Below are positions 1 to 64,000 of a stretch of DNA of 64,000 nt, in pieces. Numbering within the stretch: the first letter of the stretch is position 1; each line of letters starts with the position of its first letter. The notes beneath the pieces were generated by a model. That model made no database searches. It saw nothing but the letters and a program-made list of their open reading frames with translations, and was not told the origin of the DNA. Both the position numbers and the translations under genes were made by a program. The DNA lies in assembly GCA_907163375.1 (NCBI GenBank), contig CAJQUW010005269.1, positions 1 to 64,000 on the forward strand, in the 5' to 3' direction. Source of the stretch: Prostheceraeus crozeri. Lineage: Eukaryota > Platyhelminthes > Polycladida > Euryleptidae.

Positions 1-610
1 CGAAAATAAGACATTTCACAGAATGATCTACACCTCAATAGTCCGGCAAGTCCAACACAGAGTTTTCTGGAGGGAACGTGGCCCGTGACAATGAGACTTA
101 TTCACAGAATGATGTACACCTCATAGTCCGGCAGCCAGAACGAGTTTTTCTTGCAGGGAACGAGGCCGAGAGTGAGACTTTCACAGAATGATGTACATCT
201 CATAGTCCGGCAGCCAGCACGAGTTTCTGCAGGGAACGAGGCCGATAATGATACTTTCACAGAATGATGTACACTTCATAGTCCGGCAGCTAGCACGAGT
301 TTGTGCAGGGAACGAGGCCGACAATGAGACTTTCACAGAATGATGTACACCTCATAGTCCGGCAGCCAGCACGAGTTTCTGCAGGGAACATTGCCGAGAG
401 TGAGACTTTCACAGAATGATGTGCACCTCATAGTCCGGCAGTCAGCACGAGTTTGTGCAGGGAACGAGACCGACAATGAGACTTTCACAGAATGATGTAC
501 ACCTCATAGTCCGGCAGCCAGCACGAGTTTGTGCAGGGAACGATGCCGACAACGAGACTTTCACAGAATGATGTACACCTTATAGTCCGGCAGCCAGCAC
601 GAGCTTGTGT
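1..610 (-). repeat. 76-bp satellite, inverted block (about 8 copies)
   Basis: About eight tandem copies of the 76-bp satellite, in the orientation opposite to the main array. The recurring landmark is TTTCACAGAATGATGTACAC followed by a TCCGGCAGCC core. The block runs off the left edge of the window, so its full size is unknown. The last copy breaks off inside the core near 605-610. Confidence 0.95.
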
Positions 611-1049
611 TTTATATGTGTATATATATATTGTTCTATAATGTGCCTGTGTTGCTATCATGATTCTATTCGGCGATGTATACAAGAATGAGGTTAAGTG
701 TGGGCTTGCCAATAAGTGCGACGATTGCTTATTGTGCTCTTTTCTGTGCTCTGTGCTTAGCGGAAAATATGTTTGGAAAAAAAGGCGAGCACCATATCCA
801 TCACATTCGTAATAGGCTATGGTGTAAATAACCGAAATATATTGATCAACGTTTTGAACGCTATATATGACCATAAACAACTTATTTTTCATCTTATTTT
901 CATCAATACACATAGTCAATGCATGTTTCTTCATCTGGGCTTATTACTTTTCACTTAATAAGAGAAAGCATGTAAAACTGCAATCTGCGTCCCTTTGGAT
1001 TAACATTTTGTTCTCTTTGATCCTGTAAGACAAGAAGAGGAGCTCACTA
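611..1049. other. Spacer between the two satellite orientations
   Basis: About 440 bp of AT-rich, non-satellite sequence at the head-to-head junction. Short open frames (for example 773-958 on the plus strand) have no recognisable domain. I see no gene, no terminal repeats and no TSD that would identify an inserted element. Confidence 0.6.
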
Positions 1050-4000
1050 GACATCATTCTGTGAAAGTCTCACTCTCGGCCTCGTTCCCTGCACAAACTC
1101 GTTCTGGCTGCCGGACTATGAGGTGTACATCATTCTGTGAAAGTCTCATTGTCAGCCTCGTTCCCTGCACAAACTCGAGCTCGCTACCAGACTATGAGGT
1201 GCACATCATTCTGTGAAAGTCTCACTCTCGGCCTCGTTCCCTGCAGAAACTCATGCTGGTTGCCGAGCTATGAGGTGTACATCATTCTGTGAAAGTCTTA
1301 TTTTCGGCCTCGTTCCCTGCACAAACTTGTTCTGGCTGCCGGACTATGAGGTGCACATCATTCTGTGAAAGTCTCATTCTCGACCTCGTTCCCTGCACAA
1401 ACTCGAGCTCGCTACCGGACTATGAGGTGCACATCATTCTGTGAAAGTCTCACTCTCGGCCTCGTTCCCTGCAGAAACTCGTGCTGGTTGCCGGACTATG
1501 AGGTGTACATCATTCTGTGAAAGTCTCATTTTCGGCCTCGTTCCCTGCAGAAACTCGTGCTGGCTGCCGGACTATGAGGTGCACATCATTCTGTGAAAGT
1601 CTCATTTTCGGCCTCGTTCCCTGCACAAACTTGTTCTGGCTGCCGGACTATGAGGTGCACATCATTCTGTGAAAGTCTCATTCTCGACCTCGTTCCCTGC
1701 AGAAACTCGTGCTGGTTGCCGGGCTATGAGGTGCACATCATTCTGTGAAAGTCTCACTCTCGGCCTCGTTCCCTGCAGAAACTCATGCTGGTTGCCGGGC
1801 TATGAGGTGTACATCATTCTGTGAAAGTCTTATTTTCGGCCTCGTTCACTGCAGAGACTCGTGTTGGCTGCCGGACTATGAGGTGCACATCATTCTGTGA
1901 AAGTCTCATTTTCGGCCTCGTTCCCTGCACAAACTCGTGCTGGATGCCGGACTATGAGGTGTACATCATTATGTGAAAGTCTCATTCTCGACCTCGTTCC
2001 CTGCTGAAACTCGTGCTGGTTGCCGGACTATGAGGTGCACATCATTCTGTGAAAGTCTCATTCTCGGCCTCGTTCCCTGCACAAACTTGTTCTGGCTGCC
2101 GGACTATGAGGTGTACATCATTCTGTGACAGTCTCATTCTCGGCCTCGTTACCTGCAGAAACTCATGCTGGTTGCCGGGCTATGAGGTGTACATCATTCT
2201 GTGAAAGTCTTATTTTCGGCCTCGTTCACTCCAGAAACTCGTGTTGGCTGCCCGACTATGAGATGTACATCATTCTGTGAAAGTCTCACTCTCGGCCTCG
2301 TTCCCTGCAGAGACTCGTGTTGACTGCCGGACTATGAGGTGTACATCATTCTCTGAAAGTCTCACTCTCGGCCTCGTTCCCTGAAGAAAATCATGCTAGC
2401 TGCCGGGCAATGAGGTGTACATCATTCTGTGAAAGTCTCATTCTCGGCCTCGTTCACTGCTGAAACTCGTGCTGGCTGCCGGAGTATGAGGTGTACATCA
2501 TTCTGTGAAAGTCTTATATTCGGCCTCGTTCACTGCAGAGACTCGAGCTGGCTGCCGGACTATGAGGTGCACATCATTCTGTGAAAGTCTCACTCTTGGC
2601 TTCGTTCCCTGCAGAAACTCATGCTGGTTGCCGGACTATGAGGTGTACATCATTCTGTGAAAGTCTTATTTTCGGCCTCGTTCACTGCAGAGACTCGTAT
2701 TGGTTGCCGGACTATAAGGTGCACATCATTCTGTGAAAGTCTCATTCTCGGCCTCGTTCCCAGCACAAACTTGTTCTGGCTGCCGGACTATGAGGGTGTA
2801 CATCATTCTGTGAAAGTCTCATTGTCGGCATCGTTCCCTGCACAAACTCGTGCTGGATGCCGGACTATGAGGTGTACATCATTCTGTGAAAGTCTCAAAC
2901 TCGGCCTAGTTCCCTGCAGAAACTCATGCTGGTTGCCGGGCAATGAGGTGTACATCATTCTGTGAAAGTCTTATTTTCGGCCTCGTTCACTGCAGAGACT
3001 CGTGTTGGCTGCCGGACTATGAGGTGTACATCATTCTGTGAAAGTCTCATTTTTGGCCTCGTTCCCTGCACAAACTCGTGCTGGATGCCGGACTATGAGG
3101 TGTACATCATTCTCTGAAAGTCTCACTCTCGGCCTCGTTCCCTGCAGAAACTCATGCTGGTTGCCGGGCTATGAGGTGTACATCATTTTGTGAAAGTCTT
3201 ATTTTCGGCCTCGTTCACTGCAGAGACTCGTGTTGGCTTCCGGACTATGAGGTGTACATCATTCTGTGAAAGTCTTATTTTCGGCCTCGTTCACTCCAGA
3301 AACTCGTGTTGGCTGCCCGACTATGAGATGTACATCATTCTGTGAAAGTCTCACTCTCGGCCTCGTTCCCTGCAGAGACTCGTGTTGGCTGCCGGACTAT
3401 GAGGTGTACATCATTCTGTGAAAGTCTCATTTTTGGCCTCGTTCCCTGCACAAACTCGTGCTGACTGCCGGGCTATGAGGTGCACATCATTCTGTGAAAG
3501 TATCACTCTCGGCCTCGTTCCCTGCACAAACTCGTTCTGGCTGCCGGACTATGAGGTGTACATCATTCTGTGAAAGTCTCATTGTCAGCCTCGTTCCCTG
3601 CACAAACTCGAGCTGGCTGCCGGACTATGAGGTGCACATCATTCTGTGAAAGTCTCACTATTGGCTTCGTTCCCTGCAGAAACTCATGCTGGTTGCCGGG
3701 CTATGAGGTGTACATCATTCTGTGAAAGTCTTATTTTCGGCCTCGTTCACTGCAGAGACTCGTATTGGTTGCCGGACTATAAGGTGCACATCATTCTGTG
3801 AAAGTCTCATTCTCGGCCTCGTTCCCTGCACAAACTTGTTCTGGCTGCCGGACTATGAGGTGTACATCATTCTGTGAAAGTCTCATTGTCGGCATCGTTC
3901 CCTGCACAAACTCGTGCTGGATGCCGGACTATGAGGTGTACATCATTCTGTGAAAGTCTCACTCTTGGCTTCGTTCCCTGCAGAAACTCATGCTGGTTGC

Positions 4001-7000
4001 CGGACTATGAGGTGTACATCATTCTGTGAAAGTCTTATTTTCGGCCTCGTTCACTGCAGAGACTCGTAGTGGTTGCCGGGACTATAAGGTGTACATCATT
4101 CTGTGAAAGTCTCATTCTCGGCCTCGTTCCCTGCACAAACTTGTTCTGCCTGCTGGACTATGAGGTGTACATCATTCTGTGAAAGTCTCATTGTCGGCCT
4201 CGTTCCCTGCACAAACTCGTGCTGGCTGCCGGACTATGAGGTGTACATCATTCTGTGAAAGTCTCAAACTCGGCCTAGTTCCCTGCAGAAACTCATGCTG
4301 GTTGCGGGCAATGAGGTGTACATCATTCTGTGAAAGTCTTATTTACGGCCTCGTTCACTGCAGAGACTCGTGTTGGCTGCCGGACTATGAGGTGTAACAT
4401 CATTCTGTGAAAGTCTCATTTTTGGCCTCGTTCCCTGTACAAACTCGTGCTGGATGCCGGACTATGAGGTGTACATCATTCTCTGAAAGTCTCACTCTCG
4501 CCTCGTTCCCTGCAGAAAATCATGCTGGTTGCCGGCTATGAGGTGTACATCATTTTGTGAAAGTCTTATTTTCGGCCTCGTTCACTGCAGATACTCGTGT
4601 TGTCTGCCGGACTATGAGGTGTACATCATTCTGTGAAAGTCTTATTTTCGGCCTCGTTCACTGCAGAGTCCTCGTGTTGGCTGCCCGACTATGAGATTGT
4701 ACATCATTCTGTGAAAGTCTCACTCTCGGCCTCGTTCCCTGCAGAGACTCGTGTTGGCTGCCGGACTATGAGGTGTACATCATTCTGTGAAAGTCTCATT
4801 TTTGGCCTCGTTCCCTGCACAAACTCGTGCTGACTGCCGGGCTATGAGGTGCACATCATTCTGTGAAAGTATCACTCTCGGCCTCGTTCCCTGCACAAAC
4901 TCGTTCTGGCTGCCGGACTATGAGGTGTACATCATTCTGTGAAAGTCTCATTGTCAGCCTCGTTCCCTGCACAAACTCGAGCTGGCTGCCGGACTATGAG
5001 GTGCACATCATTCTGTGAAAGTCTCACTCTTGCTTCGTTCCCTGCAGAAACTCGTGCTGGCTGCCGGACTATGAGGTGTACATCATTCTGTGAAAGTCTC
5101 ATTGTCGGCCTCGTTCCCTGCAGAAACTCGTGCTGGCTGCCGGACTATGAGGTGTACATCATTCTGTGAAAGTCTCATTGTCGGCCTCGGTCCCTGAAGA
5201 AACTTGTTCTGGCTGCCGGACTATGAGGTGTACATCATTTCTGTGAAAGTCTCATTGTCGGCATCGTTCCCTGCACAAACTCGTGCTGGATGCCGGTCTA
5301 TGAGGTGTACATCATTCTGTGAAAGTCTCATTGTCGGCCTCGTTCCCTGCAGAAACTCGTGCTGGCTGCCGGACTATGAGGTGTACATCATTCTGTGAAA
5401 GTCTTATTTTCGGCCTCGTTCACTGCAGATACTCGTGTTGGCTGCCGGACTATGAGGTCTACATCATTCTGTGAAAGTCTCATTGTCGGCCTCGTTCCCT
5501 GTAACAAACTCGTGCTGGATGCCGGACTATGAGGTGTACATCATTCTCTGAAAGTCTCACTCTCGGCCTCGTTCCCTGCAGAAAATCATGCTGGTTGCCG
5601 GGCTATGAGGTGTACATCATTTTGTGAAAGTCTTACTTTCGGCCTCGTTCACTGCAGAGACTCGTGTTGGCTTCCGGACTATGAGGTGTACATCATTCTG
5701 TGAAAGTCTTATTTTCGGCCTCATTCACTGCAGAGTCTCGTGTTGGCTGCCCGACTATGAGATGTACATCATTCTGTGAAAGTCTCACTCTCGGCCTCGT
5801 TCCCTGCAGAGACTCGTGTTGGCTGCCGGACTATGAGGTGTACATCATTCTGTGAAAGTCTCATTTTTGGCCTCGTTCCCTGCACAAACTCGTGCTGACT
5901 GCCGGGCTATGAGGTGCACATCATTCTGTGAAAGTATCACTCTCGGCCTCGTTCCCTGCAGAAAATCATGCTGGTTGCCGGACTATGAGGTGTACATCAT
6001 TCTGTGAAAGTCTCATTGTCAGCCTCGTTCCCTGCACAAACTCGAGCTGGCTGCCGGACTATGAGGTGCACATCATTCTGTGAAAGTCTTATTTTCGGCC
6101 TCGTTCACTGCAGTGACTCGTGTTGGCTGCCGGACTATGAGGTGTACATCATTCTGTGAAAGTCTCAATCTCGGCCTAGTTCCCTGCAGAAACTCATGCT
6201 GGTTGCCGGACTATGAGTTGTACATCATTCTGTGAAAGTCTCATTGTCGGCATCGCTCCCTGCACAAACTCGTGCTGGATGCCGGACTATGAGGTGTACA
6301 TCATTCTGTGAAAGTCTCACTCTCGGCCTCGTTCCCTGCAGAAACTCGTGCTGGTTGCCGGACTATGAGGTGTACATCATTCTGTGAAAGTCTTATTTTC
6401 GGCCTCGTTCACTGCAGAGAATCGTGTTGGCTGCCGGACTATGAGGTGTACATCATTCTGTGAAAGTCTTATTTTCGGCCTCGTTCACTGCAGAGACTCG
6501 TGTTGGCTGCCGGACTATGAGGTGCACATCATTCTGTGAAAGTCTCATTTTCGGCCTCGTTCCCTGCACAAACTCGTGCTGGATGCCGGACTATGAGGTG
6601 TACATCATTCTGTGAAAGTCTCATTCTCGACCTCGTTCCCTGCTGAAACTCGTGTTGGTTGCCGGGCTATGAGGTGTACATCATTCTGTGAAAGTCTTAT
6701 TTTCGGCCTCGTTCACTGCACAAACTCGTGCTGGATGCCGGACTATGAGGTGTACATCATTCTCTGAAAGTCTCACTCTCGGCCTCGTTCCCTGCAGAAA
6801 CTCGTGCTGGTTGCCGGGCTATGAGGTGTACATCATTCTGTGAAAGTCTTATTTTCGGCCTCGTTCACTGCAGAGACTCGTGTTGGCTGCCGGACTATGA
6901 GGTGTACATCATTCTGTGAAAGTCTCATTTTTGGCCTCGTTCCCTGCAGAAACTCATGCTGGTTGCCGGACTATGAGGTGCACATCATTCTGTGAAAGTC

Positions 7001-10000
7001 TTATTTTCGGCCTCGTTCCCTCCAGAAACTCGTGTTGACTGCCGGACTATGAGGTGTACATCATTCTGTGAAAGTCTTATTTTCGGCCTCGTTCACTGCA
7101 GAGACTCGTGTTGGCTGCCCGACTATGAGATGTACATCATTCTGTGAAAGTCTCACTCTCGGCCTCGTTCCCTGCAGAGACTCGTGTTGGCTGCCGGACT
7201 ATGAGGTGTACATCATTCTGTGAAAGTCTTATTTTTGGCCTCGTTCCCTGCGCAAACTCGTGCTGACTGCCGGGTTATGAGGTGCACATCATTCTGTGAA
7301 AGTCTCATTCTCGGCCTCGTTCCCTGCAGAAACTCATGCTGGCTGCCGGACTATGAAGTGTACATCATTCTGTGAAAGTCTCAAACTCGGCCTAGTTCCC
7401 TGCAGAAACTCATGCTGGTTGCCGGGCAATGAGGTGTACATCATTCTGTGAAAGTCTTATTTTCGGCCTCGTTCACTGCAGAGACTCGTGTTGGCTGCCG
7501 GACTATGAGGTGTACATCATTCTGTGAAAGTCTCATTTTTGGCCTCGTTCCCTGCACAAACTCGTGCTGGATGCCGGACTATGAGGTGTACATCATTCTC
7601 TGAAAGTCTCACTCTCGGCCTCGTTCCCTGCAGAAAATCATGCTGGTTGCCGGGCTATGAGGTGTACATCATTTTGTGAAAGTCTTACTTTCGGCCTCGT
7701 TCACTGCAGAGACTCGTGTTGGCTTCCGGACTATGAGGTGTACATCATTCTGTGAAAGTCTTATTTTCGGCCTCGTTCACTGCAGAGTCTCGTGTTGGCT
7801 GCCCGACTATGAGATGTACATCATTCTGTGAAAGTCTCACTCTCGGCCTCGTTCCCTGCAGAGACTCGTGTTGGCTGCCGGACTATGAGGTGTACATCAT
7901 TCTGTGAAAGTCTCATTGTCGGCATCGTTCCCTGCACAAACTCGTGCTGGATGCCGGACTATGAGGTGTACATCATTCTGTGAAAGTCTCATTCTCGACC
8001 TCGTTCCCTGCTGAAACTCGTGCTGGTTGCCGGACTATGAGGTGCACATCATTCTGTGAAAGTCTCATTCTCGGCCTCGTTCCCTGCACAAACTTGTTCT
8101 GGCTGCCGGACTATGAGGTGTACATCATTCTGTGACAGTCTCATTCTCGGCCTCGTTACCTGCAGAAACTCATGCTGGTTGCCGGGCTATGAGGTGTACA
8201 TCATTCTCTGAAAGTCTTATTTTCGGCCTCGTTCACTCCAGAAACTCGTGTTGGCTGCCCGACTATGAGATGTACATCATTCTGTGAAAGTCTCACTCTC
8301 GGCCTCGTTCCCTGCAGAGACTCGTGTTGACTGCCGGACTATGAGGTTTACATCATTCTCTGAAAGTCTCACTCTCGGCCTCGTTCCCTGCAGAAAATCA
8401 TGCTAGCTGCCGGGCAATGAGGTGTACATCATTCTGTGAAAGTCTCATTCTCGGCCTCGTTCCCTGCTGAAACTCGTGCTGGCTGCCGGAGTATGAGGTG
8501 TACATCATTCTGTGAAAGTCTTATATTCGGCCTCGTTCACTGCAGAGACTCGAGCTGGCTGCCGGACTATGAGGTGCACATCATTCTGTGAAAGTCTCAC
8601 TCTTGGCTTCGTTCCCTGCAGAAACTCATGCTGGTTGCCGGACTATGAGGTGTACATCATTCTGTGAAAGTCTTATTTTCGGCCTCGTTCACTGCAGAGA
8701 CTCGTATTGGTTGCCGGACTATAAGGTGCACATCATTCTGTGAAAGTCTCATTCTCGGCCTCGTTCCCTGCACAAACTTGTTCTGGCTGCCGACTATGAG
8801 GTGTACATCATTCTGTGAAAGTCTCATTGTCGGCATCGTTCCCTGCACAAACTCGTGCTGGATGCCGGACTATGAGGTGTACATCATTCTGTGAAAGTCT
8901 CAAACTCGGCCTAGTTCCCTGCAGAAACTCATGCTGGTTGCCGGGCAATGAGGTGTACATCATTCTGTGAAAGTCTTATTTTCGGCCTCGTTACTGCAGA
9001 GACTCGTGTTGGCTGCCGGACTATGAGGTGTACATCATTCTGTGAAAGTCTCATTTTTGGCCTCGTTCCCTGCACAAACTCGTTGCTGGATGCCGGACTA
9101 TGAGGTGTACATCATTCTCTGAAAGTCTCACTCTCGGCCTCGTTCCCTGCAGAAAATCATGCTGGTTGCCGGGCTATGAGGTGTACATCATTTTGTGAAA
9201 GTCTTATTTTCGGCCTCGTTCACTGCAGAGACTCGTGTTGGCTTCCGGACTATGAGATGTACATCATTCTGTGAAAGTCTCACTCTCGGCCTCGTTCCCT
9301 GCAGAGACTCGTGTTGGCTGCCGGACTATGAGGTGTACATCATTCTGTGAAAGTCTCATTTTTGGCCTCGTTCCCTGCACAAACTCGTGCTGACTGCCGG
9401 GCTATGAGGTGCACATCATTCTGTGAAAGTATCACTCTCGGGCCTCGTTCCCTGCACAAACTCGTTCTGGCTGCCGGACTATGAGGTGTACATCATTCTG
9501 TGAAAGTCTCATTGTCAGCCTCGTTCCCTGCACAAACTCGAGCTGGCTGCCGGACTATGAGGTGCACATCATTCTGTGAAAGTCTCACTCTTGGCTTCGT
9601 TCCCTGCAGAAACTCATGCTGGTTGCCGGGCTATGAGGTGTACATCATTCTGTGAAAGTCTTATTTTCGGCCTCGTTCACTGCAGAGACTCGTATTGGTT
9701 GCCGGACTATAAGGTGCACATCATTCTGTGAAAGTCTCATTCTCGGCCTCGTTCCCTGCACAAACTTGTTCTGGCTGCCGGACTATGAGGTGTACATCAT
9801 TCTGTGAAAGTCTCATTGTCGGCATCGTTCCCTGCACAAACTCGTGCTGGATGCCGGACTATGAGGTGTACATCATTCTGTGAAAGTCTCAAACTCGGCC
9901 TAGTTCCCTGCAGAAACTCATGCTGGTTGCCGGCAATGAGGTGTAACATCATTCTGTGAAAGTCTTATTTTTCGGCCTCGTTCACTGCAGAGACTCGTGT

Positions 10001-13000
10001 TGGCTGCCGGACTATGAGGTGTACATCATTCTGTGAAAGTCTCATTTTTGGCCTCGTTCCCTGCACAAACTCGTGCTGGATGCCGGACTATGAGGTGTAC
10101 ATCATTCTCTGAAAGTCTCACTCTCGGCCTCGTTCCCTGCAGAAAATCATGCTGGTTGCCGGGCTATGAGGTGTACATCATTTTGTGAAAGTCTTACTTT
10201 CGGCCTCGTTCCCTGCAGAGACTCGTGTTGGCTTCCGGACTATGAGGTGTACATCATTCTGTGAAAGTCTTATTTTCGGCCTCGTTCACTGCAGAGTCTC
10301 GTGTTGGCTGCCCGACTATGAGATGTACATCATTCTGTGAAAGTCTCACTCTCGGCCTCGTTCCCTGCAGAGACTCGTGTTGGCTGCCGGACTATGAGGT
10401 GTACATCATTCTGTGAAAGTCTCATTTTAGGCCTCGTTCCCTGCACAAACTCGTGCTGACTGTCGGGCTATGAGGTGCACATCATTCTGTGAAAGTATCA
10501 CTCTCGGCCTCGTTCCCTGCACAAACTCGTTCTAGCTGCCGGACTATGAGGTGTACATCATTCTGTGAAAGTCTCATTGTCAGCCTCGTTCCCTGCACAA
10601 ACTCGAGCTGGCTGCCGGACTATGAGGTGCACATCATTCTGTGAAAGTCTTATTTTCGGCCTCGTTCACTGCAGTGACTCGTGTTGGCTGCCGGACTATG
10701 AGGTGTACATCATTCTGTGAAAGTCTCAATCTCGGCCTAGTTCCCTGCAGAAACTCATGCTGGTTGCCGGACTATGAGTTGTACATCATTCTGTGAAAGT
10801 CTCATTGTCGGCATCGCTCCCTGCACAAACTCGTGCTGGATGCCGGACTATGAGGTGTACATCATTCTGTGAAAGTCTCACTCTCGGCCTCGTTCCCTGC
10901 AGAAACTCGTGCTGGTTGCCGGGCTATGAGGTGTACATCATTCTGTGAAAGTCTTATTTTCGGCCTCGTTCACTGCAGAGACTCGTGTTGGCTGCCGGAC
11001 TATGAGGTGTACATCATTCTGTGAAAGTTTCATTTTTGGCCTCGTTCACTGCAGAGACTCGTGTTGGCTGCCGGACTATGAGGTGCACATCATTCTGTGA
11101 AAGTCTCATTTTCGGCCTCGTTCCCTGCACAAACTCGTGCTGGATGCCGGACTATGAGGTGTACATCATTCTGTGAAAGTCTCATTCTCGACCTCGTTCC
11201 CTGCTGAAACTCGTGTTGGTTGCCGGGCTATGAGGTGTAATACATCATTCTGTGAAAGTCTTATTTTCGGCCTCGTTCACTGCACAAACTCGTGCTGGAT
11301 GCCGGACTATGAGGTGTACATCATTCTCTGAAAGTCTCACTCTCGGCCTCGTTCCCTGCAGAAACTCGTGCTGGTTGCCGGGCTATGAGGTGTACATCAT
11401 TCTGTGAAAGTCTTATTTTCGGCCTCGTTCACTGCAGAGACTCGTGTTGGCTGCCGGACTATGAGGTGTACATCATTCTGTGAAAGTCTCATTTTTGGAC
11501 TCGTTCCCTGCAGAAACTCGTGCTGACTGCCGGACTATGAGGTGCACATCATTCTGTGAAAGTCTTATTTTCGGCCTCGTTCCCTCCAGAAACTCGTGTT
11601 GACTGCCGGACTATGAGGTGTAGATCATTCTGTGAAAGTCTTATTTTCGGCCTCGTTCCCTGCAGAAACTCGTGCTGGCTGCCGGACTATGAGATGTACA
11701 TCATTCTGTGAAAGTCTCACTCTCGGCCTCGTTCCCTGCAGAGACTCGTGTTGGATGCCGGACTATGAGGTGTACATCATTCTGTGAAAGTCTCATTTTT
11801 GGCCTCGTTCCCTGCGCAAACTCGTGCTGACTGCCGGGCTATGAGGTGCACATCATTCTGTGAAAGTCTCATTCTCGGCCTCGTTCCCTGCAGAAACTCA
11901 TGCTGGCTGCCGGACTATGAAGTGTACATCATTCTGTGAAAGTCTCAAACTCGGCCTAGTTCCCTGCAGAAACTCATGCTGGTTGCCGGGCAATGAGGTG
12001 TACATCATTCTGTGAAAGTCTTATTTTCGGCCTCGTTCACTGCAGAGACTCGTGTTGGCTGCTGGACTATGAGGTGTACATCATTCTGTGAAAGTCTCAT
12101 TTTTGGCCTCGTTCCCTGCACAAACTCGTGCTGGATGCCGGACTATGAGGTGTACATCATTCTCTGAAAGTCTCACTCTCGGCCTCGTTCCCTGCAGAAA
12201 ATCATGCTGGTTGCCGGCTATGAGGTGTACATCATTTTGTGAAAGTCTTATTTTCGGCCTCGTTCACTGCAGAGACTCGTGTTGGCTTCCGGACTATGAG
12301 GTGTACATCATTCTGTGAAAGTCTTATTTTCGGCCTCGTTCACTGCAGAGTCTCGTGTTGGCTGCCCGACTATGAGATGTACATCATTCTGTGAAAGTCT
12401 CACTCTCGGCCTCGTTCCCTGCAGAGACTCGTGTTGGCTGCCGGACTATGAGGTGTACATCATTCTGTGAAAGTCTCATTTTTGGCCTCGTTCCCTGCAC
12501 AAACTCGTGCTGACTGCCGAGCTATGAGGTGCACATCATTCTGTGAAAGTATCACTCTCGGCCTCGTTCCCTGCACAAACTCGTTCTAGCTGCCGGACTA
12601 TGAGGTGTACATCATTCTGTGAAAGTCTCATTGTCAGCCTCGTTCCCTGCACAAACTCGAGCTGGCTGCCGGACTATGAGGTGCACATCATTCTGTGAAA
12701 GTCTTATTTTCGGCCTCGTTCACTGCAGTGACTCGTGTTGGCTGCCGGACTATGAGGTGTACATCATTCTGTGAAAGTCTTATTTTCGGCCTAGTTCCCT
12801 GCAGAAACTCATGCTGGTTGCCGGACTATGAGTTGTACATCATTCTGTGAAAGTCTCATTGTCGGCATCGCTCCCTGCACAAACTCGTGCTGGATGCCGG
12901 ACTATGAGGTGTACATCATTCTGTGAAAGTCTCACTCTCGGCCTCGTTCCCTGCAGAAACTCGTGCTGGTTGCCGGGCTATGAGGTGTACATCATTCTGT

Positions 13001-13378
13001 GAAAGTCTCATTTTTGGCCTCGTTCACTGCAGAGACTCGTGTTGGCTGCCGGACTATGAGGTGCACATCATTCTGTGAAAGTTTCATTTTTGGCCTCGTT
13101 CACTGCACAAACTCGTGCTGGATGCCGGACTATGAGGTGTGCATCATTCTGTGAAAGTCTCATTCTCGACCTCGTTCCCTGCTGAAACTCGTGTTGGTTG
13201 CCGCACTATGAGGTGTACATCATTCTGTGAAAGTCTCATTGTCGGCCTCGTTCCCTGCACAAACTCGTGCTGGCTGCAGGACTATGAGGTGTACATCATT
13301 CTGTGAAAGTCTTATTTTCGGCCTCGTTCACTGCACAAACTCGTGCTGGATGCCGGACTATGAAGTGCACATCATTTC
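1050..13378 (+). repeat. 76-bp satellite array (about 162 copies)
   Basis: Tandem array with a strict 76-bp period: CATCATTCTGTGAAAG begins at 1052, 1128, 1204 and so on. Units are about 50% GC, richer than the flanks. They vary at fixed positions (GCAGAAACTC or GCACAAACTC; GGCTGCC, GGTTGCC or GGATGCC; GTGTACATC or GTGCACATC), with scattered 1-bp indels. Diagnostic variants recur at multi-unit spacings, so blocks of many units were copied together. Because 76 is not a multiple of 3, open frames of up to 102 codons inside the array are by-products and not genes. The array ends near 13378, where the sequence turns AT-rich. Confidence 0.97.
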
Positions 13379-14990
13379 ATTCTATGTTACAATTGATGTC
13401 ACTGGAAATCGTTGGATTAGAGAACTACCTCTATGGCGGAGATGTGCATAGAAAATTTTGACTTTTTCAAAAGTGCTCAAATATTTTTTTGGACCACGGG
13501 AACGTAATCTCCGCAAGAAACTGAATCTTCTCACATAAAAATTTTCACTGTATACAGATACTTTTTTGACTCGACACTATACCTATCTATCCTTACTCCA
13601 TGGTTTAATTACACTGAATAGACATAGACATGCTCAACCAAGACACCTATATATCTCTACTCTGTGACTGAAACAGTAAAATAACAGAGGGCTACGATCG
13701 ACATGCACATTGAAAACAACGGCACGTTGTGGACATGCGTTGCCATGACAACGGTACCTCAACAATAGTGGTTGACAGTGGGAACGACACTTTGAAGGTG
13801 TAGGCCTACCTTGAAAAGATTCACGGTTATTATCATTTCTCGTTCATCAAACATTTTGATAGGATAACTTGCACTCTACCGCCTCACGTAGGATCCTGCA
13901 ACAGTGGCAATACTCCTTAAGGTTTCAGTGCTACGGACGCTTTCTTCCTAAATTCGAGCACAAATGTCTGTAGATTGTCACCCTGCATCAGTAAAACGAC
14001 AATTCTGAAGCTATAGCTACAGTCGTCTTGTAAGTTACGGAGCGTCAAGCAACCCAAAATTCCATTTGTTTACGTAGATCCGTGTGCTCACGAGTTTGTT
14101 GCACTCAGTAACGCAATAATCCAACATTCATTTAATAGGTCAAAGTAAGATACTTCATTTTATGATTTTAATTGCATTTCCATCTTCCATTTGGGACTTC
14201 CTTTAAATTGCATGTAGAAAAGAATGCAACCTATCACACAGGAAAAGTCATAAGGCGTCGTCCATCGGACATGACTTCCAAAGAGAGGCAATGTATCAGA
14301 AAACATCTCTTTGTTCACCATGTTGGACGAGGGCAAGGATGAGGAAGAGAAGAGCTTAGACAGTAGTCATATCAACGTTTAATAGTGAAAAATAGCGCTC
14401 ACTGTAACGGAAATGGATTTCCCTAGTGTGACTGCGGTCCGTGGAAGATGGAAGATGGAATTCGGAAAACGGCAGATGAAAATCGTCTCATCACGTCTTA
14501 TGGAAGACTCCTTATGAAGGATGTGGAAAGAGGCGAGTGACATGAAAGATGGAAGGCGCCTTATTCTGTGTGACCGAGGCCTTAGGCCGAAATCTTCCAG
14601 AATAGGCAGAAATGTGATATTCCTCGTATTGCTGTTCAAGACAACGAAAACGTCATAACAATCGATGCTATTGTATCAGATCTACAAACAGACTGCCATG
14701 ATCGCAATATCTTTCCTAGAACGTCGCCTAACCAAGCCGATGACCATTAAAAAACAGCTGATGTTCATTCTATTCTCAACAACTTAAACAAAGCGAATAG
14801 TCAGATTTCTATGTCTGAAACATTCATGATAATGTCTATCTTAAAAATGTTTTTCACTTGCAGTTATCTCAGTGGATTGGTGGCCGAATATTGAGACTTG
14901 GTTTATGAAATTGCATTTAATTCAATTCAAAGAAACTCACATCCTCCACACAGAAATGACGCTTTCACATCTTCAACGTCTCCAAGACTA
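13379..14990. other. Non-coding region right of the satellite
   Basis: AT-rich sequence without a convincing gene. Positions 13466-13555 match a dispersed repeat also present at 30280-30365 (shared words GGACCAC, GGAACGTAATCTCCGC and ATAAAAATTTTCACT). A minus-strand open frame at 14379-14639 has no recognisable domain. Confidence 0.5.
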
Positions 14991-16844
14991 CACCATTTCC
15001 ACTTTAATTACAGAACTCTGCAGTTATATTCAAGAATCCAGCAGATTTATTTCAGCATTTCAAGTTTGTATTTCAGATTGAAGCATTTATATTTTTGACA
15101 ACAACATTTTAATTTCAGAGAATTTTTGTGCGTGTGTTTAAATCATTTATATTTGAGAATGCAACACTTATATTTCAGACTTTGTCATTTCTAATTCAGA
15201 AATAGACTTTATATTTCAGAAATGATCATTTATAATTCATTTTTAGTCATTTATATTTCAGAAATCCAGAAAAGACGATATATATTTAAGAAAGCGTCAT
15301 TTATATATCAGATTCGCAGTTTATATTTCAGAAATAATCATTTATAATTCATTTTCAGTCATTTATATTTCAGAATTCCAGAAAAGACGATGTATATTTA
15401 AGAAAGTGTCATCTATATTTCAGATTTGCAGTTTATATTTCAGAACCGGTCATTTCAATTTGAGATATCTGCACTTATAATTCAGACGCTAGAAGTAATT
15501 CAGAATAGGTCATTTATATTTCAGAAATCCCCATTTCACGTTCAGAATTGGTCACTTGCAATTCAGATGTCAAGTTTTAATTTCAGAAACGGTGAAATAT
15601 ATTTCAGAATGCATCAGTTTAATTTAAGCACTTCTCAGTTGTCAGAAAATGCTTGCAAAGATCCGAATAGTGTGCAGGAGGCTAAGGTATAAATTGGCCA
15701 ACACAGATGATTGATAAAATTACTGTTGGTGACAATGCAAGTGTCCGATAATTGTGCAATTTGTTTGAGACCAATGTCAAAAGCAACATTATTACGAATC
15801 CTGCCATGCATGCATTTATTCCACCGCGAATGCATTGCTCCTATTACGAACAGCGTCAATGCGTTAAATATAAAATCTCTGGATGAAAAAACGCATCTTT
15901 TATCTTACAAAATCAAATTAAAGAATATTGAATATCTCACAAAGTGATAGAAGCTTCTATTTTATTGAAAATGCCACTTCTGATTTAAAGAAACAAATTC
16001 TGAAAAATTCGACATTCTCAAATTTAATTGATGCATTCTGAAATATATTTCACCGTTTCTGAAATTAAAACTTGACATCTGAATTGCAAGTGACCAATTC
16101 TGAGAGTGAAATGGGGATTTCTGAAATATAAATGACGTATTCTGAATTACTTCTAGCGTCTGAATTATAAGTGCAGATATCTCAAATTGAAATGACCGGT
16201 TCTGAAATATAAACTGCAAATCTGAAATATAAATAACACTTTCTTAAATATATATCGTCTTTTCTGGAATTCTGAAATATAAATGACTAAAAATGAATTA
16301 TAAATGATCATTTCTGAAATATAAATGACACTTTCTTAAATATATATCGTCTTTTCTGGATTTCTGAAATATAAATGACTAAAAATGAATTATAAATGAT
16401 CATTTCTGAAATATAAACTGCAAATCTGAAATATAAATGACACTTTCTTAAATATATATCGTCTTTTCTGGAATTCTGAAATATAAATGACTAAAAATGA
16501 ATTATAAATGATCATTTCTGAAATATAAACTGCAAATCTGAAATATAAATGACACTTTCTTAAATATATATCGTCTTTTCTGGATTTCTGAAATATAAAT
16601 GACTAAAAATGAATTATAAATGATCATTTCTGAAATATAAAGTCTATTTCTAAAGTCTGAAATATAAGTGTTGCATTCTCAAATATAAATGATTTAAACA
16701 CACGCACAAAAATTCTCTGAAATTAAAATGTTGTTGTCAAAAATATAAATGCTTCAATCTGAAATATAAACTTGAAATGCTGAAATAAATCTGCTGGATT
16801 CTTGAATATAACTGCAGAGTTCTGTAATTAAAGTGGAAATGGTG
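14991..16844. mobile_element. Foldback element with long inverted arms
   Basis: Two long inverted arms, 14991-15636 and 16005-16844, flank a loop of about 370 bp. Outer ends are CACCATTTCC and its complement GGAAATGGTG. Both arms can be read as nearly the same open frame (plus 15426 onward, minus 16219 downward), which shows their high identity. The arms are made of short repeated words such as TTTATATTTCAGA. The right arm is longer because it holds four copies of a subrepeat of about 112 bp (CACTTTCTTAA at 16238, 16329, 16441 and 16553), against two in the left arm (15269 and 15381). No clear TSD or transposase is visible. It is best described as a foldback-type, non-autonomous DNA element; an RNA from it would form a very long hairpin. 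Confidence 0.85.
15711..15947 (+). pseudogene. RING-H2 finger fragment in the foldback loop
   Basis: A 78-codon open frame lying almost wholly in the unique loop between the inverted arms. Residues 14-45 carry the first six ligands of a RING-H2 zinc finger: CAIC, a 15-residue spacer, then PCMHLFHREC. RING-H2 domains bind E2 enzymes in E3 ubiquitin ligases. The last Cys-x2-Cys pair is missing; the sequence after HREC does not resemble a RING and soon becomes AT-rich. This is therefore a truncated domain, probably captured from a host gene, not a working ligase. No exon boundary or start context supports expression. Confidence 0.6.
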
Positions 16845-17009
16845 GTGACCGAAAAAGGAACAAAATTCTGAATTCTTTCTATTGATTATGGATCTACTTG
16901 AGTGAGATTCCTGCATGGAGATGGAAAATGCGATCTTGTGGGAGTTGTGCGACTTTTGAAGATGTTGTTGACGGATGGATTAAGCGTATCAGACACTCTA
17001 TAGTAAATA

Positions 17010-17186
17010 CAGTAGAACCTCCATATTACGGATACCGTCGGGACTGCGCCTTAGTGTCCGCATTTTAGAGGTTTCCGCAATATGGAGTTACCGGTGATGA
17101 TACGAACATTATTCGGGACTGAGCTTAACTGTCCGTAATACGGAGGTGTCCGCTGTATAGAATGTCCGCAATAGGAGGTTCCACTG
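17010..17186. mobile_element. pogo/Tigger-like MITE, 177 bp
   Basis: Terminal inverted repeats begin CAGTAGAACCTCC on the left and end GGAGGTTCCACTG on the right, flanked by TA dinucleotides at 17008-17009 and 17187-17188. This is the TA target duplication of the Tc1/mariner/pogo superfamily. Internal copies of the GTCCG..AATA..GGAG words are typical of pogo/Tigger-type MITEs. It has no coding capacity. Confidence 0.75.
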
Positions 17187-17518
17187 TATATGATTGAAGA
17201 TTGAATCATAGAAATGCGACCGTATAATAATAATGGACTGGACATTGAAAATATTACCCCGTTATACGCTGCCATGACAATGCCTAAACGATGGTGGCTT
17301 CCAGAGGTTAACAATGAGAAAGTACCGCAGTCAGTGATTCACGGTGATTATCCCTTCCCCAGTGAATATAAAGCCACTTTGATGAAATCAGTTGCAAAAT
17401 ATTGACTTGCGACAAAAACCTACAGCTATTGCATGCTTCAGTCATTTGACACTTCTTAAGATCTATCAACACTAAAATAATTATCAACAAGCTGTCTCAC
17501 TACAGGTCTCACTAACTC
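17187..17518. other. Short unannotated stretch
   Basis: Contains an open frame of 63 codons at 17214-17405 (plus) with no recognisable domain and no supporting splice or promoter signals. I do not call it a gene. Confidence 0.4.
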
Positions 17519-18321
17519 GCCCCACTGGGGGGTGGGTCGAATTTCACCACCTTAATGATCTGCCAAACTACTGCACCAATTTTGACATTAGGGATTGAAA
17601 GGAAATTCAGAAAAACAACATCAGTTTCATTTCTAAGGTCATCCCTTGGCTGAGGTGAAGGTCAAAGAACGCCAAACTTTAACAAATTTCCGTTAGATGA
17701 TCTTTGAAATGGACAATGAGAGCAAAAACTAATAAAACATTCAATAATCGAAAGATGTGAGTAAGGTGGTTAATAAAGCGATATTAGTATTACACTCTGG
17801 GATTTCATCATTGTATTCAATGTAGTCAAAGGTCAAATATCCCTAAAAACGCATATTTCAGTATATAATTTCTGCAGGTGAAGAAACAGCCCAATTCGGT
17901 GACTTTTACAGAGACACTGAGGCTAAAAGCGATATGATTCTGGAAATTTTCAATAATTGATGATCAGAAGCAGAACCAAAAATACAAATATGATAAAAAA
18001 ATCACATTTCAAATTTGAATTTCAAATTTCAAACACGCATACAGTCCTTCATGTAATATCAACTTATTTCATCAAGAATTGATGCCGCAATATACATTAG
18101 AAGTGAGTTGCACCGACATCAGGCAAAATATTCGCAACATTGAAATTTCAAAATACATCTCACGCCAAAAGTACAGTCCCAAAATTATTTTCCTTCGGTC
18201 AGAAGTTGATTAATACTTAATCAGTAGGTAAGCTGCTAGAAGTCTGGTGGACACAGCCTGCTTGGATTAAAAGATATTCAAAAAATTCGCTAGGGGGACG
18301 AAAGATAATCCCTAGTGGGGC
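17519..18321. mobile_element. Possible TIR element (short imperfect inverted ends)
   Basis: GCCCCACTGGGG at 17519-17530 and CCCTAGTGGGGC at 18310-18321 form inverted ends matching at 11 of 12 positions around about 800 bp of AT-rich non-coding DNA. I could not find a target duplication, and the inverted ends are short, so chance is not excluded. Confidence 0.3.
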
Positions 18322-18919
18322 TACGGTTAAGCTCAGCGTATCAGTGATCAGATCACATTGAAACAATCTCAGCTTCCTATTTAACTGTGTCGCTTAATTG
18401 TGAAGAAATCGCCAAACATTTATTGCACAATACGTTTAAATTAATTAATTTTAATTAATAGTGTTTTATCGTTTAAATCAATCAAAAGATTTCAATGACA
18501 ATCCTGACAATGCAAGAATTTGATGACATTTGTTTGCTACTTGCTCAGAAGACCTTTTTTTAACAGTGATTTACGGAAAGATGTGGAAAAAGACCTAAGT
18601 GGAATTCGCTTGTATTTTACTTGTTCGTCTCGAAGCTCTCATTTATCATCTTATTAATGGAATTTCATTCGAATGGCATGTACTCTGACGATTAAGATAT
18701 ATTTACACTGACTAGATCCATTACTTGACAATCACACAATATTTTGCTTCGACATAATTCAATTGTAAGTCACCTGATCCATATCAGTTTCCTTATCGCA
18801 TGTTTTCCTTAGAGATAATATAAGGATACTGACGTAAAAATAGCATAAGAGTCTTGTGATGCTGAATTCGCTGGCCAGCACGTACTGGTCGATTGCTATC
18901 GTGAGCAAGCAACAGAGAA
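18322..18919. promoter_or_regulatory. Upstream region of the repetitive precursor gene
   Basis: About 600 bp between the putative TIR element and the TATA box. AT-rich, with no coding signal; it probably holds the proximal promoter of the gene at 18969. I recognise no specific factor sites. Confidence 0.35.
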
Positions 18920-18952
18920 TATATAAGTAGACAATCTTCCACTTCAATTCAT
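18920..18952 (+). promoter_or_regulatory. TATA box and initiator-like motif
   Basis: TATATAAG at 18920-18927, with a YYANWYY initiator match (TTCAATTC) whose A is at 18946, i.e. 26 bp after the TATA start. This is ideal TATA-to-start spacing. It predicts a very short leader of about 23 nt before the ATG at 18969, as is common in highly expressed secretory genes. Confidence 0.6.
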
Positions 18953-18968
18953 TTAAACAGGCCGCAGG

Positions 18969-21626
18969 ATGAAGTTGTTTCAAGCTTCACTATTGCTGAC
19001 TTTGCTGGTAATATGCACTTACGGTCATCCAGAGCCAAGGAGCCGTAGGAGTTTTGCAGTACAGAAAGCAGATCGTTCGAGAAAAGTACAAGATTACCAG
19101 TCATTCCTTAATTACCTTCAAGTGTATTTTATCAAGCGAAAGAATGCCCAGAGCAGAAAGTCCGAGAAGGAAGGATCAGACTACGGAATGAATGAAGCAG
19201 ATAAGGAAGACTATCCTAAACGGGCAGGAAGGAAAGAAGAAGAAGAGGGCCACGATTACGGGAAGCGAGAAAAGAAGCGAGGAGGAGGCTATGGCAAAGA
19301 GGAAGAAGAGGAAGAGGGTCACGATTACGAAAAGCGAGAAAAGAAGCGAGGAGGAGGCTATGGCAAAGAGGAAGAAGAGGAAGAGGGCCACGATTACGAA
19401 AAGCGAGAAAAGAAGCGAGGAGGAGGCTATGGCAAAGAGGAAGAAGAGGAAGAGGGCCACGATTACGAGAAGCGAGAGAAGAAGCGAGGAGGAGGCTATG
19501 GCAAAGAGGAAGAGGAGGAAGAAGGCCACGATTACGGGAAGCGAGAAAAGAAGCGAGGAGGAGGCTATGGCAAAGAGGAAGAGGAAGAGGGCCACGATTA
19601 CGGGAAGCGAGAAAAGAAGCGAGGAGGAGGCTATGGCAAAGAGGAAGAAGAGGAAGAGGGCCACGATTACGAAAAGCGAGAAAAGAAGCGAGGAGGAGGC
19701 TATGGCAAAGAGGAAGAGGAGGAAGAAGGCCACGATTACGGGAAGCGAGAAAAGAAGCGAGGAGGAGGCTATGGCAAAGAAGAAGAGGAAGAGGGCCACG
19801 ATTACGGGAAGCGAGAAAAGAAGCGAGGAGGAGGCTATGGCAAACAGGAAGAAGAGGAAGAGGGCCACGATTACGGGAAGAGAGAAAAGAAGCGAGGAGG
19901 AGGCTATGGCAAAGAAGAAGAGGAAGAGGGTCACGATTACGGGAAGCGAGAAAAGAAGCGAGGAGGAGGCTATGGCAAAGAGGAAGAAGAGGAAGAGGGC
20001 CACGATTACGGGAAGCGAGAAAAGAAGCGAGGAGGAGGCTATGGCAAAGAGGAAGAAGAGGAAGAGGGCCACGATTACGAGAAGCGAGAAAAGAAGCGAG
20101 GTGGAGGCTATGGCAAAGAGGAAGAAGAGGAAGAGGGCCACGATTACGGGAAGAGAGAAAAGAAGCGAGGTGGAGGCTATGGCAAAGAGGAGGAAGAGGG
20201 CCACGATTACGAGAAGCGAGAAAAGAAGCGAGGAGGAGGCTATGGCAAAGAAGAAGAGGAAGAGGGCCACGATTACGGGAAGCGAGAGAAGAAGCGAGGA
20301 GGAGGCTATGGCAAAGAAGAAGAGGAAGAGGGCCACGATTACGGGAAGAGAGAGAAGAAGCGAGGAGGAGGCTATGGCAAAGAAGAAGAAGAGGAAGAAG
20401 AGGGCCACGATTACGAGAAGCGAGAAAAGAAGCGAGGAGGAGGCTATGGCAAAGAGGAAGAAGAAGAAGAAGGCCACGATTACGAGAAGCGAGAAAAGAA
20501 GCGAGGAGGAGGCTATGGCAAAGAGGAAGAAGAAGAAGAAGGCCACGATTACGAGAAGCGAGAAAAGAAGCGAGGAGGAGGCTATGGCAAAGAGGAAGAG
20601 GAAGAGGGCCACGATTACGGGAAGCGAGAAAAGAAGCGAGGAGGAGGCTATGGCAAAGAGGAAGAGGGCCACGATTACGAGAAGCGAGAAAAGAAGCGAG
20701 GAGGAGGCTATGGCAAAGAGGAAGAAGAGGAAGAGGGCCACGATTACGGGAAGCGAGAGAAGAAGCGAGGAGGAGGCTATGGCAAAGAGGAAGAAGAGGA
20801 AGAGGGCCACGATTACGGGAAGCGAGAGAAGAAGCGAGGAGGAGGCTATGGCAAAGAGGAAGAAGAAGGCCACGATTACGAGAAGCGAGAAAAGAAGCGA
20901 GGAGGAGGCTATGGCAAAGAGGAAGAAGAGGAAGAGGGCCACGATTACGGGAAGCGAGAAAAGAAGCGAGGAGGAGGCTATGGCAAAGAGGAAGAAGAGG
21001 AAGAGGATCTCGATTACGAGAAGCGAGAAAAGAAGCGAGGAGGAGGCTATGGCAAAGAGGAAGAAGATGACGAAGAGGATTTTCGGAGAGGAGGTGGTAA
21101 TATCAAACGAAGTCGAGGCCGAAGGAGAGAAAGAACCTCCAGAAGAAGAAGAATGGGAGGTCGCAGAGTAGATGAATATGAAGACGAGGAAGAAGGCTAT
21201 TATTATCCCCAACGAAGTCGACGTAGACAAATGAGTCGATTTTCCCGAAGATGGCGAAGACGGGGTGGTCGCAGAGGTTCATTCAGAAGAAGAGAGGAGA
21301 CCTATCCTAGACGGGGCTGCGGCAAAGAATATTATCCCAAGAAAGAGGATGACAAAAAGGAAGATTATCCCAAGAAAGCAGTTGTTCCAAAGAAGACCGG
21401 TGGTAATGAGACAGTCACCTCGAAGAAAATGAAAGTTCCTAAAGGAAAGAATGTAACCGAGGAAGTAACAACGGAATCCTCTTTGGAACTGACCACGGCT
21501 GGTGTCGTGTCTGGGAGAGAAGACGGCAAGGAGGAGGACTCAACAGCTGCAGCGCTGATAAAAGAAATGATGACTCCAAAGATGGTCTCCAGTGCATCTG
21601 ATGGTCGTAACAAGAAACTCTCTTAG
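18969..21626 (+). CDS. Secreted tandem-repeat protein (polyprotein or peptide precursor)
   Basis: Single-exon frame of 885 residues. Residues 1-19 are a signal peptide (MKLFQASLLLTLLVICTYG). A basic leader with RSRR, IKRK and DYPKR sites follows. The bulk is a tandem array: GGGYGK occurs 27 times, normally as GGGYGK, then 3-7 Glu, GHDY, then G or E, then KREKKR. A unit is 20-24 residues, usually 23. Fifteen units, counting the leading half-unit, end DYGKR, a Gly-Lys-Arg amidation signal. Twelve end DYEKR and could not be amidated. The C-terminal ~190 residues differ: Arg-rich, then Tyr-rich YYPKK/DYPKK motifs and a Ser/Thr tail. There is one Cys outside the signal region. I know no homologue. 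It could be a peptide precursor, or a secreted polyampholyte such as an adhesive or mineral-associated matrix protein. The start fits the TATA box and signal peptide. Confidence 0.85.
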   Translation: MKLFQASLLLTLLVICTYGHPEPRSRRSFAVQKADRSRKVQDYQSFLNYLQVYFIKRKNAQSRKSEKEGSDYGMNEADKEDYPKRAGRKEEEEGHDYGKREKKRGGGYGKEEEEEEGHDYEKREKKRGGGYGKEEEEEEGHDYEKREKKRGGGYGKEEEEEEGHDYEKREKKRGGGYGKEEEEEEGHDYGKREKKRGGGYGKEEEEEGHDYGKREKKRGGGYGKEEEEEEGHDYEKREKKRGGGYGKEEEEEEGHDYGKREKKRGGGYGKEEEEEGHDYGKREKKRGGGYGKQEEEEEGHDYGKREKKRGGGYGKEEEEEGHDYGKREKKRGGGYGKEEEEEEGHDYGKREKKRGGGYGKEEEEEEGHDYEKREKKRGGGYGKEEEEEEGHDYGKREKKRGGGYGKEEEEGHDYEKREKKRGGGYGKEEEEEGHDYGKREKKRGGGYGKEEEEEGHDYGKREKKRGGGYGKEEEEEEEGHDYEKREKKRGGGYGKEEEEEEGHDYEKREKKRGGGYGKEEEEEEGHDYEKREKKRGGGYGKEEEEEGHDYGKREKKRGGGYGKEEEGHDYEKREKKRGGGYGKEEEEEEGHDYGKREKKRGGGYGKEEEEEEGHDYGKREKKRGGGYGKEEEEGHDYEKREKKRGGGYGKEEEEEEGHDYGKREKKRGGGYGKEEEEEEDLDYEKREKKRGGGYGKEEEDDEEDFRRGGGNIKRSRGRRRERTSRRRRMGGRRVDEYEDEEEGYYYPQRSRRRQMSRFSRRWRRRGGRRGSFRRREETYPRRGCGKEYYPKKEDDKKEDYPKKAVVPKKTGGNETVTSKKMKVPKGKNVTEEVTTESSLELTTAGVVSGREDGKEEDSTAAALIKEMMTPKMVSSASDGRNKKLS
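19240..21060 (+). repeat. Coding minisatellite, about 69-bp unit
   Basis: The repeat region of the precursor gene at DNA level: units of 60-72 bp (mostly 69), always multiples of 3. Length variation is confined to the GAG/GAA run. The coding strand is strongly purine-rich (GAAGAAGAGGAAGAGGG type runs). Because codon use is so biased, the other plus frame (19192-21171) and the minus strand (19176-21230) are also open for more than 650 codons. These are shadows. Confidence 0.9.
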
Positions 21627-21961
21627 GCGCTGGTAGTAGCAATAGAGACCTTCATATTCCATAACATTTGACTCTGATCATTGTAATAGAACTTGCATGG
21701 GCGAGATAATTATGTTTGTTGATAGATGCTTCTTAATAGATTATCGTGACCGGGTTAGTCTGCTTTGTTACATTTTGAGTGAGGTACGCGATCCTCACAT
21801 CTAAACTGAATTTCTATTGTACATTTACAACCTTTGATACGTGAACATGTGACATTTTATGGTCTTATGTCTGAATTATACTTTTCATGCAACATTTGCT
21901 TTGTGAAAGTGAGAAGATTTGGGAGTTTGGGAACACTGAGATGAACAAACATCTGAAGCTT

Positions 21962-22246
21962 ATTAAAGTATGCAGTTCATTAAGAGTTACTCCGAAGTTT
22001 CATGCAGCCATGCCTAGATCTGAGCAGCTGAACAAGCAATGGATTGTGTGACCTAAGGGATACCCAGTTCTGCGACAGGCGCTAAAGTGCAACCAGAAGC
22101 GCTACCTTAAAAATCATATTATTTATGTCCGTATTTATGCAACAAGTGCATGATTGTTTCTTCATAGCAGTCCACGAGTAAGATGTCTAAAATGCTCGAT
22201 CCCGTAAGGTGAGGGGCTATTGAAACCTACCTAGCCTCGAAATAAA
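21962..22246 (+). terminator. Candidate polyadenylation signals of the precursor gene
   Basis: ATTAAA at 21962-21967 and AATAAA at 22241-22246 are the first usable poly(A) hexamers after the stop at 21626. They predict a 3' UTR of about 0.35 or 0.63 kb. The canonical hexamer is the more distal one. Confidence 0.4.
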
Positions 22247-23218
22247 ATCCTACGCACCAAAGGTCACATTAGAGACAAAAGTAAAATGTTGCTAGTTTGT
22301 TTGAGAACATTACCTCTTACTCTCACGTCAATTGTGTGTGAGGGCTCCTCTAAACCGCATATTAAATAGGAAGGTGTACTCATTTCCTGCCTGGTAGAGC
22401 ATCACGTAACTCATCAGCAAGATGACTTAAAAGTGGCACCGAACAATTGTGGCGCCTACAAAGGACCGAACAATTGGCACTGATGATGTATGGTAGAGGT
22501 ATGAACGAATACAATGAAACAAGTTCCTCGATTCGACCAAAGTCGACAAGTTAAGACGGATAGCCGCGGTGTCAAATACTCCCACTGAGAGTGGAGATTG
22601 GTTGGTAGGACATTTGCTAAACAAGTTAATCAAGCTCGTGCCGTCACATTTAGCTAACACTGCCGCCTTCACAAAAAACTTATTATTTATTAAGAACACT
22701 TAAACGTTTACCTTCTTGGGTGTGAAGAATTTATATAATTAATTATAAGTGAGGAATTATATAATCCCTTATATATATTAAATATAATAGTGTGAGGAAT
22801 TTATATATCCCTCATCCAGAAGAACAGGGATCCCTATTCTTCTAATTTCGCAAAAGAAATATGGCATTTAGTTAATAATCAGTACAACCTATGATGCTTG
22901 CATAGAGCAATTCCTAATTTTGATTCTTGACCCAATGTAACTAGAATAATTAAATATTGATTTGCATCCTCAGTTGAAATTTGATCCAGGATCAGGAATC
23001 ATCAGCATGTTCACATCTCTCAACATCGACACAACTCCCTACTAAAGTTGCAGCCATGCCCGGGTAAATTTGAGATTTTCAATAAGCAAGTTAGCGAAAT
23101 TATTATAGCATAGCAACATTTGCTAATTATTGCTGGCGCACTAACTTAGGCGATTTGCCAGTATTGTGTTTAAAGTGATCTTTAATGAATGCACGTCGAA
23201 GTTTCACTGACTTCCTAA
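22247..23218. other. Non-coding region
   Basis: No convincing gene. Contains an AT-only stretch (22720-22800) with short direct repeats of the GAGGAATT(A/T)ATAT type. A minus open frame at 22427-22699 has no recognisable domain. Confidence 0.4.
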
Positions 23219-23434
23219 TTGAAAATCTCAATCCCTGACCTATTAGAGTATCAGTCGACTTTCTTTCATTGCATATTAGATGTCTATAATTCTATTAACC
23301 AGGACTTAAAATTCATCATAGAAGTATCAGAAAATTGCATTTTAGATTTTCCGGATTTAGCTACAGTCCGTTTCCTAAATCGTTGCACAGCCCAAAAAGC
23401 TCTTTTACCTCCTGCTTATTCTGATCAAATTTAA
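23219..23434 (+). pseudogene. Possible Penelope-like RT fragment
   Basis: A 71-codon frame whose middle (YNSINQDLKFIIEVSENCIL then DFPDL) resembles the region after the catalytic YxDD box of Penelope-like reverse transcriptases, where the family has Asn-x-hydrophobic, KFT-x-E and FLD motifs. No catalytic motif is present. It is on the same strand as the GIY-YIG remnant at 25262, so both may be one decayed element split by repeat R. Confidence 0.35.
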
Positions 23435-23534
23435 CCGTAAGCAGCTTAAGCTCGTGTAATTGATTGCTGAACTCATTCACTTGGTCAGCCGAAACACTTG
23501 CTTGGTTTAGGAACCAGTGTAGTGTGCCTAATCA

Positions 23535-24630
23535 AATGAAGTAATTAGTGATTAGAAAAATTCTTCATGATCCTATCATCGCTGATCATGTCATTGATGT
23601 CATGTCATAACTGCCCCCGTTTCCTGTCATCATTGAATGAGTCGCTAAAAGTCTTGTCGATTCACTTATCGGGCGCAGCAACTGCGACGTGAAGAGATTG
23701 CTATTGTCTGTGAACAGGTGGCGAGTCTCAGTCTGACGCCAAGCCTTTGTGTGCGCGCAGATCAAGGATTCTAAATCTCCTGACCTCCACCGAGGGGAAT
23801 GATGACTCACCCGATGGTTGAATGTGGGAACAATATGAATTTGAAGTTTGCCAGTGAACGGATGGGCAGATCGTGATAAAACTTACATATTCTTGGAGCT
23901 GATAACACCAGCATTCTTTTAAACCCAAACTCGAAAGCACCAGCGTTAATACAGCAAAAGTTATTAAGTTGTGCGCAGTTGACCGTTAAAAACATTTTTA
24001 GCGCGAAAGTTAGCGAAAAATCAAGCAAACGTGTTAATTGAGTAAAACTGTACCAAATGTTATCGAAATTCAAAGAAGTGATATCATCTGACAGCTTAAC
24101 ACAAGCTTAAGATAATCGTAATTTTCTGTTTTGCGTAGTTTCGTCTGTAGGCATCGGTGAATGAATTGACCAAGAATTCATACCTTTATGTCTGAGGATC
24201 ACAAGTGACCAGACACAACCTCATCGTTCTGCCAAATCAAAGTACTAAGCACATCCTTTCACATGGTATAAAGTTTATTGAAACTGAGCATCATCAACAA
24301 TGAAAAAATTATGTCAGACTTTTTTAGCAGCATTTTTTCGGTAAAACGTATTTGTACTGTATTCTTTTGTACATTCAACGAATCTTAAAATCTTTGCATC
24401 ATGATAAAGCTGAATGATAGCTCACAGTGTCTGTCAATTTTCAATGAAAAATTCTGCATCAAAGCAAACGCTCAATTTTCTGTCAGAACGCCTATTGACC
24501 ACAACTGACCACATAAGAAAGTAAAATGTATGCCAAAGTAGTCAATGGAACATAAAGTTTCATATGGTATATCGTTTATTAAAATTGAAGCAGGGCTTCA
24601 ACACGAAAATTGCATTTGAAATAGGTTAAC
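23535..24630 (-). repeat. Dispersed repeat R, copy 1
   Basis: About 1.1-kb non-coding repeat. It matches 51040-51836 plus 52846-53285 in inverted orientation. It also matches 38445-38664 plus 39185-39375, and its far end matches 42300-42580. Shared landmarks are GCCAGTGAACGGATG, GACCACAACTGACCAC and GTACATTCAACGAATCTTAA. I find no TIR and no coding domain, so the family type is unknown. Confidence 0.75.
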
Positions 24631-25261
24631 TGGGATATGTCTCGATAAATCTAGTCATAGAAATAGATCGTTTATCTGAAGTTGACTAGAAATTGACTCA
24701 AGGTCGCGGCACATCCGAGGGAACTAAGTTGGGCATGAACCACTAATTAAATGCTTAGAATTGCACATGTAACTGATCCTAACCCAATGATGTCGTCGTT
24801 GACAAGTGTATCTATAGTGAAAATGAGTGCGATTTTTGTGCCACTATTGTGTAGTGCATAAATCTTTCTTGCACTCTAGAGGTTTCATTGCTATCAATTT
24901 CTATGCATCTAGTAGTGTTCCAAATTCCATGAGGTGCAACTTTATACACTATAAATACCATACATCAGGGTTTCATTGCTCAGAGCGCTGATGTTGGACG
25001 TCATGTAAACGACTTTCGGAAAAAACTAACAAGAAATAATCACTGTTAGAAAGATATGTATAAAGAATAACTTTAAAGCGTCATAAGGAGGAAAGTAATG
25101 CTAGCAGTATCTTACAGCTGGATTTTTGTTACACACAGAAAACTGAATAAGTTAGTGAAGATACATGACGTGCCTTTTAGTTAATGAACCAGGCAAACAA
25201 ATACGTAGCACTTTCAATAAGTAAAATATTTTAAATACCTCTATTAACTGTAGCTGCAAAA
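24631..25261. other. Non-coding AT-rich stretch
   Basis: Nothing recognisable. It may be eroded Penelope-like sequence linking the fragments on either side, but I see no motif. Confidence 0.3.
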
Positions 25262-25515
25262 TCTGTGAATCTTTAAATATAGATCTTTTTTGTGAAAATC
25301 GATATGTTCTCTACAAAGTCCTTTATTCTTTGTGTGGTGATTTCAACATAGGTTTAAAGAACAGTCCTTTTAGATATCGTTTCCAAGAACATTGTCGTAG
25401 TATTGACAAGAGATAGTATCATTGATCTATCAGTTCATATGTGTTCTGTACACTTTGACCACACCTCTTCAATAGATGTCCTCATATTGTCCTTTATTGA
25501 TATACTGAACATCCC
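25262..25515 (+). pseudogene. Penelope-like GIY-YIG endonuclease remnant
   Basis: In-frame peptide with VLYKVLYSLCGDFNIG followed by FRYRFQEHCRSIDKR. It aligns by eye with the endonuclease at 52118-52927, which has YLVYCFNC then FKLRYQEHERSIRNRD. GIY-YIG nucleases cut the target for Penelope-like retrotransposition. The R..EH catalytic region is visible, but stop codons follow and the GIY and YIG halves are degraded. It is a dead fragment. Confidence 0.5.
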
Positions 25516-26482
25516 AGTAAAACTCGTTTAACTGATAATATTCTCATATGACTGGATAAGAAAATTAAAGCCTCCTAAAATCAGTCCCAAAGATGAACTG
25601 GTGTGTGATCATCGTATTGTCTTATTTACATGAATTGCTTCAGCCAAAATGGTTGCAAATTTTTACTTTTGGGTTTTGATAAAATCACTAATTGTTGAAA
25701 CCGGTAGACCCGCGTGTAATTTCATTGAAAAATAAAGATTCGACTAAATTAAAAACTGGATTTGGAAAATGCCCTGACCAGTCATTGCGTAATAGTTGGG
25801 TCGGAAGGAGACAGGATTTTAAAGATCTTAATTATTGTTTTTCTTTTGCACAAAATGTTGTACATACAAAATCTTTAAAAACCTGACTCTTTCCGACTCA
25901 ACTATTAAAAACTGGAGTGGCATTTTGACATTTTGTTTATGAATGCTTGTGACAAAATACTTGGCATGATGCTGATGGCTATTGTTCTTTTTAACATGCT
26001 CAAGCACTTATTCGCGTGAATACTTTCATATGAATTATCTACAAGCCAATAGAATGTCTGAACCTCTAAAATCATGCAAGCAAAGACAAAATAGGAAGCA
26101 CTCACCCTGTCAGTTACCAATACGAACTATCTTTACACGATCTTGACAAATTCGCATTGGCGGCTATAAAATCATCGGCCATTAAATGTGCTGACCATAC
26201 TCTAGAATTTAATGTTTTGCGGTCTGTGAGTCTCCTCTGTTCATATTATGTATCCGACTTCTCCTGGTGTCATTGGCTACAGGAAATATATTTATGAAAC
26301 GCATGATTCGACGTGCTTCCTGACTCAATCATTTTGGCAGCCAAACAATTCACACAAGCTTACCATTCAGAAGAAAATCAACACTGTGCACTCGACGGAG
26401 ACAATGAAATAATCAATTCTAATGTCGGAACTACTTCATTGACTTCATCGTTATGACAGCATTCAAAACTTCCACCTCATCA
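25516..26482. other. Non-coding region
   Basis: AT-rich, with only short open frames (for example 25692-25886 plus and 25905-26120 minus) that show no domain. Confidence 0.35.
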
Positions 26483-26490
26483 TGTACATA

Positions 26491-27012
26491 CACAGAATTA
26501 GACAGGTCGTCTCTTCTTCTGTTTGACTAGAAGAGAAGCATTGGAACATGTAACGTAAATGAAATGGCACAATCTCCTGACTAAATACCATAGCAATCGA
26601 ACAATGAGCAGCCAGTTCAACATGAAACACGCCAAATTGTGCAAAGTTTCTGTGACTGTTATCAACCGGATCACACAGCAAGGAGACACAGACGATGTCA
26701 AGTTCTACAGAGAAGTTTGTGAACGTTTTTTCATGCGCCTGCTAACTTTTCTAATAATGATCGGAGGGCCCAGCATTATCGAGAGAACTTTTGCGCAATG
26801 ATCTGAATTCTTCGAATCTGAAGGAATCGTGGCGATCGGAGCATTTTGAAGGAATTCACAGCAATCCGCAAGCGACGCACGACTATTTTTCCTATCTCTG
26901 CAGGGTATTAAAAATTTCTTTTTGCCCACTTATTATGTTCCAGCATGTGCCATCTGTTTGAATCAGTTTCCACTTCTAGCAAAGTGATACGAATAAACAA
27001 TCTAATTCTGTG
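26491..27012. mobile_element. hAT-like MITE, complete copy 1
   Basis: 522-bp element with terminal inverted repeats CACAGAATTAGA / TCTAATTCTGTG, flanked by a perfect 8-bp target duplication TGTACATA (26483-26490 and 27013-27020). The 8-bp duplication is the hAT-superfamily signature. There is no transposase. Open frames inside (26559-26801 plus) recur in the other copies but match no domain I recognise. Other copies: 38665-39184 complete, 58498-58855 and 50040-50300 truncated. Confidence 0.85.
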
Positions 27013-28214
27013 TGTACATAGAAATTAACAATACCATAGAAAGTCCACTTCTATGATCATATGAGAAGATTTCAAGTTCGCGTTTATCTTTCAGTTCAAG
27101 TGCTATGTACTGCAGAAATCTATGATGAAGGAATGATTGTGACTGATATCTCTATGATTATCAAGAGTATTTGAATAGAAAGTTAACCTTTCCAATGATG
27201 AAAATGTCTTCATGTATTCACAGATCTAATCTACATGTATACTTAAGAAGGACAAGATCAGTCAAAATTGCTCTTTCCAGTGCATTAGAGTAAATAATGC
27301 ATGATTTTCCAAGGCTTTCTATATCCACTGGTTAATAAGTATAAAATCGTGGAAAGTCACCAATCACCACCACTTGGTTTGCTTTATATTCAGTATGATC
27401 TTCGCATTTTGTGAATCACTAACATCATAATCACATTTTATCTGTTCGTCTGAGTTTTGATTGTAATTTGAAGGCCTCACATGTGATGCTCTATAATCAC
27501 GAGATGTCTAACAAGAGATAAAAATATATTGACATCAGCAACCACTCATTACGAGGAGGCGCACTATGAAAGGCAACACTGATTGCACTTTTCCACCAAA
27601 CTCTTGATAAAGGATCTTCCGAAGGAATGGATATTCAAACAATTCTTGCCTAGCTTTCAGAATTTTCATTAGTCACACTAATCAAATTATTATCAATTTT
27701 TTAGGTTTCAATTTGTTTTTTGTTCGTTTCTGATTGCATCATCGGTAGACTTTCTTCAGATTTTAATCATGTTTGTTACTTGCATAACAATGGATAAGGC
27801 ATGGGACATGTTGCTGCAATGATTGTTGTAGCAAGTAAAATCATTGCTGATCTGTTATCACTTAGTTCATGACTGCTTTGAGCAAAGGAAATAGATTATC
27901 GAAAACTTTCCAGAAAGAGTCCACAATTCTCCGAAAAAACACTGCTGAATCGATTTTCGCAAAGCATGTATAAAATGTACAGAATCCACACCAATAGCCA
28001 TTGATGCTACGTGCTGTAGTTGAATTTCAATCACTAGCAGTTAATATTGCAGCTGTTATTGACTGTTGAACATTCAGTCAGCAATGTCCTAAAGGCAAAA
28101 CACTACACCAAGTAAAAAGTATACAAAAAATACTTGAAGAGAAACACGAGCTATGTAACAATGACCGTCCTACTATCTCGCAAGAGTCACCGACAGGCAC
28201 TGGAACATCATGTA
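27013..28214. other. Non-coding AT-rich region
   Basis: About 1.2 kb with no gene, repeat boundary or structured motif I can support. Confidence 0.4.
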
Positions 28215-28216
28215 TC

Positions 28217-28290
28217 TTTTGAGCAGAAATATCAGACATAGACGAGGCTGCGTTCGCAGCCGAGACTGTTTAATATTTCTGCCCTCAAAA
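28217..28290. other. Compact two-stem hairpin
   Basis: Outer arms TTTTGAGCAGAAATAT and ATATTTCTGCCCTCAAAA pair almost fully. An inner perfect hairpin GGCTGCG-TT-CGCAGCC lies at the apex, and the whole spans about 74 bp. It could be a very small MITE, a structured RNA or a cruciform site. No flanking duplication is evident. Confidence 0.4.
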
Positions 28291-28337
28291 TCCATGTTTT
28301 ATAAACACTTTTGAGAAGTAATTTTTGAAAGAAATCA

Positions 28338-28781
28338 GTGAGACTAAAAAAAGAAAAGCCACATTCAATGCTAATTTTACCGTACAAAGATGAACGATCT
28401 ACTAATTTTTGTTCGACGACAACTTCACAGCATCAATGCGCACATTGTTCTTCTAATCAAGCCAATATTCACCAGCCGCAACATCTCATCGATGGCTACA
28501 TACCCAGTAGAGAAGCCCTATTTCCAAGAAAGCATTAACAACGTAATCTACCAATATAAATGTGGATCGTGCTAGGCTGTGCGAGCTCTGTGGGATTCAC
28601 GTCGCGACATTTGTTCCAGGAAATATGTGAGCATCGCATACATTCCAACTGCGATCAAGTATCAAAATCATTCTGTAAGAAAGACGATTTAAGAATCTAT
28701 GAAATGTTATTCATTCAAAATCTTCATCCTAATCTGAATGGACAGAAGGATTCTGTAGAACCGCGGTTGCTTGACAATTAG
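28338..28781 (+). pseudogene. Penelope-like element, C-terminal GIY-YIG fragment
   Basis: Two overlapping frames together give the end of a Penelope-like ORF. The first (28390-28575) has NNVIYQYKCGSC, the start of the GIY-YIG fold. The second (28560-28781) has VGFTSRHLFQ, then EHRIHSNCDQ, then LRIYEMLFIQNLHPNLNGQ, the usual C-terminal helix and terminal P-x-LN of these nucleases. A stop or frameshift near 28575 separates the halves, so the copy is dead. The endonuclease is the last domain here, i.e. the canonical RT-then-EN order. Confidence 0.7.
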
Positions 28782-28964
28782 TTTGCCCTTTCTTTTTCCT
28801 TAAGTCTATGTAGCAGAATTTACTGTCTGTCTTGTGGTTTACACATAAGTAAGCTATGCAAATGGAAGATTTACTTGAGTCCTTTTAGCCTGGTTTCCAC
28901 TAATGATTATCAAATTTTGTAATCAATTAATGTGCAGTCTTTAATTGTTGTATGTAACCTTGAG

Positions 28965-29005
28965 AATGCTCAATAGACTGTGAGCGAAACGTTGGGAAAA
29001 TTTTC
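28965..29005 (+). ncRNA. Degenerate hammerhead-like motif after the Penelope fragment
   Basis: GACTGTGAGCGAAACGTTGG lies about 200 bp after the stop of the GIY-YIG frame. Terminal repeats of Penelope-like elements commonly carry hammerhead ribozymes. Here the CGAAAC box is kept but the CUGANGA box is not recognisable, so I infer a decayed, inactive copy. Confidence 0.35.
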
Positions 29006-30179
29006 GTCCTTATTTCCTTTAAAAGTCTATGTTGTAATGCTATTGTATGCTACTCCTAAGAAGTCAATAAATATTGCAATTCTTGATTATCTGTTTTAAT
29101 GCATGTAGACACAGACAGCTTCATCTATGCATAAATTCACAAATGGACTGTTCAAACTGCATCATGCATCATGTATAGACATGTAAAACTAGGAAAACTT
29201 TTCAAATTCAAAACCGCTGGATACCGTCAAAGTTAACGTATCTATGTTATTTTTACAACCATGGAGATGCTCTTGAGACTCTGGGGTTTAAATCTCATTT
29301 AAAAATTGGTTGGATTCTCTCTGATCTACATGTACAAAACTTTATCAAATAGGGTCATTGAATTTGACTCACTCTGTAGAAGTCTACACCAGGGTAGCAA
29401 TTTTCATCCAAGAAAATAATTACCTGCTTCGTGGAGCTTATCAACCTGTGGATAAAGAAATCTTTGGGATATCATGAATTACATTCAGAAAACAAATTAT
29501 ATCAATGAATCAGGCCACACATGTAGATATACATAGATGTATAACCAAGATATTCATGAAATGAATATCTTTGGCAAAGAAACATTACTCATCTACGATA
29601 GAATTTAGCTGACGATGATGTTAAAAGGCAATGAAGCTAATTCATTCACTGCTAAAATCTATTTCAATAGATCAACACAGAAAGTGTTAGATGCATAGAG
29701 TGGGTATATTAGGTAGAGTGGTAAGTCCACATTTATTAAATCCCCAATGTGTATACATTGTACACTTTCAATTTTATTAAATGAACTCAACCGAGATGCA
29801 GGTGTTGTTGTCACCAAATGTGAGATATGTTAATATTTACAGTTTTGCAGAAGTCACAGCAGAATTGAGTGATCATGATTGTAATGCAGAAGGAATGATG
29901 GTATTTCACAGATTCTCATGATAGCCTTGGAGATTTAATGTTTGATAAATTAGCAATTCGATGGGTTCCTATTACTTTCATGCTCAACCTCAAGAGTATT
30001 TTCTTAAGCGTGATCATACCACAGGCAACCTGCCACTGGCACAGCAAAATCACATAATCAAAGACAATGACTTCATTTTACTATGAAAGATGTAAATGGG
30101 TCCACATCACTATTCAGATTCAAGAAAAAAATGAATTTAGCAATCGAGTAATCGAATCATAAAATTATTAGTAAGCTTA
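29006..30179. other. Non-coding AT-rich region
   Basis: No gene or repeat that I can delimit. Confidence 0.4.
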
Positions 30180-30365
30180 TTAGTAAATATTCATTCCTTT
30201 TGACATCCATTTGTTTCATACTACTTATAAAGGGGCGTCATCTCGGTAGTATATAAATTTGGACAATTTCATCTTTTTAAAAAACTGCTCAAATAATATT
30301 TTGGACCACAGGAACGTAATCTCCGCAAAGAACTGTCTTTTTTGATATAAAAATTTTCACTTTAA
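30180..30365 (+). repeat. Dispersed repeat, second family
   Basis: Shares AAATATTCATTCCTTTTGA and CGGTAGT(A/T)(T/C)ATAAATTT words with 40035-40120, and GGAACGTAATCTCCGC with 13466-13555. It therefore joins two partial copies elsewhere in the window. No coding content. Confidence 0.6.
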
Positions 30366-31823
30366 CAAGCTAACCCAGATTATGAAATCCTGAATTTTGG
30401 TTCTGAAATACATTTACAGGTACAATGTACGTACATACGTTACTCTAAAAATGATTTTAAGGGGATTACAAGAGTTCACATTTATCATGGGATAAAATTT
30501 CATCCTTCATAAATATTGGCTGTGAGCGATTAATTAATTATCGTGCCTCAAAGGTCATTAAAGCCTTCGTCAAAAGCTACTTTGATGTACTTTTCAGTTC
30601 GCGGAAGTAAACCCGGGATCATATGGCAAATACGAAGTTGAATGTCCTTCTTTGATTGAAAATAAAGTAATAGAAAAGCCAAGTCGCAGCACGATTTGAA
30701 ATTCATGACAGAATGATCTAAGTCCCCTTGAGCACTGCTCATCCATCATCATTTTTCATTCACATTTCAATTTTACTAAGGAAATGCAAATATCCCAATT
30801 TACAAGGTGCAAAAGCAAGACATTTCAACACCACATTCCGAATTTTATATTCAGCCTTGAAACGTCAGTATCTTTTTTCCGGAAACTACTTTTGAATGAC
30901 TCCGCTTATTTTGTCATTCATCATTTGATATAGTTTTTATAAATATAGGTCTAAAAGCAACGACGTTTTGTGTGACTTTAAAGTTGGAATGTCAACAAAA
31001 CGCATCCATCCAACCGCTATAGAGCTAATAAATTTAACTCCATGAGAAGTTGACGAAAGAACTCGATTTTCAAAAACGTCTTTAAATATGCGTCAAATTT
31101 TTGATGTTCTCTGCAATAAAATTGGTTATCAAAAAAACACAGGAACTGAAAAACACAATATGTTATATAGACCGGCGGGAACGCCTATCAGAATTTTTAC
31201 GACTAACATTATCAGGCCTAACTATTGTGTATATATTCATTACTGTGTAATATTATCTTTTAAGTACACTAACCTGACTTTTCCTTGATAGTCGCAACTA
31301 TTGTGGTTTTCAAGTAATATCAAAAAATACACAGAGGATCCCCTCTCGGTCAAAATAAGGTTAAACCTCCAACATTGATGATATACGAGCAGCCGCATGT
31401 AATGTGCACATAAACGTATAAAACTCACGCACATGCACTGTACATTCGATTATTTCGTTGGGCTAACAGATCTCAAGTCCTTCTGTCAGCTGTGAATGAT
31501 AGGCAGTGTCTGTTGACAGCGCTTACAAAAGTTGACTTCAATATTAACTTTGGATGTCCAAAGAAAGTGTCAAAAGAATTTCTTTTCATACATTGTTCGA
31601 ATCTCGGTTCGTCTCCAAATTCTATTGTCTGAATCTCAGTTCATCGAATATAGATAGTTCTTGATAAAGACCTTATTACTTCAGATAATATGACAGACTA
31701 GGTTCACAGAACGGTTAGACAATGCCCTGTTTGTTTCATGATTGTGACTGCAGTCTTGCCAAGATAAGGTTACTCGGTGATTGATGCGTACACTTCTTAA
31801 CTTGGTTCGTATTTTTTGTTGGC
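30366..31823. other. Region upstream of exon 1 of the secreted gene
   Basis: AT-rich, no domain-bearing open frame. The minus frame 30548-30742 and plus frame 31088-31288 are short and unrecognised. The last few hundred bases are presumably the promoter region of the gene starting at 31869. Confidence 0.35.
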
Positions 31824-31829
31824 TATAAA
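31824..31829 (+). promoter_or_regulatory. TATA box of the split secreted gene
   Basis: TATAAA 45 bp before the ATG at 31869. Initiation about 25-30 bp downstream would leave a leader of 15-20 nt and would exclude the out-of-frame ATG at 31850. This supports 31869 as a true start. Confidence 0.5.
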
Positions 31830-31868
31830 TGTTGCTGCAATACTCCACATGAATAAGCTGAACTGAGC

Positions 31869-31941
31869 ATGAACGGAACCATGAAAGATGCCTTTACATT
31901 ACTTGGTGCTCTCATTGTGATGATCGGTTCATCGAATGCAG
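31869..31941 (+). CDS. Exon 1 (signal peptide) of an unknown secreted protein
   Basis: 73 coding nt ending in a clean donor, GCAG|GTAAAG at 31942. They encode a 24-residue signal peptide: MNGTMKDAFT, a hydrophobic core LLGALIVMIG, then SSNA. The exon ends in phase 1. The next exon candidate with a signal-peptide-less, phase-1 acceptor is 42617, about 10.7 kb away; the joining codon would be GTT (Val). The link is inference: the intervening 10 kb is transposon-rich, and an exon I did not recognise could lie between. The signal peptide itself and the donor are seen directly. Confidence 0.6.
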
Positions 31942-32302
31942 GTAAAGCTTTATCTTCTTGCTTCTATTTTCTTGAAACATGATAAGATATATTATTATTA
32001 TACATGTCTCACGAAAATTCAAAGCCTGACTGCGGGATGACAAGATAGAGAACAAAACTATTCGAATCAAATTTTGCAAGGTAGATGCAGATTATAACAT
32101 CTAATTGGAAGAAAACGCTCAAAGCAGCAAAAGTTTTTCTTCTAATGGGATAATTGGACCTAAATGCAGGGCTGATTGCTCAAATAATGACTAAACCGTT
32201 CTAGCATTCATCAACTTGAAGAGAAGTTGCTCATCTGTATCAGCAATTATTGGATCAAAGTACCGCCGAGTGGGCCATTAGTAGAGGAGGACACTCAACA
32301 CT

Positions 32303-32614
32303 ATGTCCAAAGAGTGGCAGTTGCTTCTTGACAGGGCCAAGAGAGAAGACATTGCCCTGCAGTTTGAAGCTGCTTTTTGTGGTAGCGACAGAAATGGAGA
32401 AGTCGACAAAGATAAGGGAGTGCAGTTGAGGACGTGGACCAAGAAGAGGCGATCTTTCATGGAAGTTCAGTATCTGCAAAGATCAGGCGATAACTACATG
32501 CAACAAAAGTGGAGCGACAGATTTAGGAGAAAATCGGTGAGATTCAAGATGAAAGGCTGCAACAGTGCTGAGCGAAAGATGTCCTCATATCGACACGAAC
32601 CATTCTATCTGTGA
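32303..32614 (+). CDS. Unrecognised open frame, 103 codons
   Basis: A Lys/Arg-rich frame without a domain I recognise, inside the first intron of the split secreted gene. Its 3' end runs into the TIR-element copy at 32572-33407. The antisense strand is also open in two frames. It is more likely part of an old repeat than a gene. Confidence 0.2.
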   Translation: MSKEWQLLLDRAKREDIALQFEAAFCGSDRNGEVDKDKGVQLRTWTKKRRSFMEVQYLQRSGDNYMQQKWSDRFRRKSVRFKMKGCNSAERKMSSYRHEPFYL

Positions 32615-33407
32615 TTGGCTGTTTTACACTGAAGTACGAGTTGTTGGTATGTTTTATATACGAGACCCGATGTAAATTGGTCCTCATTCGTATGTGTTTC
32701 GTATGAATAGCTTTAAGTCACATGGCAAAATATAAGTTATATTACATAATACTAACAAATTACTTTTTCCAGTAATACCAGTCGTGAATATTTCTTTGTG
32801 AAAGTGTGGTATTTAACTAGATTAGATTTATTGTGAAATTAAAGCTGCTTGTCATCATTGCTAATTGTGGCATTCACAAAACTCATAATTACTTGAACTA
32901 AGTTGATAAAAATCATTTAAGCAAAGCGGTGACTTCCGAGGAACCTTGTTGACTTATATATCTCAAACATAACTATTTTTGCATTCATGAATTATAATGT
33001 GTTTTTATTTCGGATTGATAATGCTTAGTTCCAAAATTACATAATGCATCATTGTTGATGGTCAAATACCTATTGGTTATTCATGAAATGCCTTAGACTT
33101 ACATGCATGAAAATCGAATTCAGTATTGTAAGTTTGACTATTAAATGTCATTATCTTACTACTGACAAAACAGTAGTAACATTAGTGTGATCTTTATTGA
33201 CAAAAGGCCTTAAATCAACATACATTAGAAATCATTGATGCTTTCCTTTAACGTTGTGCTGGTATGGCTTTCGTATGTCAAGCATACCACATTTGAAATA
33301 ACATACGGAAAGTATACAGATATATACCAAGAGAATACAGAAATATACCAAAGAAATATTTTGGTATGTATCCTTCGTATGTGATTGGTATTGAGCGATT
33401 TACAGTG
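32572..33407 (-). mobile_element. CACTGTAAATCGCT-type TIR element, copy 2 (truncated)
   Basis: Inverted and truncated relative of the element at 40129-41122. The terminal AGCGATTTACAGTG is at 33394-33407, and similarity runs left to about 32572. Long collinear matches include the CATACCA/CGTATG-rich ends and the central segment around TTCGGATTGATAATGCTTAG. The other TIR is missing. Confidence 0.8.
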
Positions 33408-34019
33408 TACGCTTGGTTCCGCCCTGAAAGGGCTGGTCAGTGCGGCTGAGAATGCACAAATTAGCTTACAATGCAAGCATCTAGAAAGGCTGAACATGAT
33501 GAAGGACTCTGCGGCTCTGCGTTTATTTATCCTGGCTTTGCCGTGCGGTTGATAATCAGAGTGACTGTAGAGTGGCATATCGACTGACTGGAAATAGAAT
33601 AGAAAGGTCTCGTCAGACTTGAAGAACGTAAGTTCTGTGGTAGCCGTTGACATCACTAGGTCAACACTGTAAATTCATATCCGGGGGCCGATTGCTATTA
33701 TCTGGCTATTGCAGTAGTGATATTGCAGAGAAGATAATAAATGATAAGCTTTCATCAGTTATGACACAATGCTCAATTTTCATAATAGAGACTTTAATTG
33801 TAACTGAAGTCCGCTTATGTACTGATGACACATATAATAAAATATAAAAATTATTTGCACATAAAAAAATGTAAGATAGTCCTGAAAAGGACTCATTAAG
33901 CGTTCACTGGACTGGACACATGGATTCTCAAAAGTTCACAAAGACAAGAACGAAAATGCAAAAATAAAGCTGGACAAAACAGCACTAAAACTAATATACA
34001 TACAAGAAGATATACAAGG
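33408..34019. other. Non-coding region
   Basis: A minus frame from 33656 mostly overlaps the TIR element and carries no domain. Nothing else is recognised. Confidence 0.35.
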
Positions 34020-34024
34020 GGCTC

Positions 34025-34085
34025 ATCAGCAAGATGACCAACTGCTTTCGTCTCGTTTCGGGTCCTTTAACATCTTGGACGAATA
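34025..34085 (-). ncRNA. Decayed hammerhead-like motif of the Naiad-like element
   Basis: Minus strand: CAAGAUG, then GGACCCGAAACGAGACG, then GGUC followed by AUCUUG. The outer stem CAAGAU/AUCUUG, a GUC cleavage triplet and the GAAA box are present. The CUGANGA box is not. It is probably inactive. Confidence 0.35.
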
Positions 34086-34324
34086 AACAGTGGCGGACCC
34101 ACATACACAAAATACTGTGGATGCACTCGAATCATACCACATTGGACGGACAATTGTCTGCTTGAAAACAAGCCAAACTTCAGCAGGAGTGAAAAATGCT
34201 TACGTAGAAGTTTTACCACGTATTTTCTTAAATCATATAAAAGATAGCCTCTTTTTGTAAAGAATTGGCCTGTGATTTTAATCTTATCAACAACAGCATA
34301 AATGTGAGCAAATACGCAAATATC

Positions 34325-35699
34325 TTAAAACTTTACGTGCAAAAATTGTACTACCCATAAGGAAGGAAGAAGACGTCCAGTAAAGGTGAACAATACAACT
34401 TCAAAAGGGAAATCATCAACCTTGTGATATACTGATGAGTGGACTCCATCTTGAGAAGCACTGATATTAACATCTAAATATTTGTTGTTATTCCCGTTTC
34501 TTTCCGGAATCAAATCATCCGGGTAGATTTGCATTGATAAACTGTCAAAATGTTGATAATTAGAGATGCACAAGTCATCTATATATCTCCCATTGAGTGA
34601 CAATAACTTCGCATGGCCAAATTTTTTCCTTGACACCAACTTTTTCGTAGACACAAATTCATAATAGAGGAGAAAAAGATCTGACAACAAAGGGTTTCAA
34701 TTGACACCCAATGGAACCGCGAATCTGCTTAAAAGTAAGTCCACCAAAAACCACATAAACTTCAGAAATTATGAAACGAACAGCGTCTTTAAATTTTTGC
34801 AAGATCAAAACAATGATAGCCATTATGCAGTTTCCTAGAGAAAAATATGCGATTCCATCCGAGACACAAATATTTTCGCGAAGCAGAATCGAAAACCAAA
34901 TCAAACAGCTGGAACAGGTGACAGACAATATCATTTTGCCCAAAATTAGTATACATCTTCGAAAAATCGTAAACTTGAAGCAAAAAACCTTATTACTTGA
35001 ATTAACAATTTCTAAAAATTCTAAAGAAGACTTAATACTCCAAAAGTACCGGAGACCACTATTTTTCTGTATAACATCACAATACTTCTTAAAACTTTTT
35101 CTAACAACAGTTAAACCCTTATTCAGTATTACTGAAAGATTCTTGGTCGTGTAGTGAAGTGCTCCGTTAAAAAGTCTCAACTTGTATGAATTCTTGCGGA
35201 ACTTAGGAATCCAGAAAATTCTTGGCAGGTGTTTGCATTTATCCCCCAAAGAAATATCATGAACATTATCGAACAAATCACAGTGTCTTTCAACGATAAC
35301 ATTTTCTGTTTCCTGAACAGGTGAATAAGTAACATTGCCAACAGGTCTCAAAGTGTTATAATTTGCTCCTAATTCGTCCATCAAGACTGAGGCATTGTGC
35401 TTCTTACACAATGGAAAATTTACAGAAGCGTTATCGACAGTTGAAACTATAAAATTCTTGTGTAAAACTTCAATAATGTCTTTTACACTATTTAATGACA
35501 AGAAACGTTCGAAATTATTAAATTTTACAAAGCTTATTCGCTTAGCAATACGCGCAGGAACATATTTCTTAAAATGATCAAAGCAATTTTCTAGAACACT
35601 AAAACGACGCGCTAGCTTAACAACATGTTCCTCAACGGAAGCAAACAACTTTCTTAACAGAAGACCATGGAACAACATTTGGTATACGAAACTTAGCAC
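34325..35699 (-). pseudogene. Reverse transcriptase of the Naiad-like element
   Basis: The 346-codon frame from 35699 carries the conserved N-terminal RT region (STVDNASVNFPLCKKHNASV), then LPRIFWIPKFRKNSYKLRLF (family: PK-H-K-x-R) and SGLRYFWSIKSS. The A motif appears in another frame as VYDFSKMYTNF (34789-34983). The B region reads FKQIRGS. The C motif RYIDD, the catalytic Asp pair, is at about 34574-34588 in the frame 34690-34325, followed by IYPDDLIPE, KYLDVNIS and VYHKVDDFPF. All motifs survive but over three frames, so the gene is broken. Confidence 0.75.
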
Positions 35700-35961
35700 C
35701 CTTTGACATCAGTTGTCGTACACTGTAAACTGTCACCTCTTAAAATCGAAGAAATCTGCATCCTAAAGCGCGACACACTAGAATTTTAGGAGGTTGCGTG
35801 AAATAGAATGCCGACATACTAAAGAGAACAATAACACTAGTGCGCTAGCCTCCTAAAACGCTTTGCTTTAGGATTTTTTTATTAGTTACGAATAGTGTCT
35901 CGCTTCAGTGTGTGATTTAGGAGGTGCTGGTTTAGAGTGTAGTCTTCTATCTTCCATCACT

Positions 35962-36560
35962 TCAAGGTTGCCGGTGAAAATATGACCATAAGAAAGAACT
36001 ATTAACAAAAGCTGGTTTATCATCATAAATACATTTACCAGTCAAAATAGTGTGAATTTTATCCAAGCTTAAATCACTCAAGAATTTGCAATAATCACAA
36101 ATCTTCAATGATATCGGATTACGAAGATTGTAACGAATTTTAGGAGGATATGAGCTTTGTACAGCATCTGGGAGTAGTCGACGTAATCTTCTATCTCCAA
36201 AAATAGATGGCAAATTGATACAATCAATTAGCTTACTATTAAATAACACAACAAAAGTGGCTCTATACTCACATTCCCTATACTAACAATATTTGGCTTG
36301 TAGTTGTTAAATTTCTGTAACAAAAAGGAAGAAAAAACAGGTAATAAATCACTTTTCATACTCAAAAGTCTTCGATAAACCGAACGTCTCAAGCTATTTG
36401 TAGGAGTCATAAGAGTACAACAGCATTCTTTGAAATTAGAGCTATAAAATAATATGTGTAGTTTGTCAACAATTGAATCACACAGCTCATTATCACCTTT
36501 TTGGTGTTTCCGACCACGACCACTACGTCGGATTCCATGTCCACTTTTGCGACGACGAAC
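35962..36560 (-). pseudogene. Linker region of the Naiad-like element
   Basis: Two overlapping minus frames (36410-36228 and 36249-35962) between endonuclease and RT. They contain a basic stretch (36500-36560, RRRKSGHGIRRSGRGRK) and no catalytic motif. Position and strand tie them to the element. The frames are offset, so at least one indel has occurred. Confidence 0.5.
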
Positions 36561-36639
36561 AGGAAGTCCAAAACATGCTAATTCACAAGCTGACCCGTTA
36601 GGCTGACGTTCTATGTAACTCCAGCCTTAGATACACGGC

Positions 36640-37064
36640 CTTCACCCATCAATTTGTAGTTCAGCCCAAGAGGATAAACGGTGTTGAGAGCACATATTTA
36701 AAAGTCTTCTTTCTGATCGAGAAATTACTTCTTATCTACTTCAGCTAATTCCGAATAGTCGACACAATCAATAATCGTAACAGGAAGGTCATCAAAAGAA
36801 TGGCTACCATCATGAAAATGCTTACAAAGAAGCGTGTTCAATTTATCTCTTACAATACTGTGTCGGTGTCCATCAATACGCATGTGCAATGGTTGCGTAG
36901 TTTGGCCTGCATACTGCAAAGCACATTTCATACAGGAAACAAGATATACAAGTACAGTGTACAACATACTTTGTCTTGCATGTGAACAATCCAGACTTAT
37001 TAAAAACAAATTTACAGCCCGTTGAAAAATATCTCAATTTGGTCTCAAGGTCAAAATTTGACAA
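36640..37064 (-). pseudogene. N-terminal GIY-YIG endonuclease of the Naiad-like element
   Basis: Minus frames give NKSGLFTCKTKYVV, then LVYLVSCMKCALQYAGQTTQ, LHMRIDGHRHSIVRDK, HFHDGSHSFDDLPV and, in another frame, LNTVYPLGLN. These are the GIY-like and YxG-like strands, the Arg/His helix and the terminal P-x-GLN motif of the endonuclease. The YIG motif reads YAG here. At least two frameshifts separate the parts. It would nick target DNA during retrotransposition. Confidence 0.65.
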
Positions 37065-37657
37065 GATTTGAAATTGTCATCAGAAATGCATAGAAACTAA
37101 ATGTCACATGAACTGGAAACGTAGCTCTTATTCTATACAGGTATTCTAATAGGTTTTGAAGCTAATCATTTGTAAGTGACACGGAGCACTCCCCAGGGTA
37201 AAATAAGATTAAATCCTGATTGAGTTCACTGCACATGTAATTGATTAGAATGGTGTGCACTTGTCATTAATGGGCGAACTGAGGATTCATTCTCAGCGGG
37301 AGAAAAGAGGTCAAGTGAAGGAGAAATTCTATTTCCTATTCGCGACTTGGTAGTTGAAAAAGTTGGGATTAATCATGTTTATTTCAAAAAGTAATGTGGT
37401 GCACTAAATTTGCATCGAGGTGGAATTCGTAGCTTTGTACAGTCAGTATTGAAGTATCGTATTCGTCAAACACGTATAAAGTCCATTTCCACCACGAAAA
37501 ATTCTTTTATCTTCTGCTTATTCTTTTGATTACTAAACGTATTATTCATTAGACCAGTCGAGACACTACATGGTCATTCATGAAGTCCCAAATGAGTACG
37601 AGAAAGACTCGTACTGAACCAGAGTGTAAACTATGCCTATGAAATTAATCCCATGAT

Positions 37658-38226
37658 ATGTATAGAGAGATGATTGTACCACGTGCATCAGTGACATATC
37701 CTGTTCATGTTCATTCAAATTTTATCAGTGTTGATTTTATTCGAATTCTTGGTGTCACCTTTACAAATAAGCGAACGTGGAAGTTGCATGTAAGTGACAT
37801 TTTAAAGTCCCGCCGTCTTTACATCATCCGCTGTCTGCGTGAGACTTTGGGGAAGCATGAACTAATAGTGATTTTCCATGCAATCATCACTTCCTTATTC
37901 ATGTATGCATCACCGGTTTTTGGTCATCTTTCTAAACCTTAACTGAGAAGGTTAATCGTTTTTTCACAAGATCACACCGTTTAATTTGTGGACGTGAGTG
38001 ACAATGTGGCAAGTTTGACCTGTTTTCGGACATGTTACTTCGAAGTGGGTTGAATTTTTTGCATAACTGTGAAGCTAACTCCTGTCGTCCGCTATATAAT
38101 TTTGTGCCGAGTCGCCTGAGAATCAGTGATCACTTTTCGATTCCTTTTTCGCGTACTGCCAGACGGTCAAACTCTTTTTTCCCTTGGATTTGTGTGGAAG
38201 CAAATGAGTCTTCGTACAAAATTTAG
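37658..38226 (+). pseudogene. Non-LTR retrotransposon (LINE) 3' fragment
   Basis: The first frame (37658-37942) has FIRILGVTFTNKRTWKLHVS, then a helical stretch ending SLFMYASPVF. This is the thumb region after the RT palm in LINEs (family pattern LGV-x-W-x-H ... Y-x-x-x-VW). The second frame (38032-38226) has NSCRPLYNFVPSRLRISDHF then SFFPW, the C-terminal motif (R..SFFP) of many LINE ORF2 proteins. A frameshift lies near 37940-38030. It is 5'-truncated, as is usual for LINE insertions. Confidence 0.7.
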
Positions 38227-38329
38227 CCAGCAGTATTGCTCTCTTACTGAATACTTTGTCATATTATCATCTACTTGATTACTTCATTGATTGTTGTATT
38301 GATGATTTCCATTATTTTAAATATCAGCA

Positions 38330-38344
38330 CATCTCTCTCTCTCT
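38330..38344 (+). repeat. Short (TC)n microsatellite after the LINE fragment
   Basis: About 15 bp of TC repeat followed by A-rich and CTT-rich sequence, possibly marking the eroded 3' tail of the LINE. Confidence 0.4.
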
Positions 38345-38424
38345 CATAAAAAGTGCTCTTCTTCTTCTTAGTACTAGGATTTATACTTAAATAGAACTTT
38401 GTGATTTACAGTGTAGGTCTAGGA

Positions 38425-39375
38425 AACAGCTTGGTTTGTTTAATTAAATGAAGTATTTAGTGATTGGAAGTTTGCTGCTTCATATCACTAATAATTTCAC
38501 ATCGGCCCTCTTCCAGTCATCATTAATTGAGTTGTAAAAATCTTGTCGATCCCCTTATCGGACGTCAGCAACGGCGGCGTGAAGAATTGCTATTGTTTGT
38601 GAGCACGTGCAGACAGGCAGTCCCATCTGCAGATCGGAGATTGGAAATATTTTGCTGACTCACCCACAGAATTAGACAGGTCGTCTCTTCTTCCGTTTGA
38701 CTAGAAGGGAAGCATTAGAACATGTAGCGTTATTGAAATGGCACAATCTGCTGACTTAATACCATAGCAATCGAACAATGAGCAGTCAGTTCAACATTAA
38801 ACACGCCAAATTGTGCGAAGTTTCTGTGACTTATCAACCGGATCACACAGCAAAGAGACACAGACGATGTCAAGTTCTACAGAGAAGTTTGTGAACGTTT
38901 TTTCGTGCGCCTGCTAACTTTTTTTTAAATGATCGGAGGGCCCAACATTATCGAGAAAACTTTTGTGCAATGATCTGAATTCTTCGAATCTGAAGGAGTC
39001 GTGGCAATCGGAGTGTTTTGAAGGAATTCAGACCAATCCGTAGGCGACGCACGACTATTTTTCCTATCTCTGTAAGGTATTAAAAATTTCTTTTTGCCCA
39101 CTTATTAAGTTCCTGCATGTGCCATTTGTTTGAATCAGTTTGCACTTCTAGCAAAGTGATACGATTAAACAATCTAATTCTGTTGACTCACCAAATGACT
39201 GAGTGTGGGAATAACACAAATCAGAAGTTTGCCAGTGAACGGATGGACGGATCTTGATAAAACTTACATACTCTTGGAGCTGATAAGTCCAGCATTTTTT
39301 AAACCCAGCGTCGAAAGCGCCACCTTTAATACAATAAAAGTTATTAAGTTGAGTGCATTTGACCGCTAAAACGTA
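38425..39375 (-). repeat. Dispersed repeat R, copy 2, split by a MITE
   Basis: Segments 38425-38664 and 39185-39375 are collinear with copy 1 at about 23500-23770 and 23810-24000. They share AAATGAAGTA..TAGTGATT, CTTATCGG, GACTCACC and GCCAGTGAACGGATG. The hAT-like MITE at 38665-39184 is inserted between them, with GACTCACC duplicated on both sides. Confidence 0.75.
38665..39184. mobile_element. hAT-like MITE, complete copy 2
   Basis: 520-bp copy of the element at 26491-27012. The left end is CACAGAATTAGA; the right end TCTAATTCTGTT has one end mutation. The 8-bp target duplication GACTCACC is at 38657-38664 and 39185-39192. It is inserted in repeat R, so it is younger than that copy of R. 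Confidence 0.85.
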
Positions 39376-40027
39376 GTTAACACAACAGTAAGCGCATAAT
39401 AAAGTAAAGGTCCATACTTTAAGGTCATGATGGTTTCGAGTGGACACAATAGACATCGAACAAAAACGAAGAAATACAGGAAATTTTAATTTTCAAACCA
39501 AAGAATTAAATTTGACAAAATGTTTTCATCACAGCAAATATCTGAAATCACTTTATGTGCCACGTTTCCTGAGAATGTTCAAGTGAATACCCGTGCTTGT
39601 ATGCATTGATTGAGTCTTTTCATCTACGATTTTGTAGTGCTTTGTAAAGTCTCTTGCGAAACGGAACTCCAGTTAGTCGGCAAAACGTTCTTGACATTCT
39701 CTATTGATATGATTATCCGACGATTTCTCTGCGTGCCATCTAAAACAATGAACATTTATATCCGGACTATTCGCAGGCCATTGTGTTGGAGAAATGAAAT
39801 CAATGATATTTCTTTGTATCCGCTCGACGGATTGTACACATTACTAATCGGATTCGAGAAATGACCCTTTGTGAATCATTAAATCATGCCGATGAAAATT
39901 GAATTAGAAACATGACATCTCAGCTGAGAAGCTCCCAATAAGATCTCAACTTTTCCTTGAAGACTTGCAGGGACTGGGCTTATGAAATTTCATTGATTAT
40001 CAGCTGAATTTCCGCTTAATTAAGATG
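39376..40027. other. Non-coding region
   Basis: Contains a plus frame 39610-39864 (84 codons) with no recognisable domain. Nothing else is visible. Confidence 0.35.
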
Positions 40028-40128
40028 CTTGTTAACAAATATTCATTCCTTTTGATAACCAATTTGTTTCATGCTGCTTATACAGGACTTCATGTCGGTA
40101 GTTCATAAATTTAGCATTTTGAAAACTG
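40028..40128 (+). repeat. Dispersed repeat, second family, partial copy
   Basis: Matches 30180-30270 and is cut off exactly where the TIR element begins at 40129. This suggests the element inserted into it. Confidence 0.55.
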
Positions 40129-41122
40129 CACTGTAAATCGCTCAATACCAATCACATACGAAGGATGCATACCGAAATATTTTTTTGGTATATTTCTGTA
40201 TGATCTTGGTATATATTTGTATGCTTTTCGCATGTTATTTCAAGTGTGGCATGCTTTACATACTAAAGCCATACCAGCACAATGCTAAATGAAAGTATCA
40301 ATCATGTCCAAAGTATGTTGATTTAAGGCTTTTGTCAATAAAGATCACACTAATGCTACTACTGCTTTGTAAGTAGTGAGATAATGACATTTTATAGTCA
40401 AACTGACAATACTGAATTCGATTTTAATACATGTAAGTCCGAGGCATTTCATAAATAATCAATAAGTATTTGACCATCAACAATTATGCATTATGTAATT
40501 TTGGAACTAAGCATATTATCAATCCAAAATAAAGACACATTATAATTCATGAACGCAAAAATAGTTATGTTTGAGATATATAAGTCAACATGGTTGCTGA
40601 AAAGTTATCGTTTTAGTGAAATGATGTTTATCAATTTAGTTCAAGGAAATGAGCTAATTATGAGTCTTGTGAATGCTATAAGACAAGTTGTAAAGATGAC
40701 ATGCGGCTTTAATTCCACAACAAATCTAATCTATTTAAATACCACACTTTCACAAAGAAATATTCACGGCTGGTATTACTGGAAAAAAGTTATTTGTAAG
40801 TAGTATGTAGTATAACATATTTTGTGCCATATGACATAAAGCTATTCATACGAAACACATACGAAACACATACCAATTTGCATCGGGTCTCGTATATAGA
40901 ACATACCAAGAATTCGTATTTCAACGTAAAACAGCCAATCACAGTTAGCATAGTTCGTATCATTTACATACCAATCACATACGAAAGTAAATGGCCATTC
41001 GTATGAAAAACATACCAGATTTCTTTATATATACCAGAATCTCGTATCAAATGTTGGTTTCAAATTGTATGTAAACTTGGTATGTGTTTGTATGTAATTT
41101 TCGTATCCAGCGATTTACAGTG
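40129..41122. mobile_element. 994-bp TIR element, CACTGTAAATCGCT ends
   Basis: Perfect 14-bp terminal inverted repeats: CACTGTAAATCGCT at 40129 and AGCGATTTACAGTG ending at 41122. The outer ~200 bp on each side are packed with CATACCA / TCGTATG words, like subterminal transposase-binding repeats. No transposase. CACTG ends recall the CACTA/Chapaev group, but I cannot fix a target duplication. A truncated inverted copy is at 32572-33407. Confidence 0.8.
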
Positions 41123-41998
41123 TAGCAGTATGGGCGTTTGCGTCATCTTGTTGCCAACACCAAGAGCAATCATTCATTATTATTCTGTTGATTTCGGCAA
41201 GCATGCCTGGCAGTATTTCTTCGGTGCAAATGTCTTTATTTATTTTCTTTTTTCTTCGTCGTGAGATCGGCATTTCTTGTCTTCCTGGAGCGTGACCTTC
41301 AATAAATCGCAACTCGGTTTTTCCATGAAACAGAAAAGCTCCGAATACCATGAGCGATGGTTCAATCAACAAGTCTTCTTCAGATATCTCAGTCTTAGCT
41401 TCGACTGCTGAGAATTAGATGGCGAATGGAGACCAAAACTTGCTTCATCTGAAAACCACAAGCTTTTTCATCCATCGCTTTCCTGAAAGCGGCTTCGAAG
41501 GGCTTGGCATTTTTCTTCGCGTGCTCCTCGGTGCATTATTCCGTTATGCTTAATTCGTCTATAGCACTTCAGATTGGACTCCTTTATGACATTGTTCGCT
41601 GTTTCCAAAGAAATTTGAAGTTCTTTGCTGATCCCTCTTTAGCTTGAATGCTTTCTCCGTGTTACCGTACTTCCTGGCGATGCTGCAGCCATGTCAAACC
41701 GCTCCAAGAGTGATTTTCTGGCACTACCTGTACCACTTTTACAAATACTTGCAACCTCCTCGCCGACTTGCTGCAACTCAGACGTCACTGCATACAAGAA
41801 TTGTCTCTCAATTATCTTTCTGAAGAAATCGGGTGGAACATGTTTGCACTTAACTGGTCCCCACGTTGGATTCTCTGTCTTAAAAAGGACGATCACGTCT
41901 TTGAAAGTCGGAAAATTGAGACATTTCAAATAGCTGAAGTCATATAGCACTCCCAAAAGCAACCTGACTCCGATGAATTGGTGAAAAGAGAAAGGCAA
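41123..41998 (-). pseudogene. Tc1/mariner transposase remnant
   Basis: Minus-strand fragments in several frames. An N-terminal part (41998-41639) contains ERQFLYAVTSELQQVGEEVA and ends SPGSTVTRRKHSS. A first catalytic region WFSDEASFGLHSP lies near 41400-41450. The segment 41372-41115 has MVFGAFLFHGKTELRFIEGH and the second-Asp region QQDDANAHTA. The order fits a mariner-type DDE transposase, but frameshifts and stops separate every part. It abuts the TIR element ending at 41122. Confidence 0.65.
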
Positions 41999-42299
41999 AC
42001 GTTAAGCTGTGTTGCCGATGTCGGATTAGATATACGGTGTATGTTTGAATTTGGAAACAAATAAAAAACGATACTGTTGATTGAAGAATCGGGAAACAAA
42101 TGGTAGGTTTCCATGGTATAATTGTCGATCTCGGTTTAGATATCTATGTTTCAATACAAGACTAGGCATAAATGAATGCAAAACTTGAACCTTGCTTGAT
42201 TGTATTGTAAACTATACACGAATGAAATAGCAGTTAAAGCAACTTGCTTTTTTATCTATGTGAGGTATAAAGCTGGCGATTTGTGATCTTTGCATTTTT
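41999..42299. other. Non-coding stretch
   Basis: About 300 bp with no recognisable feature. Confidence 0.35.
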
Positions 42300-42580
42300 T
42301 ACTGAACACCCTGTGATATGCACGAAATTTCATATGGAATAAAGTTTTTGAAATTGAGCATCTTCATTCATTGTACATTCAACGAATCTTAAAATCATTA
42401 CATCATGATGAAGCTAAATGGCAGCTCCCACTGTCTGTCAATTTTCATTCAAAAATCCTGTCGTCTTCAGATCAAAATCCTGCATCAAAGAAGGCGTCTA
42501 ATTTTCTTTCATATATGGCCTACTGACCACAACTGACCACTTAAGAAAGTAAAATGTCAAAATAATCTATGGAACATAAG
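42300..42580 (+). repeat. Dispersed repeat R, partial copy 3
   Basis: Matches 24360-24560 and, inverted, 51130-51340: GTACATTCAACGAATCTTAA, ACTGTCTGTCAATTTTCA(A/T)T, GACCACAACTGACCAC and AAGAAAGTAAAATGT. It lies directly upstream of exon 2 of the secreted gene and ends about 35 bp before the splice acceptor. Confidence 0.7.
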
Positions 42581-42616
42581 GTTGATTGTGTATGAATTTC
42601 CTTTGTTTCCTTGCAG

Positions 42617-42999
42617 TTGTTGTCACAATTCACTTGACCAACATGGATTCATACAACATCACCGTATCAAACAATCCAAAGGTTGATGAATACAACAAAG
42701 CACTTATCGGGATACGAGAGTATTTCAAGGATTCAGATACTTACCCAGTTACCTTAGTCAAGTGTATCAGTCGTGGAAAAATTTATTACATGTTTGAGAA
42801 GTATGAATGTAATGATAATGTGGGGTTCAAGCAATGGATGCCATATTTTTTCTCAGCCGATGGCACTATGCTGGAAGGAACGAGAACAATAAATATAGCC
42901 AGAAGAGATGCACAGGACAATAGAATTTCCTACGATAAAGGTGAACAATTTCCAATATCTAATGAAGTTCTAAATGCAAAGAGTAGAGACGGTTATCAC
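42617..42999 (+). CDS. Exon 2 of an unknown secreted protein
   Basis: The frame is open from 42586 to 43021, but a strong acceptor (CCTTTGTTTCCTTGCAG, ending 42616) and a strong donor (CAC|GTAAGT, 43000) mark an exon of 383 nt, phase 1 in and phase 0 out. It encodes about 128 residues containing TIHLTNMDSYNITVSNN, VDEYNKALIGIREYF, VKCISRGKIYYMFEKYEC and GFKQWMPYFFSADGTMLEG. Two Cys and two potential N-glycosylation sites suggest an extracellular globular domain. The phase fits exon 1 at 31869-31941. I recognise no family. If read as a single exon it would stop at 43021 after VSIYSFD, which I think is intron read-through. Confidence 0.6.
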
Positions 43000-43021
43000 G
43001 TAAGTATATATTCGTTTGACT

Positions 43022-43954
43022 AGCGACTAAAGCACATCTTTCTTTGATTGTCGCATCAATTTTCATCATACGGAAAACACTTTGCAATTGACATATGTTT
43101 GAGCAACAATATAATAGATGAATTATTGAACTATACTTGTTTTTGCATTGAAAGACTGACATGAGAAGTGAACACGCGTAGCAAGAAAATTCCTTAGCAG
43201 CCGTAGACGCTGCGTTTCGTCAATAAGGTTCAGAGGGGTTCAAACTAGTTCTGGCGTCTAGAAATGTTTTAGCAAGTTGATGACATGCACAAGAGGCTAC
43301 TATGCTTTAATTCATATTTTCTGTATCACAAGCGACGTGGCACTCTGCAAACTATTATGATCGCAAAGCTAGGAAAAATAAAGGCAGAGCAGACCGTGAA
43401 AATGAAGGTAACCGATTTTAGTGGGCAGATTTTCATCCGAATCCTTTGTAAAGCATTGTGAGTTCGAACCAAAACGGCCAAGAGTGCGAAACTAGATCAT
43501 TCTGTCGTGTAGTGTTGCTGACGGAAATCAATTTCATTGTAAATTAACATGACAGTGTGATAAATGACAGCACTTTCGTGACATGTGGATGCTATCAATT
43601 ACTCAATCATGAGCAATCATTACATAATCCACATCTGAATCAATTTCTTAATGATTATCACAATCAATATTTTATATCAAACTGTAAATCGTATGCCACC
43701 ATACCGATGAAATGCTGTCAAGCCTGTACAGTGTCTACTAAAAAAATGCATTTCTTCTAATCGTTAAAACAACTATGCATATAACAAAAGTTGGATGTTA
43801 CTTTACCCATTAAACGCGACTGTGATTTCTTTGCATATTTCGAATTACATCAATAAACATAGCTTGAAACATCACGAAACATGAATATTTAAACAGGCAG
43901 ATTGGATGGGAGCCATTTCGGATCGATTTTAAAGATGACATATATATATATACA
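43022..43954. other. Non-coding intronic region
   Basis: No domain-bearing frame and no repeat I can delimit. A plus frame 43557-43760 is unrecognised. The last bases before 43955 are a short (TA)n. Confidence 0.4.
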
Positions 43955-43981
43955 TTTATCAAATCTCAACAGATGTAACCA

Positions 43982-44023
43982 CCACGAGACATGTTTCGGC
44001 CTGTTGGGCCTCATCAGTCGTGG
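43982..44023 (-). ncRNA. Hammerhead ribozyme A (canonical core)
   Basis: Minus strand, 5' to 3': stem I strand CCACGA (44023-44018), CUGAUGA (44017-44011), stem II GGCC with loop CAACA and GGCC (44010-43998), GAAA (43997-43994), minimal stem III closed by two bases (C-AU-G), cleavage triplet GUC (43990-43988), and stem I strand UCGUGG (43987-43982). Stems I and II pair perfectly, and every catalytic-core position is canonical. Type I with a very short stem III is typical of retroelement hammerheads. Cleavage is predicted after the C of GUC. Confidence 0.85.
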
Positions 44024-44026
44024 GTA

Positions 44027-44088
44027 GGTTTGAACCAGCGACGTTGGAGCTAGAGGACGTGCAAGCATACCCTCTAACCACAAGGCCA
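44027..44088 (-). promoter_or_regulatory. tRNA-like Pol III internal promoter of the retrozyme unit
   Basis: Minus strand A box TGGCCTTGTGGTTAGAGG (44088-44071) and B box GGTTCAAACC (44036-44027), 34 bp apart, as in tRNA genes and tRNA-derived SINEs. The B box ends 3 bp before ribozyme stem I. The same boxes repeat in the next two units. The cloverleaf itself does not look like a functional tRNA. Confidence 0.75.
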
Positions 44089-44283
44089 CCGGACCATCTG
44101 TTGAGAGCGTGAATTAGCGTGGAAGACACTGCTTTAACGCAGGCACGTGGAGGGCGGACTGTATTCTGCAATCACTTAATACCGCTTCCGAGATTGAGGC
44201 GCTTCACGCAGGCGTTACTCATTACATGTTTAGACATGTAACCTGGCAATTGATAAATTTATCAAATCTCAACAGATGTAACC

Positions 44284-44326
44284 ACCACGAGACTTGTTTT
44301 GGCCTGGTGGACCTCATCAGTCGTGG
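44284..44326 (-). ncRNA. Hammerhead ribozyme B (mutated GAAA box)
   Basis: Same fold as copy A. CUGAUGA at 44320-44314, GUC and stem I are kept; stem I is even extended by a ACC/GGU segment with one bulged C. The GAAA box reads AAAA, replacing the catalytic G that acts as general base, so activity should be lost. Stem II is GGUCC/GGCC-like with changes. Confidence 0.7.
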
Positions 44327-44588
44327 GTGGTAGGTTTGAACCAGCGACGTTGGAGCTATAGGACGTGCAAGCATACCCTCTAACCACAAGGCCACCGGAC
44401 CATCTGTTGAGAGCGTGAATTAGCCTGGAAGACACTGCTTTAACGCAGGCACGTGGAGGGCGGACTGCATTCTGCAATCACTTAATACCGCTTCCGAGAT
44501 TGAGGCGCTTCACGCAGGCGTTACTCATTACATGTTTAGACATGTAACCTGGCAATTGATAAATTTATCAAATCTCAACAGATGTAAC

Positions 44589-44632
44589 CACCACGAGACA
44601 TGTCTCGGCCTGTTGGGCCTCATCAGTCGTGG
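44589..44632 (-). ncRNA. Hammerhead ribozyme C (GAGA core)
   Basis: CUGAUGA at 44626-44620, stem II GGCC/GGCC, GUC triplet and stem I intact. The GAAA box reads GAGA. One core A is changed, so activity is probably reduced or lost. Confidence 0.7.
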
Positions 44633-44891
44633 GTAGGTTTGAACCAGCGACGTTGGAGCTAGAGGACGTGCAAGCATACCCTCTAACCACAAGGCCACCG
44701 GACCATCTGTTGAGAGCGTGAATTAGCCTGGAAGACACTGCTTTAACGCAGGCACGTGGAGGGCGGACTGCATTCTGCAATCACTTAATACCGCTTCCGA
44801 GATTGAGGCGCTTCACGCAGGCGTTACTCATTACATGTTTAGACAAGTAACCTGGCAATTGATAAATTTATCAAATCTCAACAGATGTAAC

Positions 44892-44935
44892 CACCACGAG
44901 ACATGTCTCGGCCTGTTGGGCCTCATCAGTCGTGG
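44892..44935 (-). ncRNA. Hammerhead ribozyme D (GAGA core), 5' end of the array
   Basis: Same core change (GAGA) as copy C. On the transcribed strand this is the first ribozyme. The sequence before it is cut within the B box and turns into (TA)-rich DNA at about 44945, so the array starts at a ribozyme. Confidence 0.7.
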
Positions 44936-44945
44936 GTGGGTTTGA

Positions 44946-44968
44946 TATAGTTATAGTAGTTATAGTAG

Positions 44969-45011
<43 letters not shown>
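44946..45011. repeat. (TA)n microsatellite
   Basis: TATAGTTATAG-type repeats grading into a pure (TA)n tract. The DD41D-like transposon is inserted in it; the tract resumes at 46775. Confidence 0.9.
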
Positions 45012-45014
<3 letters not shown>

Positions 45015-46774
45015 GGTGATTTTTAATTGACGCAAGATTTAAAATTGTTTTTATTTCTACTTAGTCGACATGAAAAATGAAGTATTATACATTTCTGAAC
45101 ACCTGAAACTGGGGAATTTATGAATATCAAAGCGGTTAAAGCATATCTATAATCTCCAATTTTTAAGAAATTTTTATATTTTATCTTTGAATTTCATTAC
45201 CATTGAATTACTTCATTTCATTGAACTTCCTTTAATCACAACCATAGAAAAATTATTGATATTAGATATGAATAGAAAAGGGTAGCAAGTGAAAATCAGA
45301 CGCATTCTATCATCAATCTGATCACACTTCTATTAATTCATTTTGTCTTTGAGATCTTGATGGTGATAATTTCATTGTCATGAACTGTCAATGAAAAGCA
45401 TTTGCAAAGCGATCAGTAAGCGATGGAGCTATGAAGCCTCGATGAACAGCGTTTACAGAGCTATCAAGTGTGGAATAAAGGCTTGCAACACACGGCACTG
45501 TTGTCAAATGATCAAGATGTCTCTGTCTACTGAAACGAGAATTGAATTGATATTCCTGTACGCTCAAAATCATGAAAGTTGCCTTCAAACATTACGTGCA
45601 TATAAGACCAAACACAAGTTGCATAGAGATCCATTCGCTGTCACTACGATTCAACGATTAGTGACTCGTTTCAAAGCTACCGGTTCTGTAAACGATTCTC
45701 CAGGAAAAGGACGTAAAAGTTTAAGAGAAGAGCGCGAAGAAGAAGTGGAAAAGACTGTTGCAGAGATAACGAGTGGCCGCGAAATTCCTTGCTGTTCCAC
45801 CCGTGAGATTTCGGAAGCGACTAGATTTTCTCAATCTAATGTGTGGACAGTTCTTCGCAAGCAGTTGAGATGGTATCCCTATCGCACACGTGTCCATCAA
45901 GAAATAACGGATGGCGATAAGGTCCATCGACTTGAATTCGCCAACTGGCTGCTTACGAATGAGGACCTTATCCAACGCATCCTGTGGAGCGACGAGGCAA
46001 ATTTCACGCTTGATGGCAGCATTAATCGGCACAACTGTGTCATATGGAGCCCTAGCCCAGTCAATGTTTTGGTTTCGAAAGGGCTTCATCCTGAAAAAGT
46101 GACTGTCTGGTGTGGCATATCGTCAACATTCGTTTTGCAACCCTATTTCTTTGACTCCAGTCACTGGAAACAATTACCTTGGAATGTTGGAGCAGCACAT
46201 GTTGCCACAACTGGATGAGAAGGGAATCAAAAACTCCACTATCTTCCAGCAAGATGGAGCACCGCCCCATTTTCATGGAGACGTGACTCAATTCTTAAAG
46301 GCACATTTCCCCAATGATCGAGTCATTGGAAGAGGGCATTCCATAAGATGGCCAGCAAGATCTCCGGATTTATCCCCTCGATTTTTGGTTTTGGGGGACA
46401 TTAAAGGGTCGTGTCTTCCACCACAGTCGTCCTTCCACAATGAATCAGCTAATGCACAGAATAGCAGAAGAATGCAACAATTTTTCTTCAAGTGAAATAC
46501 AAAGTGCCATTGCAAACCTCCTCCTACGACTGCACCTTGTTGTAGAAAGCGAAGGTGACGTGATTGAACATTTGTTGTAAAGTTTTCAATGATTTTATGT
46601 AATGGAATATAAAAATTTCTTAAAAATTGGAGATTATAGATATGCTTTAACCGCTTTGATATTCATGAATTCCCCAGTTTCAGGTGTTCAGAAATGTATA
46701 ATACTTCATTTTTCATGTCGACTAAGTAGAAATAAAAACAATTTTAAATCTTGCGTCAATTAAAAATCACCCTG
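45012..46774 (+). mobile_element. Tc1/mariner-superfamily element, 1763 bp, TIRs about 170 bp
   Basis: Both ends carry inverted repeats starting CAGGGTGATTTTTAATTGAC and extending about 170 bp with near identity (left 45012-45180, right 46605-46774). TA flanks both ends within a (TA)n tract. One transposase gene fills the interior. The near-identical arms suggest a fairly recent insertion, although the gene already has two indels. Confidence 0.9.
45517..46580 (+). pseudogene. DD41D-like mariner transposase, two frameshifts
   Basis: The likely start is the ATG at 45517 (MSLSTETRIELIFLYAQNH), a typical N-terminus; the frame is open upstream to 45391. A helix-turn-helix region (TTIQRLVTRFKATGSV ... 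GRKS) is followed by the first catalytic Asp in ILWSDEANFTLDG (about 45988). A frameshift near 46150 moves to the frame with FQQDGAPPHF (second Asp). A 1-nt indel near 46378 breaks the PLDFWFWG block that holds the third Asp. After that the frame runs to a TAA at 46578-46580. About 41-42 residues separate the second and third Asp, which points to the DD41D group, not DD34D/E. It would cut and paste the element if intact; this copy cannot. Confidence 0.8.
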
Positions 46775-46792
46775 TATATATATATATATATG
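46775..46792. repeat. (TA)n, right remainder of the target tract
   Basis: Continuation of the (TA)n tract interrupted by the transposon. Confidence 0.85.
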
Positions 46793-49700
46793 CCATCACG
46801 TCCTACCACTCCTAAAAAGTAGCAAATCTTGGATGTGTTAATAAAAAGCAAAATTGAAGCACTGAACTTTATAAAACTGCAATAACAACAATTTGTCTGG
46901 TGCGAACATCTTGCTTGTGCATTTCAAATTTCATTTTACACGTCCGTTATTCATAGCAACTGCCCTGGCTACATGTAAATCGAATTCAGATTAGAACAAT
47001 GTACAATTTATAAGTTTTACTTGTAGTTTTACTCAAAAAATAATTTGTAATTGTTGCATGATGTAAAACAAATCTTACAGCAGTGTACAACAGCCTCTAA
47101 TACTCATGCAAATAGACATGCATTGCACACATGCATTTCACACATGCACTTATATCAGTAATTTTTTCTTTAGTTGGCCCATTTTGCTCTGTTAAACGAC
47201 TATCTTGCTTATGTGTGTATGCTCAACAGTTCATATCGTCATGAAATATGTCACCAAATGTGGCATGCTTTGAAACACTCGTATCGCACAATCCCACACG
47301 GCATTTGTAGCATTTTGTTCGTGAAAGACATTGAGCCAAGGCGCAGTAGCTGATTTGGTGTGACTATCCAATGGTTTATAGCTTTGCCATCGTTGCGCAT
47401 TGCCACCAATAAATTCTGACATCCGGCTTCTCCAATGCAATTATTTTTTATATTTTTTAGAGTTTATAATCGTCTTTCTCATCTATACCATGATCGTTAA
47501 CTTCAGTGGTCGCCAGATGTTGCTATTCTGAAATAAAAGAGAATTATTGAAAATAGCACCGTTTATTTTTCAAAATCATGCTTATCCTGCATCACAAGAG
47601 ACGAAAATAATCAAGTGTTGTGTCTTCAAAAAGTTAACATGCTGGTTTACACTAGGTGCAGAAAGTTATCGTGATAGCAACCAAGAAGCTTCTTAAGCAA
47701 ATAGTGGTGCAAGTGTGGTCAGAGTGTGTCCATCGTTTTCAAACAGTTGGTAGGCCTACTGAGACGGATCCTGATCTCACATGTCGTTCACTTCCTACAA
47801 TACTTTGCACAAAATTTGCATAATGCAAGATAATAGAAGAGCCAAACAAACTGATAGTTTACAATTTTGCTGTTAAACAAGTGTCACTACAGGGCATTCG
47901 ATAGACATGTTCATATTTGTAGGTACATGTACAAATTTGGCATAGTACTTGATATATCATCGTCAAGGCCACCTTCGTCCTCCTTACCATTGTCTCTGCA
48001 CTGTCTTCATCATCTCATAACGGAGGCTGTATCATAATGTCATCCTCTTCATTGCTGATTAGATCATACAGCGCATGAATCGCTGAGGTTTCTTATCCGA
48101 AAGATATGCTTATTCTGACATTCACAGTAGCGGATTACGCGATGGCATATTCCAGTACGTATTGCTGCATTGCCACTGAACTAAATCGAATTTGATTATC
48201 AGACTGGTGCACAGGGTTAGAAAATACGCCAAATGAAACATTCATGGACACGAAAAGATTATGAAAGTTCAAAATTGAATATTTTGCTCAACTTACCAAA
48301 ACGAAGAATTTCGTCGCGCCATTTTGAAAACAATTTGAATTTCCCGCCAAATGGACGAAATTGAAAAAGTCATTTCACATCACAAATCTTGAACATAGTT
48401 ATAAGTTATGTTTTGTCAAAAAGAAATGATCCGAAAAACGAGTTTTCACGGCTAAAACAAAGCATAAATGGAGGCAAATTACCTGGCATATATATGCCAC
48501 CGCGTTTAATGGGTTAATACTGCGTTATAAGTAGTACAATATTGACATTTAGAAATCAAGTTTACAATGTTGAATTCGATTCTGTTGCGTGTAAGTCAAA
48601 GATTTTTTATATAAGTAATACGCTCACATAAATAAATGTAAAGCACTAAATAGTTTCGAAATTAAGATTGTAATAAGTCCGAGATGATAATGTTTATAAA
48701 ATTCATACAGCAAAATGAATTGATGCTTATTACAGGCACATGCTTACAGAGCATATATCGCGAATTCCAATATTCTCAGTCAGTGAATATTTGGGTAGAG
48801 GCGACTTTAATATCACTTGACTTAGAAATAAATGCAAACTACGAGTAAAATAAATGGAAAATATATAATAATATATACCGAGATCGCAGGCTGTTTAGTT
48901 TCTGACACCCGTAAGACGAGCTGATCGTTGCAAACGCTAAGACTTCATTCATCCACGCTGAATTTACGAACCTTTTTTATTATTCATGTCATTTTTCCTT
49001 TTTTTCAATTTTCTTAATGATTTTTTTCAATGATATTTTCGTGCATTATTCTGGTAATAAAGATTTTCATTCAACTATAAATAAACACGCATATGTAGGC
49101 CTATGTATATAATCCTCTACGAATATATTCAGTAATCTACTACTGCTGAGAGCATCTATAAGTAGCATTCAAAAGTAAGCTTTATATGAGAAGTTCTAAT
49201 AAAATTAGGACTATTGCTTATTGTCTGGTAGCAAATCATTATTTCTGCGGAATCTTGACGAAAGAAATAAGATATTAACCAGTAAAATGATACGGTAGTC
49301 GCATTAAGGTTTGATGGCAAGTGATGGCAAGCCATGAAAGTCAAACCATCTGCATTTGAGAAGAAATGTTGGTTGGTTTTGATGAACTATATTTCAACTG
49401 GCACCAGATTCACAGATTTGTTTTACAATTTGTTTTACAGTGCTTGTTAATAAAATGCATTGCACGATCCAATCGATTGAGCTGTTGAAACTTTTGAAGG
49501 AACTCAATATCTAAAAAACTTAAATAATGTGCTTGTAGTGCTTACACGAACAGGATGAACAGTTTATACGTGTTCCCAGATTTTTGCTGATCTGCTGAGT
49601 AAGGAATGTAGTCGATCACTGTGAATAGTTGGATGCCAATCTCCCTGTGATTGGCAGATTAAAAACAACATGCGAAAACATATTTTGGTGTTCATCTTTG

Positions 49701-50039
49701 TATGTGGTGCTTTTGCTTGGTAGTGAGCGTTGTAACCACACACTTAGATTTACATGCGCGTGTGTCTTTGGTTTCAAGAATGAATGTATCGTACCTGTCT
49801 TCAACTTCAAAATGGCACATCAGAGAATTAGACAACTTGCTCCATCTCGAATGGACTATTTGTGTATCGCTTGCTATTGGAAATGGCAAACAATAAGCTG
49901 TCAGCAAAGGACAACAGAGCCAGAGAGAGATGCATGCGTGCTGTGATATCACTTCGCACACACCAAAACACACATCGATGCCTGGCTATCATTCAGTGTA
50001 TGCAGTGAGGAATGCTGAGAAGAAGATGGTGGAATCATC
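46793..50039. other. Long unannotated region
   Basis: About 3.2 kb of AT-rich intronic or intergenic DNA. Short frames (for example 47231-47440 minus, 49629-49946 plus and 49692-49973 minus) overlap each other and show no domain. I cannot delimit any repeat here. Confidence 0.4.
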
Positions 50040-50300
50040 AGGTGAAGTAATTTTCGTACGCCTGCTACTTTTTTAAATAATGATCGGAAGGGCCAACATT
50101 ATGGAAAACTTGTGTCCCATGATCTGAATTCTTCGAATCTGAAGGAATTTTGGCAATCGAAGCATTTTGCTTGAACTCACATTAATCCGCAAGGGACGCA
50201 CGACTTTTTTTCCTATCTCTGTAAGGTATTAGGATTTTAGCTTTCCCTACTCACAAAACTCCAGCATGTGCCATCGTTTTGAATTATTCAGCACTTCTAC
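50040..50300. mobile_element. hAT-like MITE, truncated copy
   Basis: Shares the right-hand portion of the 520-bp MITE (TCGTACGCCTGCTA, GATCTGAATTCTTCGAATCTGAAGG split by small changes, and TTTTCCTATCTCTGTAAGG), but both TIRs are missing or eroded. Confidence 0.65.
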
Positions 50301-50351
50301 ACATTTTCTATGCAAATTCAGATCTTTCCAAATCGAATTCAGATCTTTTCA

Positions 50352-50405
50352 AATAAATTTCAGACATTTCCAGATGGATTTCAGATTATTTCAATTGAAT
50401 TTCAG
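50352..50405 (+). repeat. ATTTCAGA-rich inverted end (left partner)
   Basis: About 54 bp that pair, inverted and with few mismatches, with 53294-53350. Both are made of ATTTCAGA-like words. Together they bracket a 2.9-kb composite of repeat R and a Penelope-like fragment. Confidence 0.6.
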
Positions 50406-51039
50406 ATATCCATCAGAAGCTCAACTTTGAAGATATCTGAAATCGACCGTTAAAATACAGAACAACGTATTCCGAACTACGCTGTTTTGCCTTTTATGGG
50501 TTCATTTGAATGGTCAGGATGTGAAGCATCATATCCCACAGGTTAGATTTGGTCAACTTTTTTTACTAAAATCATGAGTAGCGATTATCTTCATGAATGT
50601 AATGACACTTAAACACTTTGCGTGAAACGCATTTTGCGTTTGACAGAAGTTTATGTTTTTAAATAACAAATCAACGCACTTCGAAAAACGTGATTAAATT
50701 TCTGAAACTTTAAAAGGCAAAACAACGTAGTATCAAATACATGATTTTCCAGTGAATGAATTGTCATGCTTTAAAAGGCAAAGTAACGTATAACGAAATA
50801 AGTGACTTTTTAGGGAAATAATTTTCATATTTTGAAGAGCAAAATAGCGTTCACGTATTATAAATTACATGCCTCAAATGAAAGAAGTTTTACTTTTTAG
50901 CCTGCTACTAAGATAACAATAAATGACTTAGATATCGAGTATCGAGGTCTGTATTAATTTGTTTTATCTCGAAACACGTTCTGCCTTTGAAGAATGTGTC
51001 ACAATTCCAGCATATACAGACCGTTTCATAAATAATTGC
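50406..51039. other. Non-coding stretch inside the composite
   Basis: AT-rich with repeated words around AAGGCAAA(A/G)(C/T)AACGTA and TTTGAAAG(C/A)GCAAA, suggesting weak diverged internal repeats. No gene. Confidence 0.35.
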
Positions 51040-51836
51040 ACAAAAAAGTTAACCTATTTCAAATGCAATTTTCGTGTTGAAGTCCTGTTTCAATTTTAAT
51101 AAACGATATACCATATGAAACCTTATGTTCCACAAATTATTTTAACATTTTACTTTCTTAAGTGGTCAGTTGTGGTCAGTAGGACTTCTGACAGAAAATT
51201 GAGCGTTTTGTTTGATGCAGGATTTTAACATGAAGACGACAGAATTTTTTAATGAAAACTGACAGACTGTGTGAGCTGTCACTCAGCTTCATCATGATGT
51301 AAAGATTTCAAGATTCGTTGAATGTACAATAAGATACAGTATGACAGATGATGATATCATTTATCAGATGATATATTTTTTCGAATTTCGACAACATTTG
51401 GTGCAGTCTTGCTCAATTAACTTGCTTGATTTTTCGCTAACTTTCGCGTTAAAAATGTTTTTAACGGTCACGTTTTACCGAAAAAATGCTACTAAAAAAG
51501 TCTGACGCGATTTTTGATTGGTGAAAGTGCTCAGTTTCAATAAACTTTATGGTATGTGAAAGGATGTGTTTAGTGCTTTGATTTGGCAGAGCGTTGTGTC
51601 CGGTCACTTGTGGTCCGCAGAATTAAAAGTATGAATTTTTGGTCAATTCATTCACCGATGCCTACAGACGAAACTGCGCAAAACAGAAGATTAGAATTAT
51701 CATTATTGAATCAGGCTTGTGTTCAGCTTTCAGATGATATATTTTTTCGAATTTCGACAACATTTGGTGCAGTCTTGCTCAATTAACTTGCTTGATTTTC
51801 GCTAACTTTCGCGTTAAAAATGTTTTTAACGGTCAC
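51040..51836 (+). repeat. Dispersed repeat R, copy 4, left part
   Basis: Inverted relative to copy 1. It contains an internal direct duplication of about 105 bp (51364-51472 and 51730-51836; landmark ATATTTTTTCGAATTTCGAC). The match to copy 1 breaks at 51836, where a Penelope-like fragment begins, and resumes at 52846. Confidence 0.75.
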
Positions 51837-52845
51837 TCGTTGTGCGTCGATACGGGAGGTTCATTTCAAAATAAGTAATTTCCAAATAATTGAAAAGAAA
51901 GAAGTCACTCCCTTCTATTTACGACTTTTTATTCCAATAAGTTAAAAATAAGCACCCGAGTCGACGCGTTTCGTCCGAAGACAGTCTGAAGGGTGGCGTA
52001 CAAATGTGGAAGGATTCTTAAATACTGATTAGGCATAGTTGTGGCAACTCATTAAACTTGTTCATGACGTCTATTAAGTTTTGACATTTTCATCGCTATG
52101 AAGCGTTTCTAGTTGTGCTAGCTAGTTGTGCTAGCCATTCTAGTTGTAATGGCATTAAATTGTTGAATAAGGATCTCACAACTAAAGTCAGTTATTTCCA
52201 TCTCTCTACCAGCATGAAATTTTAGATGATGCTCGCTCAAAGCACTTCTGGAATCTCTGTTGCGAATACTACGTTCGTGTTCTTGATAGCGCAACTTGAA
52301 AGGTCGACAACTTTGTCCAACATAGAGGTCATTGCACCAAAAGCAATTAAAACAATAAACTAGATATCTGCTTTTGCAGTTGTATTTAGGACCAATGGCG
52401 CTACACACATTACAATTGCATTCTTCTTTGGGTTTGCTTTTATTAATTGAAATAATTTTTCTCCCTGGTTTAGTTGAAAACGTTACCGGAATGTCATATT
52501 TAACTTTCAACTTATTTAATTTTCTCAAATGACAATCACTAACGAAATCGAGTGATAAGTGGACGTTGTCTGCTTTGATAGATGGCATTTTATTGTATTT
52601 ATTTTTATTCGTTTTAACATATTTATGATTAAACCTAAATCCGTTGCTGTTTATTCGATCACTCATAGTGCTCATAGAGTCATAAGCTATGTCTGCATCA
52701 GAACTGCGATCATTAATGTATTTTATACTATTTTTGAGAAAATTATTTTTTGCTTTATTTGAAAGCCAACTACCTCTATGTAGAGTTATGCCTGAATGAC
52801 ATGTCTTACTAAACCATTTGTATTTAAGGTTGCCATTCACTGATA
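51837..52845 (-). mobile_element. Penelope-like element fragment inserted in repeat R
   Basis: Minus-strand 3' part of a canonical (C-terminal endonuclease) Penelope-like element with its terminal hammerhead-like motif. It is flanked by a diverged direct repeat of about 55 bp of repeat R (51785-51836 and 52855-52915), which could be a long target duplication or pre-existing tandem R sequence. Confidence 0.65.
51958..51992 (-). ncRNA. Degenerate hammerhead-like motif
   Basis: Minus strand CAGACUGUC-UUCG-GACGAAACGCG: a stable GUC-UUCG-GAC hairpin followed by GAAAC as in hammerhead stem II and the GAAA box. The CUGANGA box is altered to UUCAGA. It lies downstream of the Penelope frame, where terminal-repeat ribozymes are expected. 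Confidence 0.4.
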
Positions 52846-52927
52846 TGCTTAGGTTTATTAACACGTTTGATCGATTTTTTGCTATCTTTCGCGTTGAAAA
52901 TGTGTTTGAACGGTCAACTGCACACAA
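52118..52927 (-). pseudogene. Penelope-like ORF 3' end with C-terminal GIY-YIG
   Basis: 269 codons. The N-terminal part resembles the RT thumb (KYKWFSKTCHSGITLHRGSW). A zinc-binding linker follows (ECNCNVCSAIG...KYNC). The GIY-YIG domain then reads RYLVYCFNC, NDLYVGQSCRPFKLRYQEH and SEHHLKFH. The endonuclease is C-terminal, unlike the element at 34-37 kb, so the window holds both Penelope architectures. The RT palm is missing, so the element is 5'-truncated. The first ~25 codons come from repeat R, so the annotated Met is not the true start. The domain looks otherwise intact over its full length. Confidence 0.75.
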
Positions 52928-53285
52928 CTTAATAACTTTTGCTGTATTAACGCTGCTGCTTTCGAGTTTGGGTTTAAAAGAATGCTGGTGTCATCAGCTC
53001 CAAGAATATGTAAGTTGTATCACGATCTGCCCATCCGTTCACTGGCAAACTTCAAATTCGTATTGTTCCCACATCCAACCATTCGGTGAGTCATCATTTC
53101 TCTCGGTGGAGGTCAGGATTTCGAATCCTTGATCTGCGCGCACACAAAGACTTGGCGTCAGACTGAGACTCGCCACCTGTTCACAAGCAATAGCAATCTC
53201 TTCACGTCGCAGTTGCTGCGCCCGATAAGTGAATCGACAAGACTTTTAGCAACTCATTCAATGATGACAGGAAACGGGGCAGTGC
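52846..53285 (+). repeat. Dispersed repeat R, copy 4, right part
   Basis: Continues the match to copy 1 (23600-24050, inverted): TTTCGAGTTTGGGTTTAAAA, GCCCATCCGTTCACTGGC and GCAGTTGCTGCGCCCGATAA. It ends at GGGGCAGT, just before the ATTTCAGA-rich inverted end. Confidence 0.75.
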
Positions 53286-53293
53286 AGAAACTG

Positions 53294-53350
53294 CAGAAAT
53301 TCAATTGAAGAAATCTGAAATCCATCAGGAAATGTCTGAAATTGATTTGG
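53294..53350 (-). repeat. ATTTCAGA-rich inverted end (right partner)
   Basis: Inverted partner of 50352-50405. See that entry for what lies between. Confidence 0.6.
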
Positions 53351-53985
53351 AATTAATTGAAATTGATTGTGTAAAGCTTCAAATCACTACAATAATCGAG
53401 CACGAAGACACTATGAGGTTCGAATGAATCGTCAGAGCATTGTCAGTGTTTAGATATCTAACCGCAGTCTGATTTCTTTCATGCGAGTCCTGAACTCTCT
53501 TCCACCTTCTGCATTATGGGCAAATCCATTTTAGATAACAGCATTTTCGGCAATTTTTACTTTTTCAACTTTGCAACTTCGTTTCTTTGAAAATCTGCAA
53601 TTTTTCATGCTCAACTTGAAATCATAGAGGCGACCACACCAAATGAATATTTGTACAACTTATTGTTTATGCTATATTTTGCTGCTTTCCGATGCACCTT
53701 GGCCCCTTTTGTGAGATTTTGAAAATGGTAAATATTGTTTCATCAAAAACATTTCGCATGTATAATCACATCATGTTTCTTGATAATTCCCTGAGTTTCC
53801 TCAAAATCCGGATAAAAAAATCTGATTTAAGTAATAAATTGAAATTTTGAGACAGATCAAGGACGTCTGGTCGAGAGATTACTGGACATTTTGTAAAATT
53901 CACAATTGCTAAATTGTGATAATCCATAGTTGACTTTTTTCCTTCGATGCAATAACTAGACAGACAAATGATGAATAGTAGCAAG
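53351..53985. other. Non-coding region
   Basis: No domain-bearing frame. The minus frame 53766-53984 is unrecognised. Confidence 0.4.
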
Positions 53986-54684
53986 CAGGGATCCGGAGTC
54001 CTATCATTTTGATAGGACTCCGACTCCGGGTGGCAAGTATATAAGCTTAGTTTTTTTGAAAATTAACTGGTAGCCTACATCATAGATCATTATAGGCTTA
54101 CCTGAAACGATATTTTTATTGATCATTGCATCAATTATCAATCATTTTCGATGAAGGTTGATCAAATGTCGCTCTAAGTTGGATGCATGCGACTCTTCTC
54201 CTCCCATCTTCTTGATGTGTGCTTCACACGGTTTTTCTCCAGTTTCTATCAGGCATGAAAATCCCCATCCTTCTCCAAAAAATATGAGTGCACTTTCGAT
54301 TTTAATATCCGCTTTAGAGGAGCCATCACATACGATTAACGTATGGGTAAGAGGCAATGTTCTCAAACAAACTACATAGTATTTCATTTTTGTCTCTGAT
54401 GTGATCTTTGGTGCGTAGGTGTGATCGAGGCTAGGAAGGCTTGTCTTCTCTACTAAATCACCGAGTGAAAAGACAATCCTTTTCTCATTATCATGGTTCA
54501 TTCCCTCAACTATTGCAAGCTTTGCATGCACTGCTGTCTCTGTACTTTTGTCTGACGGAGAAAGTTGATATCAAGACAATGACAGCTATGCACGAGAATA
54601 AATGATTTGCTTGTATTATATTATGTTGGGTCTCCGACTCCAGCAAAAATGATAGAACTCCCGGACTCCGACTCCACATCCCTG
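53986..54684 (-). mobile_element. hAT-superfamily element, 699 bp
   Basis: Ends CAGGGATCCGGAGTC on the left and GGAGTC..CACATCCCTG on the right form hAT-type terminal inverted repeats. The flanking 8-mers GTAGCAAG (53978-53985) and GTGGCAAG (54685-54692) are an 8-bp target duplication with one mismatch. The interior holds one open frame on the minus strand. It is too short for a full transposase. Confidence 0.8.
54142..54531 (-). pseudogene. BED-like zinc-finger fragment inside the hAT element
   Basis: 129-codon frame. Near its end GWGFSCLIETGEKPCEAHIK and SHASNLERHLINLHRK resemble a BED zinc finger (Trp/Phe start, Cys ligands, then SNL-x-RHL-x-x-x-H), the DNA-binding domain of hAT transposases. 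The RNaseH catalytic core is absent. I read it as an internally deleted derivative. The finger is C-terminal here, not N-terminal as usual, so the frame may combine shifted segments. Confidence 0.45.
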
Positions 54685-54692
54685 GTGGCAAG

Positions 54693-55275
54693 GTTGGGCC
54701 TTGGGTTCAGTCTTGGGTTTCGGGTAGTCTTGTGGGGGTCCTCAAGAATCTTGGGGTGCGGACCCAAGAGTTTGGGTAACCCCTAAGAGTGAGAACCCAA
54801 GAGTAAAGAAATTGACCATGAATGATCATCTGCGGTTTTCTTGGAAAAATTCTGCTTAAGTATATGACCACATCATGTCATAGCAAGTCATCTACATGTA
54901 AGCTTGTACATGTAGATATGTAACATACTTCAACCACACGACAAATGATAAAACTGTACGTGACACTTAAGAATTTGATTTTCGTATTCAGCGTTTCAAG
55001 ATCTACAGGTCCATGATATTAAGCCCTTTCTGCGCGAATTTAGGAAGAAAGTGTCAGTAGCTCCCGGACTACGTGGTTATCTTGTATGACACAGCCGCGA
55101 CCTGTTGATGTCATTTTAAGAAAACGTGTCAATAGCACACAGTAGTCAGTTTTGATACTCATCACAATAGATGTGAACAGGAGGAATTCCCGAACAAAGC
55201 GGTCAACTCGTCAGCTTAACCGGGAACGGATGGAGCGATCATGACCCAATTGTATAGAGGAAAGAAGATCAGAAA
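54693..55275. other. Non-coding region with a G-rich repeated segment
   Basis: 54700-54800 contains repeated TTGGGTT/AACCCAAGAG words (short inverted and direct repeats). The remainder shows no gene. Confidence 0.4.
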
Positions 55276-55659
55276 ATGACACCGACAACCTTTCACTGTT
55301 TTGACTGTTTTTTTCACTGTTTTCAATCTAGTAGTGACGGTCTTCGAACCTCAATATATCATAAAGTGGAAGATTTTGATTTCCCTGTTGTTCTGTTGAC
55401 ATTTCCAGACAGTGCAATACCTTATAACATGGGAATTAATGTATTTGCCGGCCAGGTTTTACGTTATTGTCGCATCTGCTCACATCTTGAAGATCTAATT
55501 AAACGAATTAATATGACACTTTTTGTGATGAGCAGCAGAGGATATTGTAAGTCTAAAATGAAGGCATGTACTGAGAAAATCCTAACCGGTCATAACAATT
55601 TTCTAGTCAAGTTTGGATATTTCTCAGCCAGGCAGCTGACATCGCAGTGCGCATTTTAA
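55276..55659 (+). pseudogene. Penelope-like RT 3' fragment
   Basis: After about 20 unrelated codons the frame reads LRTSIYHKVEDFDFPVVLL, then FPDSAIPYNMGINVFAGQ, LRYCRICSH and FLVKFGYFSARQL. It matches the C-terminal RT region of Penelope-like elements (Y-x-K-x-DDF-x-F, S-x-IP, Q-x-x-RY-x-RIC). It is the same region as IYPDD...VDDFPF in the element at 34 kb. The frame ends without an endonuclease, consistent with a Naiad-like, N-terminal-endonuclease element. Confidence 0.7.
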
Positions 55660-55878
55660 ACAATATAATTAACACTGTTTTCTAAACATTTTTTTTTTTA
55701 TTGGTTATACCATTTCAGTATTTCACACATATATTTTAGTTTGTTTTGGATGTATCCGTCTTTTGCGGTTGTTTTGTTTTTGTTTTTACTATTACTATCA
55801 GTATTACTTATTATTACACATATCATTACTGTATTGATTTTAGAATGCCAGCCGCATATAAGTTTATGCGGGGCCCCG

Positions 55879-55930
55879 CCCGCCTGGGCTTGAGCGTTCA
55901 GGTAGAGGGGCCGAAACGCAACCAGGCGGG
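55879..55930 (+). ncRNA. Hammerhead-like motif downstream of the RT fragment
   Basis: A perfect 9-bp outer stem CCCGCCTGG / CCAGGCGGG (55879-55887 and 55922-55930) encloses CTTGAG, an internal hairpin segment and GCCGAAACGC. The layout equals a hammerhead with stem I outside, a GAAA box and a minimal stem III, but CUGAUGA has become CUUGAG and no good NUH triplet remains. Probably inactive. Confidence 0.45.
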
Positions 55931-56790
55931 TACCTGCTGACGACTGGCTATTGTTTTATTTGTTTTAACGTTTGTTCTTTTTTTTTTATCGCTAACTACC
56001 CTAGTGTGATGAATGGAATGTGTCGGTTACTGGTCTCCATGGGGTTGACATGGTGATTACTAAGTGTCTATTTATATATAAGTTCCTAATCAATCGAGCC
56101 TGAAACTTTGACCAAGGAGATCACTTGTTAAGCGGCCTTGTACGATCTCGTACACTTAAGGGTGAAGTCCAGCCCGTATAGCGCTATGTTATGGACCCCC
56201 GGGTAGGTCCGCCCGGCACGCAATCAGATCCGTCAAGTCTTTGTGCTTAAAGACCTTCATGCATTCATGCATTTGTCGAGGATCACAAGTCAGAGGACCA
56301 TTAGGGGTAAGGTCCAGCCCCGCTTTAGAAGCGCTGAGTGAAAAATGGACTAGTGGGAAGGTCCTCCACACCGATCTCGTCAAGTTTGGCTCTAAAATGT
56401 AGTCCTAGGATAGTCAAAAGTTTGACGCGCCTTGAACGTTTAATGTCTGCCGGTGGGAACGCACCACCTGTCCTCTTAAGGACAAACCTTAAGTCTTATT
56501 AACTATAAGTTTATTAAAATTATGAAACATGTAGACATCGTTATGGGAATGTCCCAGCTTCAATTGCTAACACAGTAAGTCTGCAGATGCTGGTGGTTTA
56601 TGACCCCGCTACTGGACCTCTGCTGGCAGGCGAAAGCCTCACATTCTTATAGCGGTTTATTAATGACATCGGTAGTTGTGTTAGGTCTAAGTACCAATTA
56701 GATAGCAAGGATCTAAAGTCCAACCTCTGAAAGGATTCCTTGCTTAGTATGGGGTCCTGGCATTTGAAATATGGATATAATGCAAGCTAA
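55931..56790. other. Probable Penelope terminal-repeat or leader sequence
   Basis: Unusually GC-rich for the window (for example 56150-56460), between the RT 3' end and a fragment with endonuclease-type zinc-finger residues. No complete frame. It may be the leader of a second, tandem copy. Confidence 0.35.
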
Positions 56791-56974
56791 AGTGTATGAC
56801 GTTAATGCGAAGGAGTGGATAGCGCCCTCCACATGCGTCAGTAGTGTTGATGTCTGTGGCAGCAAAAGATGCCTATGTTGTAAATCTCTTGACACTAATA
56901 CTACTTTTAAGTATGTCCCAGCTTCATTTGTGATAAATTATATGAAGGAAAGAAATCAGCGGCCAGTTAATTAA
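56771..56974 (+). pseudogene. Cys-rich (CxC-like) segment of a Penelope-like element
   Basis: 67 codons with VDVCGSKRCLCCKSLDTNTT, the Cys-rich segment that precedes the GIY-YIG domain in many Penelope-like proteins. The frame stops before any GIY-YIG motif. Its position about 0.85 kb after the terminal motif of the previous fragment suggests the 5' end of a tandem copy. Confidence 0.4.
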
Positions 56975-58140
56975 CAAATAAGAATAGCTTGAATCTTAGC
57001 ATGACACATTTGACACATTCAGAAATTAATAACATTTTGAATCAAACTGCAATAACTTTTTACACCAGTGATAATTGGCATCTTTCTGGATTATGCTCAC
57101 AAGGCGTCCTCTAATAATGAGCCTATTTACCTACTTTGTTGTGTCTGAGTTTTCAGCCTTCAATTATCGACATTTCGATCAAGTTCAAAAGCGATTGAAT
57201 TTTATTTCTTGTGCTAGTAATTACTCGTAGCATAACAACACAACTGTAGACATGTATGTCCAGACAGTGAGTAGGCCTACTCATGTGGGGTGCAAATAAT
57301 ATTCAGACAATGTTTGTTTACGAACCTATGTTAATTGTCAAGCCACTGCTTGACGGTGTAATATCCTCTTAGTCTAACCCTTCAACATCAGAATCATTAT
57401 TCCGACGCAACTCAGCGTGTAAATAACGTCACAATTAACCATTAACTAACTTCACCTTAAGATTATAAATCTTAAAAGTCACAAAAAAATGTTTTCTTTC
57501 ATTTATACTCCTTTTTTAACGTTTCGTTTTAATATTTATTTCATTTAAGAGTTCATCATTTCATTTCTTGAATTTGATTTTCATATGATTTTATTTTATT
57601 TTTATCATGTTTTATTCATTTGTAAGCTTTAATAAATTTAATTTTCATCTAGGGGTTTAACGTCTAACTTAAAACTAAGTTATTTGAGACAACTACAGAT
57701 GTTTCACATGTTCAGTTTAATCTCCCTTTTGTTATGATTATATATAGATAAACGTTACGTGACACTGATAGGGTCCAGATGGGAAAGGCTTAAGCGTCAT
57801 CACGATGTTTAGATTAAGGTTTAGGATAGCGCCTCGAATTGTCCCTCTAGTCACAATTACATAATAAGGTTTATTAACGATTCTGCTTGAATTATCAAGT
57901 CATTAGGACTTCAGACCCTTGTCAGGTAAGCAGACAATTCCAGTCTTGTGAATTATTAATAACTTTTTTAGTATTAAGATACTCGTAATTTGAGTTGGTA
58001 TTAAGAGGTTTTCTTTGCAGTAATAATTTATTTATTTATGGCTAATTAACTATTTTTTTTTTCAACTACCTAAATACGATTTTGTGATATTATTCACTTC
58101 CCTTTGCGACGGAATAAACTTGACCAATAACTCAAACTAG
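56975..58140. other. Non-coding AT-rich region
   Basis: No frame with a domain and no repeat boundary recognised. Confidence 0.4.
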
Positions 58141-58180
58141 GAAAAACAGATGTCTCTTCGATGCAGATTATTTATTCTTG

Positions 58181-58220
58181 CCGAATTTTCGACAGACAGA
58201 GCGTCTGTCATCTTTCAGGG
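58181..58220 (-). ncRNA. Penelope-type hammerhead-like motif
   Basis: Minus strand AAGAUGACAGAC-GCUCU-GUCUGUCGAAAAUUCGG: a 7-bp stem (GACAGAC at 58191-58197, GTCTGTC at 58203-58209) between GAUGA and CGAAA, i.e. stem II between the two core boxes. The first two bases of CUGAUGA are lost. It marks an otherwise unrecognised Penelope-like terminal repeat. Confidence 0.45.
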
Positions 58221-58497
58221 CAAACGACACAATGTAACTTCAATGTCCAGCAATACGCGCAAACTACAATTGAACACTCTTTATGACAGAACGGAATTTG
58301 GCTAAATCGTGCCATACATCCATAAAACAAAAGGGTTAACAGCAAAAGTAACTAAATGAAACCAGAACTCAAGAAATACACATACAACTGACAGAAAGCA
58401 TCATAAAATAAACTACTAATAATTGCAAAACAAATAAAATAAAGCTGAAAGCAACAAAAGAATGAAGCCCTTACCTAAAATTAAAACAATTACGATT

Positions 58498-58855
58498 GCT
58501 ATCAACCGGATTATGCAGCAAGGAGACACAGTTGATGTCATCAAGTTCTACAGAGAAGTTTGTGAACTTTTTTTCGTGCGCCTGCAAAATTTTTTAATAA
58601 TCATCGGAAGGGCCAACATGATCGAGAAAACTTCTACGCAATGATCTGAATTCTTCGAATCTGAAGGAATCACCACGATCGGAGCATTTTGAAAGAATCC
58701 ACAACAATCCGCAAGCGACGTACGACTATTTTTCCTATCTCTGCAAGGTACTAAAGATTTCTTTTTGCCCACTTAATAAGTTCCTGCATGTGCCATCGTT
58801 TTGAATCAGTTTGCACTTCTAGCAAAGTGATGCAGTCAAACAACCTAATTCTGTG
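58498..58855. mobile_element. hAT-like MITE, left-truncated copy
   Basis: Matches the right two thirds of the 26491-27012 element and ends in the intact terminus CCTAATTCTGTG at 58855. The left TIR is missing and the match starts near GCTATCAACCGGA. Confidence 0.75.
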
Positions 58856-58990
58856 TGGAGACCAGATATCTGAGCTATTGAGATAACATGGATATCCATC
58901 AATACGATTTATGTTTAGGTCTAACGTGAAAAATCTAAATCTTACTCAATAGTAAAGAAACGGATCTAGCGCAAGCATAGTGACTCGCAT

Positions 58991-59185
58991 ATGGAAGTTT
59001 TGTCGCACGAAGAGTTCTCTCAGGGTCAAATCGCTACTCGTTGTTATGCTTCAAAGTCGTCGGCAATGCTTGTTCAACGGAATATGACTTCTGGAAATTC
59101 TTATGCAGCAAACCGACGAAATTGTGGACGCCATAAGATGACCGATTCAGAGAGCGTAGGCCTACTGTTCGACAAGAGAGGATAA
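58991..59185 (+). pseudogene. Possible Tc1-type transposase N-terminal fragment
   Basis: 64 codons with QIATRCYASKSSAMLVQ and RRNCGRHKMTDSE, resembling a helix-turn-helix followed by the GRPR/GRKT-like motif of Tc1 transposases. No catalytic domain follows. Low certainty. Confidence 0.3.
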
Positions 59186-61622
59186 AGGCAGAAGCGTGTT
59201 CAGAAAAGGGTATTTCCACATTTCGTGAGTGCTGGTTTCCGGAAAACAGCGAGATGCTTATGAAAGACGGAGGAAGACTTCCCTGCCACACTGTCCTTGT
59301 TGTGAAGCGACATTTTGATGACATCAGCGCCACTATGTTGGAAGGAACATCTCCGATGTAAACCATTCAGAACATTCATGCGCTATCATGGTGCATCGGC
59401 TTCATAAGATATTATATAAGATATTTGGGTTGCTAATTATAAAACAATAACGCAGCGTTATCATGTCCAAATGGAAGTTTCTTATCTAAATGTCGGTAGA
59501 AATATTTTGTGTTTGAGTGCCTGGTGTCTGTGGAACAATCAATAGATGTCTATATTGTGGCATAATGTTGGCATGCATGCCTTTTTAATGTATTGACAAG
59601 GGTGAAAGATAATATGACGCCAACAAGTAGCTAGCTGTAAAAAACTAAAAAATATGGGTGGTCCCAATAAAATGTCGCAGGCTGTAAATAGGCCTACATC
59701 TTCAATAATTATCATTGAATCATTGAATAGACCTGGCCTACTCGAAATATTAAGTTTTATACAGATGTCGATCATCCAGTTTACATTGAAGTTTAATGTA
59801 AATCATGTATTTGAATGGAAGCATGATAAGACATGCTAGCATCAAATGTATGAATACAAATTAATTACCTTACAGAATTTATTAGCATCATTCGCGGCCA
59901 TAACGGACATAATTACTCATCAAGTGCCGGAGTCTTCAGAGCTACCCTACGCTTAGTTTCGGCATGTCTGATAATTGGGGCAGTCTGGAAGAAGCGCAAC
60001 GTCAGTGAGCCTGAAGAAAATAATCTTTTTGAGTAACTGCACATGTCACTTTGTTTTTATGCACTAAATGTTGATGTTCTATCATTTCTACAATTGCTGT
60101 GATGAAAATAGTTTATGTATTCATTTATACATGTACTCATGTTGTGTTTTTCAGAATCTCGAGTACTCCAGTAGAGAATCCGTCGCAGGTCGGAAATTCA
60201 AGTGACCTGTTGACAAGAAAAGAAAGATTCGAGCATCACAGCTTGATGGACTGATATACTGTGTTGGTTCCGCAAATGTCTCCTCCAAATCAGTCGGAGA
60301 ATGCGCTGAATGCGAAAAGTGCATTTGTGTTGCTCCTCCAGCAAGTTCATTTACCAGCTTACGAAAATTTGACGAAGAATCACATTTGATGTATCCTAAT
60401 AGTACACTGTAGACCATAGACCGACAATTATCCTACAAAATTACTTACAAAATCAACCGACAATTGTCACCTCCAATATCCTGCGATATCCGACGAATTT
60501 ATAGGTTCTCCACCGATATCAAAACAGATGCTTTGTATGCAAATTAACTAAACAGAAACTGTTGAATATTGATTAATTTTTTCGATTAGTGATTGCTTGA
60601 TTTATCTGTACTATTGTGTGGCAAAACCATGATTCATTTTGACATAATCTAATTAATTACCATAAATACATTTTTGTTAAAATTTAAGCTATAATTCATT
60701 GCTATTCATTTAGTCGCTTTTTGTCAGATATTGTAGGTGTTCAGTGGCAATTATCCTACAAGCACTAACAATGACCAAAAAAATAGATTTTTTTAGTGTT
60801 TTAGCGTTTATGATAAGTGTAGAAAATTATCTTTCTAGTAAATTGCGATTTTTTATAGTGAGAAGAAATATAGTTAAAAGAATAGTTGATCTGACATTTG
60901 AAGAACTTAAAACCGCTAGAAATTAGATACATGCACTGATCACTATCATTTATTCGAAGAATCAATACGAAAAATTTGGATAAAGAGATCCATTAGATTA
61001 TGTCGTCAACAATTTGAAATTACTGATGCTCGTAAAAGAAAAGAAACACGAAAAAGAAGAATTCTGCCGAAATCGGCATTACATAGGCCTAATAAAATGA
61101 GATGTCTTTGAAAATGAATGTTTCAGTTTTCAGAATGTTTGCCACATGCCTCGTATTTTATTTAATAGATGTTTCTTGTTTCAATCCTCTCACAATCGAT
61201 TTGTCGCATCATTCTCTATGAGTTCTTAGGTTTTATCATTTAGCACATTTAACGTTAGAATGTTTATATTTCAAATTATTGAATTATAAATATATGATTA
61301 TCTGTTTAATTTCACGTTTTGTGATATTCATATTCATGCCATGCTCTTGTCATGCTATATCATAGAATATTCTTTATTGGACTGAGATTGGGTTCATTTG
61401 TTATGTTATCATTAAGTTTTCTTGAAATTATACCGTCCAGCTGTGTGCATCACAAATGTTTCTTTAATGTGACGCAAAACTGAGCGACAATAAGCTGGTT
61501 GGCACCCGGTGATATCCCCACCGATGAGTGGATAATACTGAATGATATTCAGGGGGACCCAGTATCATGCTTTTAATTGTCTCAATTTCATGTGCTTCTT
61601 TATACGCTATTTATCATTTCAG
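59186..61622. other. Non-coding intronic region
   Basis: About 2.4 kb, AT-rich. Frames at 60151-60417 (minus) and 60744-60926 (plus) are unrecognised. The segment upstream of the acceptor at 61622 is pyrimidine-rich. Confidence 0.4.
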
Positions 61623-61686
61623 ATAAAAGCAATCATCAATCGCAGTCATGAAAGCACGATCGAATGCGCCTGGCATCTCAAAGAAG
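61623..61686 (+). CDS. Candidate exon 3 of the unknown secreted protein
   Basis: 64 nt between a good acceptor (TTATCATTTCAG, ending 61622) and a good donor (GAAG|GTAATT, 61687). In phase 0 it encodes IKAIINRSHESTIECAWHLKE plus one base. Exon 2 ends in phase 0 after DGYH, so the join is in frame and gives a continuous amphipathic stretch with a third Cys. The assignment rests on phase, splice signals and composition; the 18.6-kb distance leaves room for missed exons. Its right part (from 61661) is repeated inverted at the window's end. Confidence 0.45.
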
Positions 61687-61732
61687 GTAATTCAAAGTTA
61701 TGTGTCAGACAAAAACAATTAATCCGAATGTA
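61661..61732 (+). repeat. Host flank duplicated in inverted orientation (left)
   Basis: These 72 bp, outside the Tc1 end, are matched exactly as reverse complement by 63930-64000 outside the other Tc1 end. They include the 3' end of candidate exon 3 and its donor. Confidence 0.9.
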
Positions 61733-63929
61733 CAGGGTCGGCAAAAATAAGTGGGACACGTATTTTTCAGTGTCATTTCTTCCATCAAATGACTTTAGAA
61801 TGTTGTGCATCTAATTGATCGATATTATTCTCGTTAAGTAACCACCATTAGTGTTCAATATTCCACTAGCACTTCATTATAAGTTTACTTCATGTCATTC
61901 AGGTGAAATTTAGGCCCACTCAAGTCATTGAATGCCCAATAGGCACAGAAAGGCAAAAACACAATTTCGGAAACCCTCCCACTTTATAAGTTATTTTGCT
62001 TCAAAATCATCATGCCTTATTAATAGTGACAAATATTCAATTGAAGCATTCGACACTTCATAATTTTGTGATTAATGATTTGTCTTGAATGTCTGTCAGT
62101 AAGCCATAGTAGGCCTATCGATCTTCTGTCATCATCACTAAAAAAAAAGCAATTTTGTCGTAGAATAGCTTTATTGAAAGGCACAGATTTATTGTCAAAT
62201 CTGTTGTCAGCTTTCTATGAACAGATTATTGTCAAATCTATTGTCAGCTTTCTATGAACACATTATTTTCATGTGAGACGCTGCTTGTTCGCATCACTTA
62301 TAATTTGAAAAAATTGAATTTGAATATGAAAAGCAAGATTAAGTCATTATCGCGCTATTGAAGTCAATTGAATCTTTCAGACACCTCCAATGATGAGCAA
62401 CATGACAAATATCCAACGTCTACAAATTATTACTTCGAGAGAGAACATCTAAATCCATACGTGAAATTGCAGATGAGTTGAATGTTACAAAGAGTGCTGT
62501 TGGGAGACTAGTGAAAGAAACTGGTTCGCATGAATCGCAAAAGTCTTTGTGTGGTCGTCATCGAGCAACAACTGAAGCTGAAGACCGAATGATTGTCCGG
62601 ATCAGCAAACGCAATCCTCATGCCAGTTCTGTGGACATCCAAGGAGAGATGTCAGCATTCGGGACAAACCTTAGCGAGCGAACTGTTAGGAATCGACTGA
62701 CTGAGGTGGGTCGAAGTGCGTATAAACCAATACCAGCCAAGTTCTAACTGACAACATGAAGGCTAAGCGTCTGCAGTGGGCAAAGGATCACCAGGATTGG
62801 ACCATTGATATGTGGAGATCAGTAAGTTGATGTCAAAATGATACCCACAAATAAAATGTAAAACTACAATTTTTATTGCAGTTTATTTTCTCGGACGAGA
62901 CGATGGTAGAGTTGCAGCCTCCCCAGACACAATTCGTTCGTCGCTCGTGGAATGAAGCCGTGTCAGAGGTCCATATGCGCCAGCAGTTTAAGCATCCTGT
63001 AAAACTCATGTTCTGGGGCTGCATGAGCTTCGAAGGAATGGGACGACTCCACCTTTGCGAGGGCTCAATGAACGCTGACCAGTATCTGACCGTACTGCAG
63101 CATCGTGTTGCGCCCCAGTCAGCAGAATGGTACGAAGGAACTGATTGGGTATACCAGCACGATTTGGCCCCATGCCACACTGCAAAGAGGGTGAAATCAT
63201 TCATGATTTCGAAAGGGTTTGAAGTATTGCAATGGCCAGGAAATAGTCCTGATTTAAACCCCATTGAGAACCTGTGGGGTTGCCTCAAAAATCGATTTCG
63301 TAAGCTGGGAATTCAGCAGAAATCAGAGGCAATCCGATGGTTTTTGAACACTGCCCACCACTGTGATGATGTCATCACAATCTGTGAAAATCTCGTCAAT
63401 TCCATGCCTGATCGAATCGAGAGGTGTATTGCAGCAAGAGGAGGACACATCAGGTATTGATGAGTTTTGGATCAGTTTATTTGCCTTTCAATAAAGTTAC
63501 CCTACGACAAAATTGTTTTTTTAGTGATGATGGCAGAAGATCGATAGGCCTACTATGGCTTACTGACAGAAATTCAAGACAAATCATTAATCACAAAATT
63601 ATGAAGTGTCGAATGCTTCAATTGAATATTTGTCACTATTAATAAGGCATGATGATTTTGAAGCAAAATAACTTATAAAGTGGGAGGGTTTCCGAAATTG
63701 TGTTTTTGCCTTTCTGTGCCTATTGGGCATTCAATGACTTGAGTGGGCCTAAATTTCACCTGAATGACATGAAGTAAACTTATAATGAAGTGCTAGTGGA
63801 ATATTGAACACTAATGGTGGTTACTTAACGAGAATAATATCGATCAATTAGATGCACAACATTCTAAAGTTATTTGATGGAAGAAATGACACTGAAAAAT
63901 ACGTGTCCCACTTATTTTTGCCGACCCTG
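61733..63929 (+). mobile_element. Tc1 (DD34E) transposon, 2197 bp, with about 450-bp TIRs
   Basis: Ends CAGGGTCGGCAAAAATAAGT / ACTTATTTTTGCCGACCCTG, with TA on each side (61731-61732 and 63930-63931). Inverted arms run 61733-62184 and 63482-63929 with near identity, long for a Tc1. The interior is a single transposase gene on the plus strand, with frameshifts. Confidence 0.9.
62402..63460 (+). pseudogene. Tc1 DD34E transposase with a likely 60-nt intron
   Basis: N-terminal helix-turn-helix SIREIADELNVTKSAVGRLV; linker with LCGRHRATT (62478-62747). A -1 shift occurs near 62747 and the protein continues LTDNMKAKRLQWAKDHQDWT. A likely intron follows at 62822-62881 (GTAAGT...TTTATTGCAG), joining MWRS to FIFSDET, the first catalytic Asp. 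The second Asp is in VYQHDLAPCHTA and the Glu in SPDLNPIENLWG, 34 residues apart. The C-terminus is normal and stops at 63460. Another shift near 62450 affects the first codons. The catalytic triad is intact, but the frameshifts make this copy inactive. Confidence 0.8.
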
Positions 63930-64000
63930 TACATTCGGATTAATTGTTTTTGTCTGACACATAACTTTGAATTACCTTCTTTGAGATGCCAGGCGCATTC
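63930..64000 (-). repeat. Host flank duplicated in inverted orientation (right)
   Basis: Reverse complement of 61661-61732, still matching at the last base of the window, so the inverted duplication extends beyond it. Confidence 0.9.

Follow-up and report, generated by a model that had tools for sequence, protein, structure and literature searches.

The feature that we analyzed is a tandem array on the minus strand of a 64-kb window, the window being the whole stretch of DNA that was examined (Table 1). Read in the sense direction, the array consists of units of 303, 303, and 306 bp followed by 80 bp of a fourth unit. Tandem Repeats Finder reported it at positions 43950-44945, with a period of 303, 3.3 copies, and 96% matches. 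The G+C content of the array is 49.5%, compared to 35.5% and 37.8% in the neighboring 2-kb windows that do not contain most of it. No second copy of the unit was found elsewhere in the 64-kb window by BLAST, and no stop-to-stop frame of at least 90 amino acids lies within the array.

Other repeats occupy the first part of the window. A 76-bp satellite extends from 1051 to 13376 (162 copies over 12.3 kb), and about eight copies in the opposite orientation are at the very start of the window (1-603; by eye from the consensus units). Two 112-bp tandem-repeat blocks (15142-15486 and 16221-16667) are less than 1 kb apart and have a similar 21-bp sub-repeat in opposite orientation (by eye), as in an element with inverted ends built from repeats. 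Positions 18957-21626 of the plus strand hold an 889-residue stop-to-stop frame, in which a stretch resembling a signal peptide lies close to the start and approximately 27 repeats, each of about 23 residues, are rich in E, K, R, G, and Y; it had no Pfam match at E 0.001.

Table 1. Coordinates of the tandem array and of the features in and beside it.
Feature	Position	Strand	Description
Whole tandem array	43954..44945	-	three full units and an 80-bp partial unit
Hammerhead copy 1 (first in sense direction)	44880..44945	-	core GAGA (A14G); predicted cut after 44900
Hammerhead copy 2	44577..44642	-	core GAGA (A14G); predicted cut after 44597
Hammerhead copy 3	44271..44339	-	core AAAA (G12A); predicted cut after 44291
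Hammerhead copy 4	43968..44033	-	sole complete core, CTGATGA...GAAA...GTC; predicted cut after 43988
A-box-like TGGCCTTGTGG to B-box-like GGTTCAAACCT stretch, unit 1	44635..44697	-	predicted long hairpin
A/B-box-like stretch, unit 2	44332..44394	-	
A/B-box-like stretch, unit 3	44026..44088	-	
Predicted three-way module	44573..44715	-	12-nt arms TCTCAACAGATG (first base 44715) and CATCTGTTGAGA (first base 44584)
Array 3' edge	43954..43962	-	mid-point of the perfect 16-nt palindrome TTGATAAATTTATCAA
(TA)21 tract	44970..45011		5' side of array

The array contains four motifs with the architecture of type I hammerhead ribozymes. The sequence CTGATGA is on the minus strand at 44929, 44626, 44320, and 44017, which confirms the spacing of 303, 306, and 303 bp given in a preliminary description of this DNA. 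The matching stems and GUC site that it reported are also there: each of the four copies has a 6-bp stem I (CCACGA/TCGTGG), a 4-bp stem II, and a GTC cut site, in a three-helix layout with an open stem I and a helix III of one pair. The letters of an outer stem I (AACC/GGTT) are likewise present in every copy, including copy 1, in which AACC is retained because the edge of the array reads TCAAACC. In the best single-strand fold, the outer stem was formed in copies 2 and 4, and copies 1 and 3 paired otherwise.

Three of the four ribozyme cores are changed. All four motifs had been described as being of the CUGAUGA..GAAA type, which is true of copy 4; it alone has the complete type I core (CUGANGA...GAAA...NUH), and copies 1, 2, and 3 each deviate at one position, 14 or 12 in the usual hammerhead numbering. 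Changes at G12 and A14 of the hammerhead kill or damage the ribozyme. With core changes in three of its four ribozymes, this locus is probably itself a poor source of monomers. Copy 3 has two further peculiarities, 3 extra nucleotides before stem I and a loop III of CAAG rather than CAUG.

The preliminary description had also proposed a covariance-model search. In a 2-kb search, the Rfam model Hammerhead_HH9 (RF02275), with which the motifs have a two-part stem I in common, matched all four copies and was the best-scoring model of its clan for each of them, with scores of 33.5, 30.2, 28.2, and 21.6 bits (E values of 4.1e-6, 5e-5, 2.1e-4, and 0.027), all under the curated gathering score of 52 bits. 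At gathering thresholds, no Rfam family matched anywhere in the 64-kb window.

It is very improbable that the motifs are chance matches or decayed sequence without ribozyme function. This possibility would account for there being a single intact core and for the low Rfam scores, but a descriptor that allows up to two core mismatches found only these four sites in 64 kb on either strand, and the stems and the cut site are present in every one of them. The same descriptor gave a total of 25 matches in 60 shuffled windows and never more than two per window. A second descriptor, with looser requirements for stem II and loop III, found one extra site outside the array, at 37279 on the plus strand. 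This site has a 3-bp stem II, and we judged it to be due to chance, given 12 strict matches in 100 shuffled windows. The exact ribozyme pattern had no matches in viral contigs, and the exact pattern of the A-box stretch had none in viral contigs or in bacterial and archaeal genome contigs; these are not animal genomes, and the result says little.

The structure of helix III suggests that the ribozymes would act best in pairs. In the sequence GAAACAUGUC, this helix is reduced to one A-U pair, which closes a palindromic CAUG loop. The axolotl ribozyme HHR_Amex1 has a single-pair stem and a palindromic tetraloop, is weak alone, and is described as cleaving better as a dimer (PMC7229834). The likeness of our motifs to this type of salamander and newt satellite hammerhead concerns helix III. 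Two ACAUGU loops with their own neighbors were predicted to form a 6-bp duplex of -6.0 kcal/mol (-4.6 kcal/mol for the bare loops), and the pairing predicted between the loops of copies 3 and 4 was weak (-1.6 kcal/mol).

Predicted folds of the ribozymes differed between the RNAs that were folded. The fold energies of single ribozymes were not clearly better than those of shuffled sequences (z of -0.80 to -1.49). When the whole array (996 nt) was folded, the probability of a local stem I was 0.59 for copy 2, 0.32 for copy 3, and 0.02 for the intact copy 4; copies 1 and 4 had their stem I strands paired to one another (0.52 and 0.62) and not to their own partners. For a transcript starting at the first A-box-like motif, the predicted probabilities of a local stem I were 0.80, 0.32, and 0.79 for copies 2, 3, and 4, respectively. 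The value for copy 3 was never above 0.32 in the predicted folds.

As circles, the monomers were predicted to be strongly self-paired. The predicted energies of circular monomers 1 to 3 were -102.8, -98.9, and -99.4 kcal/mol (z of -3.61, -4.01, and -3.75), and for none of the three did any of 100 shuffled sequences have an energy as low. Stems I and II were formed in circular monomers 1 and 3; monomer 2, which has the core of copy 3, kept stem II and had stem I paired otherwise.

The array resembles the non-LTR retrozymes of animals. These are described as having type I hammerheads, RNAs of approximately 170-400 nt, genomic copies from dimers to large multimers, and no LTR, PBS, or PPT, and their circles as strongly self-paired (Cervera and de la Pena 2020, PMC7229834). 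Compared by layout, the array has in common with them the type I hammerhead, the unit of approximately 300 bp, the tandem of a few units, a predicted self-paired circle, and Penelope-like elements in the same genome (PMC7229834); it differs in having three changed cores out of four and A/B-box-like motifs beside the ribozyme. The known layout of animal retrozymes, which had been claimed for this DNA, is supported in part, by unit size, tandem form, ribozyme type, and predicted circle fold. On the strength of this layout, we conclude that the array is probably an insertion of an animal non-LTR retrozyme, a small non-coding retroelement. Its RNA would be predicted to self-cleave into pieces of about 303 nt that would likely be ligated into circles. 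The transposons in the window and the type of element suggest that the DNA comes from an animal.

The unit may contain a promoter for RNA polymerase III. A- and B-box-like motifs, scored against what we take to be the A/B-box consensus, are 41 nt apart with one mismatch each in all three full units (Table 1), and the AACC of the B-box-like motif doubles as the 5' strand of the outer stem I of the next ribozyme. Such pairs appeared in 4 of 300 shuffled units and 20 times in 10 shuffled 64-kb windows (approximately two in each). The predicted 12-bp stem TCTCAACAGATG/CATCTGTTGAGA encloses the A/B hairpin together with ribozyme 2; ribozymes 3 and 4 are flanked by the same 12-nt arms, at 44412/44278 and 44106/43975, respectively. 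In its sense strand the array has no TTTT, so that multimers could form. We dropped this absence as evidence for polymerase III, finding it weak: 504 of 1000 shuffles of the unit also had no TTTT. Among the 303-base tiles of the window, TTTT was absent from just 74 of 422.

The A/B-box-like motifs raise the possibility that the unit is a hammerhead-containing, tRNA-related SINE whose mobility depends on a LINE and not on a Penelope-like element. The Sm-alpha elements of Schistosoma are described as SINE-like and similar to tRNA-Gln (PMC2770079, PMC4918200), and Sm-alpha and Sj-alpha, like our array, are repeats of similar size (335 bp in W36.2_W001) with a type I hammerhead (PMC2770079, PMC4918200, PMC8490949). 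As they are described, however, their hammerhead is joined to a recognizable tRNA-Gln, and our unit has A/B-box-like motifs only. Neither ARAGORN nor Rfam (RF00005, at E 10 over 101 bases) found a tRNA, the A/B stretch was predicted to fold as a hairpin and not as a cloverleaf, and reading the edge of the array revealed no LINE tail. Despite the presence of the motifs in every full unit and their scarcity in shuffled units, we consider a SINE origin unlikely. Schistosoma was the only case of polymerase III-driven or SINE-like retrozymes encountered in a limited literature search; the main text of PMC7229834 makes no mention of SINEs or polymerase III, and according to a 2020 review, the retrozymes of animals might be considered a new family of SINEs (PMC7761336).

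The edges of the array are on two sides of a ribozyme. The array had been thought to start and stop at a ribozyme. It does start at one, as homology begins with TCAAACC, where the first ribozyme has its 5' edge; it ends 34 nt beyond the last predicted cut site, at 43954. This 3' edge falls at the center of a palindrome that is complete in all three full units (44859-44874, 44556-44571, and 44250-44265), a coincidence that is weak as evidence, having been noticed after the fact at one locus.

Both edges are next to TA repeats. In addition to the (TA)21 tract, a shorter TA tract is on the 3' side of the array (approximately 43940-43953), and no target-site duplication could be distinguished from the TA repeats at the edges. 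Across the (TA)21 tract from the array is a Mariner/IS630-like element (45010-46776), with matching inverted ends (TACAGGGTG at 45010 and CACCCTGTA at 46768) and an ORF for a DUF4817 transposase that is not continuous. A protein from an ENA contig (P0002) is 99% identical to the mariner-like query over 92% of the query. Further TA repeats begin at 46775, beyond this element. With the array between TA tracts, the mariner-like element beyond the (TA)21 tract, and then more TA, one TA microsatellite seems to have been invaded twice. A second transposase is at 62406-63460 on the plus strand (DDE_3 domain, E 2.2e-15), preceded by a helix-turn-helix-like ORF (by eye).

Broken relics of Penelope-like elements are on the minus strand approximately 7 kb away on each side of the array, at 34325-37033 and 52118-52990. 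The assignment of the second relic is based on the homologues of one ORF (52121-52990). Three of its 21 homologues (P0028, P0038, and P0039) have PF00078, which we take to be a reverse transcriptase family, and/or PF01541 (GIY-YIG), and P0039 is the only one with both. The relic at 34325-37033 was assigned by motifs that we presume to be those of Penelope-like elements; the order of its pieces, endonuclease-like upstream of reverse-transcriptase-like by the same presumed motifs, suggests a partial tandem. The two longest Penelope-like ORFs matched no Pfam family at E 0.001, and none was above the cut-off at E 5 in a search with seven proteins that included these two. A search of PDB sequences gave nothing of note, and the predicted structure of the 52121-52990 ORF had a mean pLDDT of 31 and was not carried on to a fold search.

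The position of the 3' edge is reminiscent of insertion by Penelope-like elements. The purified enzyme of an Anolis Penelope-like element is reported to start reverse transcription inside the RNA, at a stem-loop downstream of a hammerhead, and to cut AT-rich DNA (PMC11167929), and rotifer Penelope elements have a short extension and a preference for simple AT-rich targets (PMC3846280). The array shares with Penelope-like elements a hammerhead shortly before the 3' edge and a short extension past it, a stem-loop at the edge, an AT-rich target, and tandem copies (PMC11167929, PMC3846280). It differs in that the unit is without coding sequence: among frames of at least 90 amino acids, the reverse transcriptase and GIY-YIG coding of a Penelope-like element is absent from the array. 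The distance from edge to cut is also different, 34 nt here versus approximately 85-92 nt as worked out for Anolis (cut at 26 and start at 111-118 nt into the ORF; PMC11167929). Hammerhead mutants did not affect insertion of the Anolis element in vitro, where the ribozyme is dispensable (PMC11167929); a change at C3 or G8 of the hammerhead is reported in that study to prevent cleavage.

Starting from what can be seen directly in the DNA (the repeat, the motifs and their core changes, the two edges, the TA tracts, and the nearby Penelope-like relics), we propose a route in four steps. Transcription of the repeat would come first, and RNA polymerase III might carry it out, using the A/B-box-like pair of each unit. 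The hammerheads are predicted to cut after GUC, and to do so best in pairs because helix III is a single pair with a palindromic CAUG loop; within a pair, an intact core might cut the site of a partner with a dead core. By analogy to published retrozymes, host tRNA ligase would then close the monomers into circles. Finally, a Penelope-like enzyme may cut a TA tract, begin reverse transcription within the RNA at the stem-loop that immediately follows the ribozyme, and continue through several units.

Differences between the units bear on how the array arose. We compared the units after removing the 3-nt insertion of copy 3 and dropping position 81, the first mismatch past the 3' edge. Units 1 and 2 differed at 3 of 303 sites, units 2 and 3 at 8, and units 1 and 3 at 9. 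Six of the 10 substitutions within the array are in the 66-nt ribozyme part, which makes up 27% of the compared sites (binomial P = 0.029, in a test chosen post hoc). A14G is common to copies 1 and 2 and is absent from copies 3 and 4. Rolling copying of one circle gives units that are initially equal, so a shared change points to later duplication or conversion or to a mixed template. The distribution of A14G therefore counts against a single circle that was copied round without later exchange.

Local tandem duplication of DNA is a somewhat unlikely but substantial alternative, in which one retrozyme or satellite unit became three by unequal crossing-over without reverse transcription of a multimer at this site. 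It fits what is seen in neighboring units 1 and 2, which have A14G in common and are more alike than units 2 and 3. The edges at two sides of a ribozyme and the flanking TA tracts are explained more simply by insertion.

A different template might also explain the differences between the units. A linear transcript with mostly dead ribozymes may have escaped cutting and been reverse transcribed whole, with the differences already in it. We regard this as improbable, even though it fits the changed cores of three of the four copies, the non-identity of the units, and the concentration of substitutions in the ribozyme part, since ten changes are few, the test was chosen after the data had been seen, and the changes may postdate the insertion. 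More doubtful still is a combined proposal: that the element is a retrozyme fused to a polymerase III promoter, with the end of the B box serving as ribozyme stem I, which would unite the promoter, the ribozyme, and the Penelope-type start site in a single RNA module; that arrays come from uncut multimers with dead ribozymes and not from circles; and that the few intact cores act on dead partners through the palindromic loops.

Based on the evidence on both sides, we favor an inserted retrozyme. In its favor are the tandem repeat with its edges, the HH9 matches in all four copies, and the descriptor that finds these four sites only; the flanking TA tracts and the PF00078 and PF01541 domains among the homologues of the 52121-52990 ORF; and, from modeling, the self-paired circles, the predicted stem I of copies 2 and 4 in the transcript from the A-box-like motif, and the predicted loop duplex. 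Against it are the three changed cores, the Rfam scores below gathering, the single copy in 64 kb, and the indistinct target-site duplication; the frequency of A/B-box pairs in shuffled windows, the lack of a match to a tRNA model, and the restriction of A14G to copies 1 and 2; and, again from modeling, the unremarkable energies of single motifs, the disrupted stem I of copy 4 in the whole-array fold, and the weak predicted pairing of the loops of copies 3 and 4. In the most probable history, a Penelope-like enzyme inserted a multimer into a TA tract, with a circle or an uncut transcript as its template and perhaps some local duplication afterward.

For the step in which retrozyme RNA becomes DNA, Penelope-like elements have been named as a strong candidate without proof (PMC7229834). 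Support for the link to Penelope-like elements would come from dispersed copies of the unit that lie in TA repeats and share one end, the stem-loop beyond the ribozyme. The main interest of this locus is in the origin of tandem arrays whose ribozymes are mostly changed: an array in which one ribozyme is intact and three are changed raises the question of whether the source of such arrays is circles or transcripts that escaped cutting.
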